A DNA stretch of 64,000 nt from Methylacidiphilum kamchatkense Kam1 (GTDB lineage Bacteria; Verrucomicrobiota; Verrucomicrobiia; Methylacidiphilales; Methylacidiphilaceae): assembly GCF_007475525.1 (NCBI RefSeq), contig NZ_CP037899.1, positions 1,736,001 to 1,800,000 on the forward strand, in the 5' to 3' direction. This document shows, piece by piece, positions 1 through 64,000 of this stretch (the stretch's first letter is position 1; each line of letters begins with the position of its first letter). A program made the position numbers and the translations under genes. The notes beneath the pieces were generated by a model. That model saw only the letters and a program-made list of their open reading frames with translations, had not been told where the DNA came from and made no database searches.

Positions 1-1557
<1,557 letters not shown>

Positions 1558-1639
1558 ATCTAGTCTGCTTGCAAAAAATGTCGCTTAGACAAGGCAAAGC
1601 ATTTCACCTATGACTTTAAAATGCCGGGAAGAGATCCTC

Positions 1640-3148
1640 TCATATCGTCTTTTGAATCCATTTAGAGGCTTTACGAACGGCTTTTTTCCAATAACGAAGC
1701 TCCTTTTGTCTTTCCAAAGAAGATAGGGTCGGTACCCATTCTTTCTTTTTTTTCCACCATTGGCCTAGTTGCTCAAAATCATTAAACAGGCCTCCAGCTA
1801 AGCCGGTGATAAATGCCGCTCCCATTGCCGTTGTTTCACTATTTTCAGGAGCTAAAATTTTTCTATTCAATATATCCGCTTGGAACTGCATAAACCGTTC
1901 ATTTTTTACCATACCCCCATCTACTTTCAGTTCCTGCATCTTCCTGCCGCATGCCTTTTGCATCCCCTCAAAAAGGTCTCTCACTTGAAAAGCGGTTGCC
2001 TCTAAGACTGCGCGAGCTAAATGACAGGCTTGAGTCTTTAAAGTCAAACCGAAAAAAGCGGCTCTAGCAAACGGATCCCAATAGGGAGCAAACAGTCCAC
2101 AAAAAGCAGGAACAAAGTATATGCCCCCATTATCAGAGGCTTGCGAAGCCAAAATTTCTAGTTCCTGATCATCTTTCAACTTCAACAGCTGCTTCAACCA
2201 ATGCACAGCTGAACCAGCAGAGGCGCTACTGCCCTCTAATGCATAACTTATGTGTCCATTGCGTAACTGGTAGCCGATTGTTGTGAGGAACCCAGAATCA
2301 GAGAAAATAGGGCGATTAGCCGTATTCACAAGCAAAAATGCTCCTGTACCATAAGTGCACTTCCCCTCTCCAAACCGCAGACAATTTTGTCCGATCAGGG
2401 CTGCTTGCTGATCTCCAATAAGCCCCGCTAGGGTGATTCCTTTCAATGCACCTACTTTGCCCTCAGATAAGATTGCATCGTTGGGAACGACTTCAGGCAT
2501 CAATACAGAAGGTATAGTTAATTCTTCAAGGATTTCTTGATCCCACTGCATCGTATGGATATTAAACAGCAAGGTTCGAGAGGCATTGGTGACATCAGTC
2601 AGGTGTTTACCGCCATGAGGACCACCGGAGAATTTCCAAAGTAAAAATGAATCGATGGTACCAAAGAGCAGATCTCCAGAAGAAGCTTTTTTTCTTGCTT
2701 CTGGGATGTGCTCCAGAAGCCATAAAAGTTTCATTCCACTGAAATAAGTTGCCAGTGGGAGACCCGTTTTCCTATGGTAGCGGTAGAGGCCGGCAGGGGT
2801 TTTAGAAAATTCATTCACAAGATTTGCCGTCCGGCTGTCTTGCCAACTAATGGCATTGGCAAGGGGAGTCCCAGTTTTTTTTTCCCAAAGAACCGTTGTT
2901 TCTCTTTGATTGGTAATGCCTAGGGCCACGAGATCTGACTGGCAAAAAGATTTTGCCGCATATGCTTCTTCCACTAAGCTCAGCGTATTATGATAGATCT
3001 CAAGGGCATCCTGTTCGACCCATCCCTCCTTTGGACAATACCAGCGATGTTCTTTAAAAGAAGAAAAAACAATGTGGCCATGCGGATCGAAAAGAAAAAA
3101 TTTAGTCCCTGAAGTCCCTTGATCAATCACTCCGATGAGTTTTCTCAT
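1640..3148 (-). CDS. glpK: Glycerol kinase
   Basis: This 502-residue FGGY-family kinase has the usual full length for GlpK. The N-terminus MRKLIGVIDQGTSGTKFFLF is the phosphate-1 motif. TNQRETTVLWEKKTG and the aspartate in SWQDSRTANL are the glycerol-kinase pattern. GLIGDQQAALIGQ holds the catalytic aspartate, and YGTGAFLLVNT with DGGMVKNERFMQFQADIL gives the second half of the nucleotide fold. It phosphorylates glycerol to glycerol-3-phosphate with ATP in the cytoplasm, feeding lipid synthesis or glycolysis. No glycerol facilitator or glpD lies beside it. It is convergent with the LysM gene and about 70 bases downstream of coaX on the same strand. Confidence 0.95.
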   Translation of the reverse strand: MRKLIGVIDQGTSGTKFFLFDPHGHIVFSSFKEHRWYCPKEGWVEQDALEIYHNTLSLVEEAYAAKSFCQSDLVALGITNQRETTVLWEKKTGTPLANAISWQDSRTANLVNEFSKTPAGLYRYHRKTGLPLATYFSGMKLLWLLEHIPEARKKASSGDLLFGTIDSFLLWKFSGGPHGGKHLTDVTNASRTLLFNIHTMQWDQEILEELTIPSVLMPEVVPNDAILSEGKVGALKGITLAGLIGDQQAALIGQNCLRFGEGKCTYGTGAFLLVNTANRPIFSDSGFLTTIGYQLRNGHISYALEGSSASAGSAVHWLKQLLKLKDDQELEILASQASDNGGIYFVPAFCGLFAPYWDPFARAAFFGLTLKTQACHLARAVLEATAFQVRDLFEGMQKACGRKMQELKVDGGMVKNERFMQFQADILNRKILAPENSETTAMGAAFITGLAGGLFNDFEQLGQWWKKKKEWVPTLSSLERQKELRYWKKAVRKASKWIQKTI

Positions 3149-3219
3149 GACGTGCCGGCGTTATTTTAAAAGCAGGGAGAAAGAAAAGCCGTAACCTTAC
3201 TACCCCAAAGCAGGAATAT

Positions 3220-3975
3220 TTATGCCAAATCTACAGAGATCATGCGTCTTTTTATCAAATTTTCTCCAATTATCCGAATTCCTTTAAGAGTTAGTAAATG
3301 ATCAATCTGATCAATCATGTTCAACCGACCGCAAATAAGATGCGCTTGTCCACCGGTTGCGATCACAGGAATTTTTATCGGGCATCCAAGCTCCTCTTTG
3401 ATTTTTTCAATAAGATACAGCACCATGCCTCGATAGCCGAAGACAGCCCCCACCCGCATCGCCTCCTCTGTCGATTGGGCAATAGCCCTTAAGGGCTCTT
3501 TCAATTCTACAACCGGCAATAGAGCTGTCTTTTCATGAAGATAGGATCGCATCAAATTCAAGCCAGGAGCTATAACCCCTCCGCAATAAGCCCCATTGTG
3601 ATTGACAATATCAAAAGTCGTTGCCGTACCAAAATCGATGGCCACTGCTGGATAGCCGTAGAATGAAGCTAAGGCAATGGCATTAGCCAGTCTGTCCGCT
3701 CCAATTTCTTTTGGGTTTGGATAATCGATTGTAATGCCTAAGGGCAAAGATGGATCGATGGGATAGATTCTATCCAAAAAGACATTTTCAAAATACACAT
3801 TGACTTTGGGGACTACGCTACACAGGATGCAGTGTTGCGTTGGAAAATTTTGAGCAATTTCTCTAAGGAGACTATAACTAAGTTGCGCCGTGGGTATTCT
3901 TCTCAGCAGGCTAATTTCAGCGTTTTGGCACAATGCAATTTTGGTTACACTATTGCCGACATCCGCAAGGATCAT
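3220..3975 (-). CDS. coaX: Type III pantothenate kinase
   Basis: The 251-residue protein begins MILADVGNSVTKIALC, the N-terminal nucleotide-binding motif (D-x-G-N-S/T-x-x-K) of CoaX. IGADRLANAIA near residue 95 carries the conserved GxDR pantothenate-site motif. AVAIDFGTATTFDIV is the second phosphate-binding motif, and GGVIAPGLNLMRSYLHEKTALLP is typical of the family (described here across its length). It catalyses the first step of coenzyme A synthesis, pantothenate to 4'-phosphopantothenate, and type III enzymes are resistant to CoA feedback. It starts upstream of glpK and downstream of degP on the same strand. No biotin ligase (birA) is adjacent, although that pairing is common elsewhere. 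Confidence 0.95.
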   Translation of the reverse strand: MILADVGNSVTKIALCQNAEISLLRRIPTAQLSYSLLREIAQNFPTQHCILCSVVPKVNVYFENVFLDRIYPIDPSLPLGITIDYPNPKEIGADRLANAIALASFYGYPAVAIDFGTATTFDIVNHNGAYCGGVIAPGLNLMRSYLHEKTALLPVVELKEPLRAIAQSTEEAMRVGAVFGYRGMVLYLIEKIKEELGCPIKIPVIATGGQAHLICGRLNMIDQIDHLLTLKGIRIIGENLIKRRMISVDLA

Positions 3976-4016
3976 AGAAAGGCGCTTTTCAACTGATAAA
4001 AAATAGCCTCTTTAGC

Positions 4017-5564
4017 CTATTTGTTTGACCTAGGGACTACTACAAAATGAGTAATTCCCTTCGACCAAACGCGCAGGAGTACATTGCCAGAGGTTCCTTT
4101 GACAGCCTGCAAGGCTTCTTGCACTGTCCGCACCGGCCGATGCTGTACTTCTAAGATGACATCTCCAGGCTGCAGCGAATTTCTCCCAGGTCTGGCAGCC
4201 GGAGATTCTGGATCTACCGATACAATAACGACTCCCTGGACATCAGGCGGAATTTCAAATTGCTGTCGAATCATTCTATTTAAATCTGCGATCTCTACCC
4301 CTGGTAAAAATGTTGAATTTTCTTCTTGTTGTTTGGGAGCGTTTGCAGAAACATCTTCTGGAGTTCTTTCTTTGAGTACGGCTTGTATAATCTTCTCTTT
4401 GCCATCCCGCCAAATTTTCAAGGTAGCCTTAGTTCCTGGAGGGGTTTGGGATACAGCCAATCTCAAGGATCTTGGATCGGTGACTTTTTGTCCATTATAT
4501 TCTAGAATCACATCTCCAGCCTTCATTCCCGCTTGATCGGCAGGAGTCCCCGGACTGACCTGCTCTACCAATGCTCCCGTTGCTTCTGGTAATTTAAAAG
4601 CTTGAGCAAGATCAGGAGTTACTTCCGAGATCGTCACCCCAAGAAATCCTCGAATCACTCGACCATTCTTTAAAATCTGATCCATTACGTATCGGGCCAT
4701 GTTCGAAGGAACAGCAAAACCAATTCCCAAGTTCCCAACGCGGCCTGGACTAACAATAGCCGTATTGATCCCCACAAGCCTTCCTTGAATATCTACCAAA
4801 GCTCCACCAGAATTCCCTGGGTTGATGGCAGCATCGGTTTGAATAAAATCTTCGTATTCTTCAATCCCAATGTCTTTCCTGCCTTTCCCGCTCACAATCC
4901 CCATGGTAACCGTTTGAGTTAGTGCAAAAGGATTGCCAATTGCCAGGACAATATCCCCCACTTCCACCAAATCACTGTCGGTAAACACAATGGAGGGCAA
5001 ACCGGAAGCTTCTATTTTTACCAGAGCAATATCAGTCAAAGGATCCTTTCCAATGATCTTGCCAGCAAATTCTTTTTTCTGCTCCCCAACTAAAACCTTT
5101 ATTTCTTCAGCCACATCCACTACATGATTATTAGTAACGATATAGCCCTCTGGAGAAACAATCACCCCAGAACCCAAGCCCGTTTGTTTTCTTGGCTTTG
5201 GCATAGGGAAAATTCTTGGATTATTTTGATCTTCCCCGCCATCAGGAGGACCAAAAAACCTTCTGAAAAATGGATCATTAAAAAAGGGGAATATCCATCC
5301 CTCAGGAGCTTTGACTTTTTGTGTGGTGAAAATCTCCACAACACTCGGCGCCACTTTTTTCACAATGGGAGCAAAGCTTGAAATTAAGCCTGCATTTTGC
5401 CTTTGAATAGGTGTATTATCCGTCTGGAGTTGAAAAGGGATTGGTTTTGTTTCCTTATTCTGAGAAAACCAATTCAAGGATTTAGCCGAATCGCTCAGAA
5501 AGAAAACAAACACAAAGCTAAAAAGGAAAATAAAAAAAGGATGAAATTTCTTGGACTGATTCAT
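4017..5564 (-). CDS. degP: Periplasmic serine protease Do (DegP/HtrA family)
   Basis: The 515-residue protein has a signal peptide (hydrophobic core about residues 9-25) and a trypsin-like protease domain. The catalytic triad is visible: His147 in TNNHVVD, Asp178 in LTDIALVKI and Ser262 in NPGNSGGAL. Two PDZ domains follow (about 310-400 starting GFLGVTI, and about 430-510 with GVVIVSVDPESPAARPG). This is the full DegP/DegQ layout. It degrades or refolds damaged envelope proteins and typically forms cage-like oligomers. Residues 85-125 form a long Pro/Phe/Arg-rich loop resembling the LA loop. It is transcribed away from the NYN gene from an AT-rich intergenic region. Confidence 0.96.
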   Translation of the reverse strand: MNQSKKFHPFFIFLFSFVFVFFLSDSAKSLNWFSQNKETKPIPFQLQTDNTPIQRQNAGLISSFAPIVKKVAPSVVEIFTTQKVKAPEGWIFPFFNDPFFRRFFGPPDGGEDQNNPRIFPMPKPRKQTGLGSGVIVSPEGYIVTNNHVVDVAEEIKVLVGEQKKEFAGKIIGKDPLTDIALVKIEASGLPSIVFTDSDLVEVGDIVLAIGNPFALTQTVTMGIVSGKGRKDIGIEEYEDFIQTDAAINPGNSGGALVDIQGRLVGINTAIVSPGRVGNLGIGFAVPSNMARYVMDQILKNGRVIRGFLGVTISEVTPDLAQAFKLPEATGALVEQVSPGTPADQAGMKAGDVILEYNGQKVTDPRSLRLAVSQTPPGTKATLKIWRDGKEKIIQAVLKERTPEDVSANAPKQQEENSTFLPGVEIADLNRMIRQQFEIPPDVQGVVIVSVDPESPAARPGRNSLQPGDVILEVQHRPVRTVQEALQAVKGTSGNVLLRVWSKGITHFVVVPRSNK

Positions 5565-5740
5565 AATGCGGTAGGATGATTATTGAAAATACACTTTTTT
5601 ATTCGATATCGTTCTTATTTTTCAATTTTGCATTAACAAAAAAAGAGGCAAAACAAGATATGATCTCTTTTTATTGCTAATACTTTTACTATGTATATAT
5701 ATTTATAAAAATAATTAATAAATCAAATTTTAAAGATTTC

Positions 5741-5768
5741 TTGTCAAAACAACTTGAAAGCATAGAAT
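5741..5768 (+). promoter_or_regulatory. Possible sigma-70-type promoter for the NYN-domain gene
   Basis: TTGTCA (5741-5746) and TAGAAT (5763-5768) are separated by 16 bases, close to the -35 and -10 consensus and spacing. They lie about 160 bases upstream of the NYN gene start in an AT-rich stretch where chance matches are frequent, so this is a weak prediction. Confidence 0.3.
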
Positions 5769-5889
5769 AGTGTACAATTGACTAAAAAGAAAAGAAAAAA
5801 CTTTTTTTGTCTACCACTATGAGCAAGCAATGGAATAAAATAGAAAAAGGAAAAGAAGGAAACGGTATTATAAGCGAAAAAAGGAGAAA

Positions 5890-5928
5890 ATGAGGTTATT
5901 AAATCCTCAACTTTCTGGAAAAGTTTGA
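5890..5928 (+). promoter_or_regulatory. Possible 12-codon leader reading frame abutting the NYN gene
   Basis: AAGGAG (5881-5886) precedes an ATG at 5890 that opens a 12-codon frame (MRLLNPQLSGKV) ending in TGA directly before the ATG at 5929. The leader has a better ribosome binding site than the downstream gene, so translation of the gene could be coupled to it. It may also be chance; the peptide shows no amino-acid run typical of attenuators. Confidence 0.25.
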
Positions 5929-6396
5929 ATGGCTAACACTTCACGGAATTCTCTTCCCCTATTGGTAATCGATGGTTATAACGTAATTCATGCATGGAAT
6001 GATCTTAAGGTTGCTCAAAGGCAAAGCTTAAGAAAAGCTAGAGAGCTCCTGATCGAAAGGCTTTCTATTCTGCATTATTTAGAGATTTATCAAGTGGTCC
6101 TTGTTTTTGATGGAAAAAGTCCCGAACCGGTAGCTATTCCTCCCGTTTCAGATGATTTTATCGTTGTTTTCTCTCCCAAGGGCATGAGTGCAGATGGGCT
6201 TATTGAAAAATACGTGAATGAATCGGTGGCTCGTAGGCAAGTAACGGTTGTGACGAGTGATCTTGAAGAAAAACGACAAGTCGAATCTATGGGAGCTTTC
6301 TGTATGAGTCCAGAATGGCTTCAACAGGAAATAGCATATCGGCAAGAAGATTTCAAGATACTCTTAGAAAAGGTCCACCATAATAGCCGACTCTAA
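5929..6396 (+). CDS. YacP-like NYN-domain ribonuclease (Rae1-like)
   Basis: The 155-residue protein has the NYN/PIN-like fold of the YacP family. LLVIDGYNVIHAWNDL (about residues 11-26) carries the first acidic metal ligand and the family's GYN motif. VVLVFDGKSPEP gives the second strand and acid, and TVVTSDLEEKRQVESMGA the third acidic cluster. In Bacillus the relative Rae1 cleaves mRNA on the ribosome; equivalent activity here is inferred. The gene is short but full length for the family. Its start directly abuts a leader frame and its own upstream sequence (GGAAAAGTTTGA) is a poor ribosome binding site. trpS follows after 72 bases. Confidence 0.85.
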   Translation: MANTSRNSLPLLVIDGYNVIHAWNDLKVAQRQSLRKARELLIERLSILHYLEIYQVVLVFDGKSPEPVAIPPVSDDFIVVFSPKGMSADGLIEKYVNESVARRQVTVVTSDLEEKRQVESMGAFCMSPEWLQQEIAYRQEDFKILLEKVHHNSRL

Positions 6397-6468
6397 AAGC
6401 AAATGGCTTATATTTTTTTGTAAACGGTTGATCTCATTTTCTCGTTAATACATAGAACAAAGAAACAA

Positions 6469-7440
6469 ATGATGAGACGGGTACTTTCTGGAATTCAACC
6501 CTCGGGGTTTCTGCATATTGGTAATTATTTTGGAATGATTAAGCGGGCAATAGAATGGCAAGACAAAGCCGAAACGCTTTATTTTATAGCTGATTATCAT
6601 GCCTTAACGTCCATAAAAGATCCACAACACCTCTCTCAATACGTTAGAAAAATAGCCATGGCCTTTTTGGCCTGTGGTCTTGACCCAGCAAAGTCTATAT
6701 TTTTTAGGCAAAGCGCCATACCAGAAGTCCACGAGCTTGCCTGGATCCTTTCTTCCATCACCCCTTTTGGATTACTAGAAAGATCGCACAGTTTCAAAGA
6801 TAAAGTCGCCAAGGGCCTTTCCCCCACCGTGGCTCTTTTTTCTTATCCGGTACTGATGACAGCGGATATCCTACTGTATCAGTCCGAAATTATCCCGGTG
6901 GGACAAGATCAAAAACAGCACCTCGAAATCGCCCGGGACATAGCCAAAAAATTCAACAATACCTTTGGCGAGGTCTTCCGAATCCCAGAACCAGACATAC
7001 AGGAAGAAGTAGCTATTATCCCTGGAATAGACGGCCAGAAAATGTCCAAGTCTTACAATAACACTCTTGAAATTTTTGGAGATCTCGAAGAATTTAAACG
7101 AAGGGTCATGAGCATTAAAACAGATTCTACCCCCATCGAAGCTCCCAAGCCAACCAAAGGATCCATCCTGGTAGCGCTTTATAAGCTCGTTGCCACGGAC
7201 TCAGAATACCAGGAGTTTATTGCAAGTATGGAAAAAGGGGGGCATGGATATGCTTATTATAAAAAGCTGCTCCTTGAAAAACTCCTTGCCTATTTTCAAC
7301 CTATTCGAGAAAGGTACAAAGAGCTAGAAGAAAAACCAGGCTATGTTGAGGAAGTGCTTGCTGATGGGGCCTACAAAGCAAGGATGATTGCTCAAGAAAC
7401 GTTAACAAAAGCAAGACGTGCGGTTGGACTGCTCGATTAA
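6469..7440 (+). CDS. trpS: Tryptophanyl-tRNA synthetase
   Basis: This is a 323-residue class I aminoacyl-tRNA synthetase. The HIGH-type signature HIGN is at residues 16-19 after SGIQPSGFL, and the KMSKS signature (GQKMSKSYNN) is near residues 191-195. MTADILLYQ and VPVGQDQKQHLEIARDIA-like wording (here IPVGQDQKQHLEIARD) are diagnostic for TrpRS. It charges tRNA-Trp with tryptophan. The start used is the first of two ATG codons (6469, 6472). The next gene begins 13 bases after the stop. Confidence 0.97.
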   Translation: MMRRVLSGIQPSGFLHIGNYFGMIKRAIEWQDKAETLYFIADYHALTSIKDPQHLSQYVRKIAMAFLACGLDPAKSIFFRQSAIPEVHELAWILSSITPFGLLERSHSFKDKVAKGLSPTVALFSYPVLMTADILLYQSEIIPVGQDQKQHLEIARDIAKKFNNTFGEVFRIPEPDIQEEVAIIPGIDGQKMSKSYNNTLEIFGDLEEFKRRVMSIKTDSTPIEAPKPTKGSILVALYKLVATDSEYQEFIASMEKGGHGYAYYKKLLLEKLLAYFQPIRERYKELEEKPGYVEEVLADGAYKARMIAQETLTKARRAVGLLD

Positions 7441-7453
7441 TTCATTGAATACA

Positions 7454-8269
7454 ATGGGCATAGACATTTTCCGGACTCAATTAGAAAAGATCGACAATAG
7501 GATTCTGAAGTTTCTGAATCTACGGATGAAACTTGCCCAGGAGATTGGAGAAAAAAAAAAGTCCTGCGGCTATCCTATTCTTGATACTTATAGAGAAGAT
7601 AGGTATCTAAAAAATCTGAAAGCCCTCAACCGAGGGCCATTGCGGGATAATAATCTGGAAGGAATCTACCGAGAAATCTTTTCTTCTTCACGCAGTCAGC
7701 AAGGGGGATTAAAAATAGGCTGTCCAGAAAGCCACTTTCTTTCTTGTCTCCTTGCTTCTCTTTTTAGATTTGGGTCGAGTAGTATTTTTGTCCCCATTTC
7801 GATGCACTCTACACAAACAAGGGACGGGAAAGAGCCAGAGGTAGACATAATCGTAATTTCGATCCATCTCCTACTAAAAAAGCTCCAAGAAGATCGGTCC
7901 TTTCTTGTTTCCTTTCTTCCCTCTTTTTCGCTAGGGGGTGAAATCGACCTTTCTCCTATTCTCTCTTCTCAGTCGGTGGATAACCCATATTTCTTTTTCC
8001 AAAAACATGCGACTCCAAAAGAAAATGCCGATTCGTTAAAAACGGTCTTTCTTCTTGGAGGCATGTTTCCCCATGAAACTTTTCTGTGGGTAGAGAATCA
8101 AAAAGGAAAAGTTCTTTACTGCAGCGTAGATGCTAACAATCCGAAGAATTCTTTTTATCTTTGTGAAAAAACGGCAAAAGAACCAGACAAGGAAAGTATC
8201 GAATATTTATGGAAAAAATTTACAGACAATAATGGCTGGATAATTTTGATAGGCAGCTATCCTGTGTAA
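7454..8269 (+). CDS. PheA-like protein: chorismate mutase domain fused to a degenerate prephenate dehydratase/ACT region
   Basis: From the ATG at 7454 the protein has 271 residues. Residues about 4-80 are a clear AroQ chorismate mutase: R6 in FRTQLEKIDNRIL, then NLRMKLAQEIGEKKK and YREDRYLKNL keep the arginine and lysine positions that bind chorismate. The linker IYREIFSSSRSQQGGLKIG is the usual PheA linker before the dehydratase. The remaining roughly 180 residues lack the GPEGTFT motif, the catalytic TRF motif and the ACT-domain ESRP motif, yet the protein still ends IGSYPV like PheA. I infer an active mutase with a non-catalytic remnant of the P-protein. A GTG at 7418 would overlap trpS and is a less likely start. 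A regulatory role of the remnant domain is speculation. Confidence 0.75.
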   Translation: MGIDIFRTQLEKIDNRILKFLNLRMKLAQEIGEKKKSCGYPILDTYREDRYLKNLKALNRGPLRDNNLEGIYREIFSSSRSQQGGLKIGCPESHFLSCLLASLFRFGSSSIFVPISMHSTQTRDGKEPEVDIIVISIHLLLKKLQEDRSFLVSFLPSFSLGGEIDLSPILSSQSVDNPYFFFQKHATPKENADSLKTVFLLGGMFPHETFLWVENQKGKVLYCSVDANNPKNSFYLCEKTAKEPDKESIEYLWKKFTDNNGWIILIGSYPV

Positions 8270-8295
8270 TTGTTCAGAAGAAGCATCAGAATATT

Positions 8296-8742
8296 ATGGA
8301 TTTTGAAGAGTTACCCAAAAACGCGGATAGATACTATTTCAGTTCTCCAGCTAAGGGGAAACTCAAGGATGCTAACAGTCAGTCCAAAGGCTCATCTCCA
8401 AGAAAAGTAGGTCCAAGAAATCTTCTCCCTCCCCATCTTTCTATCCAAAATAAAAAACATCCACCTCCAAGAAAACTAGGCTTTGCTCCTACCAGTCATC
8501 CTCCTACTGAAGCTTCCACTACGTCTTCCTCAACGGCTTCTACGACAGGAAAAATCTCTTTTCCTTCCCATACTAACCATTCTAGCTTTGCTTCGACATC
8601 CCCTAAATTTCCCAAAGGACCAGACAATAAACGACAAAGCCCCCCGGATTTTATCTTAGATCGGGAAATAAGAAAAGTTCACCCCCCTCCTAAATATGCC
8701 ACTTCAAAACCCCTAAGCCCGACCAATCTAATAAGGAAATAA
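8296..8742 (+). CDS. Pro/Ser/Thr-rich disordered protein (probably the N-terminal part of the next gene)
   Basis: This 148-residue frame is low in hydrophobic residues and rich in Pro, Ser, Thr and Lys (for example PPPRKLGFAP and a Ser/Thr cluster around residues 75-90). It is predicted to be disordered, and I recognise no family. Adding one base in the A4C4 run at 8706-8713 lets the frame continue through KPDQSNKEITKPS and a basic RRKW stretch into the membrane segment of the downstream coiled-coil protein. The two frames are therefore probably one gene (8296-9863) of about 520 residues with a cytoplasmic disordered head. It starts 26 bases after the PheA-like gene. Confidence 0.55.
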   Translation: MDFEELPKNADRYYFSSPAKGKLKDANSQSKGSSPRKVGPRNLLPPHLSIQNKKHPPPRKLGFAPTSHPPTEASTTSSSTASTTGKISFPSHTNHSSFASTSPKFPKGPDNKRQSPPDFILDREIRKVHPPPKYATSKPLSPTNLIRK

Positions 8743-8789
8743 CCAAGCCATCCACTTTTTCATCACGAAGAAAGTGGATTAGCATTCTT

Positions 8790-9863
8790 TTGCGGATTTT
8801 TCTCTATATTGGGATTTTGGCTGCTGGCGTAGGGGCGTATTACTCCTTGAGAGAAACTCGGATCGAAGGATGGGTAGCAGTCAAAGACATCACCTTACCC
8901 AACGAAATCTATCTTGTTTATGACTTTTCTGGAGACATCAAAGCCTTAAGAGACAATTACCTCACGACTATTGGCCCTTGCCAGGAAGACATCCAGAACA
9001 AAAAGGAAAATCTAAAAAAAGCAAGAACGGACATCACTGCACTGAATGAAAGACTGAGGCTATTAAAGCAGCAGGAACAAGTAGCCGAAACAGAAATTCA
9101 AGTTGTTGCTAAAGAGTATCAAGAAAAAGCCGATCATCTCTGGAAGAACGAAGGTGTGCTGCTCGACCAAGAATATGATAAAAAACTGGCCGAATTAGAA
9201 GACCGTTTCAAAGAAAGAGCTCAGCAATTAGGAATCGATTTTACTATTTCTTCTGCGGAGGCACGCTCTCCAGAAGCTTGGGTTAATGCCTATAATCTTG
9301 CCTTATATAATCCTCCCCCTGAAATAGACCCTGCCAAAGAACGCTTATGGGCTGAAGAAGAACTTAAAAAATGGCATAATTTTGAAAAAGAAAACGAGGC
9401 TAAACGCGAAGAACTAAAAAGACTGACCAAAGAAATTCAATCTGAAGTTGGACCTAAGATTCAAGCATTGCGGGAACAGATCCTCCGTCTTCAATCCAGA
9501 ATTAAGGACAGCGAGTTGGAGATAGCTCCACTAGAACAAGAATATGCTAACAATGAGAGGGAGCTTTTAGAGGCCGAAGAGACGGAAAGAAAAATAAAAG
9601 AGCGTTTCTTGAAGGATCTAGAAAAAATACCAACCAATAGCATCAGAGAAAAAATTCCGCTCAGTAAGGATGGCCACTTTGAATGGAGAAGACTAGATCA
9701 AAATCCAAAAATTCCTCCAGGCCGCTATTTTCTGTGGATAGCCATCAAAAAGGAAGGAAAAGTATGGTGGTCTCTATTTTCTTTTCCAGTCAATGCTTTT
9801 TCTCTTACAGAAATTATTGTCCTTCCTGAAAGCTTCATTCCTATTGATTCCCTTTTAAAATGA
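8790..9863 (+). CDS. Single-pass membrane protein with long coiled coil (likely C-terminal part of the gene starting at 8296)
   Basis: Starting at the TTG at 8790 the frame gives 357 residues: a membrane segment (RIFLYIGILAAGVGAYYSL) and a domain of about 60 residues. A long charged coiled coil follows, interrupted by a PEAWVNAYNLALYNPPPE loop (about residues 75-300). The C-terminal globular segment contains ppGRYFLWIAIKKEGKVWWS. No family is recognised. The TTG start lacks a good ribosome binding site, and the codons upstream stay open back to 8694 (basic RRKW before the membrane segment), supporting fusion to the preceding frame by a one-base correction. Placement just ahead of the mre operon suggests an envelope role, but that is inference. 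Confidence 0.6.
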   Translation: MRIFLYIGILAAGVGAYYSLRETRIEGWVAVKDITLPNEIYLVYDFSGDIKALRDNYLTTIGPCQEDIQNKKENLKKARTDITALNERLRLLKQQEQVAETEIQVVAKEYQEKADHLWKNEGVLLDQEYDKKLAELEDRFKERAQQLGIDFTISSAEARSPEAWVNAYNLALYNPPPEIDPAKERLWAEEELKKWHNFEKENEAKREELKRLTKEIQSEVGPKIQALREQILRLQSRIKDSELEIAPLEQEYANNERELLEAEETERKIKERFLKDLEKIPTNSIREKIPLSKDGHFEWRRLDQNPKIPPGRYFLWIAIKKEGKVWWSLFSFPVNAFSLTEIIVLPESFIPIDSLLK

Positions 9864-9905
9864 AGGATTTTTTCGAGGGAGCCTTCTTGCTACAAGTGGA
9901 CTAGC

Positions 9906-10645
9906 CTAAAGGGCTTGGGGAAGTGATTGATTTTTAGCAATGATTCCTAATCTTTGAAAATTCTCTTTTAAATCTAAAACGGAAGGTTGTCCAAGGGCAG
10001 CAGGTTTGTCAATATACCCATAGACAAGTCGAGATCCTAAGGCTGACAAAACAATTCTTGAAAGATGGGAAAATTCGCCAATACCCATTAAAGACCACGG
10101 AATTTTAGGATAAGAAAAGAAAAGTTCTGTCAACTGCTTGAGTTGCCTGAGGTTCTCAATTCTTACGGCAACCTTTAGAAAATCTGGATCGAGTAATTTT
10201 ATGTCTGGAAGAGAAGCAATAAGCTTGTCTAAATCTATAAACTCAGACAAAGAATGAATGGAGAAGATAATTTTTTCCCTCCATTTTTATAAAGCGAATA
10301 AATTGGAGAGAGCTTTGAGTATTCTTGCCACTCCAAATCCACGCAATCGACATAAGGAAAAAATTTCTCAAACAGTTCGCTCCTTTCACAATCAGAGAGT
10401 TCGAGCATCCCCCCTTCTTTTTTAGATCTAATCGTAAGCAAAACAGGTAGGGAACGCTCTTGGAGAGATCTTTGTAATGCAGCGATTCCTTCTGTAAAAT
10501 TCAATTCTAGGAGAATGGAGTCCAGTCGGTACTCAATCAGATCAATAGGAAGATGATTGGAATAGGTGGCTTTCACACCATATTGGGTAGATATGGTTCC
10601 AACAACAATCAAAGGTTTTTGAGTTGGAAAGAAAGGTTGATTCAT
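9906..10645 (-). CDS. aroD: Type I 3-dehydroquinate dehydratase, interrupted by a one-base frameshift
   Basis: Two frames (10645-10235 and 10250-9906) together give one complete type I dehydroquinase of about 245 residues. The first half holds LIEYRLDS with the substrate-binding Glu and Arg. In the second, KIIFSIHSLSEF contains the catalytic His, FLKVAV the Schiff-base Lys, and MGIGEFSHLSR and AALGQPS the phosphate/carboxylate-binding Arg and Gln. The break is at a run of six T (10271-10276, A on the coding strand). Seven would read GGKKIIFSIHS without interruption. The enzyme makes 3-dehydroshikimate in the shikimate pathway. All catalytic residues are retained, so an assembly error is more likely than a pseudogene. 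It is divergent from mreB. Confidence 0.88.
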
Positions 10646-10813
10646 CTAAAAAATAATGTAAGAATAATTGCAGACAAAATTAATGTAAATTTTCTTTTTA
10701 AAGGTTCTGAAAATGGTGTTATGAAGGACATAGGATATCAGCAAAATTTCCCCTTTTTAAGAGGGATTCTCGCAATTATTAATAGTAAATCTTACTAACC
10801 TAACTTTTTTTGA

Positions 10814-11950
10814 ATGAACCTAAATCCGAATTCTATTCAACCATCTACCGAAGTGGTTTCTAAAAATTCTCCTCGTTTATTGGAAGGGGGAAAACGCTTC
10901 CAACAAAAGACTTTTTCTATTATTCGATCCTTTTCTTCTATCTTCAGCAACGACATTGGCATCGATCTAGGCACCGCCAATACCCTTGTGTATATCCGTG
11001 GCAAAGGGATCGTCATGAGGGAACCAACGGTCGTAGCTGTCTATCAAGGAACAAAAAATGTCCTAGCGGTTGGAGAAGAAGCCAAAAGAATGCTTGGCAG
11101 AACGCCTGGGAACATAACAGCGGTGCGGCCACTAAAAGATGGAGTCATTACCGATTTCCATCTGACTGAGTCGATGCTCAAGGCGTTTATTCACAAAGTA
11201 CAATCGCATTTTCATCTTCGCAGACCAAGAGTCGTAGTGGCTGTTCCAAGCGGCATTACAGAAGTAGAAAGAAGGGCTGTTCAAGAGTCTGCAAAGCATG
11301 CCGGAGCCCGGGAAGTGTTTTTGGTTGAAGAGCCAATGGCTGCTGCCATTGGGGTTGGACTTCCCGTCCATGAAGCTTCAGGCAACATGATCATCGATAT
11401 TGGAGGGGGAACCACAGAAGTTGCGATTATATCCCTTTCTGGAATTGTGTATAGCCGAAGCGTTCGGGTGGCTGGTGATGAAATGGATGAGGCCATCGTT
11501 AACTATTTACGGAGAGCCTATAATCTTATGATTGGAGAAAGAACCGCTGAAGAAATCAAAATTAAGATCGGTTCAGCATATCCTTTAGAGAAAGAAACTA
11601 TAATGGAGGTAAGAGGAAGGGATTTAGTAGCAGGTCTTCCAAAGACCTTAACGATAACTTCCCAAGAGGTAAGAGAAGCTATGATGGATCCGATATCGGT
11701 TATTGTGGAATCGGTACGGGTGACTCTGGAAAGATGTCCTCCTGAACTATCTGCAGACCTGGTGGAGCGGGGCATAGTTCTTGCTGGAGGAGGAGCTCTG
11801 TTACGGGGGATTGATAGGCTTTTGGCTGAAGAAACCGCTCTGCCTGTCTATATCGCTGAAGACCCGCTGAGCGCTGTGGCAGAAGGGACTGGTAAAATAC
11901 TTGAAGAGTATCAATATCTTCATAAAATCGCCAAATCGGCAATGACTTAA
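10814..11950 (+). CDS. mreB: Rod-shape-determining actin homologue MreB
   Basis: The 378-residue protein has the actin-fold motifs [20 protein letters not shown] (phosphate 1), [50 protein letters not shown] (phosphate 2) and [13 protein letters not shown] (adenosine). It polymerises on the inner membrane and directs cell-wall elongation. The frame has about 45 residues before the usual MreB start (SNDIGIDLG). These are Ser/Pro-poor in hydrophobics at first and then amphipathic ([11 protein letters not shown]), which could be a membrane-binding helix. No internal ATG offers a shorter start before the fold. It heads the operon mreB-mreC-mreD-mrdA-rodA-rng. Confidence 0.96.
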
Positions 11951-11964
11951 CTAGTAATGGCTCC

Positions 11965-12897
11965 TTGAAACTTCCTTTTTTTCGAATGCGAAAAACTACC
12001 GTAGAAAAAGACGACTCCTCCCTGTTCGAGGAAAAAGAACAAACTGCTTTTTCTAAAATCGCTTATCATCGGGCAGGAATCTTTATATTTTTAGGGGCTC
12101 TTTTTCTAGTATTTATTGGGTTGGTTCTGCCCAAACCGTGGCAACAAACCATCCATAAATATGGATTGGAACTATTTTCCCCTGTGATTTGGATATGGGA
12201 TAAAACGGTCAAGACGATCGATGACTATACGTCCAGTCTCAAGACACTTGATCAAGTCCAGTTAGAACTCAAAGAGCTGAAAGCCAAAAATGCGCAACTA
12301 GCCATGGAAAACAGCTACCTAACCCACTTGCGCCAGGAAAACGAAAGATTAAAAGAAATGCTTTCCTTTCGCCATGCTTCTAGGTATAGGCTTCTAGCCT
12401 GCCGGGTCATCAGTCGGGATCCAACCAATTGGTGGAATGATCTGTTGATAGATGTCGGGTGGGCTGACGACAACGAGCTTTATTCCGATTTGCCAGTGGT
12501 CACGCCTCGTGGGGTGGTCGGGAAAACAGGTATTGTAGCAAGGCACACCACTGAAGTTATTCTCTTGACCAATGAGAATTGTAAAATTTCAGCGATGACA
12601 GAAGTATCTAAAGATCAGGGTCTTGTGGTAGGGGCTGGGACAAACGGAGAAAATAAACCATATTCTCGGATGATCTATCTGCCAAGGAATAGTCAGGTAG
12701 GAGTTGGAGAAAGGGTCTTAACCAGTGGCTTAGGTGGCGTTTTCCCTCCAGGCCTATACATTGGCAGCGTCATTCAGCTGGAACCCCTTGATGCGTCTCA
12801 TAATTTTGGACTCTACCGGGAGGTCATCCTCGATACCGGGGTGGATCTCACACAACTTAATGAGTTATTTGTCATCCTCGTTGGGAAAAGGGAATAG
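11965..12897 (+). CDS. mreC: Rod-shape-determining protein MreC
   Basis: The 310-residue protein has a cytoplasmic N-terminus, one membrane segment (about residues 33-52, IFIFLGALFLVFIGLVL) and a periplasmic coiled coil (about 90-125). Two beta-barrel domains typical of MreC follow: LACRVISRDPTNWWNDLLIDVG, TPRGVVGKTGIV and LTSGLGGVFPPGLYIGSV. MreC links MreB to PBP2 and activates elongation. The TTG at 11965 is used because it lies 14 bases after the mreB stop; an ATG at 11986 is an alternative start. Position and length match the family. Confidence 0.93.
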   Translation: MKLPFFRMRKTTVEKDDSSLFEEKEQTAFSKIAYHRAGIFIFLGALFLVFIGLVLPKPWQQTIHKYGLELFSPVIWIWDKTVKTIDDYTSSLKTLDQVQLELKELKAKNAQLAMENSYLTHLRQENERLKEMLSFRHASRYRLLACRVISRDPTNWWNDLLIDVGWADDNELYSDLPVVTPRGVVGKTGIVARHTTEVILLTNENCKISAMTEVSKDQGLVVGAGTNGENKPYSRMIYLPRNSQVGVGERVLTSGLGGVFPPGLYIGSVIQLEPLDASHNFGLYREVILDTGVDLTQLNELFVILVGKRE

Positions 12898-12927
12898 CAA
12901 AAAGTGAATCAGTCATTTTAAACGCGC

Positions 12928-13476
12928 ATGCTTGTAATCTTTCTTTTATTTCTTTTTATCGGCTTTCTTTCTATATTCGGACAAATGATTCTGCCAGATC
13001 TCCCTTTCTTTTATGCTAAACCCGAAATCAGCGCTCTGTTTGTCATTTATTTTACTCTCAGAATGCCCTTTTTTTATGCTTTTGGCTTTTCTCTCTATAC
13101 AGGAATATTATCCGATCTCCTCATCCCTGGTATTTTTGGAACCACTACCCTCAGCCTTATCCTGCTTTTTCTATTTATAAGTGTTCTTAAACCACTTTTT
13201 GAAAAAATAGGAAACTATTGGATGTTTCCTCTTTATGTATCTGTAGGGGTATTTTTCTACTCTTTGATAAGCTATTTACTTTTTGAATTGGAAAACCATC
13301 AGTGGCACTGGTCTTTAGAACCTTTGACAAAATGCGTATCGATTTCTTTTCTTAGTGCTCTGCTATCGATTCCTCTCTTTCTAATTATGGACCTTATCTT
13401 TGTTCTCCTTAAAATTTCTCCTTCACAAGAAGAATTTTTTCCCTCTTTTTTTAAAAAAAATAGTAATTTATCTTAG
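12928..13476 (+). CDS. mreD: Rod-shape-determining membrane protein MreD
   Basis: This is a hydrophobic 182-residue protein with about five membrane helices. It contains the pattern FYAKPEISALFVIYFTLR followed by GFSLYTGILSDLLIPGIFGTTTLSL; the G-x-x-x-D-L-x-x-G-x-x-G motif is typical of MreD. Its position between mreC and the PBP2 gene confirms the assignment. It is an integral inner-membrane component of the elongasome with poorly understood function. A short charged, Phe-rich tail ends the protein. Confidence 0.85.
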   Translation: MLVIFLLFLFIGFLSIFGQMILPDLPFFYAKPEISALFVIYFTLRMPFFYAFGFSLYTGILSDLLIPGIFGTTTLSLILLFLFISVLKPLFEKIGNYWMFPLYVSVGVFFYSLISYLLFELENHQWHWSLEPLTKCVSISFLSALLSIPLFLIMDLIFVLLKISPSQEEFFPSFFKKNSNLS

Positions 13477-13507
13477 AAAAGGGTTTTTGATCCAATAGCC
13501 TCTTACC

Positions 13508-15534
13508 ATGACAAGTACTCCTCCAGGTATACGCCATTCCGTTCGACTGCGGATCGCCTTGCTTGCTCTTGCTGTCATTGTCGCTATGGGAATCCTTTTA
13601 ACCAGATTATGGATTTTACAGATCTACGAAGGCAAAGCCTATGCGTCAAAACTAAGGAATCAAACGACAATTTCCTTGCGTCTCGCAGGAGCCCGAGGAC
13701 CTATCTTGGATAAAAATGGCGTTGGACTGGCTGAAAATAGAGCGATGTTTGAAATCGATCTTTATCTAGACGAGCTTGTCCGAGATTTTCCCCGAAGACA
13801 CAAGGGAAAAACGCCAAGGATTGAAGTCCAAAGAATGATGGGGGGAATCTTGTTCTCAGAAAAGAACCAGACATTTACAAAATCGTCATGACAGACTTAG
13901 CTCCCATTCTTAAAGCTCTACGTCTAGCTGTAAAATTGGATCCCAAAGAACTGCAAAGGCATTATTTTACGAGCCCTTCGGTTCCATATTCATTAAGAAC
14001 AGACCTAGATTATGCTACAGTCGCTCGATTTGAAGAACAAAACTTAGGGGTTCCTGGCATAGATATCGCTGTCAAACCTATTAGGTATTATAATTATGGG
14101 GCCTTAGCATCGCATGTGATAGGCTATGTAGCTGCTCCGGATGATAAAGAAAAGGTATCCCCAGATGGGATCGCTCTGGATATGGTGGGGAAGTGGGGCA
14201 TTGAGAGGTATATGGATGGCCAGCTTCAGGGAAAACCAGGAGGCAGAATCCTCAAAGTGAATTACCGCGGCTATATCGTCAATGAAGAAAGTTATATCCC
14301 CCCTCAATTAGGAGATTGCGTGTATTTAAGCCTAGATACGAGGATCCAGTATATCGTTGAGACCGCACTGCGTTCTGTCGGCCGAGGAGCAGCTGTGGTA
14401 GTGGATCCTAACACCGGGGATATTCTAGCGATGTGCTCTGTCCCGAATTTTGATCCCAATGACTTCATTCCAAAAATATCCCAAGAAAACTGGCAAAAGC
14501 TAACAACCGACCCCACCAATCCTCTGGTGAATAGAGCTATTTCTTCCTATCCTCCAGGTTCTACCTTCAAACTGCTCATTGCCCTAGCTGCATTGAAATC
14601 TGGAGCTATTACCCCTAAAACGGTCATCAATTCCCCTGCGGCAATAGATATTGGCGGCCATTTGTTTCATGATTGGACGAAAACCGGCCGTGGGAATATC
14701 ACCCTTTATGATGGGATCCGGTATTCGTGTAATACCTTTTTTTATCAAGTGGGTATAAGGACAGGGATCCAGAACATAGAACAAATGGCTAATGCAGCGG
14801 GATTTGGACAGCTTACAGGCATTCCTTTACCAGGGGAATCCCCAGGAATCGTTCCTGGTCCAGAGTGGATGAAACAAAAATATCCCATGGAAAGATGGTC
14901 TACCGCGCATACCGCCAATGTTTCTATTGGCCAAGGCTTTTTGCAAGTGACGCCACTTCAGATGGCCCTTTTTGTGGCTGCTATTGCCAACGGTGGAACC
15001 CTTTTCTATCCAAGAATCGTTCAAGGCGTTTCTAATAATAAAGGAGAAATTAAGATTGCCGTGCCTTCACGGGTTCATTCTCAGCTTGACGTCAGTCCAC
15101 AAGATTTAGAAGCCGTTAAATCGGCGATGCTTGGAGTGGTCGAAGAGGGCACAGGAGCCAACGCGAAGATCGAAGGTATCAAGGTAGCCGGGAAAACCGG
15201 TTCTGCCCAAGCGACTAAAAAATTAAACGGCAAACTCTACAAAGACACCCGAGCTTGGTTTGTAGGCTTTGCTCCTTATGAATCTCCACGTTATGCTTTC
15301 TGCATTCTTGTTGAAGGAGGAGTGAGCGGAGGAGCCACGGCTGCTCCTATTGCAAAAAAAATTCTCGAAGGCATATTTGACATTGAAAAAGGACATAACC
15401 CTACTTTAACTTACTTAAAACCAGCTATTGGCAATTTCAATGGGCTTACCGAGTTTACCAAAGAGCAAACTGGTTCTTCCCAACCTAAGCCTCCACCTGA
15501 GAATCAGTCAGGTCAAAACGATGATGATGATTGA
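13508..15534 (+). CDS. mrdA: Penicillin-binding protein 2 (elongation transpeptidase), interrupted by a one-base frameshift
   Basis: The first frame (13508-13891) carries the membrane anchor and the start of the pedestal domain (GARGPILDKNGVGLAENRA). The second (13888-15534) carries the rest of the pedestal (LASHVIGYVAAP), the KWGIERYMDGQLQGKPGG linker and the transpeptidase. Its motifs are SYPPGSTFKLLIAL (SxxK serine), YSCNTFFYQ (SxN) and VAGKTGSAQ (KTG). PBP2 cross-links peptidoglycan during elongation. The frames meet at a four-A run (13860-13863). One extra A gives SEKEPDIYKIVMTDLAP, a natural continuation within the pedestal. The 4-base ATGA overlap makes the split look like coupled genes, but neither half is a complete PBP2. 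Confidence 0.9.
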
Positions 15535-15536
15535 CG

Positions 15537-16718
15537 ATGGACAACGACTTCTACAGTAACGAGAATGCTCCAAAGAAAAAACCAAAAGAATTTGGCTTTT
15601 TTGATAAGTTTTTCAAATTCGATTGGTTTTTGTTTCTCATTGTTTTAGCTCTGTCTTTTTTTGGCATAGCTGTCATTTATAGCGCTACTTATTCAAGTCC
15701 TAGTGCTGAATTTCGCAATGCTCCCTTTTCCCAATTTCTCTGGCTTATGTTAGGATTGGTGATTTTTTTTATCGTTTCGTTCACTGATTACCATTTCTTA
15801 GTCAAATGGAGTTGGATTCTTCTTTTGTTAACTCTTCCTCTATTGGTTCTTGTGCTATTGATTGGCCAAACAGTCAATGGAGCCAAAAGCTGGCTTCGAT
15901 TTGGCCCCATAGGCATAGAACCTGCCGAATTATGCAAACTGGCTTTTATCCTTTTTGGAGGCTTTTGGCTCGATAGATTCAAGCATAGGCCTATGATTTC
16001 CTTTCTCACTTTGTGTTTTGTAGTACTTATTCCTTTTGTGCTCATTTTAAAACAACCCGCTCTGGGTTCAGCAGGTGTTTTCATTCCTATTCTTTTTGCC
16101 CAGCTATTTATAGGTGGGCTCAAAAAAAGATATCTTGCCATTCCTTTAATATTGATCCTGGCCGTTCTTTTATACGCCTATATAGGTGTTTCGCATCTTG
16201 GATGGGACATTCCTGGGTTAAAACCTTATCAAATGAACCGGATCAGAACTTTTTTTGATCCAAATCTTGATCCCCTAGGCTCTGGCTGGACAATCAATCA
16301 ATCCTTGATTGCCATAGGGTCTGGAAGTTTTTCGGGCAAAGGGTTCCTTAAAGGTACGCAAAACATGCTCGGTTTCCTTCCTAAAAATATTGCTTATAAT
16401 GATTTTATATTCTCAGTGATAGGAGAAGAATGGGGATTTGTTGGAGGAAGTGCGGTTATAATCGGAGAAGGCATCATGCTTTTGTTATGCTTACGAGCCG
16501 CCTTTTATGCCAAAGATTTAGTGGGGTCGCTGGTAGCTGGAGGGGTAGCTGCTATGCTCTTTACCCATATTTTTGTTAATATTGGTATGACCATAAAAGT
16601 TGTCCCCATTACAGGAATCCCCTTGCCTTTTATCAGTTATGGAGGAACTTTTTTAATAATTTGTTTAATAGGACTTGGTCTTGTAGAAAGTATATGGATT
16701 CGACGCAACTTGAAGTAA
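15537..16718 (+). CDS. rodA: Peptidoglycan polymerase RodA (SEDS family)
   Basis: This SEDS-family membrane protein of about 393 residues has ten or so membrane helices. Conserved stretches include NGAKSWLRFGPIGIEPAELCKLAF, RIRTFFDPNLDPLGSGWTINQSLIAIGSG (described here in part), FIFSVIGEEWGFVGG and VPITGIPLPFISYGGT. These match the glycosyltransferase RodA, partner of PBP2. The ATG at 15537 follows the mrdA stop by 2 bases; a TTG at 15531 would overlap it. The roughly 30-residue hydrophilic N-terminal tail is longer than in E. coli. Confidence 0.95.
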   Translation: MDNDFYSNENAPKKKPKEFGFFDKFFKFDWFLFLIVLALSFFGIAVIYSATYSSPSAEFRNAPFSQFLWLMLGLVIFFIVSFTDYHFLVKWSWILLLLTLPLLVLVLLIGQTVNGAKSWLRFGPIGIEPAELCKLAFILFGGFWLDRFKHRPMISFLTLCFVVLIPFVLILKQPALGSAGVFIPILFAQLFIGGLKKRYLAIPLILILAVLLYAYIGVSHLGWDIPGLKPYQMNRIRTFFDPNLDPLGSGWTINQSLIAIGSGSFSGKGFLKGTQNMLGFLPKNIAYNDFIFSVIGEEWGFVGGSAVIIGEGIMLLLCLRAAFYAKDLVGSLVAGGVAAMLFTHIFVNIGMTIKVVPITGIPLPFISYGGTFLIICLIGLGLVESIWIRRNLK

Positions 16719-16826
16719 TTATTTTTTATTCTCTCTTTTTGATATTTTTTAGTCCTACTTCACCTATATCTTTTTTTTATCAACCTTTAGCCTGTCCTGA
16801 CTCATCAAGCCAATCGAGTCAGACTA

Positions 16827-18413
16827 ATGGAGAGTTTCAACATGATTTTCGATCGCATTCGTCGTCTAGTTCGGCATTCAAACAAAAGATCCAACAAAGA
16901 AATTGCCATAAGTTGTGAGCCCCTTGAAAGGCGGGTGGCCTTACTGGAAGATGGCCTTCTCGAGGAGTTCGCCATTGAAAGAGGAAGCCAAAAGGAGATC
17001 GCTTCAAATATCTATAAAGGCAGAGTAAACAATGTGGATCTAGGACTCAAAGCCCTTTTTGTGGATATTGGGATTGGGAAAAATGCCTTTTTGCATTTTT
17101 GGGATGCGATTCCTGCGGCTCTTGATGTGGGCGTAGAACTTTTCGAAAGAAAAGGCACAAAGTCAAAGGTGCGCCCTATCCGTGCTGAAGATATTCCTAA
17201 TATTTATCCACCTGGCTCCGAAGTTGTCGTACAAGTCACAAAAGGCCCCATCGGTACAAAAGGACCGCGGGTCACGACGAACATAACCCTTGCTGGCAGA
17301 TACCTTGTGTTGATGCCTTTTAATGAACAGTTCGGCATTTCGAGGAAAATCGAAGACCCCAAGGAGCGAGTACGACTCAGGAAAATCTTAAACGAACTGC
17401 GTATTCCAGAAGGCATGGGATTGATCATAAGAACAGTCGGAGAAGGTCAAAAGACACGGTATTTTATCAGGGATTTGGCTATTCTTCTCCAAAAATGGAA
17501 TGAAATAGAAAGAAAAATGAAGGAATACCCCGCCCCTGTCTTACTTTATATGGAACCTGATCTCATTGAACGAACGGTTAGGGATTTCCTGACAGATGAC
17601 GTCGAAAAGATTTATGTCGACAACGAGCAGGAAGTCAAGCGGATAAAAGACCTAGTCGCAGCGATTTCCAAGAGATCCCAAAGGAAAATCATCTATTATA
17701 ACGAACCCATTCCGCTTTTTGAAAAATTAAACATCGAACGACAAATCGACACCGCTTTTATGCGTAAGGTAGAACTGCCCAGTGGCGGATATATTATCAT
17801 TGATGAGACCGAAGCTCTTGTGGCTATAGATGTGAACACAGGGAAAGCAAAAATGGGGAAAGATCAGGATAATACTATTCTTAAGACCAACATCGAAGCT
17901 GCCAAAGAAATATCCAGACAACTTCGCCTTCGGAACATTGGGGGGTTGGTTGTCATCGATTTCATCGACATGAAATCTCGCAAAGAACAGCATCAAGTCT
18001 TTGAACAGCTAAAAGAATGCATTAGGAAGGATAGAGCAAAAATAAATGTTCTGCCGATTTCCGCATTTGGTCTTGTAGAAATGACAAGGCAAAGGGTTCA
18101 AGAAAGCATTTGGCATTCCCTTTATATTCCCTGCCCGCATTGTCATGGCAGAGGAATGGTCAAATCACCAGAGACCATGAGCATTGAAATCCAAAGGGCC
18201 ATTAATAGGGTTATCAGGTTGCATCCGGAAGTAAAAGAGCTACGGGTGATTTTAAACAGTGATGTGTTAGATCGATTGAAATCAGAAGATGAAGAACTGC
18301 TTGTAGACTTAGAGAGAAGAATGCAAGGAAAACTCTATTTTCGAACAGATCCTCGGATCAATTATGAAGAGTTTAAAATTCAAAACGCTATCACTGGGGA
18401 AGATATTACCTGA
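16827..18413 (+). CDS. rng: Ribonuclease G/E
   Basis: The 528-residue protein has an S1-like RNA-binding region (about residues 50-140: NIYKGRVNNVDLGLKALFVDIG). The catalytic domain contains both metal-binding aspartates (LVAIDVNTGKAKMG and GLVVIDFIDMKSRKEQ). The zinc-link CPHCHGRG sits near residue 430. There is no long C-terminal scaffold, so it resembles RNase G rather than E. coli RNase E. It processes rRNA and decays mRNA. The rodA-rng adjacency is the common mre-rng arrangement. The ATG at 16827 is chosen; MIFDRI at 16842 would also work. Confidence 0.93.
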   Translation: MESFNMIFDRIRRLVRHSNKRSNKEIAISCEPLERRVALLEDGLLEEFAIERGSQKEIASNIYKGRVNNVDLGLKALFVDIGIGKNAFLHFWDAIPAALDVGVELFERKGTKSKVRPIRAEDIPNIYPPGSEVVVQVTKGPIGTKGPRVTTNITLAGRYLVLMPFNEQFGISRKIEDPKERVRLRKILNELRIPEGMGLIIRTVGEGQKTRYFIRDLAILLQKWNEIERKMKEYPAPVLLYMEPDLIERTVRDFLTDDVEKIYVDNEQEVKRIKDLVAAISKRSQRKIIYYNEPIPLFEKLNIERQIDTAFMRKVELPSGGYIIIDETEALVAIDVNTGKAKMGKDQDNTILKTNIEAAKEISRQLRLRNIGGLVVIDFIDMKSRKEQHQVFEQLKECIRKDRAKINVLPISAFGLVEMTRQRVQESIWHSLYIPCPHCHGRGMVKSPETMSIEIQRAINRVIRLHPEVKELRVILNSDVLDRLKSEDEELLVDLERRMQGKLYFRTDPRINYEEFKIQNAITGEDIT

Positions 18414-18691
18414 CTCAGTAAAAAAGACAGGCCCAAACAAATGGTGGTTTTTTAAGGTAGAGAAGGCTCATGCTTTTGGACATGGAGCTCTTGTAATGGA
18501 AGTGTGGTCTTTCTTGTTATTTATTATCTGGACAATTAGGTGGGAAGGATGATTGGCTTTTCAGTTCTGAGAGTATTTTTAAAAGTAAAAAATTTGTTTT
18601 TTCTCAGTCGATTTTATCCTCAGAAACCATTATAATATTTTAGTTTTATTTTATAAAATAAGGACTTTTGCACGATTTATAAGAAATTCCC

Positions 18692-19957
18692 ATGTTGGAT
18701 ATCAATCTCATTAGGCATAATCTTTTAGAAACTAAACTCAAGCTTTCCTCTCGCGCCAAGGGATTGGCTCCCCTCGTAGATGAGATCTATGCCCTCGATT
18801 CTAAGAAACGAAGTCTACAGGCTGAAATCGAAAAATGGCGTGCTTTAAGAAACAAACAAAGTAAAGAAATAGGTTTAAAAAAACTGCAGGGAGAAAAAGT
18901 CGAAGAGGAGTTTGTAGCCTTAAAAGAAATTGGTTCTAAAATTGAAGAAAAGGAAAAAGAGCTTGCGAATTTAGAAACCCAGCTCAATGCCCTGCTTCTT
19001 TCTCTGCCTAACCTTCCCCATGAATCTGTTCCATGCGGTGGCAGTGAAGCCAACCTAGTCGTAAGAACTTGGGGAGAACCACCCCAACTTAACTTTCCCT
19101 TGAAAACGCACTGGGAATTAGGCAAAGAACTTGGAATACTGGACTTAGAAAGAAGTGCAAAACTCTCTGGGAGCGGTTTTTCTCTTTTTTTAGGCAAGGG
19201 GGCCAAGTTACAAAGGGCTCTTATCCATTTCATGCTTGAAATGCATACTCAAAACCACGGGTATAAAGAAGTGTGGCCTCCTTATTTGGTGAGAGAAGCC
19301 TGTATGATGGGAACAGGCCATCTGCCAAAATTTGCCAATGATATGTATTCGATCAATAATGATGGCCTCTATCTAATTCCTACTGGCGAGGTCCCTTTAA
19401 CCAATTTACATAGAGAAGAAATCTTGCCTGAATCTTCTCTGCCTTTACGCTATGTGGCTTATACTCCTTGTTTTCGGTTAGAAGCTGGTAGCGCAGGAAA
19501 AGACACAAGAGGGATACTACGGCTCCATCAATTCGACAAAGTCGAGCTGGTGCAGATTACCAAACCGGAGGATTCTTATGGAGCTTTAGAAGAAATGGTC
19601 AAGCATGCCGAAAACGTGCTCCAAGCTTTGAACCTTTGCTACCGGGTCGTATTACTTGCTTCTGAAGACATGGGCTTTGGAGCAGCCAAATGCTATGATA
19701 TAGAAGTTTGGGCTGCTGGTATTCAAAACTGGCTTGAAATATCTTCGGTGAGCAATTTGGAAAATTTCCAAGCTAGAAGAATGAACTTAAGATACAAATC
19801 CTCCAGTGGCAAAAATATATTGTGCCATACTTTAAATGGATCTGGCACAGCGCTCCCAAGGCTTGTAGCAGCTATTTTAGAAAACAATCAAAAAGAAGAC
19901 GGCCGGGTGTTGATTCCAGAAAAAATTAGGGCTTATTTTGGAGAAGAATGTTTATGA
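18692..19957 (+). CDS. serS: Seryl-tRNA synthetase
   Basis: This is a 421-residue class II synthetase. The N-terminal antiparallel coiled-coil arm (about residues 25-105) binds the long variable arm of tRNA-Ser. The catalytic domain shows the class II motifs: YKEVWPPYLVREACMMGTGHLPKF, LIPTGEVPLTNLHREE, RLEAGSAGKDTRGILRLHQFDKVE (motif 2, described in part) and NGSGTALPRLVAAILENNQ (motif 3). It makes Ser-tRNA for Ser and, where present, selenocysteine. The stop overlaps the start of the protease gene. Confidence 0.97.
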   Translation: MLDINLIRHNLLETKLKLSSRAKGLAPLVDEIYALDSKKRSLQAEIEKWRALRNKQSKEIGLKKLQGEKVEEEFVALKEIGSKIEEKEKELANLETQLNALLLSLPNLPHESVPCGGSEANLVVRTWGEPPQLNFPLKTHWELGKELGILDLERSAKLSGSGFSLFLGKGAKLQRALIHFMLEMHTQNHGYKEVWPPYLVREACMMGTGHLPKFANDMYSINNDGLYLIPTGEVPLTNLHREEILPESSLPLRYVAYTPCFRLEAGSAGKDTRGILRLHQFDKVELVQITKPEDSYGALEEMVKHAENVLQALNLCYRVVLLASEDMGFGAAKCYDIEVWAAGIQNWLEISSVSNLENFQARRMNLRYKSSSGKNILCHTLNGSGTALPRLVAAILENNQKEDGRVLIPEKIRAYFGEECL

Positions 19958-22131
19958 AGTCAAAAGTTAAAATTTTAGTTCTTTTTCTTGGAACCTGTCT
20001 TTTGTGGGGACTTTTCGATAAGCTTCCTGCCTATGGGGATCTTACAGAGTCCCAATGTGCTAAAGTAGCAAAAACGGTAGCTTCGCTTCTGCAACAAGCG
20101 CATTTTTCGCAAAAGCCAGCTGATGAGAAATTATCCCAAGTCTTTTTAAAAGACTATTTGGATGCACTCGACTTTAGTCACATGGTTTTTCTCCAATCTG
20201 ATATTGATGAATTCAATGAAAAATATGGGAAAAAACTTTTCGACTACATCTACCAAGAGGACCTTACCCCTGCCTTTGACATCTATTCTAGATACATCCA
20301 TAGACTGACTGAAAGAGAAAGTTTAATTGAAGGGCTCTTGGCTACGCCTCATGACTTTACCAAAGATGAATATTATCAAACAGATAGATCTAAAATGCCC
20401 TGGCCAAAAACAGAAGAGGAAGCCAAGGATTTATGGCGAAAAAGAATCAAATTTGAGCTGCTCCAAGGCAAACTGGCTAATGAAAAACCCGAACAAACAA
20501 AAAAGACCATATCGAGAAGATACGCCAGGCTTCTCAAAGAAATGCGCGAAGCCGACTCCGAAGAAATTCTTGATTACTATCTTAATGCCCTAACCCATGC
20601 CTATGACCCGCATTCGGATTACCAATCGCCAAGCGAAGCAAAAAATTTTGAAATCAATAGCATCAAGCTTTCTCTCACGGGAATCGGTGCCGTTTTAAAA
20701 TCCGAAGAGGGCTATCCCAAAATCGTTAGCCTCGTTCCTGGAGGCCCTGCAGACCTGGATAAAAGACTCAAGCCAAACGATCGAATCGTGGCCGTGCAGC
20801 AGGAAAAAGGAGAGCCTGTTGATGTGGTAGACATGAAGCTGAATAAAGTTGTTGAAATGATTAGAGGAGAAAAGGGCACCAAGGTTACGCTAATAGTGAT
20901 CCCTGCAGATAGCCCAGATGATTCGGTCAGAAAATCGGTGACCCTCGTCCGAGATGAAGTGAAGCTGAACGAACAGCGAGCCAAAGCCTTCGTGTATGAA
21001 AAAACCGAAAAAGATGGGAAAATGGAGCGACTGGGAGTGATACAGCTTCCTGGTTTTTATGAACATGCAAGCGATGATGTTGCCCTTTTGATAAAAAGAC
21101 TAGAGAAAGAGAAAATTTCTGGCCTTGTGCTCGATCTTAGAAAAAATGGAGGAGGGATGCTGGAAGAAGCCGTCAACATGACGGCGCTGTTTATCAAAGA
21201 TGGTCCCGTTGTGCAAGTCAAAGACTTCCGGGGTCGAGTCCAACCTTTCCTTATTTCTTCAAACAGGTATTGTTATGGCGGACCCTTAGTGGTTCTTATT
21301 AGTCGGTTTAGCGCTTCGGCTTCAGAGATTGTGGCTGCTGCCTTACAAGACTACGGACGAGCAATCATCGTTGGCGATCAAGTGTCTCATGGGAAAGGAA
21401 CCGTTCAAACTTTAATTTCGTTGTCTGATTTTATGCCATGGGATTTTCATGGGGATCCCGGTAGACTGAAAGTAACCGTTCAAAAATTTTATCGGATCAC
21501 TGGATTGACGACTCAACAGCATGGGGTCGCCTCTGACATTGTCTTTCCCTCCCTCGATGATTATTTAGAAATCGGTGAATCTTCTTTGCCAAACTACTTA
21601 CCAGCCGATCAGATTAATCCAATGAATTTTCAAAAAGTAAACACTGGTCTGTCCACCATTGTCCCTGTCCTTCAACGCCGATCGGCACAACGAATTGCTT
21701 CTAGCATTGATTTTATCCATTTGAATTCAGAAATTGAGGTATTAAAGAAAAAAATGTCCGAAAAGCTTGTTTCCTTAAACGAAGCTCAAAGGAAAAAAGA
21801 AAAAGAAGAATTTGCATTGCTCAAAAAGAATTATGAAACTGCAAGAGCCGAACAGAAATCTTCTTACGATAAAATATACGAATTTGATATTGAGTCAGTA
21901 AAGAATCATAAAGAACCAAAAATCATCACAAATACCGTAGAGAAGACAAGTCCTACCACGGATAATTCTCTTGAGGACACAAAAATTTTGGATGAAAAAT
22001 TCGATGATAGTTTGAATTCATCCCCCAAGAATGATTTTGTGATGCTGGAAACCCTTAATGTTCTGAAAGATTACATTTTTGCTTTGCAAGAACCAAAGAA
22101 CATTCTTGTGCTAAAAAATGAGAACTCTTAA
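19948..22131 (+). CDS. C-terminal processing (tail-specific) protease, S41A family
   Basis: The 727-residue protein has a signal peptide (KILVLFLGTCLLWGLF), an N-terminal helical domain resembling E. coli Prc, and a PDZ domain (about residues 235-320: LTGIGAVLKSEEGYPKIVSLVPGGPA). The S41 catalytic core has Ser in SRFSASASEIVAAAL and Lys in GDQVSHGKGTVQT. A Prc-like charged C-terminal region (about 590-720, coiled-coil, Lys/Glu-rich) follows. It cleaves envelope proteins from their C-termini. ATG codons at 19948 and 19954 both fit; the second gives the usual ATGA overlap with serS. The size and domain order match Prc rather than the shorter CtpA. Confidence 0.93.
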   Translation: MFMKSKVKILVLFLGTCLLWGLFDKLPAYGDLTESQCAKVAKTVASLLQQAHFSQKPADEKLSQVFLKDYLDALDFSHMVFLQSDIDEFNEKYGKKLFDYIYQEDLTPAFDIYSRYIHRLTERESLIEGLLATPHDFTKDEYYQTDRSKMPWPKTEEEAKDLWRKRIKFELLQGKLANEKPEQTKKTISRRYARLLKEMREADSEEILDYYLNALTHAYDPHSDYQSPSEAKNFEINSIKLSLTGIGAVLKSEEGYPKIVSLVPGGPADLDKRLKPNDRIVAVQQEKGEPVDVVDMKLNKVVEMIRGEKGTKVTLIVIPADSPDDSVRKSVTLVRDEVKLNEQRAKAFVYEKTEKDGKMERLGVIQLPGFYEHASDDVALLIKRLEKEKISGLVLDLRKNGGGMLEEAVNMTALFIKDGPVVQVKDFRGRVQPFLISSNRYCYGGPLVVLISRFSASASEIVAAALQDYGRAIIVGDQVSHGKGTVQTLISLSDFMPWDFHGDPGRLKVTVQKFYRITGLTTQQHGVASDIVFPSLDDYLEIGESSLPNYLPADQINPMNFQKVNTGLSTIVPVLQRRSAQRIASSIDFIHLNSEIEVLKKKMSEKLVSLNEAQRKKEKEEFALLKKNYETARAEQKSSYDKIYEFDIESVKNHKEPKIITNTVEKTSPTTDNSLEDTKILDEKFDDSLNSSPKNDFVMLETLNVLKDYIFALQEPKNILVLKNENS

Positions 22132-22335
22132 CACCTTTGCCTTGTAATTTCCTTGACAGTACTTTCTTATTTTATTAATTTGCATTCGAGCAATGGCTAC
22201 GTGTCAGCCAATGTCAAAAAGAAAAACAATGCAATGATATGCTTAAGAAGTCTATTGGCATGATGCGTAGGTCTTATTTATTCTTACAAAATAGTCTTAC
22301 ATGCAAAAAAGGCAGATGATAGATAGCTTATCTCT

Positions 22336-22611
22336 ATGTCATCGACAAATACTATTGAGCTAGAAGGAACGATAGTCGCTATCCTACCAGGGACGATGTT
22401 TCGTGTCGAACTCGACAACAAACATCAGGTTTTAGCCCATATTTCTGGGAAAATGAGGAAAAATTTTGTTCGGCTCACCTATGGGGATAGAGTGAAGCTA
22501 GAAATGTCTCCTCATGATTTGACAAAAGCAAGAATTTTATATCGCATTGATAGGATTCATCCCCCACCCCCTCCTGCCACACAGAAAAAGCCTCGTCAGA
22601 AACAAGTATAG
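22336..22611 (+). CDS. infA: Translation initiation factor IF-1
   Basis: The 91-residue protein is an S1/OB-fold IF-1: [36 protein letters not shown] and [21 protein letters not shown]. It blocks the ribosomal A site during initiation. It is about 18 residues longer than usual because of a Pro- and Lys-rich tail ([17 protein letters not shown]). It stands alone rather than in a ribosomal-protein operon. A perfect -35-like TTGACA occurs at 22153-22158 but I see no good matching -10. Confidence 0.93.
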
Positions 22612-22668
22612 AGAAAAAGTTTTTTGATTATTTAAAGACCAGTTTTTCTGTTTTTGGCATAGCGGGAC

Positions 22669-23544
22669 ATGGGGATAAATATGGAACCGATTCCTAGTAA
22701 AACAAAAAGAAGATTCTTTTTAAATGTTCTCATGTCTTCTTTTTTTAAAAAGAGAGAAGGAATCGAACATAGGCCCCAATTCCCAAAAGTAAATTCCGGA
22801 CAAATCTGTTTAACATGGGTAGGACACGCCTCTTTTCTTTTGCAAACCCATAAACATAACATTTTAATTGATCCAAATTGGTCGAATTGGATGCTTATCA
22901 TTAGGCGACTCAAAAGGGCAGGAATTGCTTTGGATGCTCTCCCATCAATCGACCTTGTCCTTATTACTCATGCACATTTTGATCATTTAAATAAAAAGAC
23001 TTTGAAAATGATTGCTAAAAATCAGCCTATCATTGTTCCCAAGGGGGTAAAGAACTTAGTGAGAGGCATTGGATTTGAAAAAATTTTAGAAATGAATTGG
23101 TGGGAAAAAATAGAAATAGATGGAACCGAAATTACATTTACTCCTGCTAAGCATTGGGGAGCAAGAGTTTTGGCTGATTTCTATCGTGGCTATGGAGGCT
23201 ATTGCCTCAAATTTGATGGAAGATCTGTCTATCATTGCGGAGATACCGCTTACTTTGAAAAATTTTCAGAAATTGGTGAGCGACTTCACCCAGAAGTTGT
23301 TTTGATGCCTATTGGTTCCTATGACCCACCTTCAGGACGTGACGTGCATATTAATCCAGAAAAAGCTGTTCAAGCCTTTCAAGAACTCCGAGGCAAAATA
23401 ATGATCCCAATGCATTTTGGAACTTATCGAATGAGTTATGAACCTCTCCACGAACCAGCCTATCGGCTCATCATGGCTGCGAAAAAAAAGGGTATTCTCT
23501 CACAAGTTTGTTTTCTGAATGAGGGAATTCCTACTATATTGTAA
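22669..23544 (+). CDS. Metallo-beta-lactamase-fold hydrolase (UlaG/NAPE-PLD-like)
   Basis: The 291-residue protein keeps the full metal-binding set of the MBL superfamily: HAHFDH (about residues 103-108), a His in AKHWGAR, an Asp in HCGDTAYF and a final His in PMHFGTY. The N-terminal LTWVGHASFLLQT strand and the DPNWS stretch match the UlaG/NAPE-PLD branch. NAPE-PLD relatives hydrolyse phosphodiester bonds in N-acyl phospholipids; the substrate here is unknown. About 40 basic residues precede the fold, without a clear signal peptide. ATG codons at 22669 and 22681 are both possible. Confidence 0.85.
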   Translation: MGINMEPIPSKTKRRFFLNVLMSSFFKKREGIEHRPQFPKVNSGQICLTWVGHASFLLQTHKHNILIDPNWSNWMLIIRRLKRAGIALDALPSIDLVLITHAHFDHLNKKTLKMIAKNQPIIVPKGVKNLVRGIGFEKILEMNWWEKIEIDGTEITFTPAKHWGARVLADFYRGYGGYCLKFDGRSVYHCGDTAYFEKFSEIGERLHPEVVLMPIGSYDPPSGRDVHINPEKAVQAFQELRGKIMIPMHFGTYRMSYEPLHEPAYRLIMAAKKKGILSQVCFLNEGIPTIL

Positions 23545-23765
23545 CTTTTATAGAGTGAAGAGGGCCGAAAGCCTAATTTCTTTCAAGAAATGGAATGCAA
23601 GCAGAGCTTTATGCCTTCCTCAGGTTTTTTGACTTGCAAGCTATCCCTCATGGAGCTAGTATTTCAACATAAACACGCACGTAATCGCCTTTGGACAAGT
23701 GGTGCCGTTTCCAAAAGGCAAAAGATTGTTAAGAAAACTACACGAATAATTTAAATTTTGAAATT

Positions 23766-23842
23766 GGAGCCATAGCTCAATTATTGGTTAGAGCACTGCC
23801 CTGTCACGGCAGGGGTTGCGGGTTCGAGCCCCGTTGGCTCCG
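23766..23842 (+). tRNA. tRNA-Asp (anticodon GTC)
   Basis: The acceptor stem is GGAGCCA with TGGCTCC and discriminator G (23766-23772 and 23835-23842). The D stem is GCTC/GAGC, and the anticodon stem CTGCC/GGCAG holds loop CTGTCAC, anticodon GTC. The T arm is GCGGG, TTCGAGC, CCCGT. All four stems pair and the invariant TTCGA is present. The 3' CCA is not encoded. Confidence 0.97.
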
Positions 23843-23867
23843 AGAAATTTTTGGTATTTGGCACATA

Positions 23868-24662
23868 GTGAAAGGAAGCCTGCAAAGCGCTTATTCTGCC
23901 CTTTTTTCAAGATCCATCACTTTATCTATTGAATTTTTAATTGGATGCTTTTGCCTTCTTGCTCCTATTTTTTTCTCTGCAGAATGCTACGCTCAAAATG
24001 AAGGACAAGTACTTGTTCGTTGGTATGGTCATGCTTTTGTCTATCTGATTTCTTCTACGGGTGTTCGAGTCGCCATTGATCCTTATGGGGAAGATACTGT
24101 TAAATATAAGTTTCCCGATCGACTGCAAGCTGATGTTGTTTTAATTAGTTCTGAATCTGAAGATAGATCAGCCGGTGAAAAACTATTCGGCACCCCACAA
24201 ATCTTTCGAAGCATAACGGCCGTAGGTCCCAACAATGCACGAGGTCATATTTTCAAAGGCATACAAACCTTTCGTGATAAATCTCAAGGATCCTTACATG
24301 GCAAAAATACAGCATTCGTCTTCAAGCTTGACAGAGTCAATTTTGCCCATCTAGGCGATTTAGCCCATCCCCTCAACCAAGACCAGTTAGCCGAATTCGG
24401 CAAGGTTGATGTTCTCTTTCTCCCAATTGGTAATGAAACGCTTTCTAACGAAGAATTAGACAAAATAGCCTTGGATCTTGGCGCTCGTATCATAATACCC
24501 ATCGCTTTTAAAACAAGTCTCAGTGGTGATCTTGACCTCCGTCCTCTAGCTAATTACTTGGAGGGGAAAAAAAATGTGCGTTTTATCGACAGTTCTGAAA
24601 TAATGGTCAGCCAACTAGACCTTCCTTCAGAACCTTGGATTTATGTCCTCAAAGAGCCATAA
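23868..24662 (+). CDS. Exported metallo-beta-lactamase-fold protein lacking the metal site
   Basis: From the GTG at 23868 the protein has 264 residues. There is a hydrophobic N-terminal signal (FLIGCFCLLAPIFFSAECYAQ), then an MBL-like fold beginning VLVRWYGHAFVYLIS and ending with IIIPIAFK. It resembles the neighbouring MBL protein in layout, and FAHLGDLAHPL matches the strand carrying the Asp ligand. The HxHxDH motif, however, is replaced by SSESEDR and the last His by PIAF. It is therefore probably not a hydrolase of the usual kind. The start is inferred; a longer frame would run through the tRNA. It may be expressed from the tRNA-Asp promoter. Confidence 0.72.
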   Translation: MKGSLQSAYSALFSRSITLSIEFLIGCFCLLAPIFFSAECYAQNEGQVLVRWYGHAFVYLISSTGVRVAIDPYGEDTVKYKFPDRLQADVVLISSESEDRSAGEKLFGTPQIFRSITAVGPNNARGHIFKGIQTFRDKSQGSLHGKNTAFVFKLDRVNFAHLGDLAHPLNQDQLAEFGKVDVLFLPIGNETLSNEELDKIALDLGARIIIPIAFKTSLSGDLDLRPLANYLEGKKNVRFIDSSEIMVSQLDLPSEPWIYVLKEP

Positions 24663-24997
24663 TTCTGCTACCTACCAATCGTAAGTTTGTTAAACTTTTT
24701 TGTGAGCAAAAGTTGAAATTTTTACTTTCTTAAAAAAGATAGAAAAAATAAAAAGGATAGTAGGAACCGATCCCTGTAGCCATAGGAGGTGGTAAGTCTT
24801 ATTGCTTGTAGGGAGGCTGCCAGTGGGAGAAGCAGCAACCAGGAGCACTGTCCATGAAGTATTGTAGTCCATGAGGTATAGAAGGGCCTAATAATATGGA
24901 ATCGATATCTTTTTTTTTAAGAGCTTTAGTTGGATATAACAACTTAATATTCCTACAACAATTGGCATTAATGTAAAAAGAAAGGAGAGAAGGTATT
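24663..24997. other. Intergenic region upstream of purD
   Basis: There is no gene I can support in these 335 bases. A strong ribosome-binding-like AGGAGGTGG (24784-24792) is followed by a 21-codon frame from a TTG at 24802, but the peptide is not recognisable. The stretch 24780-24890 is less AT-rich than its surroundings and may be a gene remnant. AAGGAG at 24982-24987 is the ribosome binding site that fixes the GTG start of purD at 24998. Confidence 0.45.
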
Positions 24998-26299
24998 GTG
25001 AAGGTTCTCGTAGTTGGTGGCGGTGGCAGAGAGCATGCACTCTGTTGGTCATTTAAAAAAGATCCGACTGTAAAAAAGATTTTTGTTGCACCAGGCAATG
25101 CTGGGACCGAAGAATTCTGTACTAATCTCCCCATTGGGATCTATGACATGGATAATCTTTTTCATTGGGCTAGGGAAAATCGACCAGATCTCACAGTAGT
25201 AGGTCCAGAAGCGCCTCTTTGCGATGGGATTGCCGATAAATTTGAATCAATCGGGCTGAAAATCGTTGGCCCCAAGAAAAGGGCAGCTAGACTAGAAGGC
25301 AGTAAAGCATGGACCAAAGAACTTATGGTCCATTACAAAATCCCAACTGCTGAAGCTAGAATCTTTGAAAACCCTATCGATGCCATCCATTTTAGCAAAA
25401 GTTTTCATTTTCCCCAAGTTATTAAAGCCGATGGGCTTGCTTCAGGCAAAGGAGTTCTGATTGTTCATGATCCTACTCAGGCTGAAAACTCCATTCGCAA
25501 GTTAATGGATCAAAAAATCTTCGGAGCTGCCTGCAAAAAGATTCTTATTGAAGAATTTCTCGAAGGGATAGAGCTTTCGCTTTTTGTCCTTCTGGATGGT
25601 CAAAACTATCGGGTTTTGGCAGCGATTCATGACTATAAAAAGGCTTTTGACTTTGACAAAGGTTTGAATACAGGAGGAATGGGTGCCTTTTTCCCAAGTC
25701 CAATCTTTGATGCCTCCCTACAGAGTTCTATAGAGAAAAAAATCCTTTTGCCCCTTCTGGAGGCGTTCCAAAAAGAGCAGATTATATATAAAGGCATTCT
25801 CTATGCTGGTTTAATGATTACTCGCTTTGGCCCAGCTGTTTTGGAGTTTAATATCAGACTTGGAGATCCTGAGGCTCAGGTTTTGATTCCAGCATTACAA
25901 ACCTCTTTTTTAGAAATCGCTCAGGCTCTCACAGAAACAAAACTGGAAGCACTAAAGATTCAGTTTAATGAAAACCTTCACTATGTTGGTGTCGTCGTGG
26001 CTGCCCAAGGTTATCCGGAACATATTGAAATAGGCAAAGAAATTACCCTCAACGAACAGGGTCTTACTGAGGAGGAACGGAAGCAAAGCTTGTTGTTTCA
26101 TTCGGGAACAAAAAAGATAGACGGCAGGCTTGTCTCCTCAAGTGGCAGAGTGTTATGTTCGGTAGGCTGGGCTCAATCCCTGGAAGAAGCGAAAAAAATG
26201 GCGTATCGTCGAATAGATACCATCCATTTTGAGGGGATGTTCTACAGGAAGGACATCGGCCAACTGCATATTCCTTCGTTCTTTTTAAAGCAGGTTTAG
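24998..26299 (+). CDS. purD: Phosphoribosylamine-glycine ligase
   Basis: This is a 433-residue ATP-grasp enzyme. The N-terminus KVLVVGGGGREHALCW is the PurD Rossmann motif. PELVVGPEAPL-like (here LTVVGPEAPLCDGIAD), KADGLASGKGVLIV, NTGGMGAFFPSP and FNIRLGDPEAQVLIP are diagnostic. It makes glycinamide ribonucleotide in the second step of purine synthesis. It starts with GTG, supported by a strong AAGGAG 10 bases upstream. No other pur gene is adjacent. Confidence 0.97.
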   Translation: MKVLVVGGGGREHALCWSFKKDPTVKKIFVAPGNAGTEEFCTNLPIGIYDMDNLFHWARENRPDLTVVGPEAPLCDGIADKFESIGLKIVGPKKRAARLEGSKAWTKELMVHYKIPTAEARIFENPIDAIHFSKSFHFPQVIKADGLASGKGVLIVHDPTQAENSIRKLMDQKIFGAACKKILIEEFLEGIELSLFVLLDGQNYRVLAAIHDYKKAFDFDKGLNTGGMGAFFPSPIFDASLQSSIEKKILLPLLEAFQKEQIIYKGILYAGLMITRFGPAVLEFNIRLGDPEAQVLIPALQTSFLEIAQALTETKLEALKIQFNENLHYVGVVVAAQGYPEHIEIGKEITLNEQGLTEEERKQSLLFHSGTKKIDGRLVSSSGRVLCSVGWAQSLEEAKKMAYRRIDTIHFEGMFYRKDIGQLHIPSFFLKQV

Positions 26300-26384
26300 C
26301 AAAGGATGAAAAAATACTAATTAGTTTTTCTCAGACATTCGGGATCCACTTGCATCTTTTTAGTACTCTCATTATATATATAGC

Positions 26385-27290
26385 ATGTTCAAGCGTGTAT
26401 TTCTGTTAATTTTGACCAACATTGCCGTCATCGTTTTACTAACGCTCTTTATATCTATTTTTCATCTGGATCGTTGGTTAACCGCCTATGGAATAGATTA
26501 TTGGTCGTTATTCCTTTTCTCCTTAGTGGTAGGTTTTACAGGCAGTTTTATTTCGCTGGCCATCTCGAAATGGATGGCTAAAATGGCCTATAACATTCAG
26601 GTTATTCAACAGCCATCTAATGAAGCGGAAAGATGGTTGTTGGAAACAGTCAGGGAACTAGCCAACAGGGCCAATATCCCTATGCCCGAAGTCGGCATCT
26701 ATGAAAGTCCTGAAGTCAACGCCTTTGCGACTGGGCCATCTCGGTCTAATGCCCTGGTAGCAGTCAGCACAGGCATCCTAGAGCATATGAATAAAAAGCA
26801 AATCGCTGGGGTGCTCGGCCATGAGATTACTCATATTAGCAATGGCGATATGGTCACAATGACCTTGTTACAAGGGGTAGTGAATACTTTCGTAGTATTT
26901 CTTTCTCGGATTATAGGCTTTTTTATAGACCGTCTTTTCAGCCGGAATGATGAAAGAGAATCGATCGGTATCGGTTTTTATATGGGAATGTTTATCTCTG
27001 AAATTGTACTAGGTCTTTTAGCTTCCTTTATTGTTGCCTGGTATTCTCGAATGAGGGAATTTCGTGCCGATGCGGGTGGGGCGCATTTGGCAGGTAAAGA
27101 GGCTATGCTTTCGGCTCTCAAAAAACTAAAACAGATTATGGAGGGAGAATCGGCTTTTATTGATGAACGAGCGCCCGCCTTAAACACTTTCAAAATCAAT
27201 GGTCGACCTGGAGGAATCCTTGCTCTTCTGGCCACCCATCCGCCGCTTGAGGAAAGAATTAAAGCTCTAGAAAATCTCCCAGAGGAATAG
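26385..27290 (+). CDS. htpX: Membrane-bound zinc metalloprotease HtpX (M48)
   Basis: The 301-residue protein has two N-terminal membrane helices and then the M48 domain. The zinc-binding HEITH (GVLGHEITHISNGD) lies near residues 146-150, with two more hydrophobic segments and the third ligand Glu in REFRADAGGA. It ends with a THPPLEERIKAL motif typical of HtpX. It removes damaged membrane proteins and is often stress-induced. Length and topology are standard. Confidence 0.95.
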   Translation: MFKRVFLLILTNIAVIVLLTLFISIFHLDRWLTAYGIDYWSLFLFSLVVGFTGSFISLAISKWMAKMAYNIQVIQQPSNEAERWLLETVRELANRANIPMPEVGIYESPEVNAFATGPSRSNALVAVSTGILEHMNKKQIAGVLGHEITHISNGDMVTMTLLQGVVNTFVVFLSRIIGFFIDRLFSRNDERESIGIGFYMGMFISEIVLGLLASFIVAWYSRMREFRADAGGAHLAGKEAMLSALKKLKQIMEGESAFIDERAPALNTFKINGRPGGILALLATHPPLEERIKALENLPEE

Positions 27291-27433
27291 AAAAAAGAAG
27301 GTTTGTAAAAAGCTCTTCCTAAAGAGACGAGGCTACAAAAGAAAATAGTTTACTGCTGCAATAAAAGCCAGAAGTCTTCTTCCTAAAAAAGGGGCAGAAC
27401 GCTTTATCTCTTATTGTTTAATTTCTCTCGGTC

Positions 27434-28876
27434 TTAATCGAGGTTAAACGATAAATACTTCGTTTCTAAAAACTCTTTTATACCCCACTGCCCTCCTTCC
27501 CTTCCTATTCCAGACTCTTTGATTCCACCGAAAGGAGCTTGACAACAGGAAGGCCTCCCATCGTTTATTCCAACAATTCCAAAACGGAGAGCCTCGGATA
27601 GACGAAAAGCTCTTTTGAGATCAGAAGTCATGACATAAGAAGCCAAGCCATAATTGGTGGCATTGGCCCAACTAATAACTTCCCTTTCCATTTCGAAAGG
27701 AATGACTGGCAAAACTGGACCAAAAATTTCCTCACTAAGTATTCTTGCCGAGGGATCAGAGACCCAAACAATGGTGGGAGCAAAATACAACCCTTGGGAT
27801 TTCCCTCCACAGAGAATTTTTCCACCTTTTTCCAAGACATCAGCAAGCAATGAATGAATTTTGTGAAGGGATTGTTCGCCAACCAGCGGACCAATATCGG
27901 TACTTGGAAGCAATGGATCTCCGAGGACAAGCTTTTTTGTCTCTTCAACTAGTTTGCTGCAAAAGGGCTCGCTGATCTTTTTTTCGACATAAAGCCTATT
28001 GACGGCAACGCACGCTTGTCCTGCATTCCTAAATTTTGCCTGAATGGCTTCTCTAATAGCGGTATCTATGTCGGCATCAGCAAAGACAATCATGGGAGCA
28101 TTCCCTCCCAACTCTAAAAGAACGCCTTTTAAAGTTTTAGCTGCTTCCCTATAGATAGCCTTCCCTACGGGTATGCTGCCAGTAAATGAAATTTTTCTAA
28201 TTCTAAAATCATCAAAAAATACCTTACAAAGCCTTTCGGGATTAGCCGTTGGAAGCACTTGTAAAACTCCAGGAGGCCCTCCAGCCTTATCCCAAAGAAA
28301 GGCAAGAAAGGTTGCAGTCAATGGACTGTGTTCAGCAGGTTTAATGATGATGGTACACCCGGCGGCAATGGCCGCAGCTGCTTTTCTTGTAACCATTGCA
28401 GCTGGGAAATTCCATGGGGTAATGGCTAATACAGGCCCAACAGGTTCATAAAGTACCACGATTCGTTTGGAAGGCATCGGAGCAGGAATAGTCAACCCAT
28501 AAATACGTTTAGCTTCCTCAGCATACCACCAGACAAAACTAGCAGCATAATCGACTTCCTTTTTTCCTTCTTTAAGAGGCTTCCCCATTTCCAAAGCCAT
28601 GATTTCAGCCAACTGATTTTTTTCTTCCACAATCAATTGAGCCCAACGCGATAAAATTTGATATCGGGTATCAACCGAAGTAGCTTTCCACAGTTCAAAA
28701 GCTTCCTCAGAGGCATCAATTGCTCGAAGAGCTTCCTCTGGACCACAATCAGCAACCAACCCTATAACTCTCCCATCGATAGGACTGATCAGCTCAAAAC
28801 TATCCAATGTGTCCACCCAGCTGTTCCCTATCTTAGCGAGTTTAATAACTTTTTCATTTGTAAGTTGAGAATACAT
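27434..28876 (-). CDS. gabD: NAD(P)-dependent aldehyde dehydrogenase, succinate-semialdehyde dehydrogenase type
   Basis: The 480-residue protein has the ALDH core. ITPWNFPAAMVTRKAAAAIAAGC precedes the cofactor site, IIKPAEHSPLTA contains the binding Lys, ISFTGSIPVGKAI is the Rossmann turn, and LELGGNAPMIVF carries the general-base Glu. The catalytic Cys is in RNAGQACVAVNR, and EEIFGPVLPV and PFGGIKESGIGREGG complete the fold. The pattern is closest to GabD, which oxidises succinate semialdehyde to succinate. That substrate is inferred, since ALDH specificity cannot be read reliably by eye. No GABA transaminase is adjacent. The gene lies 50 bases downstream of the two-repeat exported protein. 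Confidence 0.82.
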   Translation of the reverse strand: MYSQLTNEKVIKLAKIGNSWVDTLDSFELISPIDGRVIGLVADCGPEEALRAIDASEEAFELWKATSVDTRYQILSRWAQLIVEEKNQLAEIMALEMGKPLKEGKKEVDYAASFVWWYAEEAKRIYGLTIPAPMPSKRIVVLYEPVGPVLAITPWNFPAAMVTRKAAAAIAAGCTIIIKPAEHSPLTATFLAFLWDKAGGPPGVLQVLPTANPERLCKVFFDDFRIRKISFTGSIPVGKAIYREAAKTLKGVLLELGGNAPMIVFADADIDTAIREAIQAKFRNAGQACVAVNRLYVEKKISEPFCSKLVEETKKLVLGDPLLPSTDIGPLVGEQSLHKIHSLLADVLEKGGKILCGGKSQGLYFAPTIVWVSDPSARILSEEIFGPVLPVIPFEMEREVISWANATNYGLASYVMTSDLKRAFRLSEALRFGIVGINDGRPSCCQAPFGGIKESGIGREGGQWGIKEFLETKYLSFNLD

Positions 28877-28926
28877 AATGACTTAGCTTTTAGAAAAAGA
28901 ATTTCTATTAACAAAAAAGCAAGAAC

Positions 28927-29745
28927 TTATGGGACCGTTACAGGCTTATCCTTTTCAAAAGAATATCGTTCGACCTGAATCCAGCGGTCCCCTTCTTTGA
29001 CAGGCTCTTTATGGATCTTTACATCTTTAACAATCAGTTTGCCACTTTTTTCATCGAACCAAAAGTCTATGTCATAAAATTTTTCTGGATCGCCTTTTTC
29101 GCGAAAATCTGTACAGGCAAAATATTCTTTTCCAGGGATTCTTCTCACTGGATTATGAATTTCAACAAATTCCAAAGGAATATCTTTTCCTGTCTTAGGA
29201 TCTTTCAAATAAAAGACTCCTCCTCCTTCCTTCAACTTTTGGGCTATATACTCATGAATGGCTGCTTTAACTTCCCAAGCACGCTTTTGTTCATACTCCC
29301 CAGGATGTTCTGTAGAGGGTAACCACCACCAAGGAATAGGATTACGCGTTTGTAAAACCCATTTATCTCCTTCCCTCTTTGGAAATTTATATACCCTTAT
29401 ATCCATTAAGAGTAGCTGGGTGCCTTTAGGTTTCCACCAAAAATCGAGTTCATAAGGCTTAGAAGCATCCAAACTATCATGAAATTGAACCGTTGCAAAG
29501 TATCCATATCCAGCCAAGGACCGGACCATACGAACTTTTTCATAGACAAGAGAGAGTTCTTGATAAGACACAGGATCGCGAAATTGGAATATGCCATTGG
29601 TAGATTTTTCTGATATATATTTTTGAACTTCTCGCTCAATTTCAGCTTTCGTAAATTCAGTTTCCTGGCAAAGTCCATGGCTAGTGCTAAGAGCCAATAG
29701 AAAAATAGCGATTAAAACACCTTTTTTCAAAAAATACGCATTCAC
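28927..29745 (-). CDS. Exported protein made of two tandem copies of an unrecognised domain
   Basis: The 272-residue protein has a signal peptide (about residues 1-26, ending HGLCQE). Two related blocks of about 95 residues follow, roughly 33-130 and 165-262. Each begins with a helix (VQKYISEK; IHEYIAQK) and continues through F-x-x-D-P (FQFRDP; YLKDP), a short linker to EYFA/GYFAT (YGYFATVQF; KEYFACTDF) and a DFW strand (YELDFWWKPK; YDIDFWFDEK). Each ends K-x-P-x-x-EGD-x-W (FPKREGDKWV; EPVKEGDRWI). A proline/tryptophan-rich linker separates them. I do not recognise the family and assign no function. It is the last gene of a minus-strand group containing DUF420, SCO1 and an ABC-2 exporter. Confidence 0.75.
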   Translation of the reverse strand: MNAYFLKKGVLIAIFLLALSTSHGLCQETEFTKAEIEREVQKYISEKSTNGIFQFRDPVSYQELSLVYEKVRMVRSLAGYGYFATVQFHDSLDASKPYELDFWWKPKGTQLLLMDIRVYKFPKREGDKWVLQTRNPIPWWWLPSTEHPGEYEQKRAWEVKAAIHEYIAQKLKEGGGVFYLKDPKTGKDIPLEFVEIHNPVRRIPGKEYFACTDFREKGDPEKFYDIDFWFDEKSGKLIVKDVKIHKEPVKEGDRWIQVERYSFEKDKPVTVP

Positions 29746-29823
29746 TTTAATGATCCTTTAGAAATAATGGATGAGCGATCCTAGAGCATTGTCAAGAAAT
29801 GTTTTCACAGGCAATGACAATTA

Positions 29824-30249
29824 CTAAGTTTTTGTGAACCAATGGTAGAGCATAAAATAGACTAAAACCCCAGTAATGGACACATAAGCCCAGCTAGGCC
29901 ACAGCAATTTGGTAATCCTGGTATGTTTCTGGAATTGGCCTGTGAGGGCGTAGTAAACAGCAAAAAAAATAGCTGGGAGGTTGACTATGGCAAGGATGGT
30001 GTGCGTTGTCAATATCGTAAAATAGACAGGCCTGGACCAATCGTGCCTAGGAAATGGAGTGGCTCCATGATAATAATGGTAAAGAAGATAACAAGTAAGA
30101 AAAGCAATAGAGAGGCTCACAGCAATGAGCATCGTCCACTTATGCAGGTCCTGTCTGCCACGTTTAATGGCAATATAGCCAAACAAAAGAAAACAGAAAG
30201 TCAGGGCATTTAAGGAAGCATTAATAGCAGGCAAATCTTTTACTTGCAT
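29824..30249 (-). CDS. DUF420 (YozB/CtaM-like) membrane protein
   Basis: The 141-residue protein has four membrane helices. Histidines lie near the membrane faces (DLHKW, LLYHYYHG, TTHTILA, LYHWF) and the conserved turn RPVYFTILTTHTILA is typical of DUF420. In Bacillus and Staphylococcus members of this family (CtaM/YozB) help mature haem-copper oxidases. The neighbouring SCO1 gene, 85 bases upstream, agrees with a role in cytochrome oxidase assembly. The histidines might bind haem or copper, which is inference. Confidence 0.82.
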   Translation of the reverse strand: MQVKDLPAINASLNALTFCFLLFGYIAIKRGRQDLHKWTMLIAVSLSIAFLTCYLLYHYYHGATPFPRHDWSRPVYFTILTTHTILAIVNLPAIFFAVYYALTGQFQKHTRITKLLWPSWAYVSITGVLVYFMLYHWFTKT

Positions 30250-30334
30250 CGAATTGAAGAGTCTTTTCTTCTAGAAGAGAAAAAGCAAGGCAAATGACTT
30301 TAAAATCCAGCTCGCTTTGCAGTTTTCTCTTTTC

Positions 30335-31012
30335 TTATGTTCCTTTGTTCGTCTTTGAAGATTCTTGTAATAAAAGAAGAATATCTATGGAAATATCCCT
30401 TGGCGTTTTTTGATTGAGTCCATCATAATATTTCCTAATAAATCCATCCTGGTCTATTAATACAAATTGAGTCGAGTGAAAGAATTTTCCTTCCGCTTGC
30501 ACTTTATCTTTAGGATTCTCCCCCATCCCCAATGCTAGCCCCTTGACCACAAAATCCTGAACTTCTTGAGGTTTCCCCGTTACAAAGAACCAAAAAGAAG
30601 GGTCCGCATGATATCCCTCAGCGTATTTTCTCAAAACAGCTCCAGAATCTTCTTCTGGATCAATAGAAATGGACACTAGCCTTACTCCTTCAATTTTTCC
30701 AAGAATACTTTGCAACTGAGACATCCTAAGTGTTTCGGTCGAACAAGGACCAGGACAGTGTGTATAAATGAGATCAGCTACCCAAATTTTCCCCTTTAAG
30801 TCGTTGGCAGTTATCGTAACCCCATCGGATCGAACAAAAGAAAAAGGGGGAATTTGCCTAATTTTAGGCATGTTGGACCTCGCTTTCCAGTATTTTACCT
30901 GAAAGTAGCTGGATGTTAGGTTCAGGAAAAAGGAAATAGCAACAAGAGATATAAATAGAACAACGAGGGTCTTAATAAGACTTTGAGAGTTTTCTTGGCG
31001 TTGCAGGCTCAT
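30335..31012 (-). CDS. SCO1/SenC copper-binding protein
   Basis: The 225-residue protein has an N-terminal membrane anchor (about residues 14-32) and a thioredoxin-like domain. It carries the copper ligands CPGPC (THCPGPCSTETLRM) and a later His in FHSTQFVLIDQDG. The sequence GKIWVADLIYTHCPGPC matches SCO1. It delivers copper to the CuA site of cytochrome c oxidase or acts as a thiol reductant for it. Its ATG overlaps the stop of the ABC permease by 4 bases, indicating one operon. Confidence 0.92.
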   Translation of the reverse strand: MSLQRQENSQSLIKTLVVLFISLVAISFFLNLTSSYFQVKYWKARSNMPKIRQIPPFSFVRSDGVTITANDLKGKIWVADLIYTHCPGPCSTETLRMSQLQSILGKIEGVRLVSISIDPEEDSGAVLRKYAEGYHADPSFWFFVTGKPQEVQDFVVKGLALGMGENPKDKVQAEGKFFHSTQFVLIDQDGFIRKYYDGLNQKTPRDISIDILLLLQESSKTNKGT

Positions 31013-31803
31013 GGATTTTTCACTTTTATTTTATCGGTCACCCAAATACTTATTGCAGTGACAAGCACAAAAAATATAAATGTTATAACAAAATACATAG
31101 CTAACGTGTGGAGAGCAAGAGTAGAATGTGGAGACAACCAAAACCGTAACATCTCTAATCCGTAATACAATGGATTAAGAAAAATCAGCGTTTTAATCCA
31201 CCCATAGGCTCCTTCAGCAGGAAACAAGGCTCCTGATAAGAGCCATAAAGGCATCAGGAAGAGATTCATCAAAGCATGATAGCCTTGAACAGAATCAAGT
31301 GGCCATGCAAGAATATAGCCCACCGCAGTCATGGCCATTCCTAGCAAGAATAAAGTAACCACCACTCCAAGCAATCGCTCTAGACTAAATGGGATACCTA
31401 GAGGCAGAGACAAAAAATAAACAAGTAATGCTTGCAACAAGCCTAAGGAAGTGCCGCCTAAGAGCTTCGAAAAGACAATCGAACTACGCGATATTGGGGC
31501 ACACAGCACCCCTTGTAGGAAACCTTCCTTTCTGTCCTCGATGATGGAAATAGTCGAGAAAATAGCTGTAAAAAGAAGGATGAGAAGAAGCATCCCTGGG
31601 AAAAAGTATAGCAGATAGTTCGGTTCATTGGATGAATGGAAAGATTTTCCTACCCCAGATCCGATTAAAAGCCAAAATACCAAAGGAGTACCAAGGGCTC
31701 CTATGATTCTATTTTTTTGGCGCAGGAATCGGACAACCTCTCGCATCCATAGCGTATAAATAGCTAAAGGGAGATTTTCCATTCTTCTAATGGGTTGTTT
31801 CAT
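31009..31803 (-). CDS. ABC-2 type exporter permease
   Basis: The protein of about 264 residues has six membrane helices and the ABC-2 pattern. TLWMREVVRFLRQKNRIIGALGTPLVFW starts the family domain (in part), SIIEDRKEGFLQGVLCAPISRSSIVFSKLLGG is the cytoplasmic coupling region (in part), and the last helices contain MPLWLLSGALFP, a strong ABC-2 signature. It forms the channel for the ATPase encoded just upstream. An ATG at 31803 overlaps the ATPase gene by 17 bases; 31821 and 31782 are other in-frame starts. The substrate is unknown; SCO1 and DUF420 downstream suggest respiratory-chain assembly. Confidence 0.88.
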   Translation of the reverse strand: MKQPIRRMENLPLAIYTLWMREVVRFLRQKNRIIGALGTPLVFWLLIGSGVGKSFHSSNEPNYLLYFFPGMLLLILLFTAIFSTISIIEDRKEGFLQGVLCAPISRSSIVFSKLLGGTSLGLLQALLVYFLSLPLGIPFSLERLLGVVVTLFLLGMAMTAVGYILAWPLDSVQGYHALMNLFLMPLWLLSGALFPAEGAYGWIKTLIFLNPLYYGLEMLRFWLSPHSTLALHTLAMYFVITFIFFVLVTAISIWVTDKIKVKNP

Positions 31804-32818
31804 CTTCTTTATCTCCAACAATAAATTGACGACCCGTCAAATGGAGAAAGACATCTTCTAAAGAGGTTTTAGCAATCGTCATAGCCGTAATATAACTCTG
31901 ATGCCTTTCCAACAAATCTGCTGCAAATTGAAGAAGGGCTTGTGGACTTTCATCCTTTTTCGATTCAACAACAAGCGCCCCGTTGAGTTTTACAGGTGCC
32001 CTCCCAAGGCTAAGGATATCCTTTTCTAATATATCTGTAGAAGATGACCGAATCGTAAGAACGAGTCCTGGGAGTAAAGACCTAAGCCGATCTGGACTAT
32101 CCCAGGCAATGACTTTTCCTTGGTCTAAGATTAACACCTTATCGCATCTTTCTGCTTCATCCATCAGATGAGTCGTAACTAAGATGGTCAGATTTAATTC
32201 TTTTCTCAGAGTAAAAAGATAGTTCCAAATATCTCTGCGTGCGGCCGGATCGATTCCCGTACTTGGCTCATCCAGAATTAAGACTTCCGGCCGATGCAAT
32301 ATCCCTTTTGCCACTTCAACCCTTCTTTGGAGCCCTCCCGATAAAGTCTCCACAAGATCTTTTTTTCTTTCAGAAAGATGAAAGAGCTTTAATAATTCGT
32401 CGATCCGATTCCGCAACTCTTTGCCATGTAAATTATACAAGTGGCCTTGATGCAACAAATTCTCTTCGACAGTTAATTTTTTATCTAGGCTGGGTGACTG
32501 AAAGACAATACCCATGATGGCACGAGCCGAAGCACTTTCTTCAGGATAAGAAAACCCAGAAATATTGACGGTTCCAGAGGACAAAGGTAATAAAGTGGAA
32601 AGAATTCTAAAAAGGGTTGTTTTCCCACTGCCATTAGGACCCAGAATCCCTGCAATCATCCCCTCTGCCACCTCGAAACTGACATTATTTAAAGCTAAAC
32701 GCTCTCCATATGAAAAAGTTAGATTTTTTACTTCTACTTTGGTTCGCCGTATAATCTTTTCTGTTCTTACAGATTCAGTTTGAATAGGAAAATCTGTACT
32801 CATTTTAAAAATTTCCAA
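31787..32818 (-). CDS. ABC-2 type exporter ATP-binding protein
   Basis: The 343-residue protein has one ABC ATPase domain: Walker A GPNGSGKTT (about residues 58-66), Q-loop GIVFQSPSL, signature LSGGLQRRVEVAKG, Walker B VLILDEPSTGID and switch His in LVTTHLMDEAERC. A C-terminal extension of about 80 residues with SLEDVFLHLTGR is typical of the DrrA/CcmA-like exporter subfamily. It energises the downstream permease, whose start overlaps this gene. ATG codons at 32818 and 32803 are possible starts. Confidence 0.93.
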   Translation of the reverse strand: MEIFKMSTDFPIQTESVRTEKIIRRTKVEVKNLTFSYGERLALNNVSFEVAEGMIAGILGPNGSGKTTLFRILSTLLPLSSGTVNISGFSYPEESASARAIMGIVFQSPSLDKKLTVEENLLHQGHLYNLHGKELRNRIDELLKLFHLSERKKDLVETLSGGLQRRVEVAKGILHRPEVLILDEPSTGIDPAARRDIWNYLFTLRKELNLTILVTTHLMDEAERCDKVLILDQGKVIAWDSPDRLRSLLPGLVLTIRSSSTDILEKDILSLGRAPVKLNGALVVESKKDESPQALLQFAADLLERHQSYITAMTIAKTSLEDVFLHLTGRQFIVGDKEDETTH

Positions 32819-32846
32819 CTCGAAAAAAAATGCTACTAACTACTTC

Positions 32847-34220
32847 CTAATTAACATGACTTTTTTGGATGTTCAATTCACGATATTCTCCAAAGTCTTG
32901 CCGATTTTGCTTTTGAAAACTCAAATAGCCATGAAGAATCTTTGCCGTTTTTTCTCCCACTCCTAAATTCTCTAAAAACAAGGCTTTTGCCCTTTCTCCT
33001 AACAACTTTCTTGCCTTTTCCTCTGCAATCAGACTCTTTAGTTGATGCGAAAACTCCTCCTTGTTTTGCACTACCACAATAGCTTTTTGATCCACAAAAA
33101 GATTCAATAATAATTTAAAGTTTTGCATATTTGGTCCGACTATAATCGCTTTTCCTGCTTTGGCAGCCTCTATAAAGTTCTGCCCACCTTTGGCTGTCAA
33201 ACTTTTCCCTACAAAAACTAGATCAGCTTTTTCATAGAGAGAACGCAACTCTCCAGTAGAATCGACAATAAGGATATCAAAATCGCCTTCTGGATTCTTC
33301 TCCTTTTCCAAGCTGGAGCGCAATTTCGAATTAAGTCCAAATTGATCACAGAGCTTTTTGATCTCTTTAGCTCTTTCGGCATGTCGAGGAGCCAGGACTA
33401 AACGCAAATTCGGCCAATGTTTTCTAAGCTTGATAAACTCCCTCAAAAGAATATCCTCTTCTCCCCGATGCGTACTGCCTCCCAAAACAACAAGGTTTTT
33501 TGAATCCCAACCAACTTTTGTCCACCACCCTAAAGAAAGTTCCGTTTGGCTTCTATAATTAGCGACGTCAAACTTCATACTCCCTAATCGAAAAATTCTT
33601 TCGGGTGGAAACCCTACCTTTACAAATCGTTCGATTTCAGAATCATCCGTTACTAATATCAAACTCAACTTGTTCAGATAAGGCTTCATAAACCAAGAAA
33701 AAATTTTATACCACCTTTCCGTTCTTTCTGATAGTCGAGCATTGCACAGCAAAACAGGAATCTTCCTTTCAGAGGCTTCTGCCAAGAAATTCGGCCATAT
33801 TTCAGTCTCGATAAGCACCACTAGCTTTGGGTGAAGATAAGAAAAAGTGCGACGGACAGCCCATGGAAAATCGAGAGGAAAATAAAAGACAAAACATTTT
33901 TCTTTGGGTTCCGATCCAGCAAGTCGAAAACCGGTAGCAGTGGTTGTAGAAAAGGCAACTTTGATATTAGGATCTATTTTCCAAAGCTCTTTTAATATGA
34001 CTTTTCCGATCATCACTTCTCCCACACTCACTCCATGGATCCACAAATCTACCCCTTGCCCATCGTTCAGCTCTCGCTTTGGATACAATCCTAATCTTTG
34101 GTCAATTCCATCGAAAGGATTGCCCCTTCGTTTCAGTTTTATAAAATAATAGGGAAGGCAAAGGATGGTAAAAAGTCCAAACAAGAAGGAATAAAGCCAA
34201 CGGAGAAAAAAAGACTTCAT
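32847..34220 (-). CDS. waaA: 3-deoxy-D-manno-octulosonic acid (Kdo) transferase
   Basis: This 457-residue GT30-family glycosyltransferase has an N-terminal membrane segment. DLWIHGVSVGEVMIGKVIL contains the conserved acceptor-site Glu. VLIETEIWPNFL, PVLLCNARLSERTERWY, VVLGGSTHRGEEDILL and FVGKSLTAKGGQNFIEAAKAG are WaaA signatures. It attaches Kdo to lipid A on the inner membrane, so the organism makes lipopolysaccharide. It lies between the recombinase gene (15-base gap) and the ABC exporter, probably in one transcript. Confidence 0.94.
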   Translation of the reverse strand: MKSFFLRWLYSFLFGLFTILCLPYYFIKLKRRGNPFDGIDQRLGLYPKRELNDGQGVDLWIHGVSVGEVMIGKVILKELWKIDPNIKVAFSTTTATGFRLAGSEPKEKCFVFYFPLDFPWAVRRTFSYLHPKLVVLIETEIWPNFLAEASERKIPVLLCNARLSERTERWYKIFSWFMKPYLNKLSLILVTDDSEIERFVKVGFPPERIFRLGSMKFDVANYRSQTELSLGWWTKVGWDSKNLVVLGGSTHRGEEDILLREFIKLRKHWPNLRLVLAPRHAERAKEIKKLCDQFGLNSKLRSSLEKEKNPEGDFDILIVDSTGELRSLYEKADLVFVGKSLTAKGGQNFIEAAKAGKAIIVGPNMQNFKLLLNLFVDQKAIVVVQNKEEFSHQLKSLIAEEKARKLLGERAKALFLENLGVGEKTAKILHGYLSFQKQNRQDFGEYRELNIQKSHVN

Positions 34221-34235
34221 ATTATCTAGATGTGT

Positions 34236-35183
34236 TTACTGCGCTCTGGGATGCGCGCGCTGATAAGAGGCTCTTAAATGCTCCGCACTTACTGAGGTAT
34301 AAATTTGAGTTGTCGATAAATGAGAATGACCTAGTAACTCTTGGATACTCCTCAAATCCGCTCCTCCTTCCAATAGATGCGTGGCAAAGGTATGTCTTAA
34401 CTTATGAGGGCTTATCGACTGATCCAATCCAGCAATCATAAGGTATTCTTTCAAAGCAAGTTGGAAAAAACGCGGAGTCAATGGCTTCCCTCTTGAAGAA
34501 ACGAAAAGAAACTCGGAGTCATAAGGACAAACGTTAAGGTAATCGCAGATAGCAGCGGTAGCAACCTCTCCAATGATGCAAAATCTTTCTTTTTTCCTTT
34601 TCCCTTTAACAAGAAGAGCCAGTTCAGCAGGAAAAAAATTTTTTCTCTTTAATGCGCACAGCTCTCCAACTCGAATACCCCCACCATAAAGGGTTTCTAA
34701 CCACGCCTGGTCTCTTTTCCATTGCCATTCTTTCCATTTGGATTTTGTTCCTTTTTCCTTCTCCTTTTCCCATTTCTGGCAAGGCGCATCGAGTAAGGCG
34801 CGAATCTGCTCCAAACTAAGATATCTAGGAAGGGGCCGAAAGAGTTTGGGTAAGGAAAGATTAGAAAGAGGACTTTCTTTTCCTTGTTCTTGATGTTGAT
34901 AATAAAATTTAAAAAACGAACGAAGGGCAGCAAATCTCAATCGGATGGAACTCTGCTTTAAATCAGGTTTTTTAGAAAGAAAATACAGATAGCTTCTGCA
35001 TTCTTCCTTCCCTACCTCTCTACAAGATTGCCATTTTCCCCAGGAAAAAAATTCTCTTAATGCCTGCCCGTAGTTCCGTAGGGTATAAGAAGAAAAATTT
35101 TTCTCAGAAAGATAATGGATAAATTTCTTCAGAGACTCTGCTACTTCTGGTGATAAAAGGCCTTTTTCTTTTTCTAATGCCAT
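34236..35183 (-). CDS. xerC: Tyrosine recombinase XerC/XerD type
   Basis: The 315-residue protein has an N-terminal core-binding SAM-like domain (FIHYLSEKNFSSYTLRNYGQALREFFSW, in part) and the catalytic domain. All active-site residues are present: Arg in YGGGIRVGELCAL, Lys in LLVKGKRKKER, His-x-x-Arg in SPHKLRHTFATHLL, His in LLGHSHLSTTQ and Tyr in IYTSVS. Xer proteins resolve chromosome dimers at dif. XerC versus XerD cannot be decided from this window. There are no integration sites or mobile genes nearby, so a housekeeping role is favoured. Confidence 0.9.
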   Translation of the reverse strand: MALEKEKGLLSPEVAESLKKFIHYLSEKNFSSYTLRNYGQALREFFSWGKWQSCREVGKEECRSYLYFLSKKPDLKQSSIRLRFAALRSFFKFYYQHQEQGKESPLSNLSLPKLFRPLPRYLSLEQIRALLDAPCQKWEKEKEKGTKSKWKEWQWKRDQAWLETLYGGGIRVGELCALKRKNFFPAELALLVKGKRKKERFCIIGEVATAAICDYLNVCPYDSEFLFVSSRGKPLTPRFFQLALKEYLMIAGLDQSISPHKLRHTFATHLLEGGADLRSIQELLGHSHLSTTQIYTSVSAEHLRASYQRAHPRAQ

Positions 35184-35342
35184 CGAAACAGTCCTCTTTC
35201 TATCATTCTTGTTTATTAAGAAAAAGAAAAGAGAAAAAAGAACTTTTACTTTCAGCAGCCATTTGATGTGTTACAGACACCCTTCTTAGGCCATAGGATA
35301 TAGAAAAAATGTTGAAATTTCTTTCAAAGGTTTTTCATTTAG

Positions 35343-38174
35343 ATGAATCAAAAAACCAAGCAACTGTTAAACTTTCAAACTAAAAAAAAATTGGTGAAAC
35401 ATTTACCTCATATTTCCGCTGAACACGATTTTTCCATTTTATCGAAAACCATCCATTTTTTAGGCGATACCTTAGGACGGGTCATTACGAATTTAGAAGG
35501 TAAAAAAATACTCGCCATAGAAGAAACTATAAGGAAATTGGCCAAAGAAAGCCGACAAGGCAAAGAAGAAGCCACTAAAGCTCTCCTACGTATAGTCCAA
35601 GGGTTAGATACTGACATCGCCTATCGAATGGCTATGGCTTTTACTTGTTACTTCGAATTGGTCAATATTGCTGAAGAAAATTATCGAGTTCGGATTTTAA
35701 AGAAAAGACGGGCAAACCAACTGCTCTATCCCAAAAAGGCTATTCCTAAAGAATCGATCGAATCGGCTTTGTTTGAGTTAAAAAAAGCGAAAGTTACCAA
35801 AAAGCAAATCCAAGAAATTTTAGAAAAAATGGAGATCGTTCTTGTTTTCACTGCCCATCCAACAGAAATCAAAAGGCAAACGGTATTAAATAAGCTTTGC
35901 GAAATATCCTTCCTGTTAAAACAAGCATTTGGTACTGTCAGACTGCCTCAAACCATTCAGACCGAAATAGAACGATTAATCGCTTCACTGTGGCTAACGG
36001 AACGGTCGAGATCAAAAAATCCTCAGGTCTTAGATGAAGTCCGAACAGGACTCTGGTATTTTGAACATACCCTATGGGATGTCATCCCTGAGCTCCATAA
36101 TGAATTCAAAAGAGTCCTTCATATTTATTACCCTGGAGTTTCCTTAAAACCCAGATGGATCTCCTTTGGCTCATGGATTGGAGGAGATAGGGACGGGAAC
36201 TTTCAAGTGACAACAGCCACAACCGCCGCTACACTTATTTTGCAGCGCAATCTAGCCCTAAAAAAAATTGCTCAAAGCCTTCTTCAACTTTCCGAAGTCT
36301 TCTCTGTTTCTAGTCAACATATTGCCCCCTCCAAAAATGTCCTTGGGCTTTTAGAGGAAAAACTCAAAGTTTTTCCCTCTCTTAAAGAAGAATACGAGAG
36401 TTACCCCAACGAGCCATACCGCCTATTGTTATTAGCTCTAAAAAAAGAAGTCGAAATGGCTATCGATACTATCACTGAAAAAGATCTGCTCGATTTCTTC
36501 ACCGAACCGCTGCCTCGTTGCTTCACACTGAATACCATAAACGCCGTTCTAGAAGCAATTGAAGAGAATTTTAAGGCACCAAATACTCGAATTTTTCTTG
36601 AGGGAGAATTTCAAAAACTAAAACAGAGAATCGAAGTCTTTGGCCTCCATATTTTCTCTTTAGATATCCGGCAACATTCCTCTATGCATCAAGAAGCTAT
36701 TGAAGAGCTACTCCAACTCAATGGCAATGGTGTCAAATCCTACGCGACTCTCAAAGAAGAAGAAAAGGTCGAAGTTCTAAATAGCTTGTTCCAGAAGCCT
36801 TTCCCTTCTCTTCCATCTCTTTACAGCCATGGAAGCGAAAAGCTCAAGGAAATCCTAGGGCCTATCCTCGTTTTTTCTAGATCAATACGGATCTTAGGAA
36901 AAGAAGCATGCGGATGTTATTTGATCAGCATGACTTCTGGCTTATCTGATATCCTCGAAGTCCTTTATCTTTGTGAAATATGCGATTGTTTCATTGATAT
37001 TGCTCCACTTTTTGAAACTCTTTCGGACTTAAAGTCAGCTCCAAAGATTCTAGAGGATCTTCTCTCTCACCCACTTTATAGAAAGTATCTGCAAAAACGA
37101 AACAACAAACAGATAGTCATGCTGGGCTATTCGGATAGTAACAAAGATTGCGGATATATGACTTCTAATTGGTGGCTTTATCACATACAAGAAAGGCTCC
37201 ATGAAGTTTGTCAATCGCACGGAGTCGATCTTATCCTTTTTCATGGGAGAGGGGGGACCATTGCCCGCGGAGGAGGTCCAGCAGCAAAAGCTATTTTAGC
37301 CCAACCCAAAGGGCTTTTAGACGGAAAAATTAGGATTACAGAGCAAGGAGAAGTGCTGTCCACCCGTTATCATGATTTCGATATCGCTTTTCGAATCCTC
37401 GAACAAACCGCCTATGGGGTACTCCTTGCTATTTATAAGAGTAGAAAAAGAAGCGTGATTCCAAAATCTTGGAAAACTATTATAGAGTCGATCGCCGAAA
37501 ATAGTTATGTTGCCTATACTCAATTGGTTCAAAATGAAGTCGATTTTTTGCGTTTTTGGCAAGAGGTCACCCCAATCAACGAAATCGGGTCTTTAAAAAT
37601 TGCTTCCCGGCCTATTTTCCGTTTTCAGTCTAAAAGTTTCGAAGATCTTAGAGCCATCCCATGGGTGTTCTCTTGGATGCAAACTCGGTTCGTTATTCCT
37701 GGCTGGTATGGCATAGGATCAAGTTTAAAAATAGCAATTGAATCTAGTCCTGAATCTTTATCCATCCTACGACAGATGTACGAAAAATGGCCTTTTTTTC
37801 AAACTGTCATAGATAATGCCCAACTTTCCCTCGCTAAAACAGATATTGACATTGCTAAACTGTATTGTTCGTTAGCCACCAACAGAAACCTCAGCGACAA
37901 AATATTTGCAATAATAGAATCAGAATACAAGCAAACGGTCGAAACTATCCTGAAAATAACCAATCAAACTTCCATTCTAGATCATGAGCCCATTCTTCAA
38001 AGATCTATCCGATTAAGAAATCCTTATGTAGATCCACTCAATTTTATTCAAGTAGAGATGATCCGAAGAAACCGCAGCGGCTCAATCACCGATCCAAATG
38101 AGATTGACAAGATCCGGTCAGTCATCGAATTAACTATCAATGGAATCAGCGCAGGGCTAAGAAACACTGGATAG
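35343..38174 (+). CDS. ppc: Phosphoenolpyruvate carboxylase
   Basis: The 943-residue protein has full PEPC length. The catalytic VFTAHPTEI is near residue 175, followed by GGDRDGNF, GYSDSNKDCGY and LFHGRGGTIARGGGPA with the essential His and Arg. The C-terminus RRNRSGSITDPNEIDKI to GISAGLRNTG replaces the usual AAGMRNTG end. It carboxylates PEP to oxaloacetate, replenishing the TCA cycle. It is divergent from the recombinase gene across 159 bases. Confidence 0.96.
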   Translation: MNQKTKQLLNFQTKKKLVKHLPHISAEHDFSILSKTIHFLGDTLGRVITNLEGKKILAIEETIRKLAKESRQGKEEATKALLRIVQGLDTDIAYRMAMAFTCYFELVNIAEENYRVRILKKRRANQLLYPKKAIPKESIESALFELKKAKVTKKQIQEILEKMEIVLVFTAHPTEIKRQTVLNKLCEISFLLKQAFGTVRLPQTIQTEIERLIASLWLTERSRSKNPQVLDEVRTGLWYFEHTLWDVIPELHNEFKRVLHIYYPGVSLKPRWISFGSWIGGDRDGNFQVTTATTAATLILQRNLALKKIAQSLLQLSEVFSVSSQHIAPSKNVLGLLEEKLKVFPSLKEEYESYPNEPYRLLLLALKKEVEMAIDTITEKDLLDFFTEPLPRCFTLNTINAVLEAIEENFKAPNTRIFLEGEFQKLKQRIEVFGLHIFSLDIRQHSSMHQEAIEELLQLNGNGVKSYATLKEEEKVEVLNSLFQKPFPSLPSLYSHGSEKLKEILGPILVFSRSIRILGKEACGCYLISMTSGLSDILEVLYLCEICDCFIDIAPLFETLSDLKSAPKILEDLLSHPLYRKYLQKRNNKQIVMLGYSDSNKDCGYMTSNWWLYHIQERLHEVCQSHGVDLILFHGRGGTIARGGGPAAKAILAQPKGLLDGKIRITEQGEVLSTRYHDFDIAFRILEQTAYGVLLAIYKSRKRSVIPKSWKTIIESIAENSYVAYTQLVQNEVDFLRFWQEVTPINEIGSLKIASRPIFRFQSKSFEDLRAIPWVFSWMQTRFVIPGWYGIGSSLKIAIESSPESLSILRQMYEKWPFFQTVIDNAQLSLAKTDIDIAKLYCSLATNRNLSDKIFAIIESEYKQTVETILKITNQTSILDHEPILQRSIRLRNPYVDPLNFIQVEMIRRNRSGSITDPNEIDKIRSVIELTINGISAGLRNTG

Positions 38175-38315
38175 TCTTCCCTTCCAGCTCTTCCTAGAGA
38201 TCTTTTTCCATAAGAAGGCTGGAGCTTTCGAAGCTTAAATAAAGTGCTATCTTCCAAACTAAAAAAAAAGATTTTTTCTTTGCTAATTGCCTATTTTATG
38301 CAATAATACTCCTAG

Positions 38316-38528
38316 ATGGATAATAATTATAAAAGCTTTGATCATAAAAATTCTTTTGATCGGAGCACTTCCCATTTAAAGCGGGAATGGGATTACATCT
38401 CTTTATCGATTGTTCTGGCTATCATCATTGGCTATGTACTTTTCGTAATCTTTTTGAATTTTGATCATTTTATTCCGTATTTAAGGCCAGAAAGCGAAAT
38501 TTTCGATATTCCTCCCACTCCTTTTTAA
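38316..38528 (+). CDS. Small single-pass membrane protein of unknown function
   Basis: The 70-residue protein has a polar His/Ser/Asn-rich N-terminus, one membrane helix (about residues 30-50, SIVLAIIIGYVLFVIFL) and a short tail rich in Pro and acidic residues (RPESEIFDIPPTP). I recognise no family. It starts 141 bases after ppc and is convergent with leuA. The start ATG has only a weak ribosome binding site, so it could be spurious, but the composition looks like a genuine small membrane protein. Confidence 0.5.
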   Translation: MDNNYKSFDHKNSFDRSTSHLKREWDYISLSIVLAIIIGYVLFVIFLNFDHFIPYLRPESEIFDIPPTPF

Positions 38529-38598
38529 AGAACAAAAAAATTACTCCTTTGATCTAGAAAAAAAGGCTGTTTATTCGGTTTGCCTAAATTGATCAGTC

Positions 38599-40112
38599 CT
38601 ACAACAAGGCTTTATTGACCGCATTAAGATAGGCTTTGACACTAGCCTCGAGGACGTCAGTGGAAGCTGCTTTCCCTGTTACTAAATGTTTTGAGTCAAA
38701 ATTCACTTTAACGGTCACTTCTCCAATAGCATCTTTTCCCTCTGTCACTGATCTGACTTCATATTCAACTAAATGCCCATGCAGACCCGTAATCCTATCT
38801 ACAGCTTTCATTGCTGCATCTACCGCTCCATCACCGGTACTCGCATCCACGAGCAGTTCTTGGCCACGCCGTAATTTTATCGTGGCCATTGGAATCCCTC
38901 CACTACAAACAGCTACTGCTACATATTCCAGCTGATAGGTCTCTTTGATCCGAGAGATTTGTCCCTCGACAAGAGCAATCAAATCATCATCATAAACAAA
39001 CTTTTTCTTATCTCCTATGTCTTTAAACTGGGAGAAAATGTTATCTATTTCATCTTTTTCTAATTCGAAGCCTAACATGCGCAGTCTGTTTTCCAGCGCA
39101 GCTCTTCCACTATGTTTTGTTAAAGGCAGTTCGCTTTGGTCCCATCCAATTATTTTTGGATCAATAATCTCGTAAGTTTCCCTTTTCTTTAAGATGCCAT
39201 CTTGATGGATACCGGCAGCATGGGCAAAGGCATTTTCTCCGACAATCGCTTTATTTCTCTGGACAGCCAAACCCGACATTCTTGCAACAAGCCTAGAAGT
39301 CCTAAGAATTTCTTTCAGTTGAATGCCAATCTCGATTTTCCCAAAAAATCGGGACGGGTGTGTATAGCCATAATAATTTCTTCAAGAGAAGCATTTCCAG
39401 CTCTTTCTCCAATTCCATTTATGGTTCCCTCGACTTGTCTAGCTCCAGCTTTTATTGCTGCCAAAGAGTTAGAAACAGCCAGGCCTAAATCATTATGACA
39501 ATGCACGCTAACAACGGCTTTATGAATATTGGGGACATTTTCAAAAAGATAGCGGATCAAAGAAGCAAATTCTTCTGGAACAGCATACCCAACTGTATCT
39601 GGAATATTGACGGTGGTTGCCCCCGCTTCTATGACCTGCTGCAGGATTCTAGCTAAAAATTCGGGCTCGGTCCTCGAAGCATCTTCAGCTGAAAATTCCA
39701 CATCTTCTACAAAACTTTTCGCCAAACGTACTCCATTGACCGCAATCTGGATAATTTCCTCTTCATCCTTAGCAAGCTTATAGCGACGATGAATTTGAGA
39801 GGTAGCAAGAAATACATGAATCCTTGCCGCACTCCCAGCTGGTTCCAAGGCGGATGCTGCCACTTCAATGTCCTTAGGTAAGCAGCGGGAAAGCCCACAA
39901 ATCTTTGGTCCTTTCACTTGCGTAGCTATTTCTCGGACTGATTGATAATCTCCTTGGCTGATAACCGGAAATCCTGCTTCAATCACATCGACCCCAAGCC
40001 TGGCTAACTGTTTAGCCACTTCTAGCTTCTGCCTGGCAGTCATACTGGCTCCAGGACATTGTTCTCCATCCCTCAAAGTGGTATCAAAAATAATAAGCCG
40101 ATTTTCAGCCAT
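38599..40112 (-). CDS. leuA: 2-isopropylmalate synthase, interrupted by a one-base frameshift
   Basis: Two frames (40112-39315 and 39279-38599) form one LeuA of about 505 residues. The N-terminal TIM barrel starts with [16 protein letters not shown] (metal-binding Asp and catalytic Arg). It continues with [20 protein letters not shown] and [18 protein letters not shown]. The second frame holds [20 protein letters not shown] and the C-terminal allosteric leucine-binding domain. The frames part at a run of six A (39343-39348; T on the coding strand). Seven would give [20 protein letters not shown], the normal continuation. It commits 2-oxoisovalerate to leucine synthesis. It lies downstream of ilvN and ilvC in one minus-strand operon. 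Confidence 0.93.
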
Positions 40113-40142
40113 AGGAAGGCCCTCTTCACTGGTTGTTGTTGT

Positions 40143-41171
40143 TTAATCGTAAGCAGCCTGCACGCCTTGAAGATTTTTCTGCTTCAGCCAAGGAAAGAGT
40201 GCACGAATCTCTGCTCCTACTTTCTCAATCTGGTGCTCAGCTCCCTGGGCTAGCAATTTTCTATACCGCTGTTTTCCCGATTTAACCTCTTCAATCCATT
40301 CCTTGGCAAAGGTACCGTTTTGAATGTTCTCCAAAACCTTTCTCATGTTTTCTTTGACATGCTCATCAATGACTTTGGGGCCAACCGAAACATCTCCCCA
40401 CTTGGCCGTTTCTGATATAGAAAATCTCATGCCAGAAATTCCTGATTCATAAATCAAATCCACGATCAATTTCATTTCGTGTACGCATTCGAAATAGGCC
40501 ATTTCTGGTGCATACCCACTGTTGACCAATGTTTCAAAACCAGCAGTAATGAGGGAGGTTAATCCTCCACATAACACCGCCTGCTCTCCAAAAAGGTCCG
40601 TTTCGGTTTCTTCTTTAAAAGTTGTTTCAATAACCCCCACTCGAGTCGAACCTATGCCCTTAGCCCAGGCCAAAGCCACATCTCTTGCCTTGCCACTTCG
40701 ATTCTGGTAGGCCGCAATTAAGGCAGGAACTCCTCTGCCTTGGATGTATTCTCTTCTAACCAGATGCCCTGGACCTTTTGGTGCCACAAGAATGACGTCT
40801 ACTTCAGGAGGAGGCACTACAAGCTTGTAGTGGATCACAAAACCATGGGCAAAACCAAGAATTTTACCAGGAGTAAGATTGGGAAGTATCTGATCGGCAT
40901 AAATCTCTGGAATCACTAGATCAGGAGTGGCTAAAAAAATAATATCGGCTCTTTTCACTACCTCGCTATTCGTTAAAACTTCCAATCCATGTTTTTTAGC
41001 AATGTCTATTGATTTACTCTGAGGATGCAGCCCAATGATTACGTTCATTCCGCTATCCCTTAAATTCAAAGCATGGGCATGTCCTTGGGAACCAAACCCA
41101 ATGACTCCAATGGTCTTGGTTTTTAAAATCGATAAATCCGCATCTTTATCCAATAATACAGTCTTTGTCAT
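40143..41171 (-). CDS. ilvC: Ketol-acid reductoisomerase
   Basis: This is a 342-residue class I KARI. The Rossmann motif [21 protein letters not shown] is near residue 22, [20 protein letters not shown] (catalytic region) follows, and the knotted C-terminal domain has [17 protein letters not shown] and [19 protein letters not shown] with the Mg-binding acids. It converts acetolactate or acetohydroxybutyrate to the dihydroxy acids of valine and isoleucine synthesis. It lies between ilvN (109 bases upstream) and leuA (30 bases downstream). Confidence 0.97.
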
Positions 41172-41280
41172 TTTTTCCTTTCCACCATCGACAATGAAAT
41201 ATTCCTACTTTTCTACCTCAAAAAGTCGATGATTAGCCTTTCTATGTTTAGTCTTTCAATATTCCTTCTTTTAAGGTTTT

Positions 41281-41754
41281 TTAGATTCTTGGTAGTGCGA
41301 TCTTTCCAGTTCTGCTTAAATCCAATATCCCGAAGTCCTGCATAAGAAAAATAAATTTCGAAATTTTACTCTCATCCCCAGTCACTTCTATAGTCATATT
41401 TTTGGGTTCGACATCGACTATTTTTGCCCGGAAAATATCGCAGATCTGCATTAACTCCGCTCGACTTTTATTGCTCGTCGCTACCTTTACCAACACTAAC
41501 TCCCTATCAATATATTCTCCATCCCTAAAATCCTGAACCGCTAAAACATCAATGAGTTTGTTCAATTGTTTTGTCACCTGGTCTAATACTTGATCATCTC
41601 CTTTGACCACTATCGTCATCCGAGAAACAGACTCATCATGGGTTGGACCTACATTCAGGGTATCAATATTATAGCCTCTGCCGCTGAAAAGCTCAGCAAT
41701 CCTGGTCAAAACACCAAACCGGTTCGCCACTAAAATAGATAACGTATGCCTCAT
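41281..41754 (-). CDS. ilvN: Acetolactate synthase small (regulatory) subunit
   Basis: The 157-residue protein has an N-terminal ACT domain: RHTLSILVANRFGVLTRIAELFSGRGYNIDTLNVG (in part) is the valine-binding signature. A second ACT-like half carries ELVLVKVATSNKSRAELMQI. It confers valine feedback on the catalytic subunit IlvB, which is not in this window. It is the first gene of the ilvN-ilvC-leuA group. No leader peptide with runs of branched-chain codons is obvious upstream. Confidence 0.95.
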   Translation of the reverse strand: MRHTLSILVANRFGVLTRIAELFSGRGYNIDTLNVGPTHDESVSRMTIVVKGDDQVLDQVTKQLNKLIDVLAVQDFRDGEYIDRELVLVKVATSNKSRAELMQICDIFRAKIVDVEPKNMTIEVTGDESKISKFIFLMQDFGILDLSRTGKIALPRI

Positions 41755-42011
41755 ATACTTGATATATTACAAATATTTTTCTCTCTATAAAAAATAATTT
41801 ATCGAATCTTTTGCATAGATTCGAATGTAGTTCTTTTTCTTTTGTAAAAAATATTTTTTTGTTTCAGCTACTTAGGCATTAAAGAAAAACTAACCGCTAG
41901 ACTACGGTAAGCCTTACCAGCTTCCCTTTCCTAACATGAGGCTAAAACCATCTTTTCTGTAAAAGGTAGTCTTTCCTCGTGCCACTCTTCCTGTCCTGTA
42001 TAGATAGCATA

Positions 42012-42287
42012 TCAATGAGCAATATAAAAATGATTATATTTACCTTCAGGCTCTCCCCAAAGAAAATCCATATGAGAAATGTATGATTGCAGATAGGAAT
42101 GCGTTAATTCTCGAATGAACTCCTTGATTGCTTGTTCTTCTCCTTCCACAATCAATTCTACTCTTCCATCTTTTAAGTTGCGGACTAGCCCTCCAAGGGG
42201 ATAACGTTGGGCAATTCTTTTAGCCGTCGCTCTAAAACCAACACCTTGAACAAAACCAGAAAAATAAGCTTTTAGCTGTTTATTCAC
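42012..42287 (-). CDS. acyP: Acylphosphatase
   Basis: The 91-residue protein has the small alpha/beta acylphosphatase fold. GFVQGVGFRATAKRIAQRY contains the phosphate-binding loop with catalytic Arg, and GLVRNLKDGRVELIVEGEE contains the catalytic Asn. It hydrolyses acyl phosphates such as carbamoyl phosphate or 1,3-bisphosphoglycerate. It stands alone, about 260 bases from ilvN. Length is standard. Confidence 0.93.
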   Translation of the reverse strand: MNKQLKAYFSGFVQGVGFRATAKRIAQRYPLGGLVRNLKDGRVELIVEGEEQAIKEFIRELTHSYLQSYISHMDFLWGEPEGKYNHFYIAH

Positions 42288-42677
42288 AGCAATCCAAGAA
42301 AGATTCTCAGTTCATTAAAAAAATTACCATCTCTTTTTCCTAAGAAAAAGCAATAGGAAATTGATTAAAATAAAAAAAGTAATAACCCATCATAGCATTT
42401 CTCAATGGCCGGTTGCAGGGATGAAGCGTAGGGGCTTAGAGTTAGAGCTTCTATCCTTAATTTTTCACATTAAACTCAGAGAAGAAGCTGTCAAGGAAAT
42501 TCCAGCCTCCAATCATTGATGTCGCTTGAGAAGACTCTCTTTAAGCAGGGATTCGATTGGCGGGGGCGGATCAAGGTATCTTAAAACACCCTACTAGTTC
42601 GCTTGGGTCAATGAGAGAAAAATAGCTTTTTTTTCTTTGATGCTTATCGGTAAAAAGAATAAGGAATAGGATTATCT
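42288..42677. other. Intergenic region between acyP and the nagZ-like gene
   Basis: In these 390 bases between two divergent genes I find no credible coding frame. A small A/T hairpin (CTTTTT with AAAAAG around 42327-42345) lies just upstream of acyP. It has no flanking GC stem and I do not call it a terminator. Confidence 0.5.
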
Positions 42678-43802
42678 ATGAGCAGATATTTTTCTTCGAC
42701 GCATGCACTGAGTGATGGAGGAAGATTCCTTATTGTAGGTTTACCTGGTACAAAACTTACCCAAGAGCAGATAGAGACGATTCGAGACGTTCAGCCCGCA
42801 GGATTCATTTTTTTTTCTCGGAACCTTGAAAATCCGGTTGCTTTCAGAAATCTAGTCGACACTTTGAGATCCCTACTCAACCATGAGCCTATTTTAACCA
42901 TTGATCAAGAAGGGGGTAGGGTCTCTCGGTTGAAAGTATTCGGTAGTGAACCCCCTAGTGCGAAAGATCTTGGGGAAAAGGGGGATATAGCCCTTCTTAG
43001 GACACATGGAGAACTGACAGGAAAATTATTAAGGCTTTTCGGCCTGAATTATAACCTTGCCCCTGTGTTGGATTTCGAAACTGCTGAACAGGAACACAAT
43101 TCATTAAAAGGCAGAACGTTTGCTGCGAATCCACAAAGTGTTTGTTCTTTTGCCAAAGCCTTTATAGAAGGCATCCACTCCCAGGGAATACTGTGCTGTG
43201 GCAAACATTTCCCTGGCTATAGTTTCGCGCAATGCGATCCGCACCTTGAACTGCCTCAAGTTTTTAAAACCAAAAAAGAACTCGAGGCTTATGAATGGGT
43301 TCCTTTTAAAAACCTTCAATATTTGTGTGATAGTTTCATGATTGCTCACATTCGCAACTTGAATCTGGATCCAGAGGGACTGCCCGCTTCTCTTTCGTTT
43401 CGAACCATTCATGATGTTTTAAGAAAAGAATGGAATTATACCAAACTCCTCTTATCCGACGACATCGACATGGGAGCCATCATTCATCATTACTCCTTAA
43501 AGGACACCCTCGAACTATCCCTCAAAGCTGGAATAGATCTGCTCTTACTTTGCCATCGTTTTCCATTAATTAGAGAAGCCGCCTCTATTTTGAGCTCATT
43601 GCCTGAAACCATAAAGGAAGCTGCCTGGCAGAGAATCGAAAATTTCCGAAAGCGGCTGGCTCCTCCCCTTCCCTTCTCTCTGAGTGAGTTTCAAAGCATA
43701 GACTCAGAGATCTATTCGCTTAGGGAAAAAGTCCTTGGAAAAGAAAGAGCAAAACTTAGAGCACCAGAGGATGGGAAACGCTCTCCTGTTGAAATTTATT
43801 GA
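42678..43802 (+). CDS. nagZ: Glycoside hydrolase family 3, beta-N-acetylhexosaminidase (NagZ-like)
   Basis: The 374-residue protein has a GH3 TIM barrel: PAGFIFFSRNLENP, PILTIDQEGGRVSRL, NYNLAPVLDFET, CCGKHFPGYSFAQCDPHLELP (the KHFPG loop with the catalytic Asp-His pair region) and LLLSDDIDMGAI with the nucleophile Asp. NagZ removes GlcNAc from muropeptides during wall recycling. The usual GHG after KHFP is GYS here, so the assignment to GH3 is firm but the exact substrate is not. No signal peptide is visible, in line with a cytoplasmic recycling enzyme. Confidence 0.86.
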   Translation: MSRYFSSTHALSDGGRFLIVGLPGTKLTQEQIETIRDVQPAGFIFFSRNLENPVAFRNLVDTLRSLLNHEPILTIDQEGGRVSRLKVFGSEPPSAKDLGEKGDIALLRTHGELTGKLLRLFGLNYNLAPVLDFETAEQEHNSLKGRTFAANPQSVCSFAKAFIEGIHSQGILCCGKHFPGYSFAQCDPHLELPQVFKTKKELEAYEWVPFKNLQYLCDSFMIAHIRNLNLDPEGLPASLSFRTIHDVLRKEWNYTKLLLSDDIDMGAIIHHYSLKDTLELSLKAGIDLLLLCHRFPLIREAASILSSLPETIKEAAWQRIENFRKRLAPPLPFSLSEFQSIDSEIYSLREKVLGKERAKLRAPEDGKRSPVEIY

Positions 43803-43884
43803 ACCCATTTTCCATTTGAATTTTCTCTAGAGGTAAAATATGGTTATTTCTCCTAAAGATCTTTAGCTTTTGAGGAACAATGTA

Positions 43885-46046
43885 ATGGACTGGATTGGTA
43901 GGGAATGGATTCCATCGTCTCAAGGGGCTCTGCTTCTAATCTACGCTGCAACTTTAGAAGACATTGAGTATCTTGAAAAAAACGCTCCTCGAAAGCTTGT
44001 CATCGCGGTGGGAGAAACAGAGATAAAAGATTGCAAACAGCTGCTCGAAAGAGGGTATCTATGCTTAGGAAAAATCAATAAAGAAGAGGCTGTTCAATGG
44101 CTAAGAGATAAAATCGAATCGCGGGAACTGATCGCTATAATCCTTCGATTGACAGAGGAGCCACAAGGAACTGTTTCCGTCTTTCCACAGTTTGTTTTGG
44201 ATATTATCGAAGCAACGCAATCCATGCGTATTCCAGTCTGGATCGATTCTTTCTGGAATCATTTTTTAACTCATTCGGATTCAAAACCAATTGCGCGTCG
44301 CATCCTTGTTGGCGCTCCTAAGTCTCCTAATGATACCGGATGGGATTGGCTAAGAAAAAGTTTCTATGATCTTTCCGCTCAAGCTTTGTCCATGCATTCA
44401 GAACTAGAAGAAAGCATTGGTTGGCAAGCTGTTTATTATCTTAAAGAGAGAAAAAACCTCCCTATCTTCATCGATGGTTATAGCCAAAAAACGCTTACAG
44501 GAAAGGTCCTTTTGGGAATAGCTTTAAAAGTTGCCAGTTGGATTTCCAAAAATGTCCATGAACAACGAGTAGGGGTCCTTTTGCCGATCGGAGCAGGTGC
44601 CGTCATCGTCAATTTAGGGATCGTTTTTTCTGGAAAAATTCCTGTAAATTTCAATTTAACCGTTGGATCTGCAATGAACCTCGTTTCGATCGAAAGGTCC
44701 AAGGTTAAAACGGTGTTCACAGCCAAAATGATCAAAGAGAAACTTCAGGACTTCCCTTGGCCGAAAAGGACCATCGAAATAGAAAGCCTTCTTCAATCCT
44801 TTTCAAAGCTTTCGCTTTTCTTTCATATTTTCTTGGCTGATCATTTGTCCACAAAAGCTCTTACGACTCTTTGGGGTATTCCCAAACTGGGGGGAAATAG
44901 AGAAGCAATTTTACTTTTTACAAGCGGCTCTTTTGGAGAGCCCAAAGGAGTCCCCTTATCCCATAAAAATATCTTGGCTAATATTTCCCAGATTAAAACC
45001 ATTCTTTCGACTATTCCGATTAAAAAATTACTTGGTGCCCTTCCTATTTTTCATAGCTTTGGTTCAACGACCTGTCTCTGGTGGCCGATATTAGGTGGTC
45101 CTCAGACAGTTACTTACGTCAATCCCCTGGAAATAGAAAAATTAGCAAACCTCATCGAACAGCACCAAATTGATCTTCTTATTACTACGCCTACCTTCTT
45201 ACGGCAGTACCTTAAAAAAGTTCCTCCCGAAAAACTTCGGAGTCTTAAAATTGTGATTGTGGGATCAGAAAAACTTCAACGTCAGCTTGCAGCTGATTTT
45301 GAGTCGAAATTTGGAATTCCTGTTTGTGAAGGATATGGGACGACAGAAGCCGCTCCTGTGATTAGTTCCAATGTGGTTGATCCTTTCCAGCCCCTGGTTC
45401 AATAGCTAACACCGAAAGGAACAAACCCGGAAGCGTCGGTCAGCTTTCGGCGGGAATGTCTATTCGGATATTTGACCAAGAAACCCGAAAGGAATTACCG
45501 CTTTCAGCCAGGGGGATATTAAGCTTTAAAGGCGCTAATATTTTTAATGGTTATTTGGATGATCCATTGCGTACGGCAGCTTCCTTTCAAGAAGGCTGGT
45601 ATTTAAGTGCTGATATAGGGACATTGGATAACGAAGGGTTTATTTTTATTGAAGACCGAGCCAGTCGATTTTCTAAGATTGGTGGAGAAATGGTCCCTCA
45701 TGGTACCATTGAAGAAGCTTTAAGAAAAAGTTTGTCGCAAACCCATGGAGAAGAGATTGAAATGGCAATCGTAGGGATTCCTGACCTCAAAAAAGGTGAA
45801 ACACTGGCCTTACTGATTAACAAGCAGGTTCATAATTGGCAAATTAGAAAATATCTTCTTGCCCAGGGTTTTTCCAGGCTTTGGATCCCAAAACAAGTTA
45901 TTTTCTTGGAATCCCTTCCAAAAACACCTCTTGGAAAAATAGATTATCTTCGATGCCGGCTGATTGCTGCCAATAAAGCAATCTATGCCGATGACCAGTC
46001 TAGTCCAAAAGAAAGCATGGATCAAGAGGAGGATCGATCTAGTTAA
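43885..46046 (+). CDS. Aas-like acyl-activating enzyme with degenerate acyltransferase domain, interrupted by a frameshift
   Basis: The ATG at 43885 is chosen because GAGGAA lies 7 bases upstream. The first frame (to 45405) and the second (45456-46046, open upstream of its ATG) join into about 720 residues if the C4 run at 45391-45394 has one more C (PFQPPGSIANTERNKPGS). Residues about 190-720 are an AMP-binding ligase: LLFTSGSFGEPKGVPLSHKN, LPIFHSFGSTTCLWWP, EGYGTTEAAPV and KTPLGKIDYL with the C-terminal Lys. They match the acyl-ACP synthetase half of E. coli Aas. Residues 1-190 align in layout with its PlsC half but contain no NHxxxxD motif. Fatty-acid activation is likely; acyl transfer is doubtful. 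Confidence 0.78.
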
Positions 46047-46088
46047 GGATAATTCTCGAATATCACAATAATGAAAGAATATCTTTGC

Positions 46089-46643
46089 TTACAAGCCCAA
46101 AGCATCAACAAGCCTTTTCCTAGTTTCCCATAATTTTTTGCCTCCCCCTGGAGCCTGCCCCATCAGTTGTTCGATTTTCCCACCTTCTAATCCATGAATA
46201 CTTAAAAGCCTCTCTTCGTAACGATCTATGATTTTTAAAGAAATAGGTTTTTTTTGAATAAAGGCCAAAGCCTTTTGAAGAAGCGCGTAACATTCTGGTA
46301 GGGGCGTTCGTTCCTCGGCGGTCTGAACCACCAGTTCAATAAAATAAGTGGAACAAAGAAAAGTCGTCCAATCTTTTCTTAACCCTAGCATTGGATCTAT
46401 AATCTGATATTCTTTTAATAAATAGAGATCACTTTTTTTCGGAACATAGAAAGTCAGTTCACACTCATAAAAAAGATCAATGGGGGCAAAAGAAGACTTT
46501 CCTGTCTTTCGAGCGCCTTTAGCCAGTGTTTTAATGCATCCTAAACTACTAATCCAATAGAGGATCGAACTACTTTCTGAGTATGGATATTTTCTAAAAG
46601 CGATACCTGTTGTGGATAGAATATGGTTTGATTCTTTTTCCAT
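46089..46643 (-). CDS. recO: DNA repair protein RecO (short form)
   Basis: The 184-residue protein begins with the RecO OB fold (TTGIAFRKYPYSESSSILYW, then GCIKTLAKGARKTGKS) and continues with a helical region (TYFIELVVQTAEERTPLPECYALLQKAL). RecO loads RecA at gaps together with RecR. It is about 60 residues shorter than E. coli RecO, and I see none of the clustered cysteines of the zinc finger found in many homologues. It starts 3 bases after ybeY, in the phoH-pgpH-ybeY-recO operon, a conserved bacterial order. Confidence 0.82.
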   Translation of the reverse strand: MEKESNHILSTTGIAFRKYPYSESSSILYWISSLGCIKTLAKGARKTGKSSFAPIDLFYECELTFYVPKKSDLYLLKEYQIIDPMLGLRKDWTTFLCSTYFIELVVQTAEERTPLPECYALLQKALAFIQKKPISLKIIDRYEERLLSIHGLEGGKIEQLMGQAPGGGKKLWETRKRLVDALGL

Positions 46644-46646
46644 GGA

Positions 46647-47075
46647 TCAAGCTGCATTTAATTTTATCCATACAGACTCAAGAATGCTTGTTTGCATCCG
46701 CTCCATTTTCTGTCGATCCACCTCTGTCTGATCATCTAATCCACAAAGATGTAGCATCCCATGAATACCATAGAGCAACACTTCTTTTACTACAGGAATA
46801 GCCCGAGCATTGGCTTCCTTCTCTGCAATGAATGGACAAATTAAAATTTCGCCATAATCAAAACTAATGACATCGGTAGGAGTAGGGTCATTAAAAAAGC
46901 GGGCATGCACCTCACCCATTTCTTTTGAAGATAAAAGGACAAAATAAAGCTTTTGTGGAAAATTTATTTCCTTAGGCATTAAACCCAGTGCCAATTTCCA
47001 CCCCTTCTTTAGCCTTAGCAAGGGCAAGGGCACTTCTTTCTGAAGATTCTGAATCACTATCAGTTGATTTTTCAA
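46647..47075 (-). CDS. ybeY: Endoribonuclease YbeY
   Basis: The 142-residue protein reads as a complete YbeY. The N-terminal strand [13 protein letters not shown], the substrate loop NDPTPTDVISFDYGEILIC and the metal motif GIHGMLHLCGLDDQTEVDRQKM (in part) give H-x3-H. The usual third His is Asp, a variant found in the family. It acts in 16S rRNA 3'-end maturation and ribosome quality control. The natural start at 47075 lies inside the 3' end of the HD-domain gene, giving a 104-base same-strand overlap. A later ATG at 46979 would remove the first beta strand and is less likely. Confidence 0.88.
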   Translation of the reverse strand: MKNQLIVIQNLQKEVPLPLLRLKKGWKLALGLMPKEINFPQKLYFVLLSSKEMGEVHARFFNDPTPTDVISFDYGEILICPFIAEKEANARAIPVVKEVLLYGIHGMLHLCGLDDQTEVDRQKMERMQTSILESVWIKLNAA

Positions 47076-48590
47076 CGTTTTTCGGACTTTTCGGATAATG
47101 AATGCGAGTATGTAATATCGTTTTTAATGAAAAAATAAAGCTATGTTTGATTTCAGTAATTTCTTTCATACTTAGGGGGCATTCGTCAAGCTGATGATCT
47201 TGGAGTTTTTGGGAGACGATATCTTCGACTAACTGTTCAATGTCCTTAAGGCTTGGCTTTTCTAAGCACCGAGAAGCACTTTCAATGGAATCGGCTAGCA
47301 TCAATATCCCTATTTCTTTTGTTTGGGGCTTAGGACCAGGATATCTAAACCGTGATTCATCTAGCTCCGGAACATCTTCCTCTCCCATGTTCAGCAGCTT
47401 AACCCCCATCTTACAATCCTCTATATTCTGCAAAGCTTTTCTATAGAAATAATAAACCAAAGAGGTCCCATGATGCTGTTGGATGGCATCAATAATAGGT
47501 CTTCTCAAATGATGTTCTAAAGCAAGATCCACTCCATCCTTAATATGAGAAATAATAATCAGGGCACTCATGGAAGGAGTCAGTCGGGTGTGCGGATTAT
47601 CAGCCCCCTGGTTTTCTACAAAATATTGGGGGTTTACTACCTTACCAATATCATGAAAATAAGCCATTACTCTACAAAGACTCCCATTTTCTCCAATTGC
47701 ATTAGCAGCCGCTTCAGCAATATTGGCAACCATTAAACTATGATGATAAGTCCCAGGTGCCTCAGTTGCTAGCCTGCGCAGTAACGGGTGATTCAAATCC
47801 GACAATTCCAGCCAGGTAAAATCGGTATTTAGTTGGAAAATCTCTTCCAGGACAGGCAAAAGCGTGTTGACCAATACCGCAGTAAAAAGTCCTATCCCGA
47901 TGCTCAAAAAGGCTTGTTGAATCAGTACATCTGTATCCCCCCATTAATAATTCCAAAGCCAACCGCGCAAACAAGACTCGTCAGTCCCACTGCAATCCCG
48001 GCTTTCAAAATATCCCTCCGTTGGCAAATCCTCTGTATAAAATAGACCCCAACAATGCCAGATAAAAGGTTACTAGCTAAAAGAGGAATACTCGGATTGA
48101 CAAGCAGAGAAATAAAGACACTGGAAAGCACTACGACAATTACTCCCGCATGAACATTTATCAAGGCTGTCACTAACAGGGGAGCTACAGCAGTGGAAAC
48201 ATAAAAATAGATGGCCCTCGATTCCAAGCCTGGCTGATGAATGGACCAGACATAGACAGACTTGGCAATTAACAAATTAATGGCAATAACGGCAAAGACA
48301 AGCAGCAGCTTGGAATTGCTATAGAATATCTTTGGAAGACTTAAATTCAACACCATTGCGGTACAACTTGTCAGGATCAAAGAAAGGAAAACTAGCGAAT
48401 AGGTCACATGACCGGTAGCAAAAAGGCCTAAGACAATGCAAAAGAAGATAAAAAAAAGAAAAATAGCAATGCGGATCGGCTCGTTTGTTTCCAGACGATT
48501 TTCCCACTTCGGGATTACAAAAATTTTTCTTTTCCTCTCTTGTCGATTTCCTTTAAACCTGGCAATAAGCTGCTCAAATAACGGTTTCAT
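46972..48590 (-). CDS. pgpH: 7TM-HD phosphodiesterase (PgpH/YqfF family) without extracellular sensor, frameshifted
   Basis: The first frame (48590-47922) has a basic N-terminus and about six to seven membrane helices. The second (47907-46972) has the HD domain: [37 protein letters not shown] (HD pair), [16 protein letters not shown], and [14 protein letters not shown] typical of this family. Relatives hydrolyse cyclic di-AMP. The break is at six C (47937-47942; G on the coding strand); seven would read [19 protein letters not shown] across the last helix. The large extracellular 7TMR-HDED sensor of Listeria PgpH is absent. The start overlaps the phoH stop by 4 bases. The Ser/Glu-rich tail lies within ybeY. 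Confidence 0.86.
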
Positions 48591-49557
48591 TTGGTTTCCT
48601 TACAGTTCGACCTATGGATCCTATAGGCTTCTACAATATCCCTGACAAGCTTATGCCTGACAACATCCTTTTCGTCGAACTCACAAAAACAGATTCCTGA
48701 AACTGATTTTAAAGCGCTGATTGCCTCAAACAAGCCAGAACTCCTATGCTTTGGAAGATCGACTTGTGTCGGATCCCCCGTAATAACACAGCGAGATCTC
48801 TGCCCCAAACGCGTTAAAAACATGAGCATCTGTTCGGCCGTTGTATTTTGAGCTTCATCCAGAATAATAAAACTGCCACTTAATGTCCTGCCACGCATAA
48901 AGGCCAGTGGCGCTAATTCTATGATTCCTTTTTCAAGCATTTTCCTTAGTTCGTCTGGGTCAAGCATCTCTTCCAGAGCATCATATAAGGGACGCAAATA
49001 AGGGAATATTTTTTCTTCGAGTTCCCCAGGAAGAAATCCAAGCTCTTCTCCAGCTTCTACCGCAGGCCGCGTTAATATAATTTTTTTGATCTCTTCATCC
49101 CTAAAAGCGGCTAATGCCGCCGCCACTGCCAAGAAGGTTTTGCCTGTCCCAGCAGGTCCCAATCCAAAAACAAGTTCATGTTCTTTAATAGCCTCAATGT
49201 ATTTTTTTGATTTAAGGTTCTCGGGATTACCGGAGGTTTTTTCGTCGAAGTTTCTAATTTGGATTTTTGCAAATCACTGAGCGCAACACCGTTATCTTTC
49301 TCAACAAATTCCATAGCATTATGAAAATCTTTTTTCCCAATTTCCAAACCTTGATCTCGGGCATCCTGCAATTGATCTATAACTTTCCTGGTTTTTCGTA
49401 CATTATCAGGTGCCCCATCAATCCGTAGCCAGCCATCCCTTGTAGTTACCTTGACCCCAAAACGTTCCTCCAAAAGGCGAACATTTTTAATTTCATTGGC
49501 AAAAAGTTCATGAACAAATCGACCGTTTTCAAATGAAATAATCTCTGAATGATTCAT
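48587..49557 (-). CDS. phoH: PhoH-family ATPase, interrupted by a one-base frameshift
   Basis: The first frame (49557-49111) holds the N-terminal KH-like domain ([21 protein letters not shown]). The second (49162-48587) holds the P-loop ATPase: [53 protein letters not shown] and [12 protein letters not shown]. The frames meet at seven T (49202-49208; A on the coding strand). Eight would give [19 protein letters not shown], leading straight into the P-loop. PhoH-like proteins are RNA-associated ATPases or helicases. This is the first gene of the operon with pgpH, ybeY and recO. Confidence 0.92.
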
Positions 49558-50210
49558 GATTTTAGGGGTTTAAGAAAAAATGAAACGGATTGTAAAAAAA
49601 CAATGCTCCAAAACGCATAGACAAGAGAATGTCGCCACAGAGAAAGAGAAAAGGGAAACGAAGCAAGGCGGAATTTATAGAAGAAAAGAGGAAAGAAACT
49701 TAAAAAATTCAAATTTGAAACTAGTTTTTTATAAAGCAAGTTTCTCCAACAAATCATGAAAAAAAATAAATTTTCCTATCTTTATGAATATAGAAGATGC
49801 TCACACTTTTAAAGTATCTATTTATAGAATTATCATTTTTTAAAAATCCGTCAAATATCAAATTGGAATTTCCATCCTTACCAAAAAACTCTTTTCTTTC
49901 CTACAAATACAGCCTTCCTAAAACCCTCAGTCAACTCTTTCTCTCCGTCCAAGGACAACGACACCAGAGAAATAAATCCTTTTTTCTTCTAAGCCAAAGT
50001 TTTTCTTTTAGCTTGATCGAGAGAACAAGCTTCAACTCACCAATGCATGCCCTTGCCGTAAGACTGCTCTAATCAGATAGGAGGAGCTATTAGGCTACTT
50101 ACTTACTTTGGTAAGTTCTAGACCTACTCAAAAGCTTCAATAATGGAGCATACGGATTGCTATCGAGTAGAGAGTTAGAATTTTCTAGGCAGAAATGAAA
50201 GGAAACAAAG
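49558..50210. other. AT-rich intergenic region upstream of phoH
   Basis: These 653 bases hold promoter-like AT-rich sequence for phoH near 49560-49800, but no promoter stands out. Short frames exist (for example 49797-50072, plus strand). Their composition (Phe, Leu, Ser and Lys from A/T runs) and lack of a ribosome binding site argue against coding. No RNA gene is recognised. Confidence 0.5.
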
Positions 50211-50768
50211 CTAACAAGAACACTCCTTATGGTTCCTTTGCATGAATTCTAGAAAATTCTTTGATTGCTCCATCATTTTTCTTTGGACATTTGCCTCTTC
50301 AATAAAACTTTTGTTATCAAAAAGTTCGTCAATCTTAGGCAAATACAGCGAAAAAGGGAAAATCAATGCTCTTCTATAGAACAATATAGATTCTAAATGC
50401 AGCGACGCTCTCATGGTACCAAAATTTCCACGAGTCACCCCAACCAGACAAACGGGTTTTTTTTCGAGAGCCTCTTGGCGAGGCAGCAAGTCAATGTATT
50501 GCTTTAAAGGACCAGGAATACTGCCGTTATATTCAGGAAAAACGAAGACAAGTCCTTGAGCATCAATTGTTTGCCTTATCGTTGGAAGGATTGATTGAGG
50601 AGTTTTTTTAAAAGCCGTGCCTGACCATGCTTCTTTAGGCATCAATCCTAAATCAATGATGCTTACTTTTTGTTCTAGTTTTGAATAAATCCGTGCCAGT
50701 TGCGCAGCTACAAGCCGACTTTTACTGCCTACTCGATTCGTACCAACTACTATTCCAATCATAAACAT
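50211..50768 (-). CDS. NAD(P)H-dependent FMN reductase family protein
   Basis: The 185-residue flavodoxin-like protein has a phosphate-binding loop GTNRVGSKSRLVA at the N-terminus and PEYNGSIPGPLKQYIDLLPR, the flavin-binding signature of the NADPH-dependent FMN reductase family. Members reduce FMN, quinones, azo compounds or metals; the actual substrate cannot be read here. ATG codons at 50768 and 50762 are both possible. It is divergently transcribed from ald. Confidence 0.88.
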   Translation of the reverse strand: MFMIGIVVGTNRVGSKSRLVAAQLARIYSKLEQKVSIIDLGLMPKEAWSGTAFKKTPQSILPTIRQTIDAQGLVFVFPEYNGSIPGPLKQYIDLLPRQEALEKKPVCLVGVTRGNFGTMRASLHLESILFYRRALIFPFSLYLPKIDELFDNKSFIEEANVQRKMMEQSKNFLEFMQRNHKECSC

Positions 50769-50937
50769 TTCCAGAGCATCAGCAATGTTGTTGAAAAATG
50801 TATTTAGGCCATGGGCTAATACTTCTTAGCATTTAATAAGTTCCAATAATCTATTAGAAAAGAATAATCTTTTGTTTGCCTTTACAGCAGGGACAATTAA
50901 CGCAACTATATTAATTCATTTATCCATTATTGAAAGT

Positions 50938-52044
50938 ATGCGAATTGGAATTCCAAAAGAAATCAAAGAAGGGGAAAATAGAGTCTCTCTTATTCCAGCC
51001 TGCGTAAGAAGCTTGGTGGAATCTGGTCATACGATTTTAGTGGAGTTGGATGCAGGGAGTGGGAGTGGGTTTACAAATGAAGAATACTTTAAAGCAGGGG
51101 CTTTGCTGGTATCGGCAGAGGAGGCATGGGGTAGTGATCTGGTGGTTAAAGTCAAGGAGCCGCTAGAAACCGAATATCGTTTTTTCAGAAAAAACTTGAT
51201 TCTTTTTACCTTTTTGCACCTCGCGGCGAATCGTCGACTCACTGAAGCCTTGCTAGAAAAAGAGGTTACGGCCATCGCTTATGAAACCCTTAAGTTGCCA
51301 GATGGCACTTTACCACTTCTCATTCCAATGAGTGAAATTGCAGGAAGAGTGGCAATACAACATGCTGCTCGGATTCTAGAAAGAAACCATGGAGGCATGG
51401 GCATTCTTTTAGGCGGGGTACCAGGGGTTGAGCCAGCACGAGTTGCTATTGTTGGAGGGGGAACGGTTGGTACAAATGCCTTGAAAATGGCCTTAGGTCT
51501 TGGCGCTGATCTTACAGTTTTTGATAATAGCCTTAAAAAATTACGTTTATTAGACGACCTCTTTGGAGGAACGATTAAAACAATTATGGCAAACCCTTAC
51601 ACCATCGAAGAAAGGATCAGTTCGTTTGATCTATTGATTGGTGCGGTGTTAAATCCTGGTGCGAAATCTCCCAAAGTGATTAGCAAACAGATGATTGAAA
51701 AAATGCGACCCGGCAGTGTCGTCATGGATATTTCGATCGATCAAGGAGGCTGTATTGAAACTATCGATAAACCTACGACCCATGACAATCCAACTTTTAT
51801 AAAATCTGGAATCATCCATTATGCTGTAGCCAATATTCCAGCCGCTGTGCCTAGAACCGCAACCTATGCTTTAACAAACGCCACATTCTATTGGATCAAC
51901 CTTTTAGCCACTCATGGACTGAAGGCTATCAACGTTGACCCAGCGATTAAAACCGCCGTCAACACGATAAGAGGCGAACTTACTTGTAGGGCCGTAGCCG
52001 AAGCTTTTGGCATGCCTTGGAGTCCCATTGAGAAGTTCCTCTAA
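50938..52044 (+). CDS. ald: Alanine dehydrogenase
   Basis: From the ATG at 50938 the protein has 368 residues, the usual length. MRIGIPKEIKEGENRVSLIP is the canonical N-terminus with the pyruvate-binding Arg. KVKEPLETEY contains the substrate Lys, and FTFLHLAANRRLTEALL carries the active-site His. The Rossmann motif is VAIVGGGTVGTNALKMALGLGA, and SIDQGGCIET contains the catalytic Asp. It interconverts alanine with pyruvate and ammonia using NAD, a plausible ammonia-assimilation route. Codons upstream to 50872 are open but add residues absent from the family, so I reject that longer start. Confidence 0.95.
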   Translation: MRIGIPKEIKEGENRVSLIPACVRSLVESGHTILVELDAGSGSGFTNEEYFKAGALLVSAEEAWGSDLVVKVKEPLETEYRFFRKNLILFTFLHLAANRRLTEALLEKEVTAIAYETLKLPDGTLPLLIPMSEIAGRVAIQHAARILERNHGGMGILLGGVPGVEPARVAIVGGGTVGTNALKMALGLGADLTVFDNSLKKLRLLDDLFGGTIKTIMANPYTIEERISSFDLLIGAVLNPGAKSPKVISKQMIEKMRPGSVVMDISIDQGGCIETIDKPTTHDNPTFIKSGIIHYAVANIPAAVPRTATYALTNATFYWINLLATHGLKAINVDPAIKTAVNTIRGELTCRAVAEAFGMPWSPIEKFL

Positions 52045-52054
52045 CTAAGCCGTT

Positions 52055-52729
52055 TTAACGCATATAATTCCACGCTTCGGTTTTGTACTTTTTTAGTTCG
52101 AGTTCTTTGGCCAATGACCAGACCGATTCAGAGATTTCATCTTGCTGAAAATAAACGCCAAAAGTCTCTTCAAAGCCTCTAACAATCGCTCTACGCATTT
52201 CATCAAAGAAAATGCCTTTAGGAAGCTGAACACTTCCTTGATGAAGCAAGCCTTTGCGATTTCTTCTTTGCGCCGCCCCTGCAATTTTCTCCTGTCCCCA
52301 CATCAAGTCATGTTTCACTGGTTTCTGAAAACAAAAAGCCCCTTCCTGTTTCTTTTCCCCACCATAAAGGGTGGTTTCTAATCCTAACTTACTGATTCCC
52401 ACCCCAATCGCCTTATGGATAGAAAAATAGGTATCTGTGGCAGCAACCTTACAGAAAAAATGATCCTTAGGAATAACCAAAGCATAGACACAATCTTTTC
52501 CATGTTGGACGGCCCCTCCGCCAGTATAACGGCGGACAAATTTGGTATCAGGAGAAACTTCTTTCCATTTTTGAAAATAGCCAATCGATAGCATTGGCTC
52601 TAAAAACTGGTATATCCGCAACAGCGGGGCAGAAACAAAATCCAGATAGGCTTCGTCAAGGGCCATATTGAATTCCCCATGAAAAGGCCCTTCGATAACC
52701 AAGCTCCAGCTTTGCTGTGGATGCTTCAT
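52055..52729 (-). CDS. Lipoate-protein ligase A / octanoyltransferase LipM family
   Basis: The 224-residue BPL/LPL-fold protein shows FNMALDEAYLDF, LSIGYFQKW, VRRYTGGGAVQHGKDCVYAL (the RRxTGGGAVxH lipoyl-binding motif), KIAGAAQRRNRKGLLHQGSV with the active-site Lys, and a C-terminal helix. There is no accessory domain. It may attach lipoate from lipoyl-AMP or transfer octanoate from ACP as LipM does; LipM would need a Cys nucleophile whose position I cannot confirm. It is convergent with ald, with a 10-base gap. Confidence 0.85.
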   Translation of the reverse strand: MKHPQQSWSLVIEGPFHGEFNMALDEAYLDFVSAPLLRIYQFLEPMLSIGYFQKWKEVSPDTKFVRRYTGGGAVQHGKDCVYALVIPKDHFFCKVAATDTYFSIHKAIGVGISKLGLETTLYGGEKKQEGAFCFQKPVKHDLMWGQEKIAGAAQRRNRKGLLHQGSVQLPKGIFFDEMRRAIVRGFEETFGVYFQQDEISESVWSLAKELELKKYKTEAWNYMR

Positions 52730-52985
52730 TGTCTTGCTACTATTTTACATAACTTTTCAATAAATGACACTCTTGGCTTTGAGCTACGTCTAGCCCGCTT
52801 CCACTGAGAAGTTCCTTAAGCCTAAGTAGGCAATCCTATAAGAGGGGCTCGTACATTCTCTAAAGATGCCACTTATTTCCTTATGACAAAATAGAGGCTT
52901 TTGAGCCAGTTTTTTGTTCGTAAAACTAGAAGGCTTCTCTCTTCGCGTAGAGCTATGTGTCCAAGAAAAAAAAGATGGAAAAAAC

Positions 52986-53477
52986 TTATTCTACTTTCAG
53001 TACTTCAATATCAAAAATCAAAGTGGCATTCGGAGGAATGACATCTTCTACTCCTTCAGTCCCATAACCTAAATCTGGAGGTATAATCAATCGCCTTTTC
53101 CCTCCCTCTTTCATTGTGGAAACCCCTTCTTCCCAGCCTTTAATCATTCGACTCACGCCCAGAACAAAGCTAAACGGTTTACCCCTGGAAAGAGAGCTAT
53201 CAAAAATCTTGCCATCTTCTAGCTTTCCCACATAGTTCAGAGTAATTCTTTTTCCTGGAGCTACGGGATTGCCCGATCCAACAGTATAATCGATATATTT
53301 GAGGCCTGATGGGGTGGTAACGATTTTTTCAGAATCTGATTCGTGAAAAGGTTTTGCAGCAAAAAAATCATCCTGGCCAAAGAGTAGGCTACGGCCTGAA
53401 AATGAAATTAGAGCTCCAACAAAAAAAAGCACAATGAAAATCCGTTTAAGAAAAAAATAAGAAGGGGTTGCACTCAT
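52986..53477 (-). CDS. Exported FKBP-type peptidyl-prolyl isomerase
   Basis: The 163-residue protein has a signal peptide (RIFIVLFFVGALISFSGRS) and a single FKBP domain from about residue 58. GLKYIDYTVGSGNPVAPGKRITLNYVGKLEDGKIFDSS (in part), FSFVLGVSRMIKGWEEGVSTMKEGGKR and IPPDLGYGTEGVEDVIPPNATLIFDIEVLKVE (in part) give the canonical active-site Tyr, Phe, Asp and Trp. It speeds proline isomerisation of envelope proteins. Upstream and downstream gaps suggest a single-gene unit. Confidence 0.93.
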   Translation of the reverse strand: MSATPSYFFLKRIFIVLFFVGALISFSGRSLLFGQDDFFAAKPFHESDSEKIVTTPSGLKYIDYTVGSGNPVAPGKRITLNYVGKLEDGKIFDSSLSRGKPFSFVLGVSRMIKGWEEGVSTMKEGGKRRLIIPPDLGYGTEGVEDVIPPNATLIFDIEVLKVE

Positions 53478-53578
53478 TGCTCCTATCTATAAGTAGATTT
53501 CCTCTCACATACAAGATCGTTTTTTTGATGGCCTGCTAGCGAACAGAAAGGAATCAAAAGCAAAAAAGGCCTCTTTGT

Positions 53579-54481
53579 TTATCTTTTTCTTGCCAGCAAA
53601 TAATTAGCTAACTCCGAAAGGAGTCTGCCGTTTTCTCCAAGAGCTGAGGCATAATAGAGAGATTTTTGGGTATAGTAGGCTGCCGCTTTTTTTGAATACT
53701 CAAGTCCCATAATTCTTGGGTAGGTAGCTTTTTTGGCTTTTTGATCTTTACCAGCACTCTTCCCCAAAACCTCAGTGGTTTGAGTGACATCTAAAATATC
53801 GTCTATGATCTGGAAAGCCAATCCAAGCGATCTTCCATATTTTGTTATGAGCCTTAAGGTTTTTTCATCGGCATTGGCACTCATTGCCCCTAATCTCAAT
53901 GCCACAGTGATGAGCGCTGCTGTTTTCCGACAATGAATATAACGAAGCTGGATCAGACCGATGTCCTTGCCTTCGGATTCTAAGTCAGCAACTTGGCCAG
54001 CCACTAAGGCACGACTGCCTGCAGCCCTCGCTAGCTCCCAAATCATCGTGGATAATGGATAGTTAGATCCTAACGGAGAGCATAAGCTGGCAATCTCAAA
54101 AGCAAGAGCTAGCAAGGCATCCCCAGTAAGAATAGCCATAGCTTCTCCATATATTTTATGGAGGGAAGGTTTGCCCCGTCTAAAATCATCATTATCCATG
54201 CTGGGAAGATCGTCATGAATTAAAGAATAAGTATGAATGCATTCAACAGCACATGCCATAGGCAAGGCACAATCTGTTGTCATGCAAACAGTATGAGCCC
54301 CAGCTAAGCAAAGAATTGGCCGAAGCCGCTTGCCCCCAGAAAATAAACTATAGTCTATAGCTTCATGAAGGATTCTGGGCTTCTTCGATTTGTCCGTAAC
54401 ATATTTTCTTAAAGCCGACTCTACGATCCCTTGCTGCTTTGCAATATAAGCTTCGATTTCCATAGCCTTATCATCCATCAA
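53579..54481 (-). CDS. ispA: Polyprenyl (farnesyl/geranylgeranyl) diphosphate synthase
   Basis: The 300-residue all-helical prenyltransferase has SLFSGGKRLRPILCLAG, the first aspartate-rich motif DDLPSMDND (about residue 93), GDALLALAFEI, and the second motif FQIIDDILDVTQ followed by GKDQKAKKATYP. The CLSPSM-type chain-length region before the first motif fits short-chain products. It condenses IPP with allylic diphosphates for quinones, carotenoids/hopanoids and undecaprenyl precursors. Its ATG overlaps the preceding small gene by 11 bases. Confidence 0.94.
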   Translation of the reverse strand: MMDDKAMEIEAYIAKQQGIVESALRKYVTDKSKKPRILHEAIDYSLFSGGKRLRPILCLAGAHTVCMTTDCALPMACAVECIHTYSLIHDDLPSMDNDDFRRGKPSLHKIYGEAMAILTGDALLALAFEIASLCSPLGSNYPLSTMIWELARAAGSRALVAGQVADLESEGKDIGLIQLRYIHCRKTAALITVALRLGAMSANADEKTLRLITKYGRSLGLAFQIIDDILDVTQTTEVLGKSAGKDQKAKKATYPRIMGLEYSKKAAAYYTQKSLYYASALGENGRLLSELANYLLARKR

Positions 54482-54833
54482 ATTGGATTAAACAATCGAT
54501 ATTCTCTTTGGGCGGAATTTGAGAGAGAATTGGACATTCATTTTCTTTTAACTCCGCCCATGCACTTTCAATAATTTCAGAATCCATCCATACCGAAAAA
54601 TCTCCACTATTCAACTTTTTTAACACATCATCTTTTAAAACCAGGATAACAGAAAGAAAAGGATGCATGCTTAATCCAGCAGCTACCCTCAATGCCTCAG
54701 CAAAGCGATGACTTTTTTCTGGATCAGCTTTCACCACGATAAGAACTCTTTTTTTCTCTTTTCTTGGGACTCCCTCCTCCTCTCTCTGTGAATAATCCTC
54801 AAGCATAGTATGCTTCTGTATTCTATGTACCAA
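54471..54833 (-). CDS. Small protein, possibly DsrE/F (TusC)-like
   Basis: The 120-residue protein has a charged N-terminus and then KKRVLIVVKADPEKSHRFAEALRVAAGL followed by VILVLKDDVLKKL (shown in part). This strand-helix-strand order, with a helix rich in Glu/Ala and a D-D-V after the third strand, resembles the DsrE/DsrF/TusC fold. The catalytic Cys of TusD-like proteins is not present at an obvious position. The overlap with ispA indicates co-translation. The fold assignment is tentative and the function unknown; in-frame ATG codons at 54833 and 54806 are possible starts. Confidence 0.6.
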   Translation of the reverse strand: MVHRIQKHTMLEDYSQREEEGVPRKEKKRVLIVVKADPEKSHRFAEALRVAAGLSMHPFLSVILVLKDDVLKKLNSGDFSVWMDSEIIESAWAELKENECPILSQIPPKENIDCLIQFDG

Positions 54834-55767
54834 TGTTTTCTTTTGTTTATTTACTCCCCATGATTGCTCTTAAGGAAAAAATCAAAAAAGGAATGACAAG
54901 TTTCGATTAGAAGAAAGCTACCATCCCTCTTTCCTCCTTGCCTTTCTTTGGAAGGAGGTTTTGATTTAGCAGCTCAAGCCCCTTTTGACAATATCTAAAA
55001 GTCAGTCCTATCACAAAAGCCTTATTTCTCTCCATTCCAAGCCTCTCTTTTTTTCCTCCTACTTTCCTCCTAACTACAAAGCATCCACTGTATAAGACCT
55101 CCAAGAGCTTCTTCTCCTCTCCTATTAAAGGATAAGTTAGAGTTTTTCCACACCCCAAGCCTAAGCAACAATGTGCTTCCAGCTATTTTTCTTCTGCTAC
55201 TCGTACTAACCAGTCTTTTTTTTGCCACATAACCAACATTGAATAAAGCCTGAAGAAAGCTTTTGCAAGAATTTTGCAAGAAGAGAATTGCTCCCTTCCT
55301 TTTCCATTGCTTTATTCAACTTTCGCTCAAGCGTTCTCTGTTTGCTGTGAGCATTCGTCTCTACGAAATCAATTCCTGCCCTTTGGTTTCTGAACTAGTC
55401 AGGTCCCTTGAGATATATTGTTAGGAAAGAAGATAGAGCTTTCTCAATGCCTTTTTTCTTTCGCATGCAAAGCTTTGCTGCCTCTACAACGTCAAATTCT
55501 TTTCTAAAAGTCTTTCTTGTCTATCCCCAATAAAGAACAGGCGCTGCTTCCTTCAAATGCTCCTTTGGAGTAGATCCATTAGACTTTTAGAAAGAATAGG
55601 GAGATCTTGGTATTAAATGGGTAAGAGCAAAAAAAACGAATCCTAATTTTGTTTGGATTTCAAAGAAAACATTGTAATAATAATAAGGTTTCATCAATAC
55701 GGCCTCCTCTACAGAGGATTGAAAAGAACAAAGATAATAAAGCATCCACAAGTCGTGGATAAATAAA
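54834..55767. other. Long gene-poor region upstream of pstS
   Basis: These 934 bases, the largest gap in the window, contain no frame I can support as a gene. On the minus strand one frame between about 55200 and 55580 is nearly open (two internal stops, with stretches such as FRNQRAGIDFVETNAHSK). Frames at 55158-54907 and 55279-55070 overlap in other phases. This could be a decayed gene, but I cannot name it. The right end should hold the pst promoter; no clear Pho box is seen. Confidence 0.45.
55744..55760 (+). promoter_or_regulatory. pstS: Hairpin immediately upstream of pstS
   Basis: ATCCAC (55744-55749), a five-base loop AAGTC and GTGGAT (55755-55760) form a perfect 6-bp stem ending 7 bases before the pstS ATG at 55768. 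It occupies the place where a Shine-Dalgarno sequence would be, and no purine-rich site replaces it (AAATAAA follows). It may control translation initiation, or be chance. Confidence 0.4.
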
Positions 55768-56910
55768 ATGTCTTTTTTTCAAAAACTTACCTTCTTTTTA
55801 GGAGTTTTAACCATTCCGTATTTATTAGGAATGAGCGGGCTATTCTTTGGACACAGCCCTCCTATTCTCAATGGTGCTGGGGGTAGCTTTCCCTATCCTC
55901 TCTATTCGAAATGGTATTTTGAATACACTAAAATCGATCCTTCTGTCCGCTTTAACTATCAACCTATAGGCTCGGGAGGAGGGATTCATCAGCTCTTAAG
56001 CCATACCATAGATTTTGCCGGTTCCGATAGTCCAATTCCTGATACTCTCCTCACTGGCTCTTCAAGTGAAGTCATCCATATTCCAACAGTAGCTGGGGCT
56101 GTCGTAATTGCCTATAATGTGGCAAATATTCCCCTTTTAAACCTCAATAAAGAAACCATCAGTGGCATCTTTCTGGGTGAAATAACCCGATGGAACGATC
56201 CTCGAATTGTTTCTTTAAATCCACAAGCGACCCTACCAGATCTTCCTATTGTCGTAATCCACCGATCAGACGGGAGTGGAACGACTTATATCTTTACAGA
56301 ATATCTTTCTAAAATAAGTCAACGCTGGGCCACTCTTGCAGGAAAAGGCACTTCGGTACGTTGGCAGATTGGTATAGGTGCCAAGGGCAATGCTGGAGTT
56401 GCTGCGGCCATTAAAACAATCCATGGGGCCATTGGCTATATCGAATTGGCTTATGCTCTACAAAACGACTTTTCCATGGCAGCGATTCAAAACCAAACTG
56501 GGCAGTATGTGGCCCCTTCCATGGATAGTGTCACAAAAGCCTTTCCTCGGTCTTTTGATCACAAAGACTTTCGGATCTCCTTAACGGATTCAGCTGAAGA
56601 AGGTGCCTATCCTATCGCCGGGCTGACTTGGATTTTGCTGAATATTAACTCGACTCCTCCATTAAGATTAGAATGTCTTATTAAATTTTTATCTTGGGCT
56701 TTAACCGATGGCCAAACGTACGCCCTGCCGATGGATTATGCCCCCTTGCCTTCCTCTCTTCGGCAAAATGTTTTGAATTTACTGGAGGAAGTGAAAAGGA
56801 AAAATTCTCTGTCTGTGTTTCCATGGAGCCAACGGGGGGCTTATTGGCTCTTACTAGGAAAAGAGTGTAAAATGAGTTGTCCAAATCTAGCCATTTTTAA
56901 AAATAAATAA
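55768..56910 (+). CDS. pstS: Phosphate ABC transporter, periplasmic phosphate-binding protein
   Basis: The 380-residue protein has a signal peptide (LTFFLGVLTIPYLLGMSGLF) and the PstS fold. NGAGGSFPYPLYSKW, FNYQPIGSGGGIHQLL and DFAGSDSPIPD form the phosphate site; IVVIHRSDGSGTTYIFTEYL adds the second domain's ligands; GAKGNAGVAAAIKTIHGAIGYIE completes it. It captures phosphate and delivers it to PstCA. It is slightly longer than usual through a C-terminal Lys/Cys-containing tail. It leads the operon pstS-pstC-pstA-pstB. Confidence 0.95.
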   Translation: MSFFQKLTFFLGVLTIPYLLGMSGLFFGHSPPILNGAGGSFPYPLYSKWYFEYTKIDPSVRFNYQPIGSGGGIHQLLSHTIDFAGSDSPIPDTLLTGSSSEVIHIPTVAGAVVIAYNVANIPLLNLNKETISGIFLGEITRWNDPRIVSLNPQATLPDLPIVVIHRSDGSGTTYIFTEYLSKISQRWATLAGKGTSVRWQIGIGAKGNAGVAAAIKTIHGAIGYIELAYALQNDFSMAAIQNQTGQYVAPSMDSVTKAFPRSFDHKDFRISLTDSAEEGAYPIAGLTWILLNINSTPPLRLECLIKFLSWALTDGQTYALPMDYAPLPSSLRQNVLNLLEEVKRKNSLSVFPWSQRGAYWLLLGKECKMSCPNLAIFKNK

Positions 56911-56930
56911 ATAAATCGAATAGAGCGCTT

Positions 56931-57956
56931 ATGGGAAGGATGCTTTTTTCTTCGCAGCACAATACAGCCAATAACGATCCTTTTGAGCTAGCGCACCCCA
57001 ACAGAGGGCAAAAATTCAAAGAAAATGTGTTTACTCTTCTTGTTTATTGTTGTGCTTTTACGTTGCCTACTTTGCTCGTATTTGCAGCCTATGAGCTCAC
57101 GACAAAATGCATGCCATCTGTCAGCAAATTCGGGCTTTCCTTTCTGTTTAATCATGATTGGAATCCTGTATCTGGCCATTTTGGGGCATTACCCTTTCTC
57201 TATGGCACAGCCATGTCTTCTGGATTATCATTATTGATCGCATCCTGCTTAGGCATTGGAACAGCTCTTTTCCTTACAGAATTTTCTCCACGATGGATCC
57301 AAAAGCCCCTCATTATCTTGATCCAAATAATATCTGCCATTCCTAGCGTTGTTTGGGGACTGTGGGCTCTTTTTGAACTTATCCCCTGGTTGCAAAAATA
57401 TGTTGTCCCTTTTCTCAAAGACTACTTAGGGTTTCTTCCCTTATTCCAAGGTAATTTTTATGGAGTGAGTTTGCTTTCCGGCTCTCTCGTTGTTGCTATC
57501 ATGATTCTTCCAATCATGATCTCCGTTACCATAGAAATGATCAAATCGGTTCCATCTATTTATAAGGAAGCAGTCTTTGCTCTTGGCTCTACTCACTGGG
57601 AATCGATCCGCATCGGAGTCCTGCCTTTTATCAGAAAAGGGCTTTTGGGTGTTGCTATCCTCGGACTTGGCAGAGCAATAGGAGAAGCCATGGCTGTAAC
57701 CATGGTTATTGGCAATAGGCCCGAGATTTCTCTTTCGCTTTTGTCTCCAGCCTATACTCTATCCAGTGTGCTTGCCAATGAATTTGCTGAATCAACATCC
57801 GAACTTCACATTAGTGCTCTTTATGAAATTGCGCTCCTTTTAGGGGCAATAACTATCGTAGTGAATCTGCTCGCACAGCTTTTCATCCATGGATTGGAAC
57901 CCTTGGATTTCACTAAGTTGTTTGGAAAAGAAAACCAAAAGAAAAATTTAAGTTAA
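56931..57956 (+). CDS. pstC: Phosphate ABC transporter permease PstC
   Basis: The 341-residue permease has six membrane helices. IQIISAIPSVVWGLWALFELIPWL is the PstC-specific region, followed by a periplasmic loop with KYVVPFLKDYLGFLPLF. The EAA-type coupling loop is IYKEAVFALGSTHWESIRIGVLPFIRKGLLGVAILGLGRAIGEAMAVTMVIGN (about residues 205-260, described in part). It pairs with PstA as the channel. A roughly 25-residue hydrophilic N-terminal extension precedes the first helix. It starts 20 bases after pstS and ends 2 bases before pstA. Confidence 0.95.
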   Translation: MGRMLFSSQHNTANNDPFELAHPNRGQKFKENVFTLLVYCCAFTLPTLLVFAAYELTTKCMPSVSKFGLSFLFNHDWNPVSGHFGALPFLYGTAMSSGLSLLIASCLGIGTALFLTEFSPRWIQKPLIILIQIISAIPSVVWGLWALFELIPWLQKYVVPFLKDYLGFLPLFQGNFYGVSLLSGSLVVAIMILPIMISVTIEMIKSVPSIYKEAVFALGSTHWESIRIGVLPFIRKGLLGVAILGLGRAIGEAMAVTMVIGNRPEISLSLLSPAYTLSSVLANEFAESTSELHISALYEIALLLGAITIVVNLLAQLFIHGLEPLDFTKLFGKENQKKNLS

Positions 57957-57958
57957 AT

Positions 57959-58798
57959 ATGAGGGTTGCGTTTTATCGATTGAGAAAATTCGAAAATATC
58001 CTTATTAAGCTGCTCTGTGCCTTTGCTTCCTTTTTTGTTATCTTACCCTTTGTTCTTATCTTAGTTTATCTGATCGTTGCAGGAGCCTCTTCCTTTAATT
58101 TCGATTTTATCACTCAATTGCCAAAACCGATTGGAGAAAAAGGAGGAGGAATGGCAAATTCCATAGTGGGAACCCTTATTCTGATGGGTTTAACTTTTCT
58201 GATCGGCACTCCCATTGGGATTCTCAGTGGGGTATTTGTTGCTGAATATGGCAATGAGAAGCTAAGAAAAATCGTTCGATTTTCTGCCGATCTTCTCAAT
58301 GGGACTCCATCTATTGTTATTGGAATTTTAGTGTATGGTTGGATTGTTTCTCCAATGCATGGATTTTCTGTAATAGCTGCCTCGATTGCCTTAAGTCTTA
58401 TATTTATCCCCCTCGTCTTACGGACTACCGAAGAATCCCTTCTCCTTGTGCCAAAGGAACTGCGAGATGCTGCCCTGGCTTTAGGGATAAGAAAGTGGAA
58501 AGTAGTGTGTTATGTCTTGATTGAAACAGCGAAGCAGGGCATTTTATCTGGAATTCTCGTAGCCCTTGCTAGAATTTCTGGAGAAACAGCTCCTCTACTC
58601 TTCACCGCTTTTGGGAATCAATATTGGACCTATAGACTTGATGAACCCATCTCAGCCCTGCCCTTGCAGATTTTTGAATACGCTATTTCCCCTTATGAAC
58701 AGTGGCACAAGGATGCCTGGGCTGGTGCCCTCGTGCTACTTTTATTGATATTTCTCCTTCATCTTTCTGTACGAATCCTCTTAAAGAAGAATAGCTAA
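57959..58798 (+). CDS. pstA: Phosphate ABC transporter permease PstA
   Basis: The 279-residue permease has six membrane helices. GGGMANSIVGTLILMGLTF, IGILSGVFVAEYG and LLNGTPSIVIGILVYGW are PstA signatures. The coupling loop reads VPKELRDAALALGIRKWKVV, and ARISGETAPLLFTAFGNQYW is the conserved PstA C-terminal segment. It works with PstC in phosphate import. The start follows the pstC stop by 2 bases. Confidence 0.95.
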   Translation: MRVAFYRLRKFENILIKLLCAFASFFVILPFVLILVYLIVAGASSFNFDFITQLPKPIGEKGGGMANSIVGTLILMGLTFLIGTPIGILSGVFVAEYGNEKLRKIVRFSADLLNGTPSIVIGILVYGWIVSPMHGFSVIAASIALSLIFIPLVLRTTEESLLLVPKELRDAALALGIRKWKVVCYVLIETAKQGILSGILVALARISGETAPLLFTAFGNQYWTYRLDEPISALPLQIFEYAISPYEQWHKDAWAGALVLLLLIFLLHLSVRILLKKNS

Positions 58799-58812
58799 CA
58801 AAAAAATAACAC

Positions 58813-59634
58813 ATGACCCATAAAAGTCCTTTTTCTTATCCTTCTTCCCCTTCCAATCCAGACTCCAATCCAACAGGCTCCTTCGCCTTTGAGATTCGTG
58901 ATTTAAATGTCTGGTTTGGTACGAAGCAATCTCTTTTTAATATCTCGATGAATATCTTCTATCAACAGATTCTTGCTATTATTGGACCGAGTGGTTGTGG
59001 GAAATCGACGTTTTTACGCTGTCTCAATCGTATGCATGAATTATCTCCCGGAGTTAGAGTCGAAGGCTCAGTGAAACTGATGGGTAAAGAAATTTATGCT
59101 CCGGATGTCGATCCAACTTTGATTCGAAGAAGGGTAGGAATGGTATTTCAAAAATCTACTCCCTTTCCTACTATGTCCATAGAAGAAAATGTCTTGATAG
59201 GATTGAAATTAGCAGGCATCCGCAATCGATCCTTTTTAGAAGAAAGACTCGAACAGTCCCTTCGAATGGCTGCATTATGGGATGAGGTAAAAGACAGACT
59301 GGAGGCTCCAGGCACAAGTCTGTCTGGTGGACAACAACAACGGCTATGTATAGCCCGTGCAATTGCTGTACAGCCCGAAGTCTTGCTAATGGACGAACCC
59401 TGTTCAGCCCTTGATCCGATTGCCACCGCTCAGATCGAAGAGCTTATTGTCAGTCTCAAAAAAAACTACACCATTGTCCTAGTCACTCATAACCTGCAGG
59501 AAGCAGGGAAAACATCAGACTATACGGCTTTTTTCCTCGGCGGCAAGCTGATTGAAATGGATTCAACAAAGAAACTTTTTACCAATCCTCGGCACAAATT
59601 TACAGAGGATTATATTACAGGGAGATTTGGCTGA
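58813..59634 (+). CDS. pstB: Phosphate ABC transporter ATP-binding protein PstB
   Basis: The 273-residue ATPase has Walker [10 protein letters not shown] (about residues 59-67), [18 protein letters not shown] (PstB-specific Asn-Arg-Met region), Q-loop [10 protein letters not shown], signature [15 protein letters not shown], Walker [16 protein letters not shown] and switch His in LVTHNLQEA. It ends EDYITGRFG, the usual PstB end. A Ser/Pro-rich stretch of about 28 residues precedes the domain. It closes the pst core; no phoU follows. Confidence 0.96.
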
Positions 59635-59681
59635 TCGTTTTTTTCACAAAAGATAAAACTTTTCTTCAAAAACCAAGCATT

Positions 59682-60836
59682 ATGCACAATTTGCCAAGGC
59701 TTCTTTTAAAGGGCTTTCATAGGCTTTTTGATTTAATTCATAAAAAATTTTTTATCTTTTTGATTCTCTCCTACCTGCTGGCTGCTTTATTCCCAGAAAC
59801 TGGTCTTAAGCTTAGGGATATAACCCTCTTTCATTGGAATCTTTTAGGAGTGAGAGAAGAGATTACTTTTCCAATATTCCAGCTCTTTATCCTGCTTTTC
59901 AATGGAGGCTTTGGGGTAAAAATCAGAGAATTCATAACCCAATTGTCAAAACCACTGCCTTTGATCCTAGGCGTTTTTTTTAATTTAATAGTCCCTTGTC
60001 TGTTCGTTTCGCTTTATTGGTTTATTTCCAGCCTATGGCATAATCCAAAGGAACGGTACGATCTTTTTGTGGGTCTCATCCTGATTATAGCCATGCCTAT
60101 TGCCGGCTCTACCATTGGCTGGTCGCAAAATTCAAACGCTAACATCCCTCTTAGCCTTGGATTAGTCTTCTTTTCGACTCTCCTCAGCCCCCTTCTTACT
60201 CCAATGATTTTTCAGGCAGCAAAAGTTTTGGGAGGAACCTATAAACCAGAGCTATTCGGACATATTAGTCATCAGATCAACAGCCAATTCCTCATTCTAG
60301 ACATTGTCATCCCTTCCTTTTTAGGAATGTTTGCTAGACTGATATCTGGAAATGTACTTTATGAAAAAGTCATCCGGATTATTAAACCACTCAACGAAAT
60401 AAACTTGTTGGTTCTAATTTATTCCAATGCTGCTACCGCCCTTCCTTTTATAATACACAAGCCTGATACTGATTTTTTTCTTTTAATCGGCATCGTCGTC
60501 TTTCTCCTTTGCTTGATAAGATTCCATGCTGGCCAATGGATAGGAGCTCTCTTTCATTTTGGTGAGCCTACAAAGCGCTCCCTCATTTATGCTCTTGGCA
60601 TGAATAACAATGGGATGGGGCTAGTCCTTAGCAATGCTGTCGTTGGCAATCAACCTTCCATTATCTTGCCTATCATTCTTTACAACCTTTTTCAGCAGAT
60701 TCTGGCTGCTGCTTTTTATTCCTCATGGACCAAGAAAGACAATCTTCTTGGAGCTTCCACAGAAGGTCCCGCTATCATAAAAGGAAAACAGCTGACCCAA
60801 AAATTCAAAAACTGTAGCTCAGTTAATCCACCCTAA
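59682..60836 (+). CDS. BASS-family (bile acid:sodium symporter-like) membrane carrier
   Basis: The 384-residue protein has about nine to ten membrane helices. The BASS crossover motifs are recognisable: AMPIAGSTIGWSQNSNANIPLSLGLVFFSTLLSPLLTP (in part, near residue 150) and YALGMNNNGMGLVLSNAVVG (near residue 305). BASS carriers move organic anions with sodium. The Asn-rich second motif (GMNNNG) fits the sodium-site region. Starting 47 bases after pstB, it may be co-expressed with phosphate uptake, but no substrate can be named. Its last 18 bases overlap convergent sdhB. Confidence 0.78.
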   Translation: MHNLPRLLLKGFHRLFDLIHKKFFIFLILSYLLAALFPETGLKLRDITLFHWNLLGVREEITFPIFQLFILLFNGGFGVKIREFITQLSKPLPLILGVFFNLIVPCLFVSLYWFISSLWHNPKERYDLFVGLILIIAMPIAGSTIGWSQNSNANIPLSLGLVFFSTLLSPLLTPMIFQAAKVLGGTYKPELFGHISHQINSQFLILDIVIPSFLGMFARLISGNVLYEKVIRIIKPLNEINLLVLIYSNAATALPFIIHKPDTDFFLLIGIVVFLLCLIRFHAGQWIGALFHFGEPTKRSLIYALGMNNNGMGLVLSNAVVGNQPSIILPIILYNLFQQILAAAFYSSWTKKDNLLGASTEGPAIIKGKQLTQKFKNCSSVNPP

Positions 60837-61580
60837 TTTCTGCATCCAAGCGCTTGTTAGATACTCCCGATACATTCTAGAAATGACTTCAACCGAAATT
60901 GCTTTAGGACAAACAGCCTCACAGGCTTTCGTAAAACTACAAGCTCCAAATCCTTCTTTGTCAGCTTGTCTAACCATTTGAAGCACCCGTTTTCGCCTTT
61001 CTGGCTGACCTTGCGGCAACAAAGAAAGATGTGCTATTTTCGCTCCCACAAACAGGGAAGCTGAACTATTCTTACAAACAGCCACACAGGCACCACAACC
61101 GATACAATGGGCAGCATCAAAGGCTTTCTCTGCAACGTCATGCGGTATCGCAATACTATTGGCCTCAGGAGCTTGGCCAACCAAGGTGGAAATAAATCCT
61201 CCTGCCTGCATAATTCTGTCCAAAGCTGAACGATCGACAATGAGATCCTTGATCACTGGAAACGCTCGGCTTCGAAAAGGCTCCACAATGATTTCTTGGT
61301 CATCTTGAAATTGCCGCAGATAGAGTTGACAGGTCGTAATTCCAAAGCCTGGGCCATGGGGTTTCCCATTGATCATCAGGGAGCAGCTACCGCATATGCC
61401 TTCCCTACAGTCAGAATCAAATGCAACAGGTTCTTGGCCTTCGGATATCAGTTTTTCGTTCAGATAATCAAGCATTTCGAGAAAAGACATATTGGGATTG
61501 AGTCCATCTAAGGCATAAAAGACAAAATCCCCTTTTGCAGCTCTAGAGGGCTGACGCCAAATCTTCAATCGTATTTTCAT
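60819..61580 (-). CDS. sdhB: Succinate dehydrogenase iron-sulfur subunit
   Basis: The 253-residue protein has the three cluster sites: [2Fe-2S] at [20 protein letters not shown] plus a later Cys (about residues 59-85), [4Fe-4S] at [11 protein letters not shown], and [3Fe-4S] with [26 protein letters not shown] and [17 protein letters not shown] are typical of the non-proteobacterial (type B) enzyme. It passes electrons from FAD to the membrane subunit. Its ATG overlaps the sdhA stop by 4 bases. The tail overlaps convergent BASS gene by 18 bases. Confidence 0.96.
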
Positions 61581-63531
61581 TTGTAACTTCTGATCGCAAA
61601 TTGGGTTTCCTCATAAACAAGAGGCTCTTTGACTAACAAGGGTGTATTTTCTTTTCCTCTATAAAACCAGACAGACACGTAGGCAAAATCTTTATCGTTT
61701 CTTATCCCTTCTCCTTCAGGGGTTTGATATTCTTCTCTGAAATGGCAGCCGCAGGATTCTTCCCTGCTTGCCGCATCCATGCACATCAGCTCAGCAAGTT
61801 CTAAGTAATCACTCAGTCTTGAAGCATATTCAAGCGATTGATTAAGTCCTTCGTTTGCCCCTCCCACCTTCACATCTTTCCAAAACTGCTCTCTTAGTTC
61901 TATAATTTGGGATAAGGCTTCTTTTAGACCACTGCCATTTCGTATCATTCCGCATCGATTCCAAAGAATTGTCCCAAGTTCTTTATGAAACTGACTAACT
62001 GTCTTTTTCCCCTGAATAGACAAAAGTTTTTTGTTCTTTTCCACCGCCTCCTGTTGTTGGGCTATAAACTCTGATCTCTCCGTGGAGATTTTCTTAGGTC
62101 CTACTCTAGCCAAATAATCGGCTATAGTGACAGGTAAGATAAAGAAGCCATCGGCTAACCCTTGCATTAAGGCACTAGCACCAAGACGGTTAGCACCATG
62201 ATCCGAAAAGTTCGCCTCTCCAAGAACGAATAAGCCCGGAATGGTAGACATCAAATGATAATCCACCCATAATCCTCCCATGACATAATGAACTGCCGGA
62301 TAAATTCGCATTGGGGTCCTATAGGCGTTTTCTCCGGTGATATCTCTATAAATATCAAAAAGATTACCGTATCGTTCTTTAAGATAGTCTATTCCCTTCT
62401 GTTTGATCGTATCCGAAAAATCAAGATAGACTCCTTGTCCACCGGGTCCAACGCCTCGGCCCTCATCACAGATTCTTTTTATTGCCCTTGAAGCAATGTC
62501 TCGAGGAACAAGATTGCCATAGGCTGGATAAAGTCTTTCAAGGAAATAGTCTCGTTCCGATTCAGGAATTATTTCCGGAGCCCTTTTATCGTCCTTTTTA
62601 GAAGGAACCCAAATCCGGCCGTCATTTCGAAGGGATTCAGACATCAGGGTAAGTTTTGATTGATAATCTCCAGATACAGGAATACAGGTCGGATGGATTT
62701 GAGTAAAACAGGGATTAGCAAAAGCTGCCCCTCTTTTGAAAGCTCTCCATATAGCGGTGGCATTAGAACCACGGCCATTGGTCGACAAATAATAGATATT
62801 TCCATATCCACCCGTCGCCAATACTACCGCATCAGCACTATAAGCAGATATTTCTCCTGAAACAAGATCCCGCGCAATAACCCCTTTCGCATGCCCATCG
62901 ACCAGAACAATATCCAGAATTTCTGTCCGAGGATGCATTATTACTTTCCCTAAGGCTATCTGCCTACATAAAGCGCTATAAGTAGCAAGGAGCAGCTGTT
63001 GGCCAGTAGCTCCCCTGGCATAAAACGTCCTTGAAACCTGAACTCCTCCAAATGACCGATTTGCTAGCATGCCTCCATATTCCCTAGCAAAAGGGACCCC
63101 CAAAGCTACACAATGATCGATGATCTTCGTACTGATTTCAGCCAGACGATAAACATTGGCTTCTCTGGCTCTAAAATCCCCCCTTTGATCGTTTCATAGA
63201 AAAGCCTATACACACTATCGCCGTCGTTACGGTAATTTTTGGCTGCGTTTATTCCTCCCTGCGCAGCCACACTATGAGCCCGCCTTGGACTGTCCTGAAT
63301 ACAAAAAGACTCCACATTATAGCCTAGCTCTCCAAGCGCTGAAGCAGCGGCTGATCCCGCTAAACCCGTGCCTACTACAATGATTCTATATTTTGGACGG
63401 TTATTGGGAGAAACAAGCGAGATACTTCGTTGAAGCTTCTGCCATTTCTGACTTAATGGACCAGAAGGAATCCTTGCATCTGGTACTGGAAATTCAACAT
63501 CTCTTCCATGAGCTACAGCCGAAATTTGCAT
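61577..63531 (-). CDS. sdhA: Succinate dehydrogenase flavoprotein subunit, interrupted by a one-base frameshift
   Basis: The first frame (63531-63106) has an N-terminal tail, the FAD Rossmann motif [21 protein letters not shown] and the covalent-FAD His in [18 protein letters not shown]. The second (63103-61577) has [34 protein letters not shown], the active-site Arg region and [21 protein letters not shown]. The frames separate at six C (63178-63183; G on the coding strand). Seven give [19 protein letters not shown] and lead without gap into [10 protein letters not shown]. Together the length (about 650 residues) matches type B SdhA. It oxidises succinate to fumarate. It sits between sdhC and sdhB in one operon. 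Confidence 0.94.
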
Positions 63532-63546
63532 TTTTACTCTCTTTTC

Positions 63547-64000
63547 TTAATGAATTAGCCTCAAAAAAATAGCCATTGGGATGATAAGAAAGCCGACATA
63601 TAAAATTAAAGCAAAGGCATGCGCAACGATTTTTTCCCAGGGTAGCGATTTGCTATTCACAAACCCCAATGAGTTAAGAAAACTTTCTAAGGCATGCCGG
63701 AGGTGGAGGAACAAAACAGATAGGGAAAAAACATAAAACAAGGTTACCCAGGGATTCTGAAATCCCACGATGACCATCGTTCGAACGTCTGGGATCATTT
63801 GTTTCGATAAGGGGAAAAGAAAGTTTTTGAAAAATCCAAAAGGTGGACCTTTAAAACTAAAATGATAGAGGTGGAAGAGTATAAAAACTAATACGATCAA
63901 TCCAGAGACTATCATAGTCCTAGACTCAAAACTGGCTTGGTTTGGAAGTAAAAGTTTGTAGGGCTGAGGCCGAGCCGCTCGATTAATTTTCCATAATTTT
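63547..64000 (-). CDS. sdhC: Succinate dehydrogenase cytochrome b subunit (5' end outside window)
   Basis: The frame stays open to the right edge. Upstream of the ATG at 63915 it reads RPQPYKLLLPNQASFESRTM, which corresponds to the RPxPYxVK...ASxxSRTM stretch of type B SdhC, so the true start lies beyond 64000. Visible are three or four membrane helices with histidines (LFHLYHFSF; FLHLRHALESF; VAHAFAL), the likely haem b ligands. It anchors SdhAB in the membrane and passes electrons to quinone. It lies 15 bases upstream of sdhA. Confidence 0.93.
   Translation of the reverse strand, partial: KLWKINRAARPQPYKLLLPNQASFESRTMIVSGLIVLVFILFHLYHFSFKGPPFGFFKNFLFPLSKQMIPDVRTMVIVGFQNPWVTLFYVFSLSVLFLHLRHALESFLNSLGFVNSKSLPWEKIVAHAFALILYVGFLIIPMAIFLRLIH

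Follow-up and report, generated by a model that had tools for sequence, protein, structure and literature searches.

A predicted membrane-anchored hairpin protein family of the order Methylacidiphilales, and the interrupted copy of its gene in the Methylacidiphilum kamchatkense Kam1 assembly

Membrane fusion proteins such as HlyD, AcrA and EmrA are built from an N-terminal anchor, a short beta segment, a long antiparallel hairpin with a conserved tip, and a beta domain at the membrane. RodZ, a partner of MreB, consists of a cytoplasmic helix-turn-helix, one membrane helix and a periplasmic beta domain; we know of no long hairpin in this protein. A gene in the window, by which we mean the whole stretch of 64,000 nucleotides of M. 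kamchatkense Kam1 that was analysed, codes for a protein whose predicted layout recalls parts of both. Its features, and the neighbouring gene to which it is most often linked, are as follows:

7418..8269, + strand: chorismate mutase gene, directly upstream, a conserved neighbour (PF01817, E 4e-18; upstream in 30 of 31 loci)
8296..9863, + strand: whole gene, a single protein in relatives (522 residues in L031), broken in this assembly by a single-base deletion
8296..8721, + strand: Pro/Ser/Thr-rich, basic head, predicted disordered and probably cytoplasmic (from identity, dN/dS, model and charge)
8458..8472, + strand: first HxPP[RK] motif of the head, HPPPR (read from the translation)
8680..8694, + strand: second HxPP[RK] motif of the head, HPPPK (read from the translation)
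about 8719..8721, + strand: single-base deletion relative to the relatives (DNA alignments)
8766..8855, + strand: predicted membrane helix with basic residues (RRKW) before it (model helix 3-32, low confidence)
8904..8921, + strand: predicted short beta strand between membrane helix and hairpin, then a conserved [DN]F (model strand 49-54, low pLDDT)
8931..9230, + strand: predicted ascending hairpin arm of about 100 residues (helices 58-130 and 132-157, block pLDDT mostly 72-92)
9231..9329, + strand: predicted hairpin tip with the most conserved block, EAWVNAYNLA (top 10-residue block of the family, 3.33 bits)
9330..9623, + strand: predicted descending hairpin arm of about 98 residues (helix 191-288, block pLDDT mostly 81-93, 71 at the end)
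9624..9863, + strand: predicted C-terminal beta domain, probably near the membrane (strands 295-300, 322-331 and 334-343, low confidence)

As a comparison of how such proteins work, the predicted N-terminal anchor, beta segment, hairpin with conserved tip and membrane-side beta domain liken this protein to HlyD, AcrA and EmrA, from which its long proline-rich head sets it apart; its beta strands, of low pLDDT, may or may not form a lipoyl fold. The HlyD profile TIGR01843 matched three of 24 members (best E 0.015), and the Pfam families of the membrane fusion group were absent from the best 25 of 148 families. The analysis identified no partner or phenotype, nor any transporter gene among the identified neighbours (trpS, scpA, scpB, chorismate mutase, prmA, or aroD and mre), the neighbouring open reading frames being identified in part only. 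With the antiparallel coiled coils of SMC and Rad50, which appear among the Foldseek and VIA matches, it has the hairpin geometry in common; unlike them it has no ATPase head, is a membrane protein and is kept where SMC was not found. On the first member the SMC profile TIGR02168 aligned over profile positions 245-444 alone, at 18 bits against a cut-off of 567, with no head ATPase domain. The predicted external hairpin also recalls EnvC of the FtsEX-EnvC system, and an FtsE/FtsX/EnvC chain was matched in VIA (195 residues, rmsd 6.2, with a Z of 9.4 that is uninformative for long helices); unlike EnvC, the protein had no LytM-type family among its listed Pfam matches and no ftsEX among its named neighbours. 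Like RodZ it would be bitopic with the N-terminus inside, and in the family of the window it lies near mre, but a helix-turn-helix match was absent from the eight proteins with heads that were scanned (E up to 0.1).

Searches against described families returned generic coiled-coil matches, both in Pfam (best E 0.00012 among the best 25 of 148 families) and in NCBIfam (best E 9.2e-07, SMC_prok_A, among the best 25 of 58 families), the cut-offs of both collections being known for the first member only. The best hit to PDB sequences had an E of 0.00078, none of the 824 Foldseek matches of the first model reached E 0.001 or better, and the best VIA Z, 10.5, is within the range that is uninformative for long helices. 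EzrA (PF06160) was considered as a candidate and rejected, as member 1 scored 13.2 bits against a cut-off of 39.6. Among the papers listed on Verrucomicrobia and Methylacidiphilum that concern the envelope, mreB, coiled-coil proteins, hypothetical proteins and the scpA/scpB/trpS operon, no title or abstract opening describes the protein. The first-pass annotation, made from the sequence of the window, had recognised no family, and the best-listed Pfam and NCBIfam matches, all generic coiled coil, agree with it: we find this protein family under no name, and it occurs throughout its order.

In the window the gene appears as two open reading frames, one for the head (8296-8742, 148 aa) and one for the coil (8790-9863, 357 aa), the latter beginning at a TTG that lies within the membrane helix. 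Upstream of this start the coil frame stays open as far as 8694; the upstream part reads ...STFSSRRKWISILLRIFLY... into the membrane helix, and both frames are open over the 49 bases 8694-8742, an overlap of phases that the first-pass annotation had pointed out and that was found as described. The relatives search returned four other genomes of the same genus (G001-G004), and in each of these the head, membrane helix and coil lie in a single open frame, which from one stop to the next measures 522-543 codons; only the copy in the window is split. With the coil part as query, no stop was seen inside any of 40 matches in 39 genomes. The proposal that the two frames are a single gene is thus borne out by G001-G004, where the homologues are not separate genes: 8296-9863 holds a single gene, and the lack of one base interrupts it in this assembly. 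The missing base does not lie where it had been placed, namely in the A4C4 run at 8706-8713, an extra base in which was to join the frames. In DNA alignments this run has equal length in the window, G001 and G004, and the gap aligns at about 8719-8721. Programmed ribosomal frameshifting would be another means of joining the two frames, and the 49-base overlap would allow it; given that the four congeneric genomes encode the protein without a shift and that the A4C4 run is no different in G001 and G004, its probability is close to nil. The gene was accordingly rejected as a programmed-frameshift gene, the shift not being conserved in relatives that have one open frame.

The head frame, whose conservation the first-pass annotation had left as a point to be checked, is kept in frame in all four congeneric genomes, with 88% identity to G001 and G004 and approximately 46% to G002 and G003. 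Its dN/dS was 0.23-0.40 over ten genome pairs. On account of this identity and dN/dS in relatives the head is, at the level of sequence comparison, a real coding frame. For the coil, dN/dS was 0.04-0.14 in the seven computable pairs, four of them with dS above 1.6 and three further pairs being saturated. The coil of the window gave 0.066 against G001 and 0.102 against G004, and G001 against G004 gave 0.14; the window copy shows no sign of relaxed selection.

The Kam1 genome was assembled with HGAP3 from PacBio reads at 489-fold coverage (PMC6688271). It is one contig of 2,202,032 bases, identical to the published final size, and the word "polish" does not occur in the text of the genome paper (PMC6688271). 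Its authors noted that a frameshift in hyhL was absent from their draft and may be a sequencing or assembly error (PMC6688271); that draft was made with 454 reads (PMC4358389). To count broken frames we kept 69 open reading frames of at least 120 codons from 80 kb of G004 and compared them with the window. Matches were found for 54, of which 43 were in one piece and 11 were not. Eight of the 11, this gene included, have single-base losses in the window; those set aside were one short remote match, one frame cut by the edge of the window, and one doubtful break near 23740, a two-base insertion in a frame with no NCBIfam match. As a control, 33 of 36 frames of G004 were in one piece in G001, the exceptions being two short partial matches and one possible break, and in the reverse comparison 32 of 34 frames of G001 were in one piece in G004. 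When G001, which covers part of the window, was compared with the window itself, 28 of 34 frames were in one piece. The seven other genes with a single-base loss, all intact in G004, are broken near 10276, 13843, 39348, 45391, 47942, 49208 and 63181. Their best NCBIfam matches were to aroD, mrdA (PBP2), leuA, an acyl-ACP ligase/acyltransferase, an HDIG-domain protein, phoH and sdhA; three of these matches, to aroD, the ligase/acyltransferase and phoH, fall short of the curated cut-off.

Because of the eight single-base losses, the PacBio/HGAP3 assembly and the hyhL precedent, the split in the window is almost certainly an error of the consensus sequence. A real frameshift would mean that the Kam1 gene was recently broken or is phase-variable, and that the head alone, or the head and the coil separately, are made. 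The reported 489-fold coverage and the position of the change outside any long single-base run speak for this reading, which we nevertheless consider very improbable: the eight genes with single-base losses lie in the same 64 kb and several are presumably indispensable (mrdA, leuA, sdhA), the genome authors themselves suspect such an error in hyhL, the dN/dS of the coil is no higher than that of intact copies, and the downstream frame would begin at a TTG within the membrane helix.

In a full-length model of L031, an intact relative, residues 1-158 have block pLDDT of 36-45 and no secondary structure. The heads of the four congeneric relatives carry a net charge of +17 to +20; the count starts where the open frame does and hence takes in a few residues before the ATG. 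Each of these four heads has two copies of the HxPP[RK] motif. The heads of genus g3 have one, or two in G008, except that two heads truncated by contig ends have none; the motif is absent from the head of G005 and from the other families. The head of L008 (G008) contains a tandem repeat of about 100 residues with one HxPPR motif per copy. A scan of eight proteins, heads included, found no domain over the cut-off in the head.

Charge was compared in windows of 20 residues either side of the most hydrophobic stretch, leaving out beforehand the piece from the window, one duplicate and three contig-cut sequences. As first counted, 24 of 26 homologues were more positive before the stretch than after it; L005 was then dropped, as the stretch chosen in it is not the membrane helix, which gives a fair count of 23 of 25, the other two (L009 and L020) being ties. 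From this charge pattern, the one basis for the topology, we infer that the head is in the cytoplasm and the rest outside, anchored in the inner membrane. The layout proposed at first sight, a disordered basic head, one membrane helix, an external coiled coil and a C-terminal domain, is upheld by these data, with the external placement of the coil probable.

Both models, the first and that of an intact relative, place two arms of about 100 residues on either side of a compact tip, the block pLDDT of the arms being mostly 72-93 in the first model and 63-95 in the second. Beta strands stand both before and after the hairpin in the first model, but only after it in the second; their pLDDT is low in both. 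The models were built from an alignment of two near-identical sequences, or from one sequence, and their beta parts and membrane helix are of low confidence. At 0.15 nm per residue, 100 residues give by arithmetic a hairpin of about 15 nm, which, as predicted from the sequences and models, would rise from beta segments by the membrane and end in a strongly conserved tip. The phenylalanine of the [DN]F that follows the short beta strand is invariant in alignment A1. After the top block, the next most conserved ones are a second block in the tip (2.65 bits) and one in the C-terminal domain (2.61 bits), and because these two are nearly equal the tip is not the sole candidate site; in the C-terminal domain one W and one F are invariant in 15 of 15 aligned members. 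The Ig-like profiles Y_Y_Y and WxLIP_HBD matched the C-terminal part in four of 15 (best E 0.0063) and five of 15 members (best E 0.015), respectively, in neither case in the first member. No solved structure in the PDB matched the C-terminal part below E 1 (best E 1.3). A carboxypeptidase-regulatory or transthyretin-like domain, which the sequence had led us to expect here, was rejected, as no such family was found in the profile scan. Taken jointly, the identity of the gene, the cause of its split and its anatomy are in our judgement quite likely to be as described.

With the coil part as query the gene was found in 39 of 40 genomes of its own order, its own genome included, and in all 15 genera; the single genome without a match is 86% complete. 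In a sample of 288 genomes of the phylum, searched with a single sequence, seven have the gene (own included), all of the same order. In the class, 46 of 286 genomes match the 24-sequence profile of alignment A1 at E 0.001: 36 belong to the order, five others from three families match strongly (E 1e-31 or better), and the remaining five, weak partial coil matches, were disregarded. No relatives were found in viral contigs. Within the order as sampled nearly every genome thus has the family, and outside the order it occurs in a few further families of the class. One genome (G032) has two matches, L093 and L094, on separate contigs and each behind a chorismate mutase gene; a duplicate or contamination is possible.

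Thirty-one loci from 30 genomes, the window included, were read with flanks of up to 6 kb; some flanks are shorter, and the counts are therefore lower bounds. In 30 of them a chorismate mutase gene precedes the gene on the same strand, at no more than 6 kb; ScpB is upstream, likewise on the same strand, in 21, and PrmA downstream in 11. Pfam confirms examples of the chorismate mutase, ScpA, ScpB and PrmA neighbours. What the loci have in common is the context trpS-(scpA-scpB)-chorismate mutase. In six loci (L040-L044 and L050) the end of the chorismate mutase frame overlaps the start of the gene's own, which suggests coupled translation. Around scpB, 17 loci of class members without the gene were also read, of which 13 were readable (not so L095, with its anchor lost, L104, where the contig ends, and L096 and L108, with no chorismate mutase found), and in these 13 the family profile matches none of the frames listed behind chorismate mutase. 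As scpB and chorismate mutase stand together without the gene elsewhere in the class, it seems that the gene joined an old operon, and that mre came near in one family only. The chorismate mutase gene of the window has approximately 190 further residues with no Pfam match, where L043 has a prephenate dehydratase and an ACT domain; this extra part is possibly a degenerated dehydratase.

The first-pass annotation had taken the position before mreBCD-mrdA-rodA as a clue to function. A part in the cell-shape machinery, as a scaffold working with MreBCD, PBP2 and RodA, would suit the layout of the protein, and in all eight loci read from the window's own family mreB does lie downstream, at a gap of approximately 0.9-2.9 kb. 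These eight are, however, exactly the loci of the 31 with mreB within 6 kb, an aroD gene on the opposite strand intervenes in each, and none of the 23 loci outside the family has mreB within 6 kb (less at contig ends), so that the linkage is not kept across the range of the gene. Whole genomes gave the same picture in 20 cases: in three of the own family mreB is 1.4-2.9 kb away, while in the 17 from outside it is on another contig in 14 (draft genomes) and 42.7 kb, 62.5 kb and 3.1 Mb off in the other three, the last 0.6 Mb if the contig is circular. A specific role with the Mre system is for these reasons unlikely, although a scaffold of the envelope in general is possible. Of the earlier interpretation, then, the single gene, its layout and the lack of a recognisable family stand, and the mre neighbourhood as a functional clue does not.

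The other conserved neighbours raise the question of a membrane anchor for the chromosome, working with the SMC-ScpAB condensin. ScpB in 21 of the 31 loci, SMC coiled coils among the Foldseek neighbours, and matches of SMC_prok_A to 13 of 24 members would all fit such a protein. We rate it as highly improbable. Seven genomes, five of the genus and two of g3, a genus of the same family (G000-G004, G006 and G007), gave no match to ScpA or ScpB and, for SMC, low-scoring coil matches alone; G005 and G019 have ScpA, ScpB and SMC, the ScpA of G005 below the cut-off. All seven genomes without detectable SMC-ScpAB, from two genera, retain the gene, and because they do, its work does not need the condensin. 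In addition, the charge pattern places the coil outside, the pair scpB-chorismate mutase also occurs in other families of the class where the gene is missing, and the SMC likeness of member 1, far below its cut-off, is confined to the coil. The apparent loss of condensin in these seven genomes is an observation in its own right.

A head inside, a single membrane helix and a long outer hairpin whose distal end carries the most constrained residues suggest to us, tentatively, a periplasmic spacer or adaptor. The hairpin would hold out its conserved tip towards a partner, either at the cell wall or at the outer membrane, and the head would hold a cytoplasmic partner, in two genera perhaps through the short HxPP[RK] motifs. 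We rank this adaptor reading above a specific role in the Mre system. A bolder form of it, which we offer as a rather doubtful speculation, is that the family represents a new class of periplasmic spacers, seated in the inner membrane, whose gene entered the trpS-scpAB-chorismate mutase operon in the ancestry of the order; a hairpin set in a split beta domain would fix the distance between the inner membrane and a partner in the wall or outer membrane, and the disordered cytoplasmic head would report or anchor that state.

The analysis explains why a gene of a published complete genome looks falsely split, and it sets aside the mre neighbourhood, a clue that was tempting but misled. Base losses that break a frame occur about once per 8 kb, at least within these 64 kb, which matters wherever the assembly is used for gene content. 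What is left is a clean, nameless family with a testable layout, its function proposed from sequence and models: a membrane protein family that is order-wide and selectively constrained, in a group that includes acid-loving methanotrophs.

Follow-up and report, generated by a model that had tools for sequence, protein, structure and literature searches.

An exported protein of Methylacidiphilum kamchatkense built from two copies of an unnamed domain that elsewhere accompanies [DE]HP-bearing exported proteins

Introduction

The gene at positions 28927-29745 of the window, the whole stretch of 64,000 nucleotides of the thermophilic, acidophilic methanotroph Methylacidiphilum kamchatkense Kam1 that was analysed, encodes a likely exported protein made of two diverged copies of one domain, and this two-copy protein belongs to a widespread, previously undescribed domain family. 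We tentatively regard it as a secreted, duplicated, enzyme-less member of that unnamed family, the job of which is tied to exported proteins bearing the tripeptide [DE]HP, a reading to which we give a little less than an even chance. The analysis itself establishes the duplication, its distribution, a predicted fold, the pattern of conserved residues and a link between [DE]HP genes and the domain; the reading is built upon these, with binding, a metal and the oxidase role being inferred. No earlier link was found among the unnamed domain, the exported transglutaminase-like enzymes that occur from Bacteroidota to Planctomycetota, and the short tag on neighboring exported proteins; a description of the [DE]HP motif, or of its association with the domain, was likewise not found in the literature. 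Should the tag indeed be read by the domain, a heptapeptide could be used to test what the enzyme family does. The methanotrophs gain an exported protein that is conserved in all genomes of the family searched and that in Methylacidiphilum lies beside copper and oxidase assembly genes.

The two-copy protein and its internal duplication

The gene, its parts and its neighbors are located as follows.

28927..29745, minus strand: gene of the two-copy exported protein, 272 residues (open reading frame and translation; orthologues in 13/13 Methylacidiphilaceae genomes)
29668..29745, minus strand: residues 1-26, probable signal peptide lacking a lipobox (judged from the sequence itself)
29338..29646, minus strand: domain copy 1, residues ~34-136, in which the His and Cys conserved in copy 2 are missing (profile match, residue counts)
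29281..29337, minus strand: linker between the copies, residues ~137-155, PIPWWWLPSTEHPGEYEQK, mostly predicted to be flexible (pLDDT <50 at mature residues 109-122)
29299..29310, minus strand: EHPG motif, residues 146-149 (conserved in 13/13 orthologues)
28957..29280, minus strand: domain copy 2, residues ~156-263 (profile E 2.3e-45; AlphaFold2 pLDDT 83.5)
29011..29157, minus strand: stretch of copy 2 with the family-conserved His197, Cys211, Asp213 and His245 (residue counts)
29824..30249, minus strand: DUF420 protein (CtaM), the immediate upstream gene, gap 78 nt (PF04238, E 1.1e-39)
30335..31012, minus strand: SCO1/SenC protein (PF02630, E 1.3e-23)
31009..31821, minus strand: ABC-2 permease, with a 4-nt overlap with the start of the SCO1 gene (PF01061, E 1.6e-26)
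31787..32818, minus strand: ABC transporter ATPase, upstream of the permease (open reading frame; genus-conserved order; named by sequence motifs)
27434..28876, minus strand: aldehyde dehydrogenase family protein, next downstream, gap 50 nt (open reading frame; genus-conserved order; named by sequence motifs)

Translation starts at a GTG codon, and the N-terminus consists of a hydrophobic stretch followed by LCQETEF, which reads as a likely signal peptide of the ordinary type and lacks a lipobox. An earlier note on this DNA had proposed an internal duplication with substantial divergence, and the duplication is confirmed because the self-alignment scores far above shuffled sequences (Smith-Waterman score 177 against 28.99 +/- 4.96; none of 5000 shuffles reached 177 and the highest scored 59) and because BLASTP aligns copy 1 with copy 2 at E 6e-19. 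The halves are 31% identical across ~100 residues, and the landmarks that the note had listed in the same order in both halves coincide with this alignment. Within the Kam1 genome the domain profile matches each copy separately, at E 2.3e-45 for copy 2 and 1.5e-36 for copy 1; the rows of that profile included both window copies, and a single-sequence search links them to the family too.

The protein is present in all 13 Methylacidiphilaceae genomes searched, which cover three genera, and the other twelve orthologues are 48-95% identical to that of Kam1. Proteins with two domain matches were found only in this family among 387 sampled Verrucomicrobiota genomes. In a tree of 82 domain sequences, which has long branches and few columns, copies 1 and 2, 25 sequences in all, fall together in a single group (100/99), and the doubling therefore most simply occurred within the Methylacidiphilaceae lineage.

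Distribution of the domain family

The domain has no model in Pfam or NCBIfam. The two-copy protein matches no Pfam family at E <= 10, a comparison of 32 domain members with Pfam gave stray weak matches only, and a PADLOC search of the two-copy protein gave no match; the one PDB sequence match (2gta, E 0.015) is a single stray that we do not believe. The view of the earlier note that this is an exported protein of alpha/beta domains with no known family thus stands as far as these libraries are concerned, although the domain is not confined to the two-copy protein and is widespread. A single-sequence search reaches other Verrucomicrobiota at E 1e-8, and an alignment-based scan of contigs adds Kiritimatiellota, Planctomycetota, Bacteroidota, Nitrospirota, Myxococcota, Omnitrophota, Neomarinimicrobia and others.

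Nearly all members of the wider family are exported proteins of ~450-550 residues in which the domain lies N-terminal to a transglutaminase-like enzyme domain (PF01841 at E 1e-22 and 7e-24 in the two proteins scanned). The enzyme motifs are preserved, with the Cys and Asp motifs intact in 41/41 proteins and the strict His motif in 39/41, the other two having GYHCWAEF. The N-terminal domain of these proteins is homologous to that of the two-copy protein (family profile E 1e-36 to 1e-40), but they differ in bearing the enzyme domain and in having a [DE]HP partner alongside. In Methylacidiphilaceae the two-copy protein was found with neither of these. It has no PF01841 Cys-His-Asp enzyme domain and is not a member of the transglutaminase-like superfamily. 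A partner enzyme encoded elsewhere in Kam1 was considered and rejected, as that genome has no exported transglutaminase-like enzyme of the domain-associated kind and its sole Transglut_core match above the cut-off looks cytoplasmic.

Stand-alone domain proteins of ~165-250 residues occur in Brocadia-type Planctomycetota and in Kiritimatiellae. In loci L111 and L114 the stand-alone gene directly precedes a transglutaminase-like gene, and a similar reading frame follows it in the Kiritimatiellae locus L063. Two loci of Brocadia-type Planctomycetota (L093, 7444-8660; L109, 638-2007) each hold two neighboring stand-alone domain genes, both with EHP motifs, and we regard such pairs as the split counterpart of the two-copy protein.

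Association with [DE]HP-bearing exported proteins

A [DE]HP gene lies within 1 kb of 35 of the 41 domain-transglutaminase genes, whereas for control anchors within those stretches the count is 18 of 180; the 41 loci are related and not phylogenetically independent, so that the Fisher p of 2.5e-21 is a guide only. At the remaining six loci no such gene is within reach, which counts against the proposed tie. The partners are small exported proteins, most often lipoproteins, that carry EHP or DHP repeats or a PKDHPAH end, and about half of them end in [DE]HP[AST]H, mostly as PKDHPAH. Their bodies vary, and include short lipoproteins, several fasciclin domains, Cys-rich proteins and, in one partner, an HMA domain (PF00403, E 3e-9).

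The pairing of a domain-transglutaminase gene with a small exported [DE]HP protein recurs across many phyla (loci L064-L092 and L100-L108). Four of the planctomycetotal partners (L102, L105, L107 and L108) have in common an unnamed domain with the pattern CLGC...QC.KYGHRHAL...KEHH and [DE]HP tails.

Independently of the domain, the DNA of the 387 Verrucomicrobiota genomes was scanned for the pattern P-K-D-H-P-[AT]-H-stop. It occurs in seven genomes, once in each, and all seven are among the 16 that bear the domain (Fisher p 5e-11); every match directly precedes the enzyme gene and shares its strand, and the reversed pattern, used as a control, has zero matches in the same 387 genomes. Because the PKDHP[AT]H-stop tag is single per genome and only adjoins the domain gene, genome-wide tag sorting of the PEP-CTERM type was rejected for the Verrucomicrobiota sample. 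A noisier enrichment was seen for EHPEHP in 246 Planctomycetota genomes, where it is found in 8/16 domain genomes versus 42/230 others (p 0.006) and where three of the eight matches sit on contigs other than that of the domain.

The motif is also found within the domain proteins themselves. From one to five [DE]HP occur in 12/14 stand-alone proteins, flanking the domain on one side or on both, and the linker of the two-copy protein has WWW[LV]Px[ST]EHPG in 13/13 orthologues. A single [DE]HP arises in ~5% of shuffles of the two-copy protein, which weighs against the tentative reading, and the argument therefore rests on the conservation of EHPG and on its position immediately ahead of a domain, which the stand-alone proteins also show. 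Also adverse is that no EHP-repeat protein was found in Methylacidiphilaceae, where the two spacings tried gave scattered matches only; a double EHP match that recurs across these genomes belongs to a maltosyltransferase (GlgE-like) and not to a free EHP protein.

Conserved residues and proposed role

The AlphaFold2 model of copy 2 (mean pLDDT 83.5) has a long helix and a curled antiparallel sheet. In a model of the full mature protein (pLDDT 79.8) both copies fold, copy 1 at mostly 74-93 and without aligned relatives, and the linker at mature residues 109-122 falls below 50. Docking of EHPG onto a copy is not supported, the linker being predicted to be disordered, and this too counts against the tentative reading.

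His197, Cys211, Asp213, Asp225, Asp227, His245 and Trp255, numbered as in the window protein, are nearly invariant across the family outside copy 1. Among enzyme-type, stand-alone and copy 2 sequences, where the 17 classed as stand-alone include three truncated enzyme-type loci, the first His (His197) is present in 40/40, 15/17 and 12/12, and the Cys (Cys211) in 40/40, 17/17 and 12/12, and both are absent from all 13 sequences of copy 1; the second His (His245) is present in 40/40, 17/17 and 12/12, and in 7/13 of copy 1. When the strand register is derived manually from the DSSP assignment of the copy 2 model, His197, Cys211, Asp213, Tyr224 and His245 are predicted to share one face.

The domain may bind its [DE]HP partner by way of this face with its conserved His, Asp, Cys, Tyr and His, and a metal ion could possibly be held between the histidines of the partner and the face. 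In the wider family the domain is fused to, or lies next to, a transglutaminase-like enzyme whose Cys-His-Asp motifs are intact, and its usual partner is the small exported [DE]HP protein. In Methylacidiphilaceae no such enzyme is linked to the domain, which is doubled; copy 2 retains the site, copy 1 has lost it and probably serves as a scaffold, and the single EHPG forms part of the linker. A more specific scheme, which we hold possible and on the doubtful side, is that of a widespread, undescribed extracytoplasmic system in which the cystatin-like domain reads a [DE]HP tag (clearest as the C-terminal PKDHPAH) that is borne by an exported partner of its own, after which the fused transglutaminase-like enzyme modifies, cleaves or cross-links that partner, the Methylacidiphilaceae having kept only the doubled reader.

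Gene neighborhood and possible metal ligands

The order ABC ATPase, ABC permease, SCO1, DUF420, two-copy gene and aldehyde dehydrogenase is constant in the four Methylacidiphilum species compared. The place after SCO1 and DUF420 that had been noted earlier is thus conserved in the genus, but the claim that the two-copy gene closes its run does not hold, because it is followed after 50 nt by a co-oriented aldehyde dehydrogenase gene, an arrangement that is also conserved in the genus. DUF420 corresponds to CtaM, on which the activity or assembly of heme-copper oxidases depends in Bacillus and Staphylococcus (PMC9145763). Since the two-copy gene follows SCO1 and CtaM in Methylacidiphilum, a part in copper delivery or in the assembly of heme-copper oxidase outside the inner membrane may be suggested for this genus. 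The two-copy protein is linked to these assembly factors by gene adjacency and has no Pfam similarity to them.

A survey of neighbors, as the earlier note had proposed, upheld the linkage within the genus and failed to extend it, as SCO1 and CtaM are absent from beside the two-copy gene in the 15-kb stretches of two sister genera; the neighborhood is accordingly not constant across Methylacidiphilaceae, which speaks against the tentative reading. The second genus has the two-copy gene in divergent orientation to a gene of the PQQ methanol/ethanol dehydrogenase family, ~115 nt away, and a CopC-like gene on the other side of the two-copy gene, the CopC match being below the Pfam cut-off. In the third, neither the SCO1/CtaM set nor the PQQ/CopC-like set was seen near it. 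As these neighbors vary between genera, the copper role that they suggest is a hint only. In the second-genus locus (L094) the PQQ-type gene is followed by genes for a binding-protein-like protein and a cytochrome c (7467-12454); the locus also contains a direct repeat (1-2406 and 3257-5660, spacing 3256 nt) that covers the CopC-like gene and its neighbor; the repeat is identical over 300 nt where measured, its inner open reading frames agree further, and it is either real or an assembly artefact.

For the tentative reading, the HMA partner, SCO1 and CtaM in one genus and the CopC-like neighbor in a sister genus are hints of a metal. They could also be taken to mean that the domain, like the His-Pro tails, is simply a metal ligand, with the partner a metallochaperone or buffer, no specific recognition of a peptide, and the Methylacidiphilum protein buffering copper or passing it to an oxidase or to methane monooxygenase. 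The conserved His, Cys, Asp and His that the hand-derived register places on one face, the histidines of the partner tails, the HMA partner and the SCO1, CtaM or CopC-like neighbors in two of the three genera would all suit such a carrier; we nonetheless think it unlikely, as the motif is a precise tripeptide that is often single at the very C-terminus, where it would be a poor metal sink, and as some partners have fasciclin domains. These last suggest surfaces rather than metals and count against the tentative reading as well.

Fold comparisons

A Foldseek search with the domain gave no significant match. With VIA-align the best folds, obtained for each copy separately, were cystatin and NTF2-like, namely the designed cystatin fold 4r80 (Z 8.4, 76 residues, 2.9 A) and NTF2-like proteins at ~7. 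Both copies are thus predicted to have a cystatin/NTF2-like fold, a shared arrangement and not proof of kinship. The likeness to 4r80, NTF2 (1gy6) and multicystatin (4lzi) lies in a helix followed by a curled antiparallel sheet in both copies; there is, however, no sequence relation to them, and Z scores of this level need not mean kinship. The two-copy protein has no QxVxG cystatin motif and does not fall within the cystatin family PF00031. Chains with two such domains are found in latexin and fetuin-B (tandem cystatin-like) and in OrfG and TcpC (tandem NTF2-like, VirB8-type), which are weak Foldseek matches, but they differ in domain placement (rmsd >15 A), have no sequence relation to the two-copy protein and have no known function in common with it.

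A cystatin-like predicted fold that is fused to, or beside, a papain-fold enzyme raises the idea of an inhibitor or pro-domain, which would keep the transglutaminase-like cysteine enzyme covered at its active site and be displaced by the [DE]HP partner, the two-copy protein then being a free inhibitor of cysteine enzymes. Such a role is improbable given the missing QxVxG motif, the nearly equal fold scores of NTF2-like ligand binders, and a Kam1 genome whose one above-cut-off transglutaminase match looks cytoplasmic. A small-molecule binder of the NTF2/SnoaL sort, with EHP as a passenger of exported linkers, would fit the NTF2-like proteins among the top fold matches (Z ~7) and is likewise improbable in view of a [DE]HP association far above the control and of a PKDHP[AT]H end that occurs nowhere else in 387 Verrucomicrobiota genomes.

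A further open reading frame in the window

In a region (window positions 22000-36000) where ARAGORN predicts no tRNA, the open reading frame at 23784-24662 starts with MVRALPCHGRGCGFEPRWLRE (23784-23850), a peptide typical of a translated tRNA gene.
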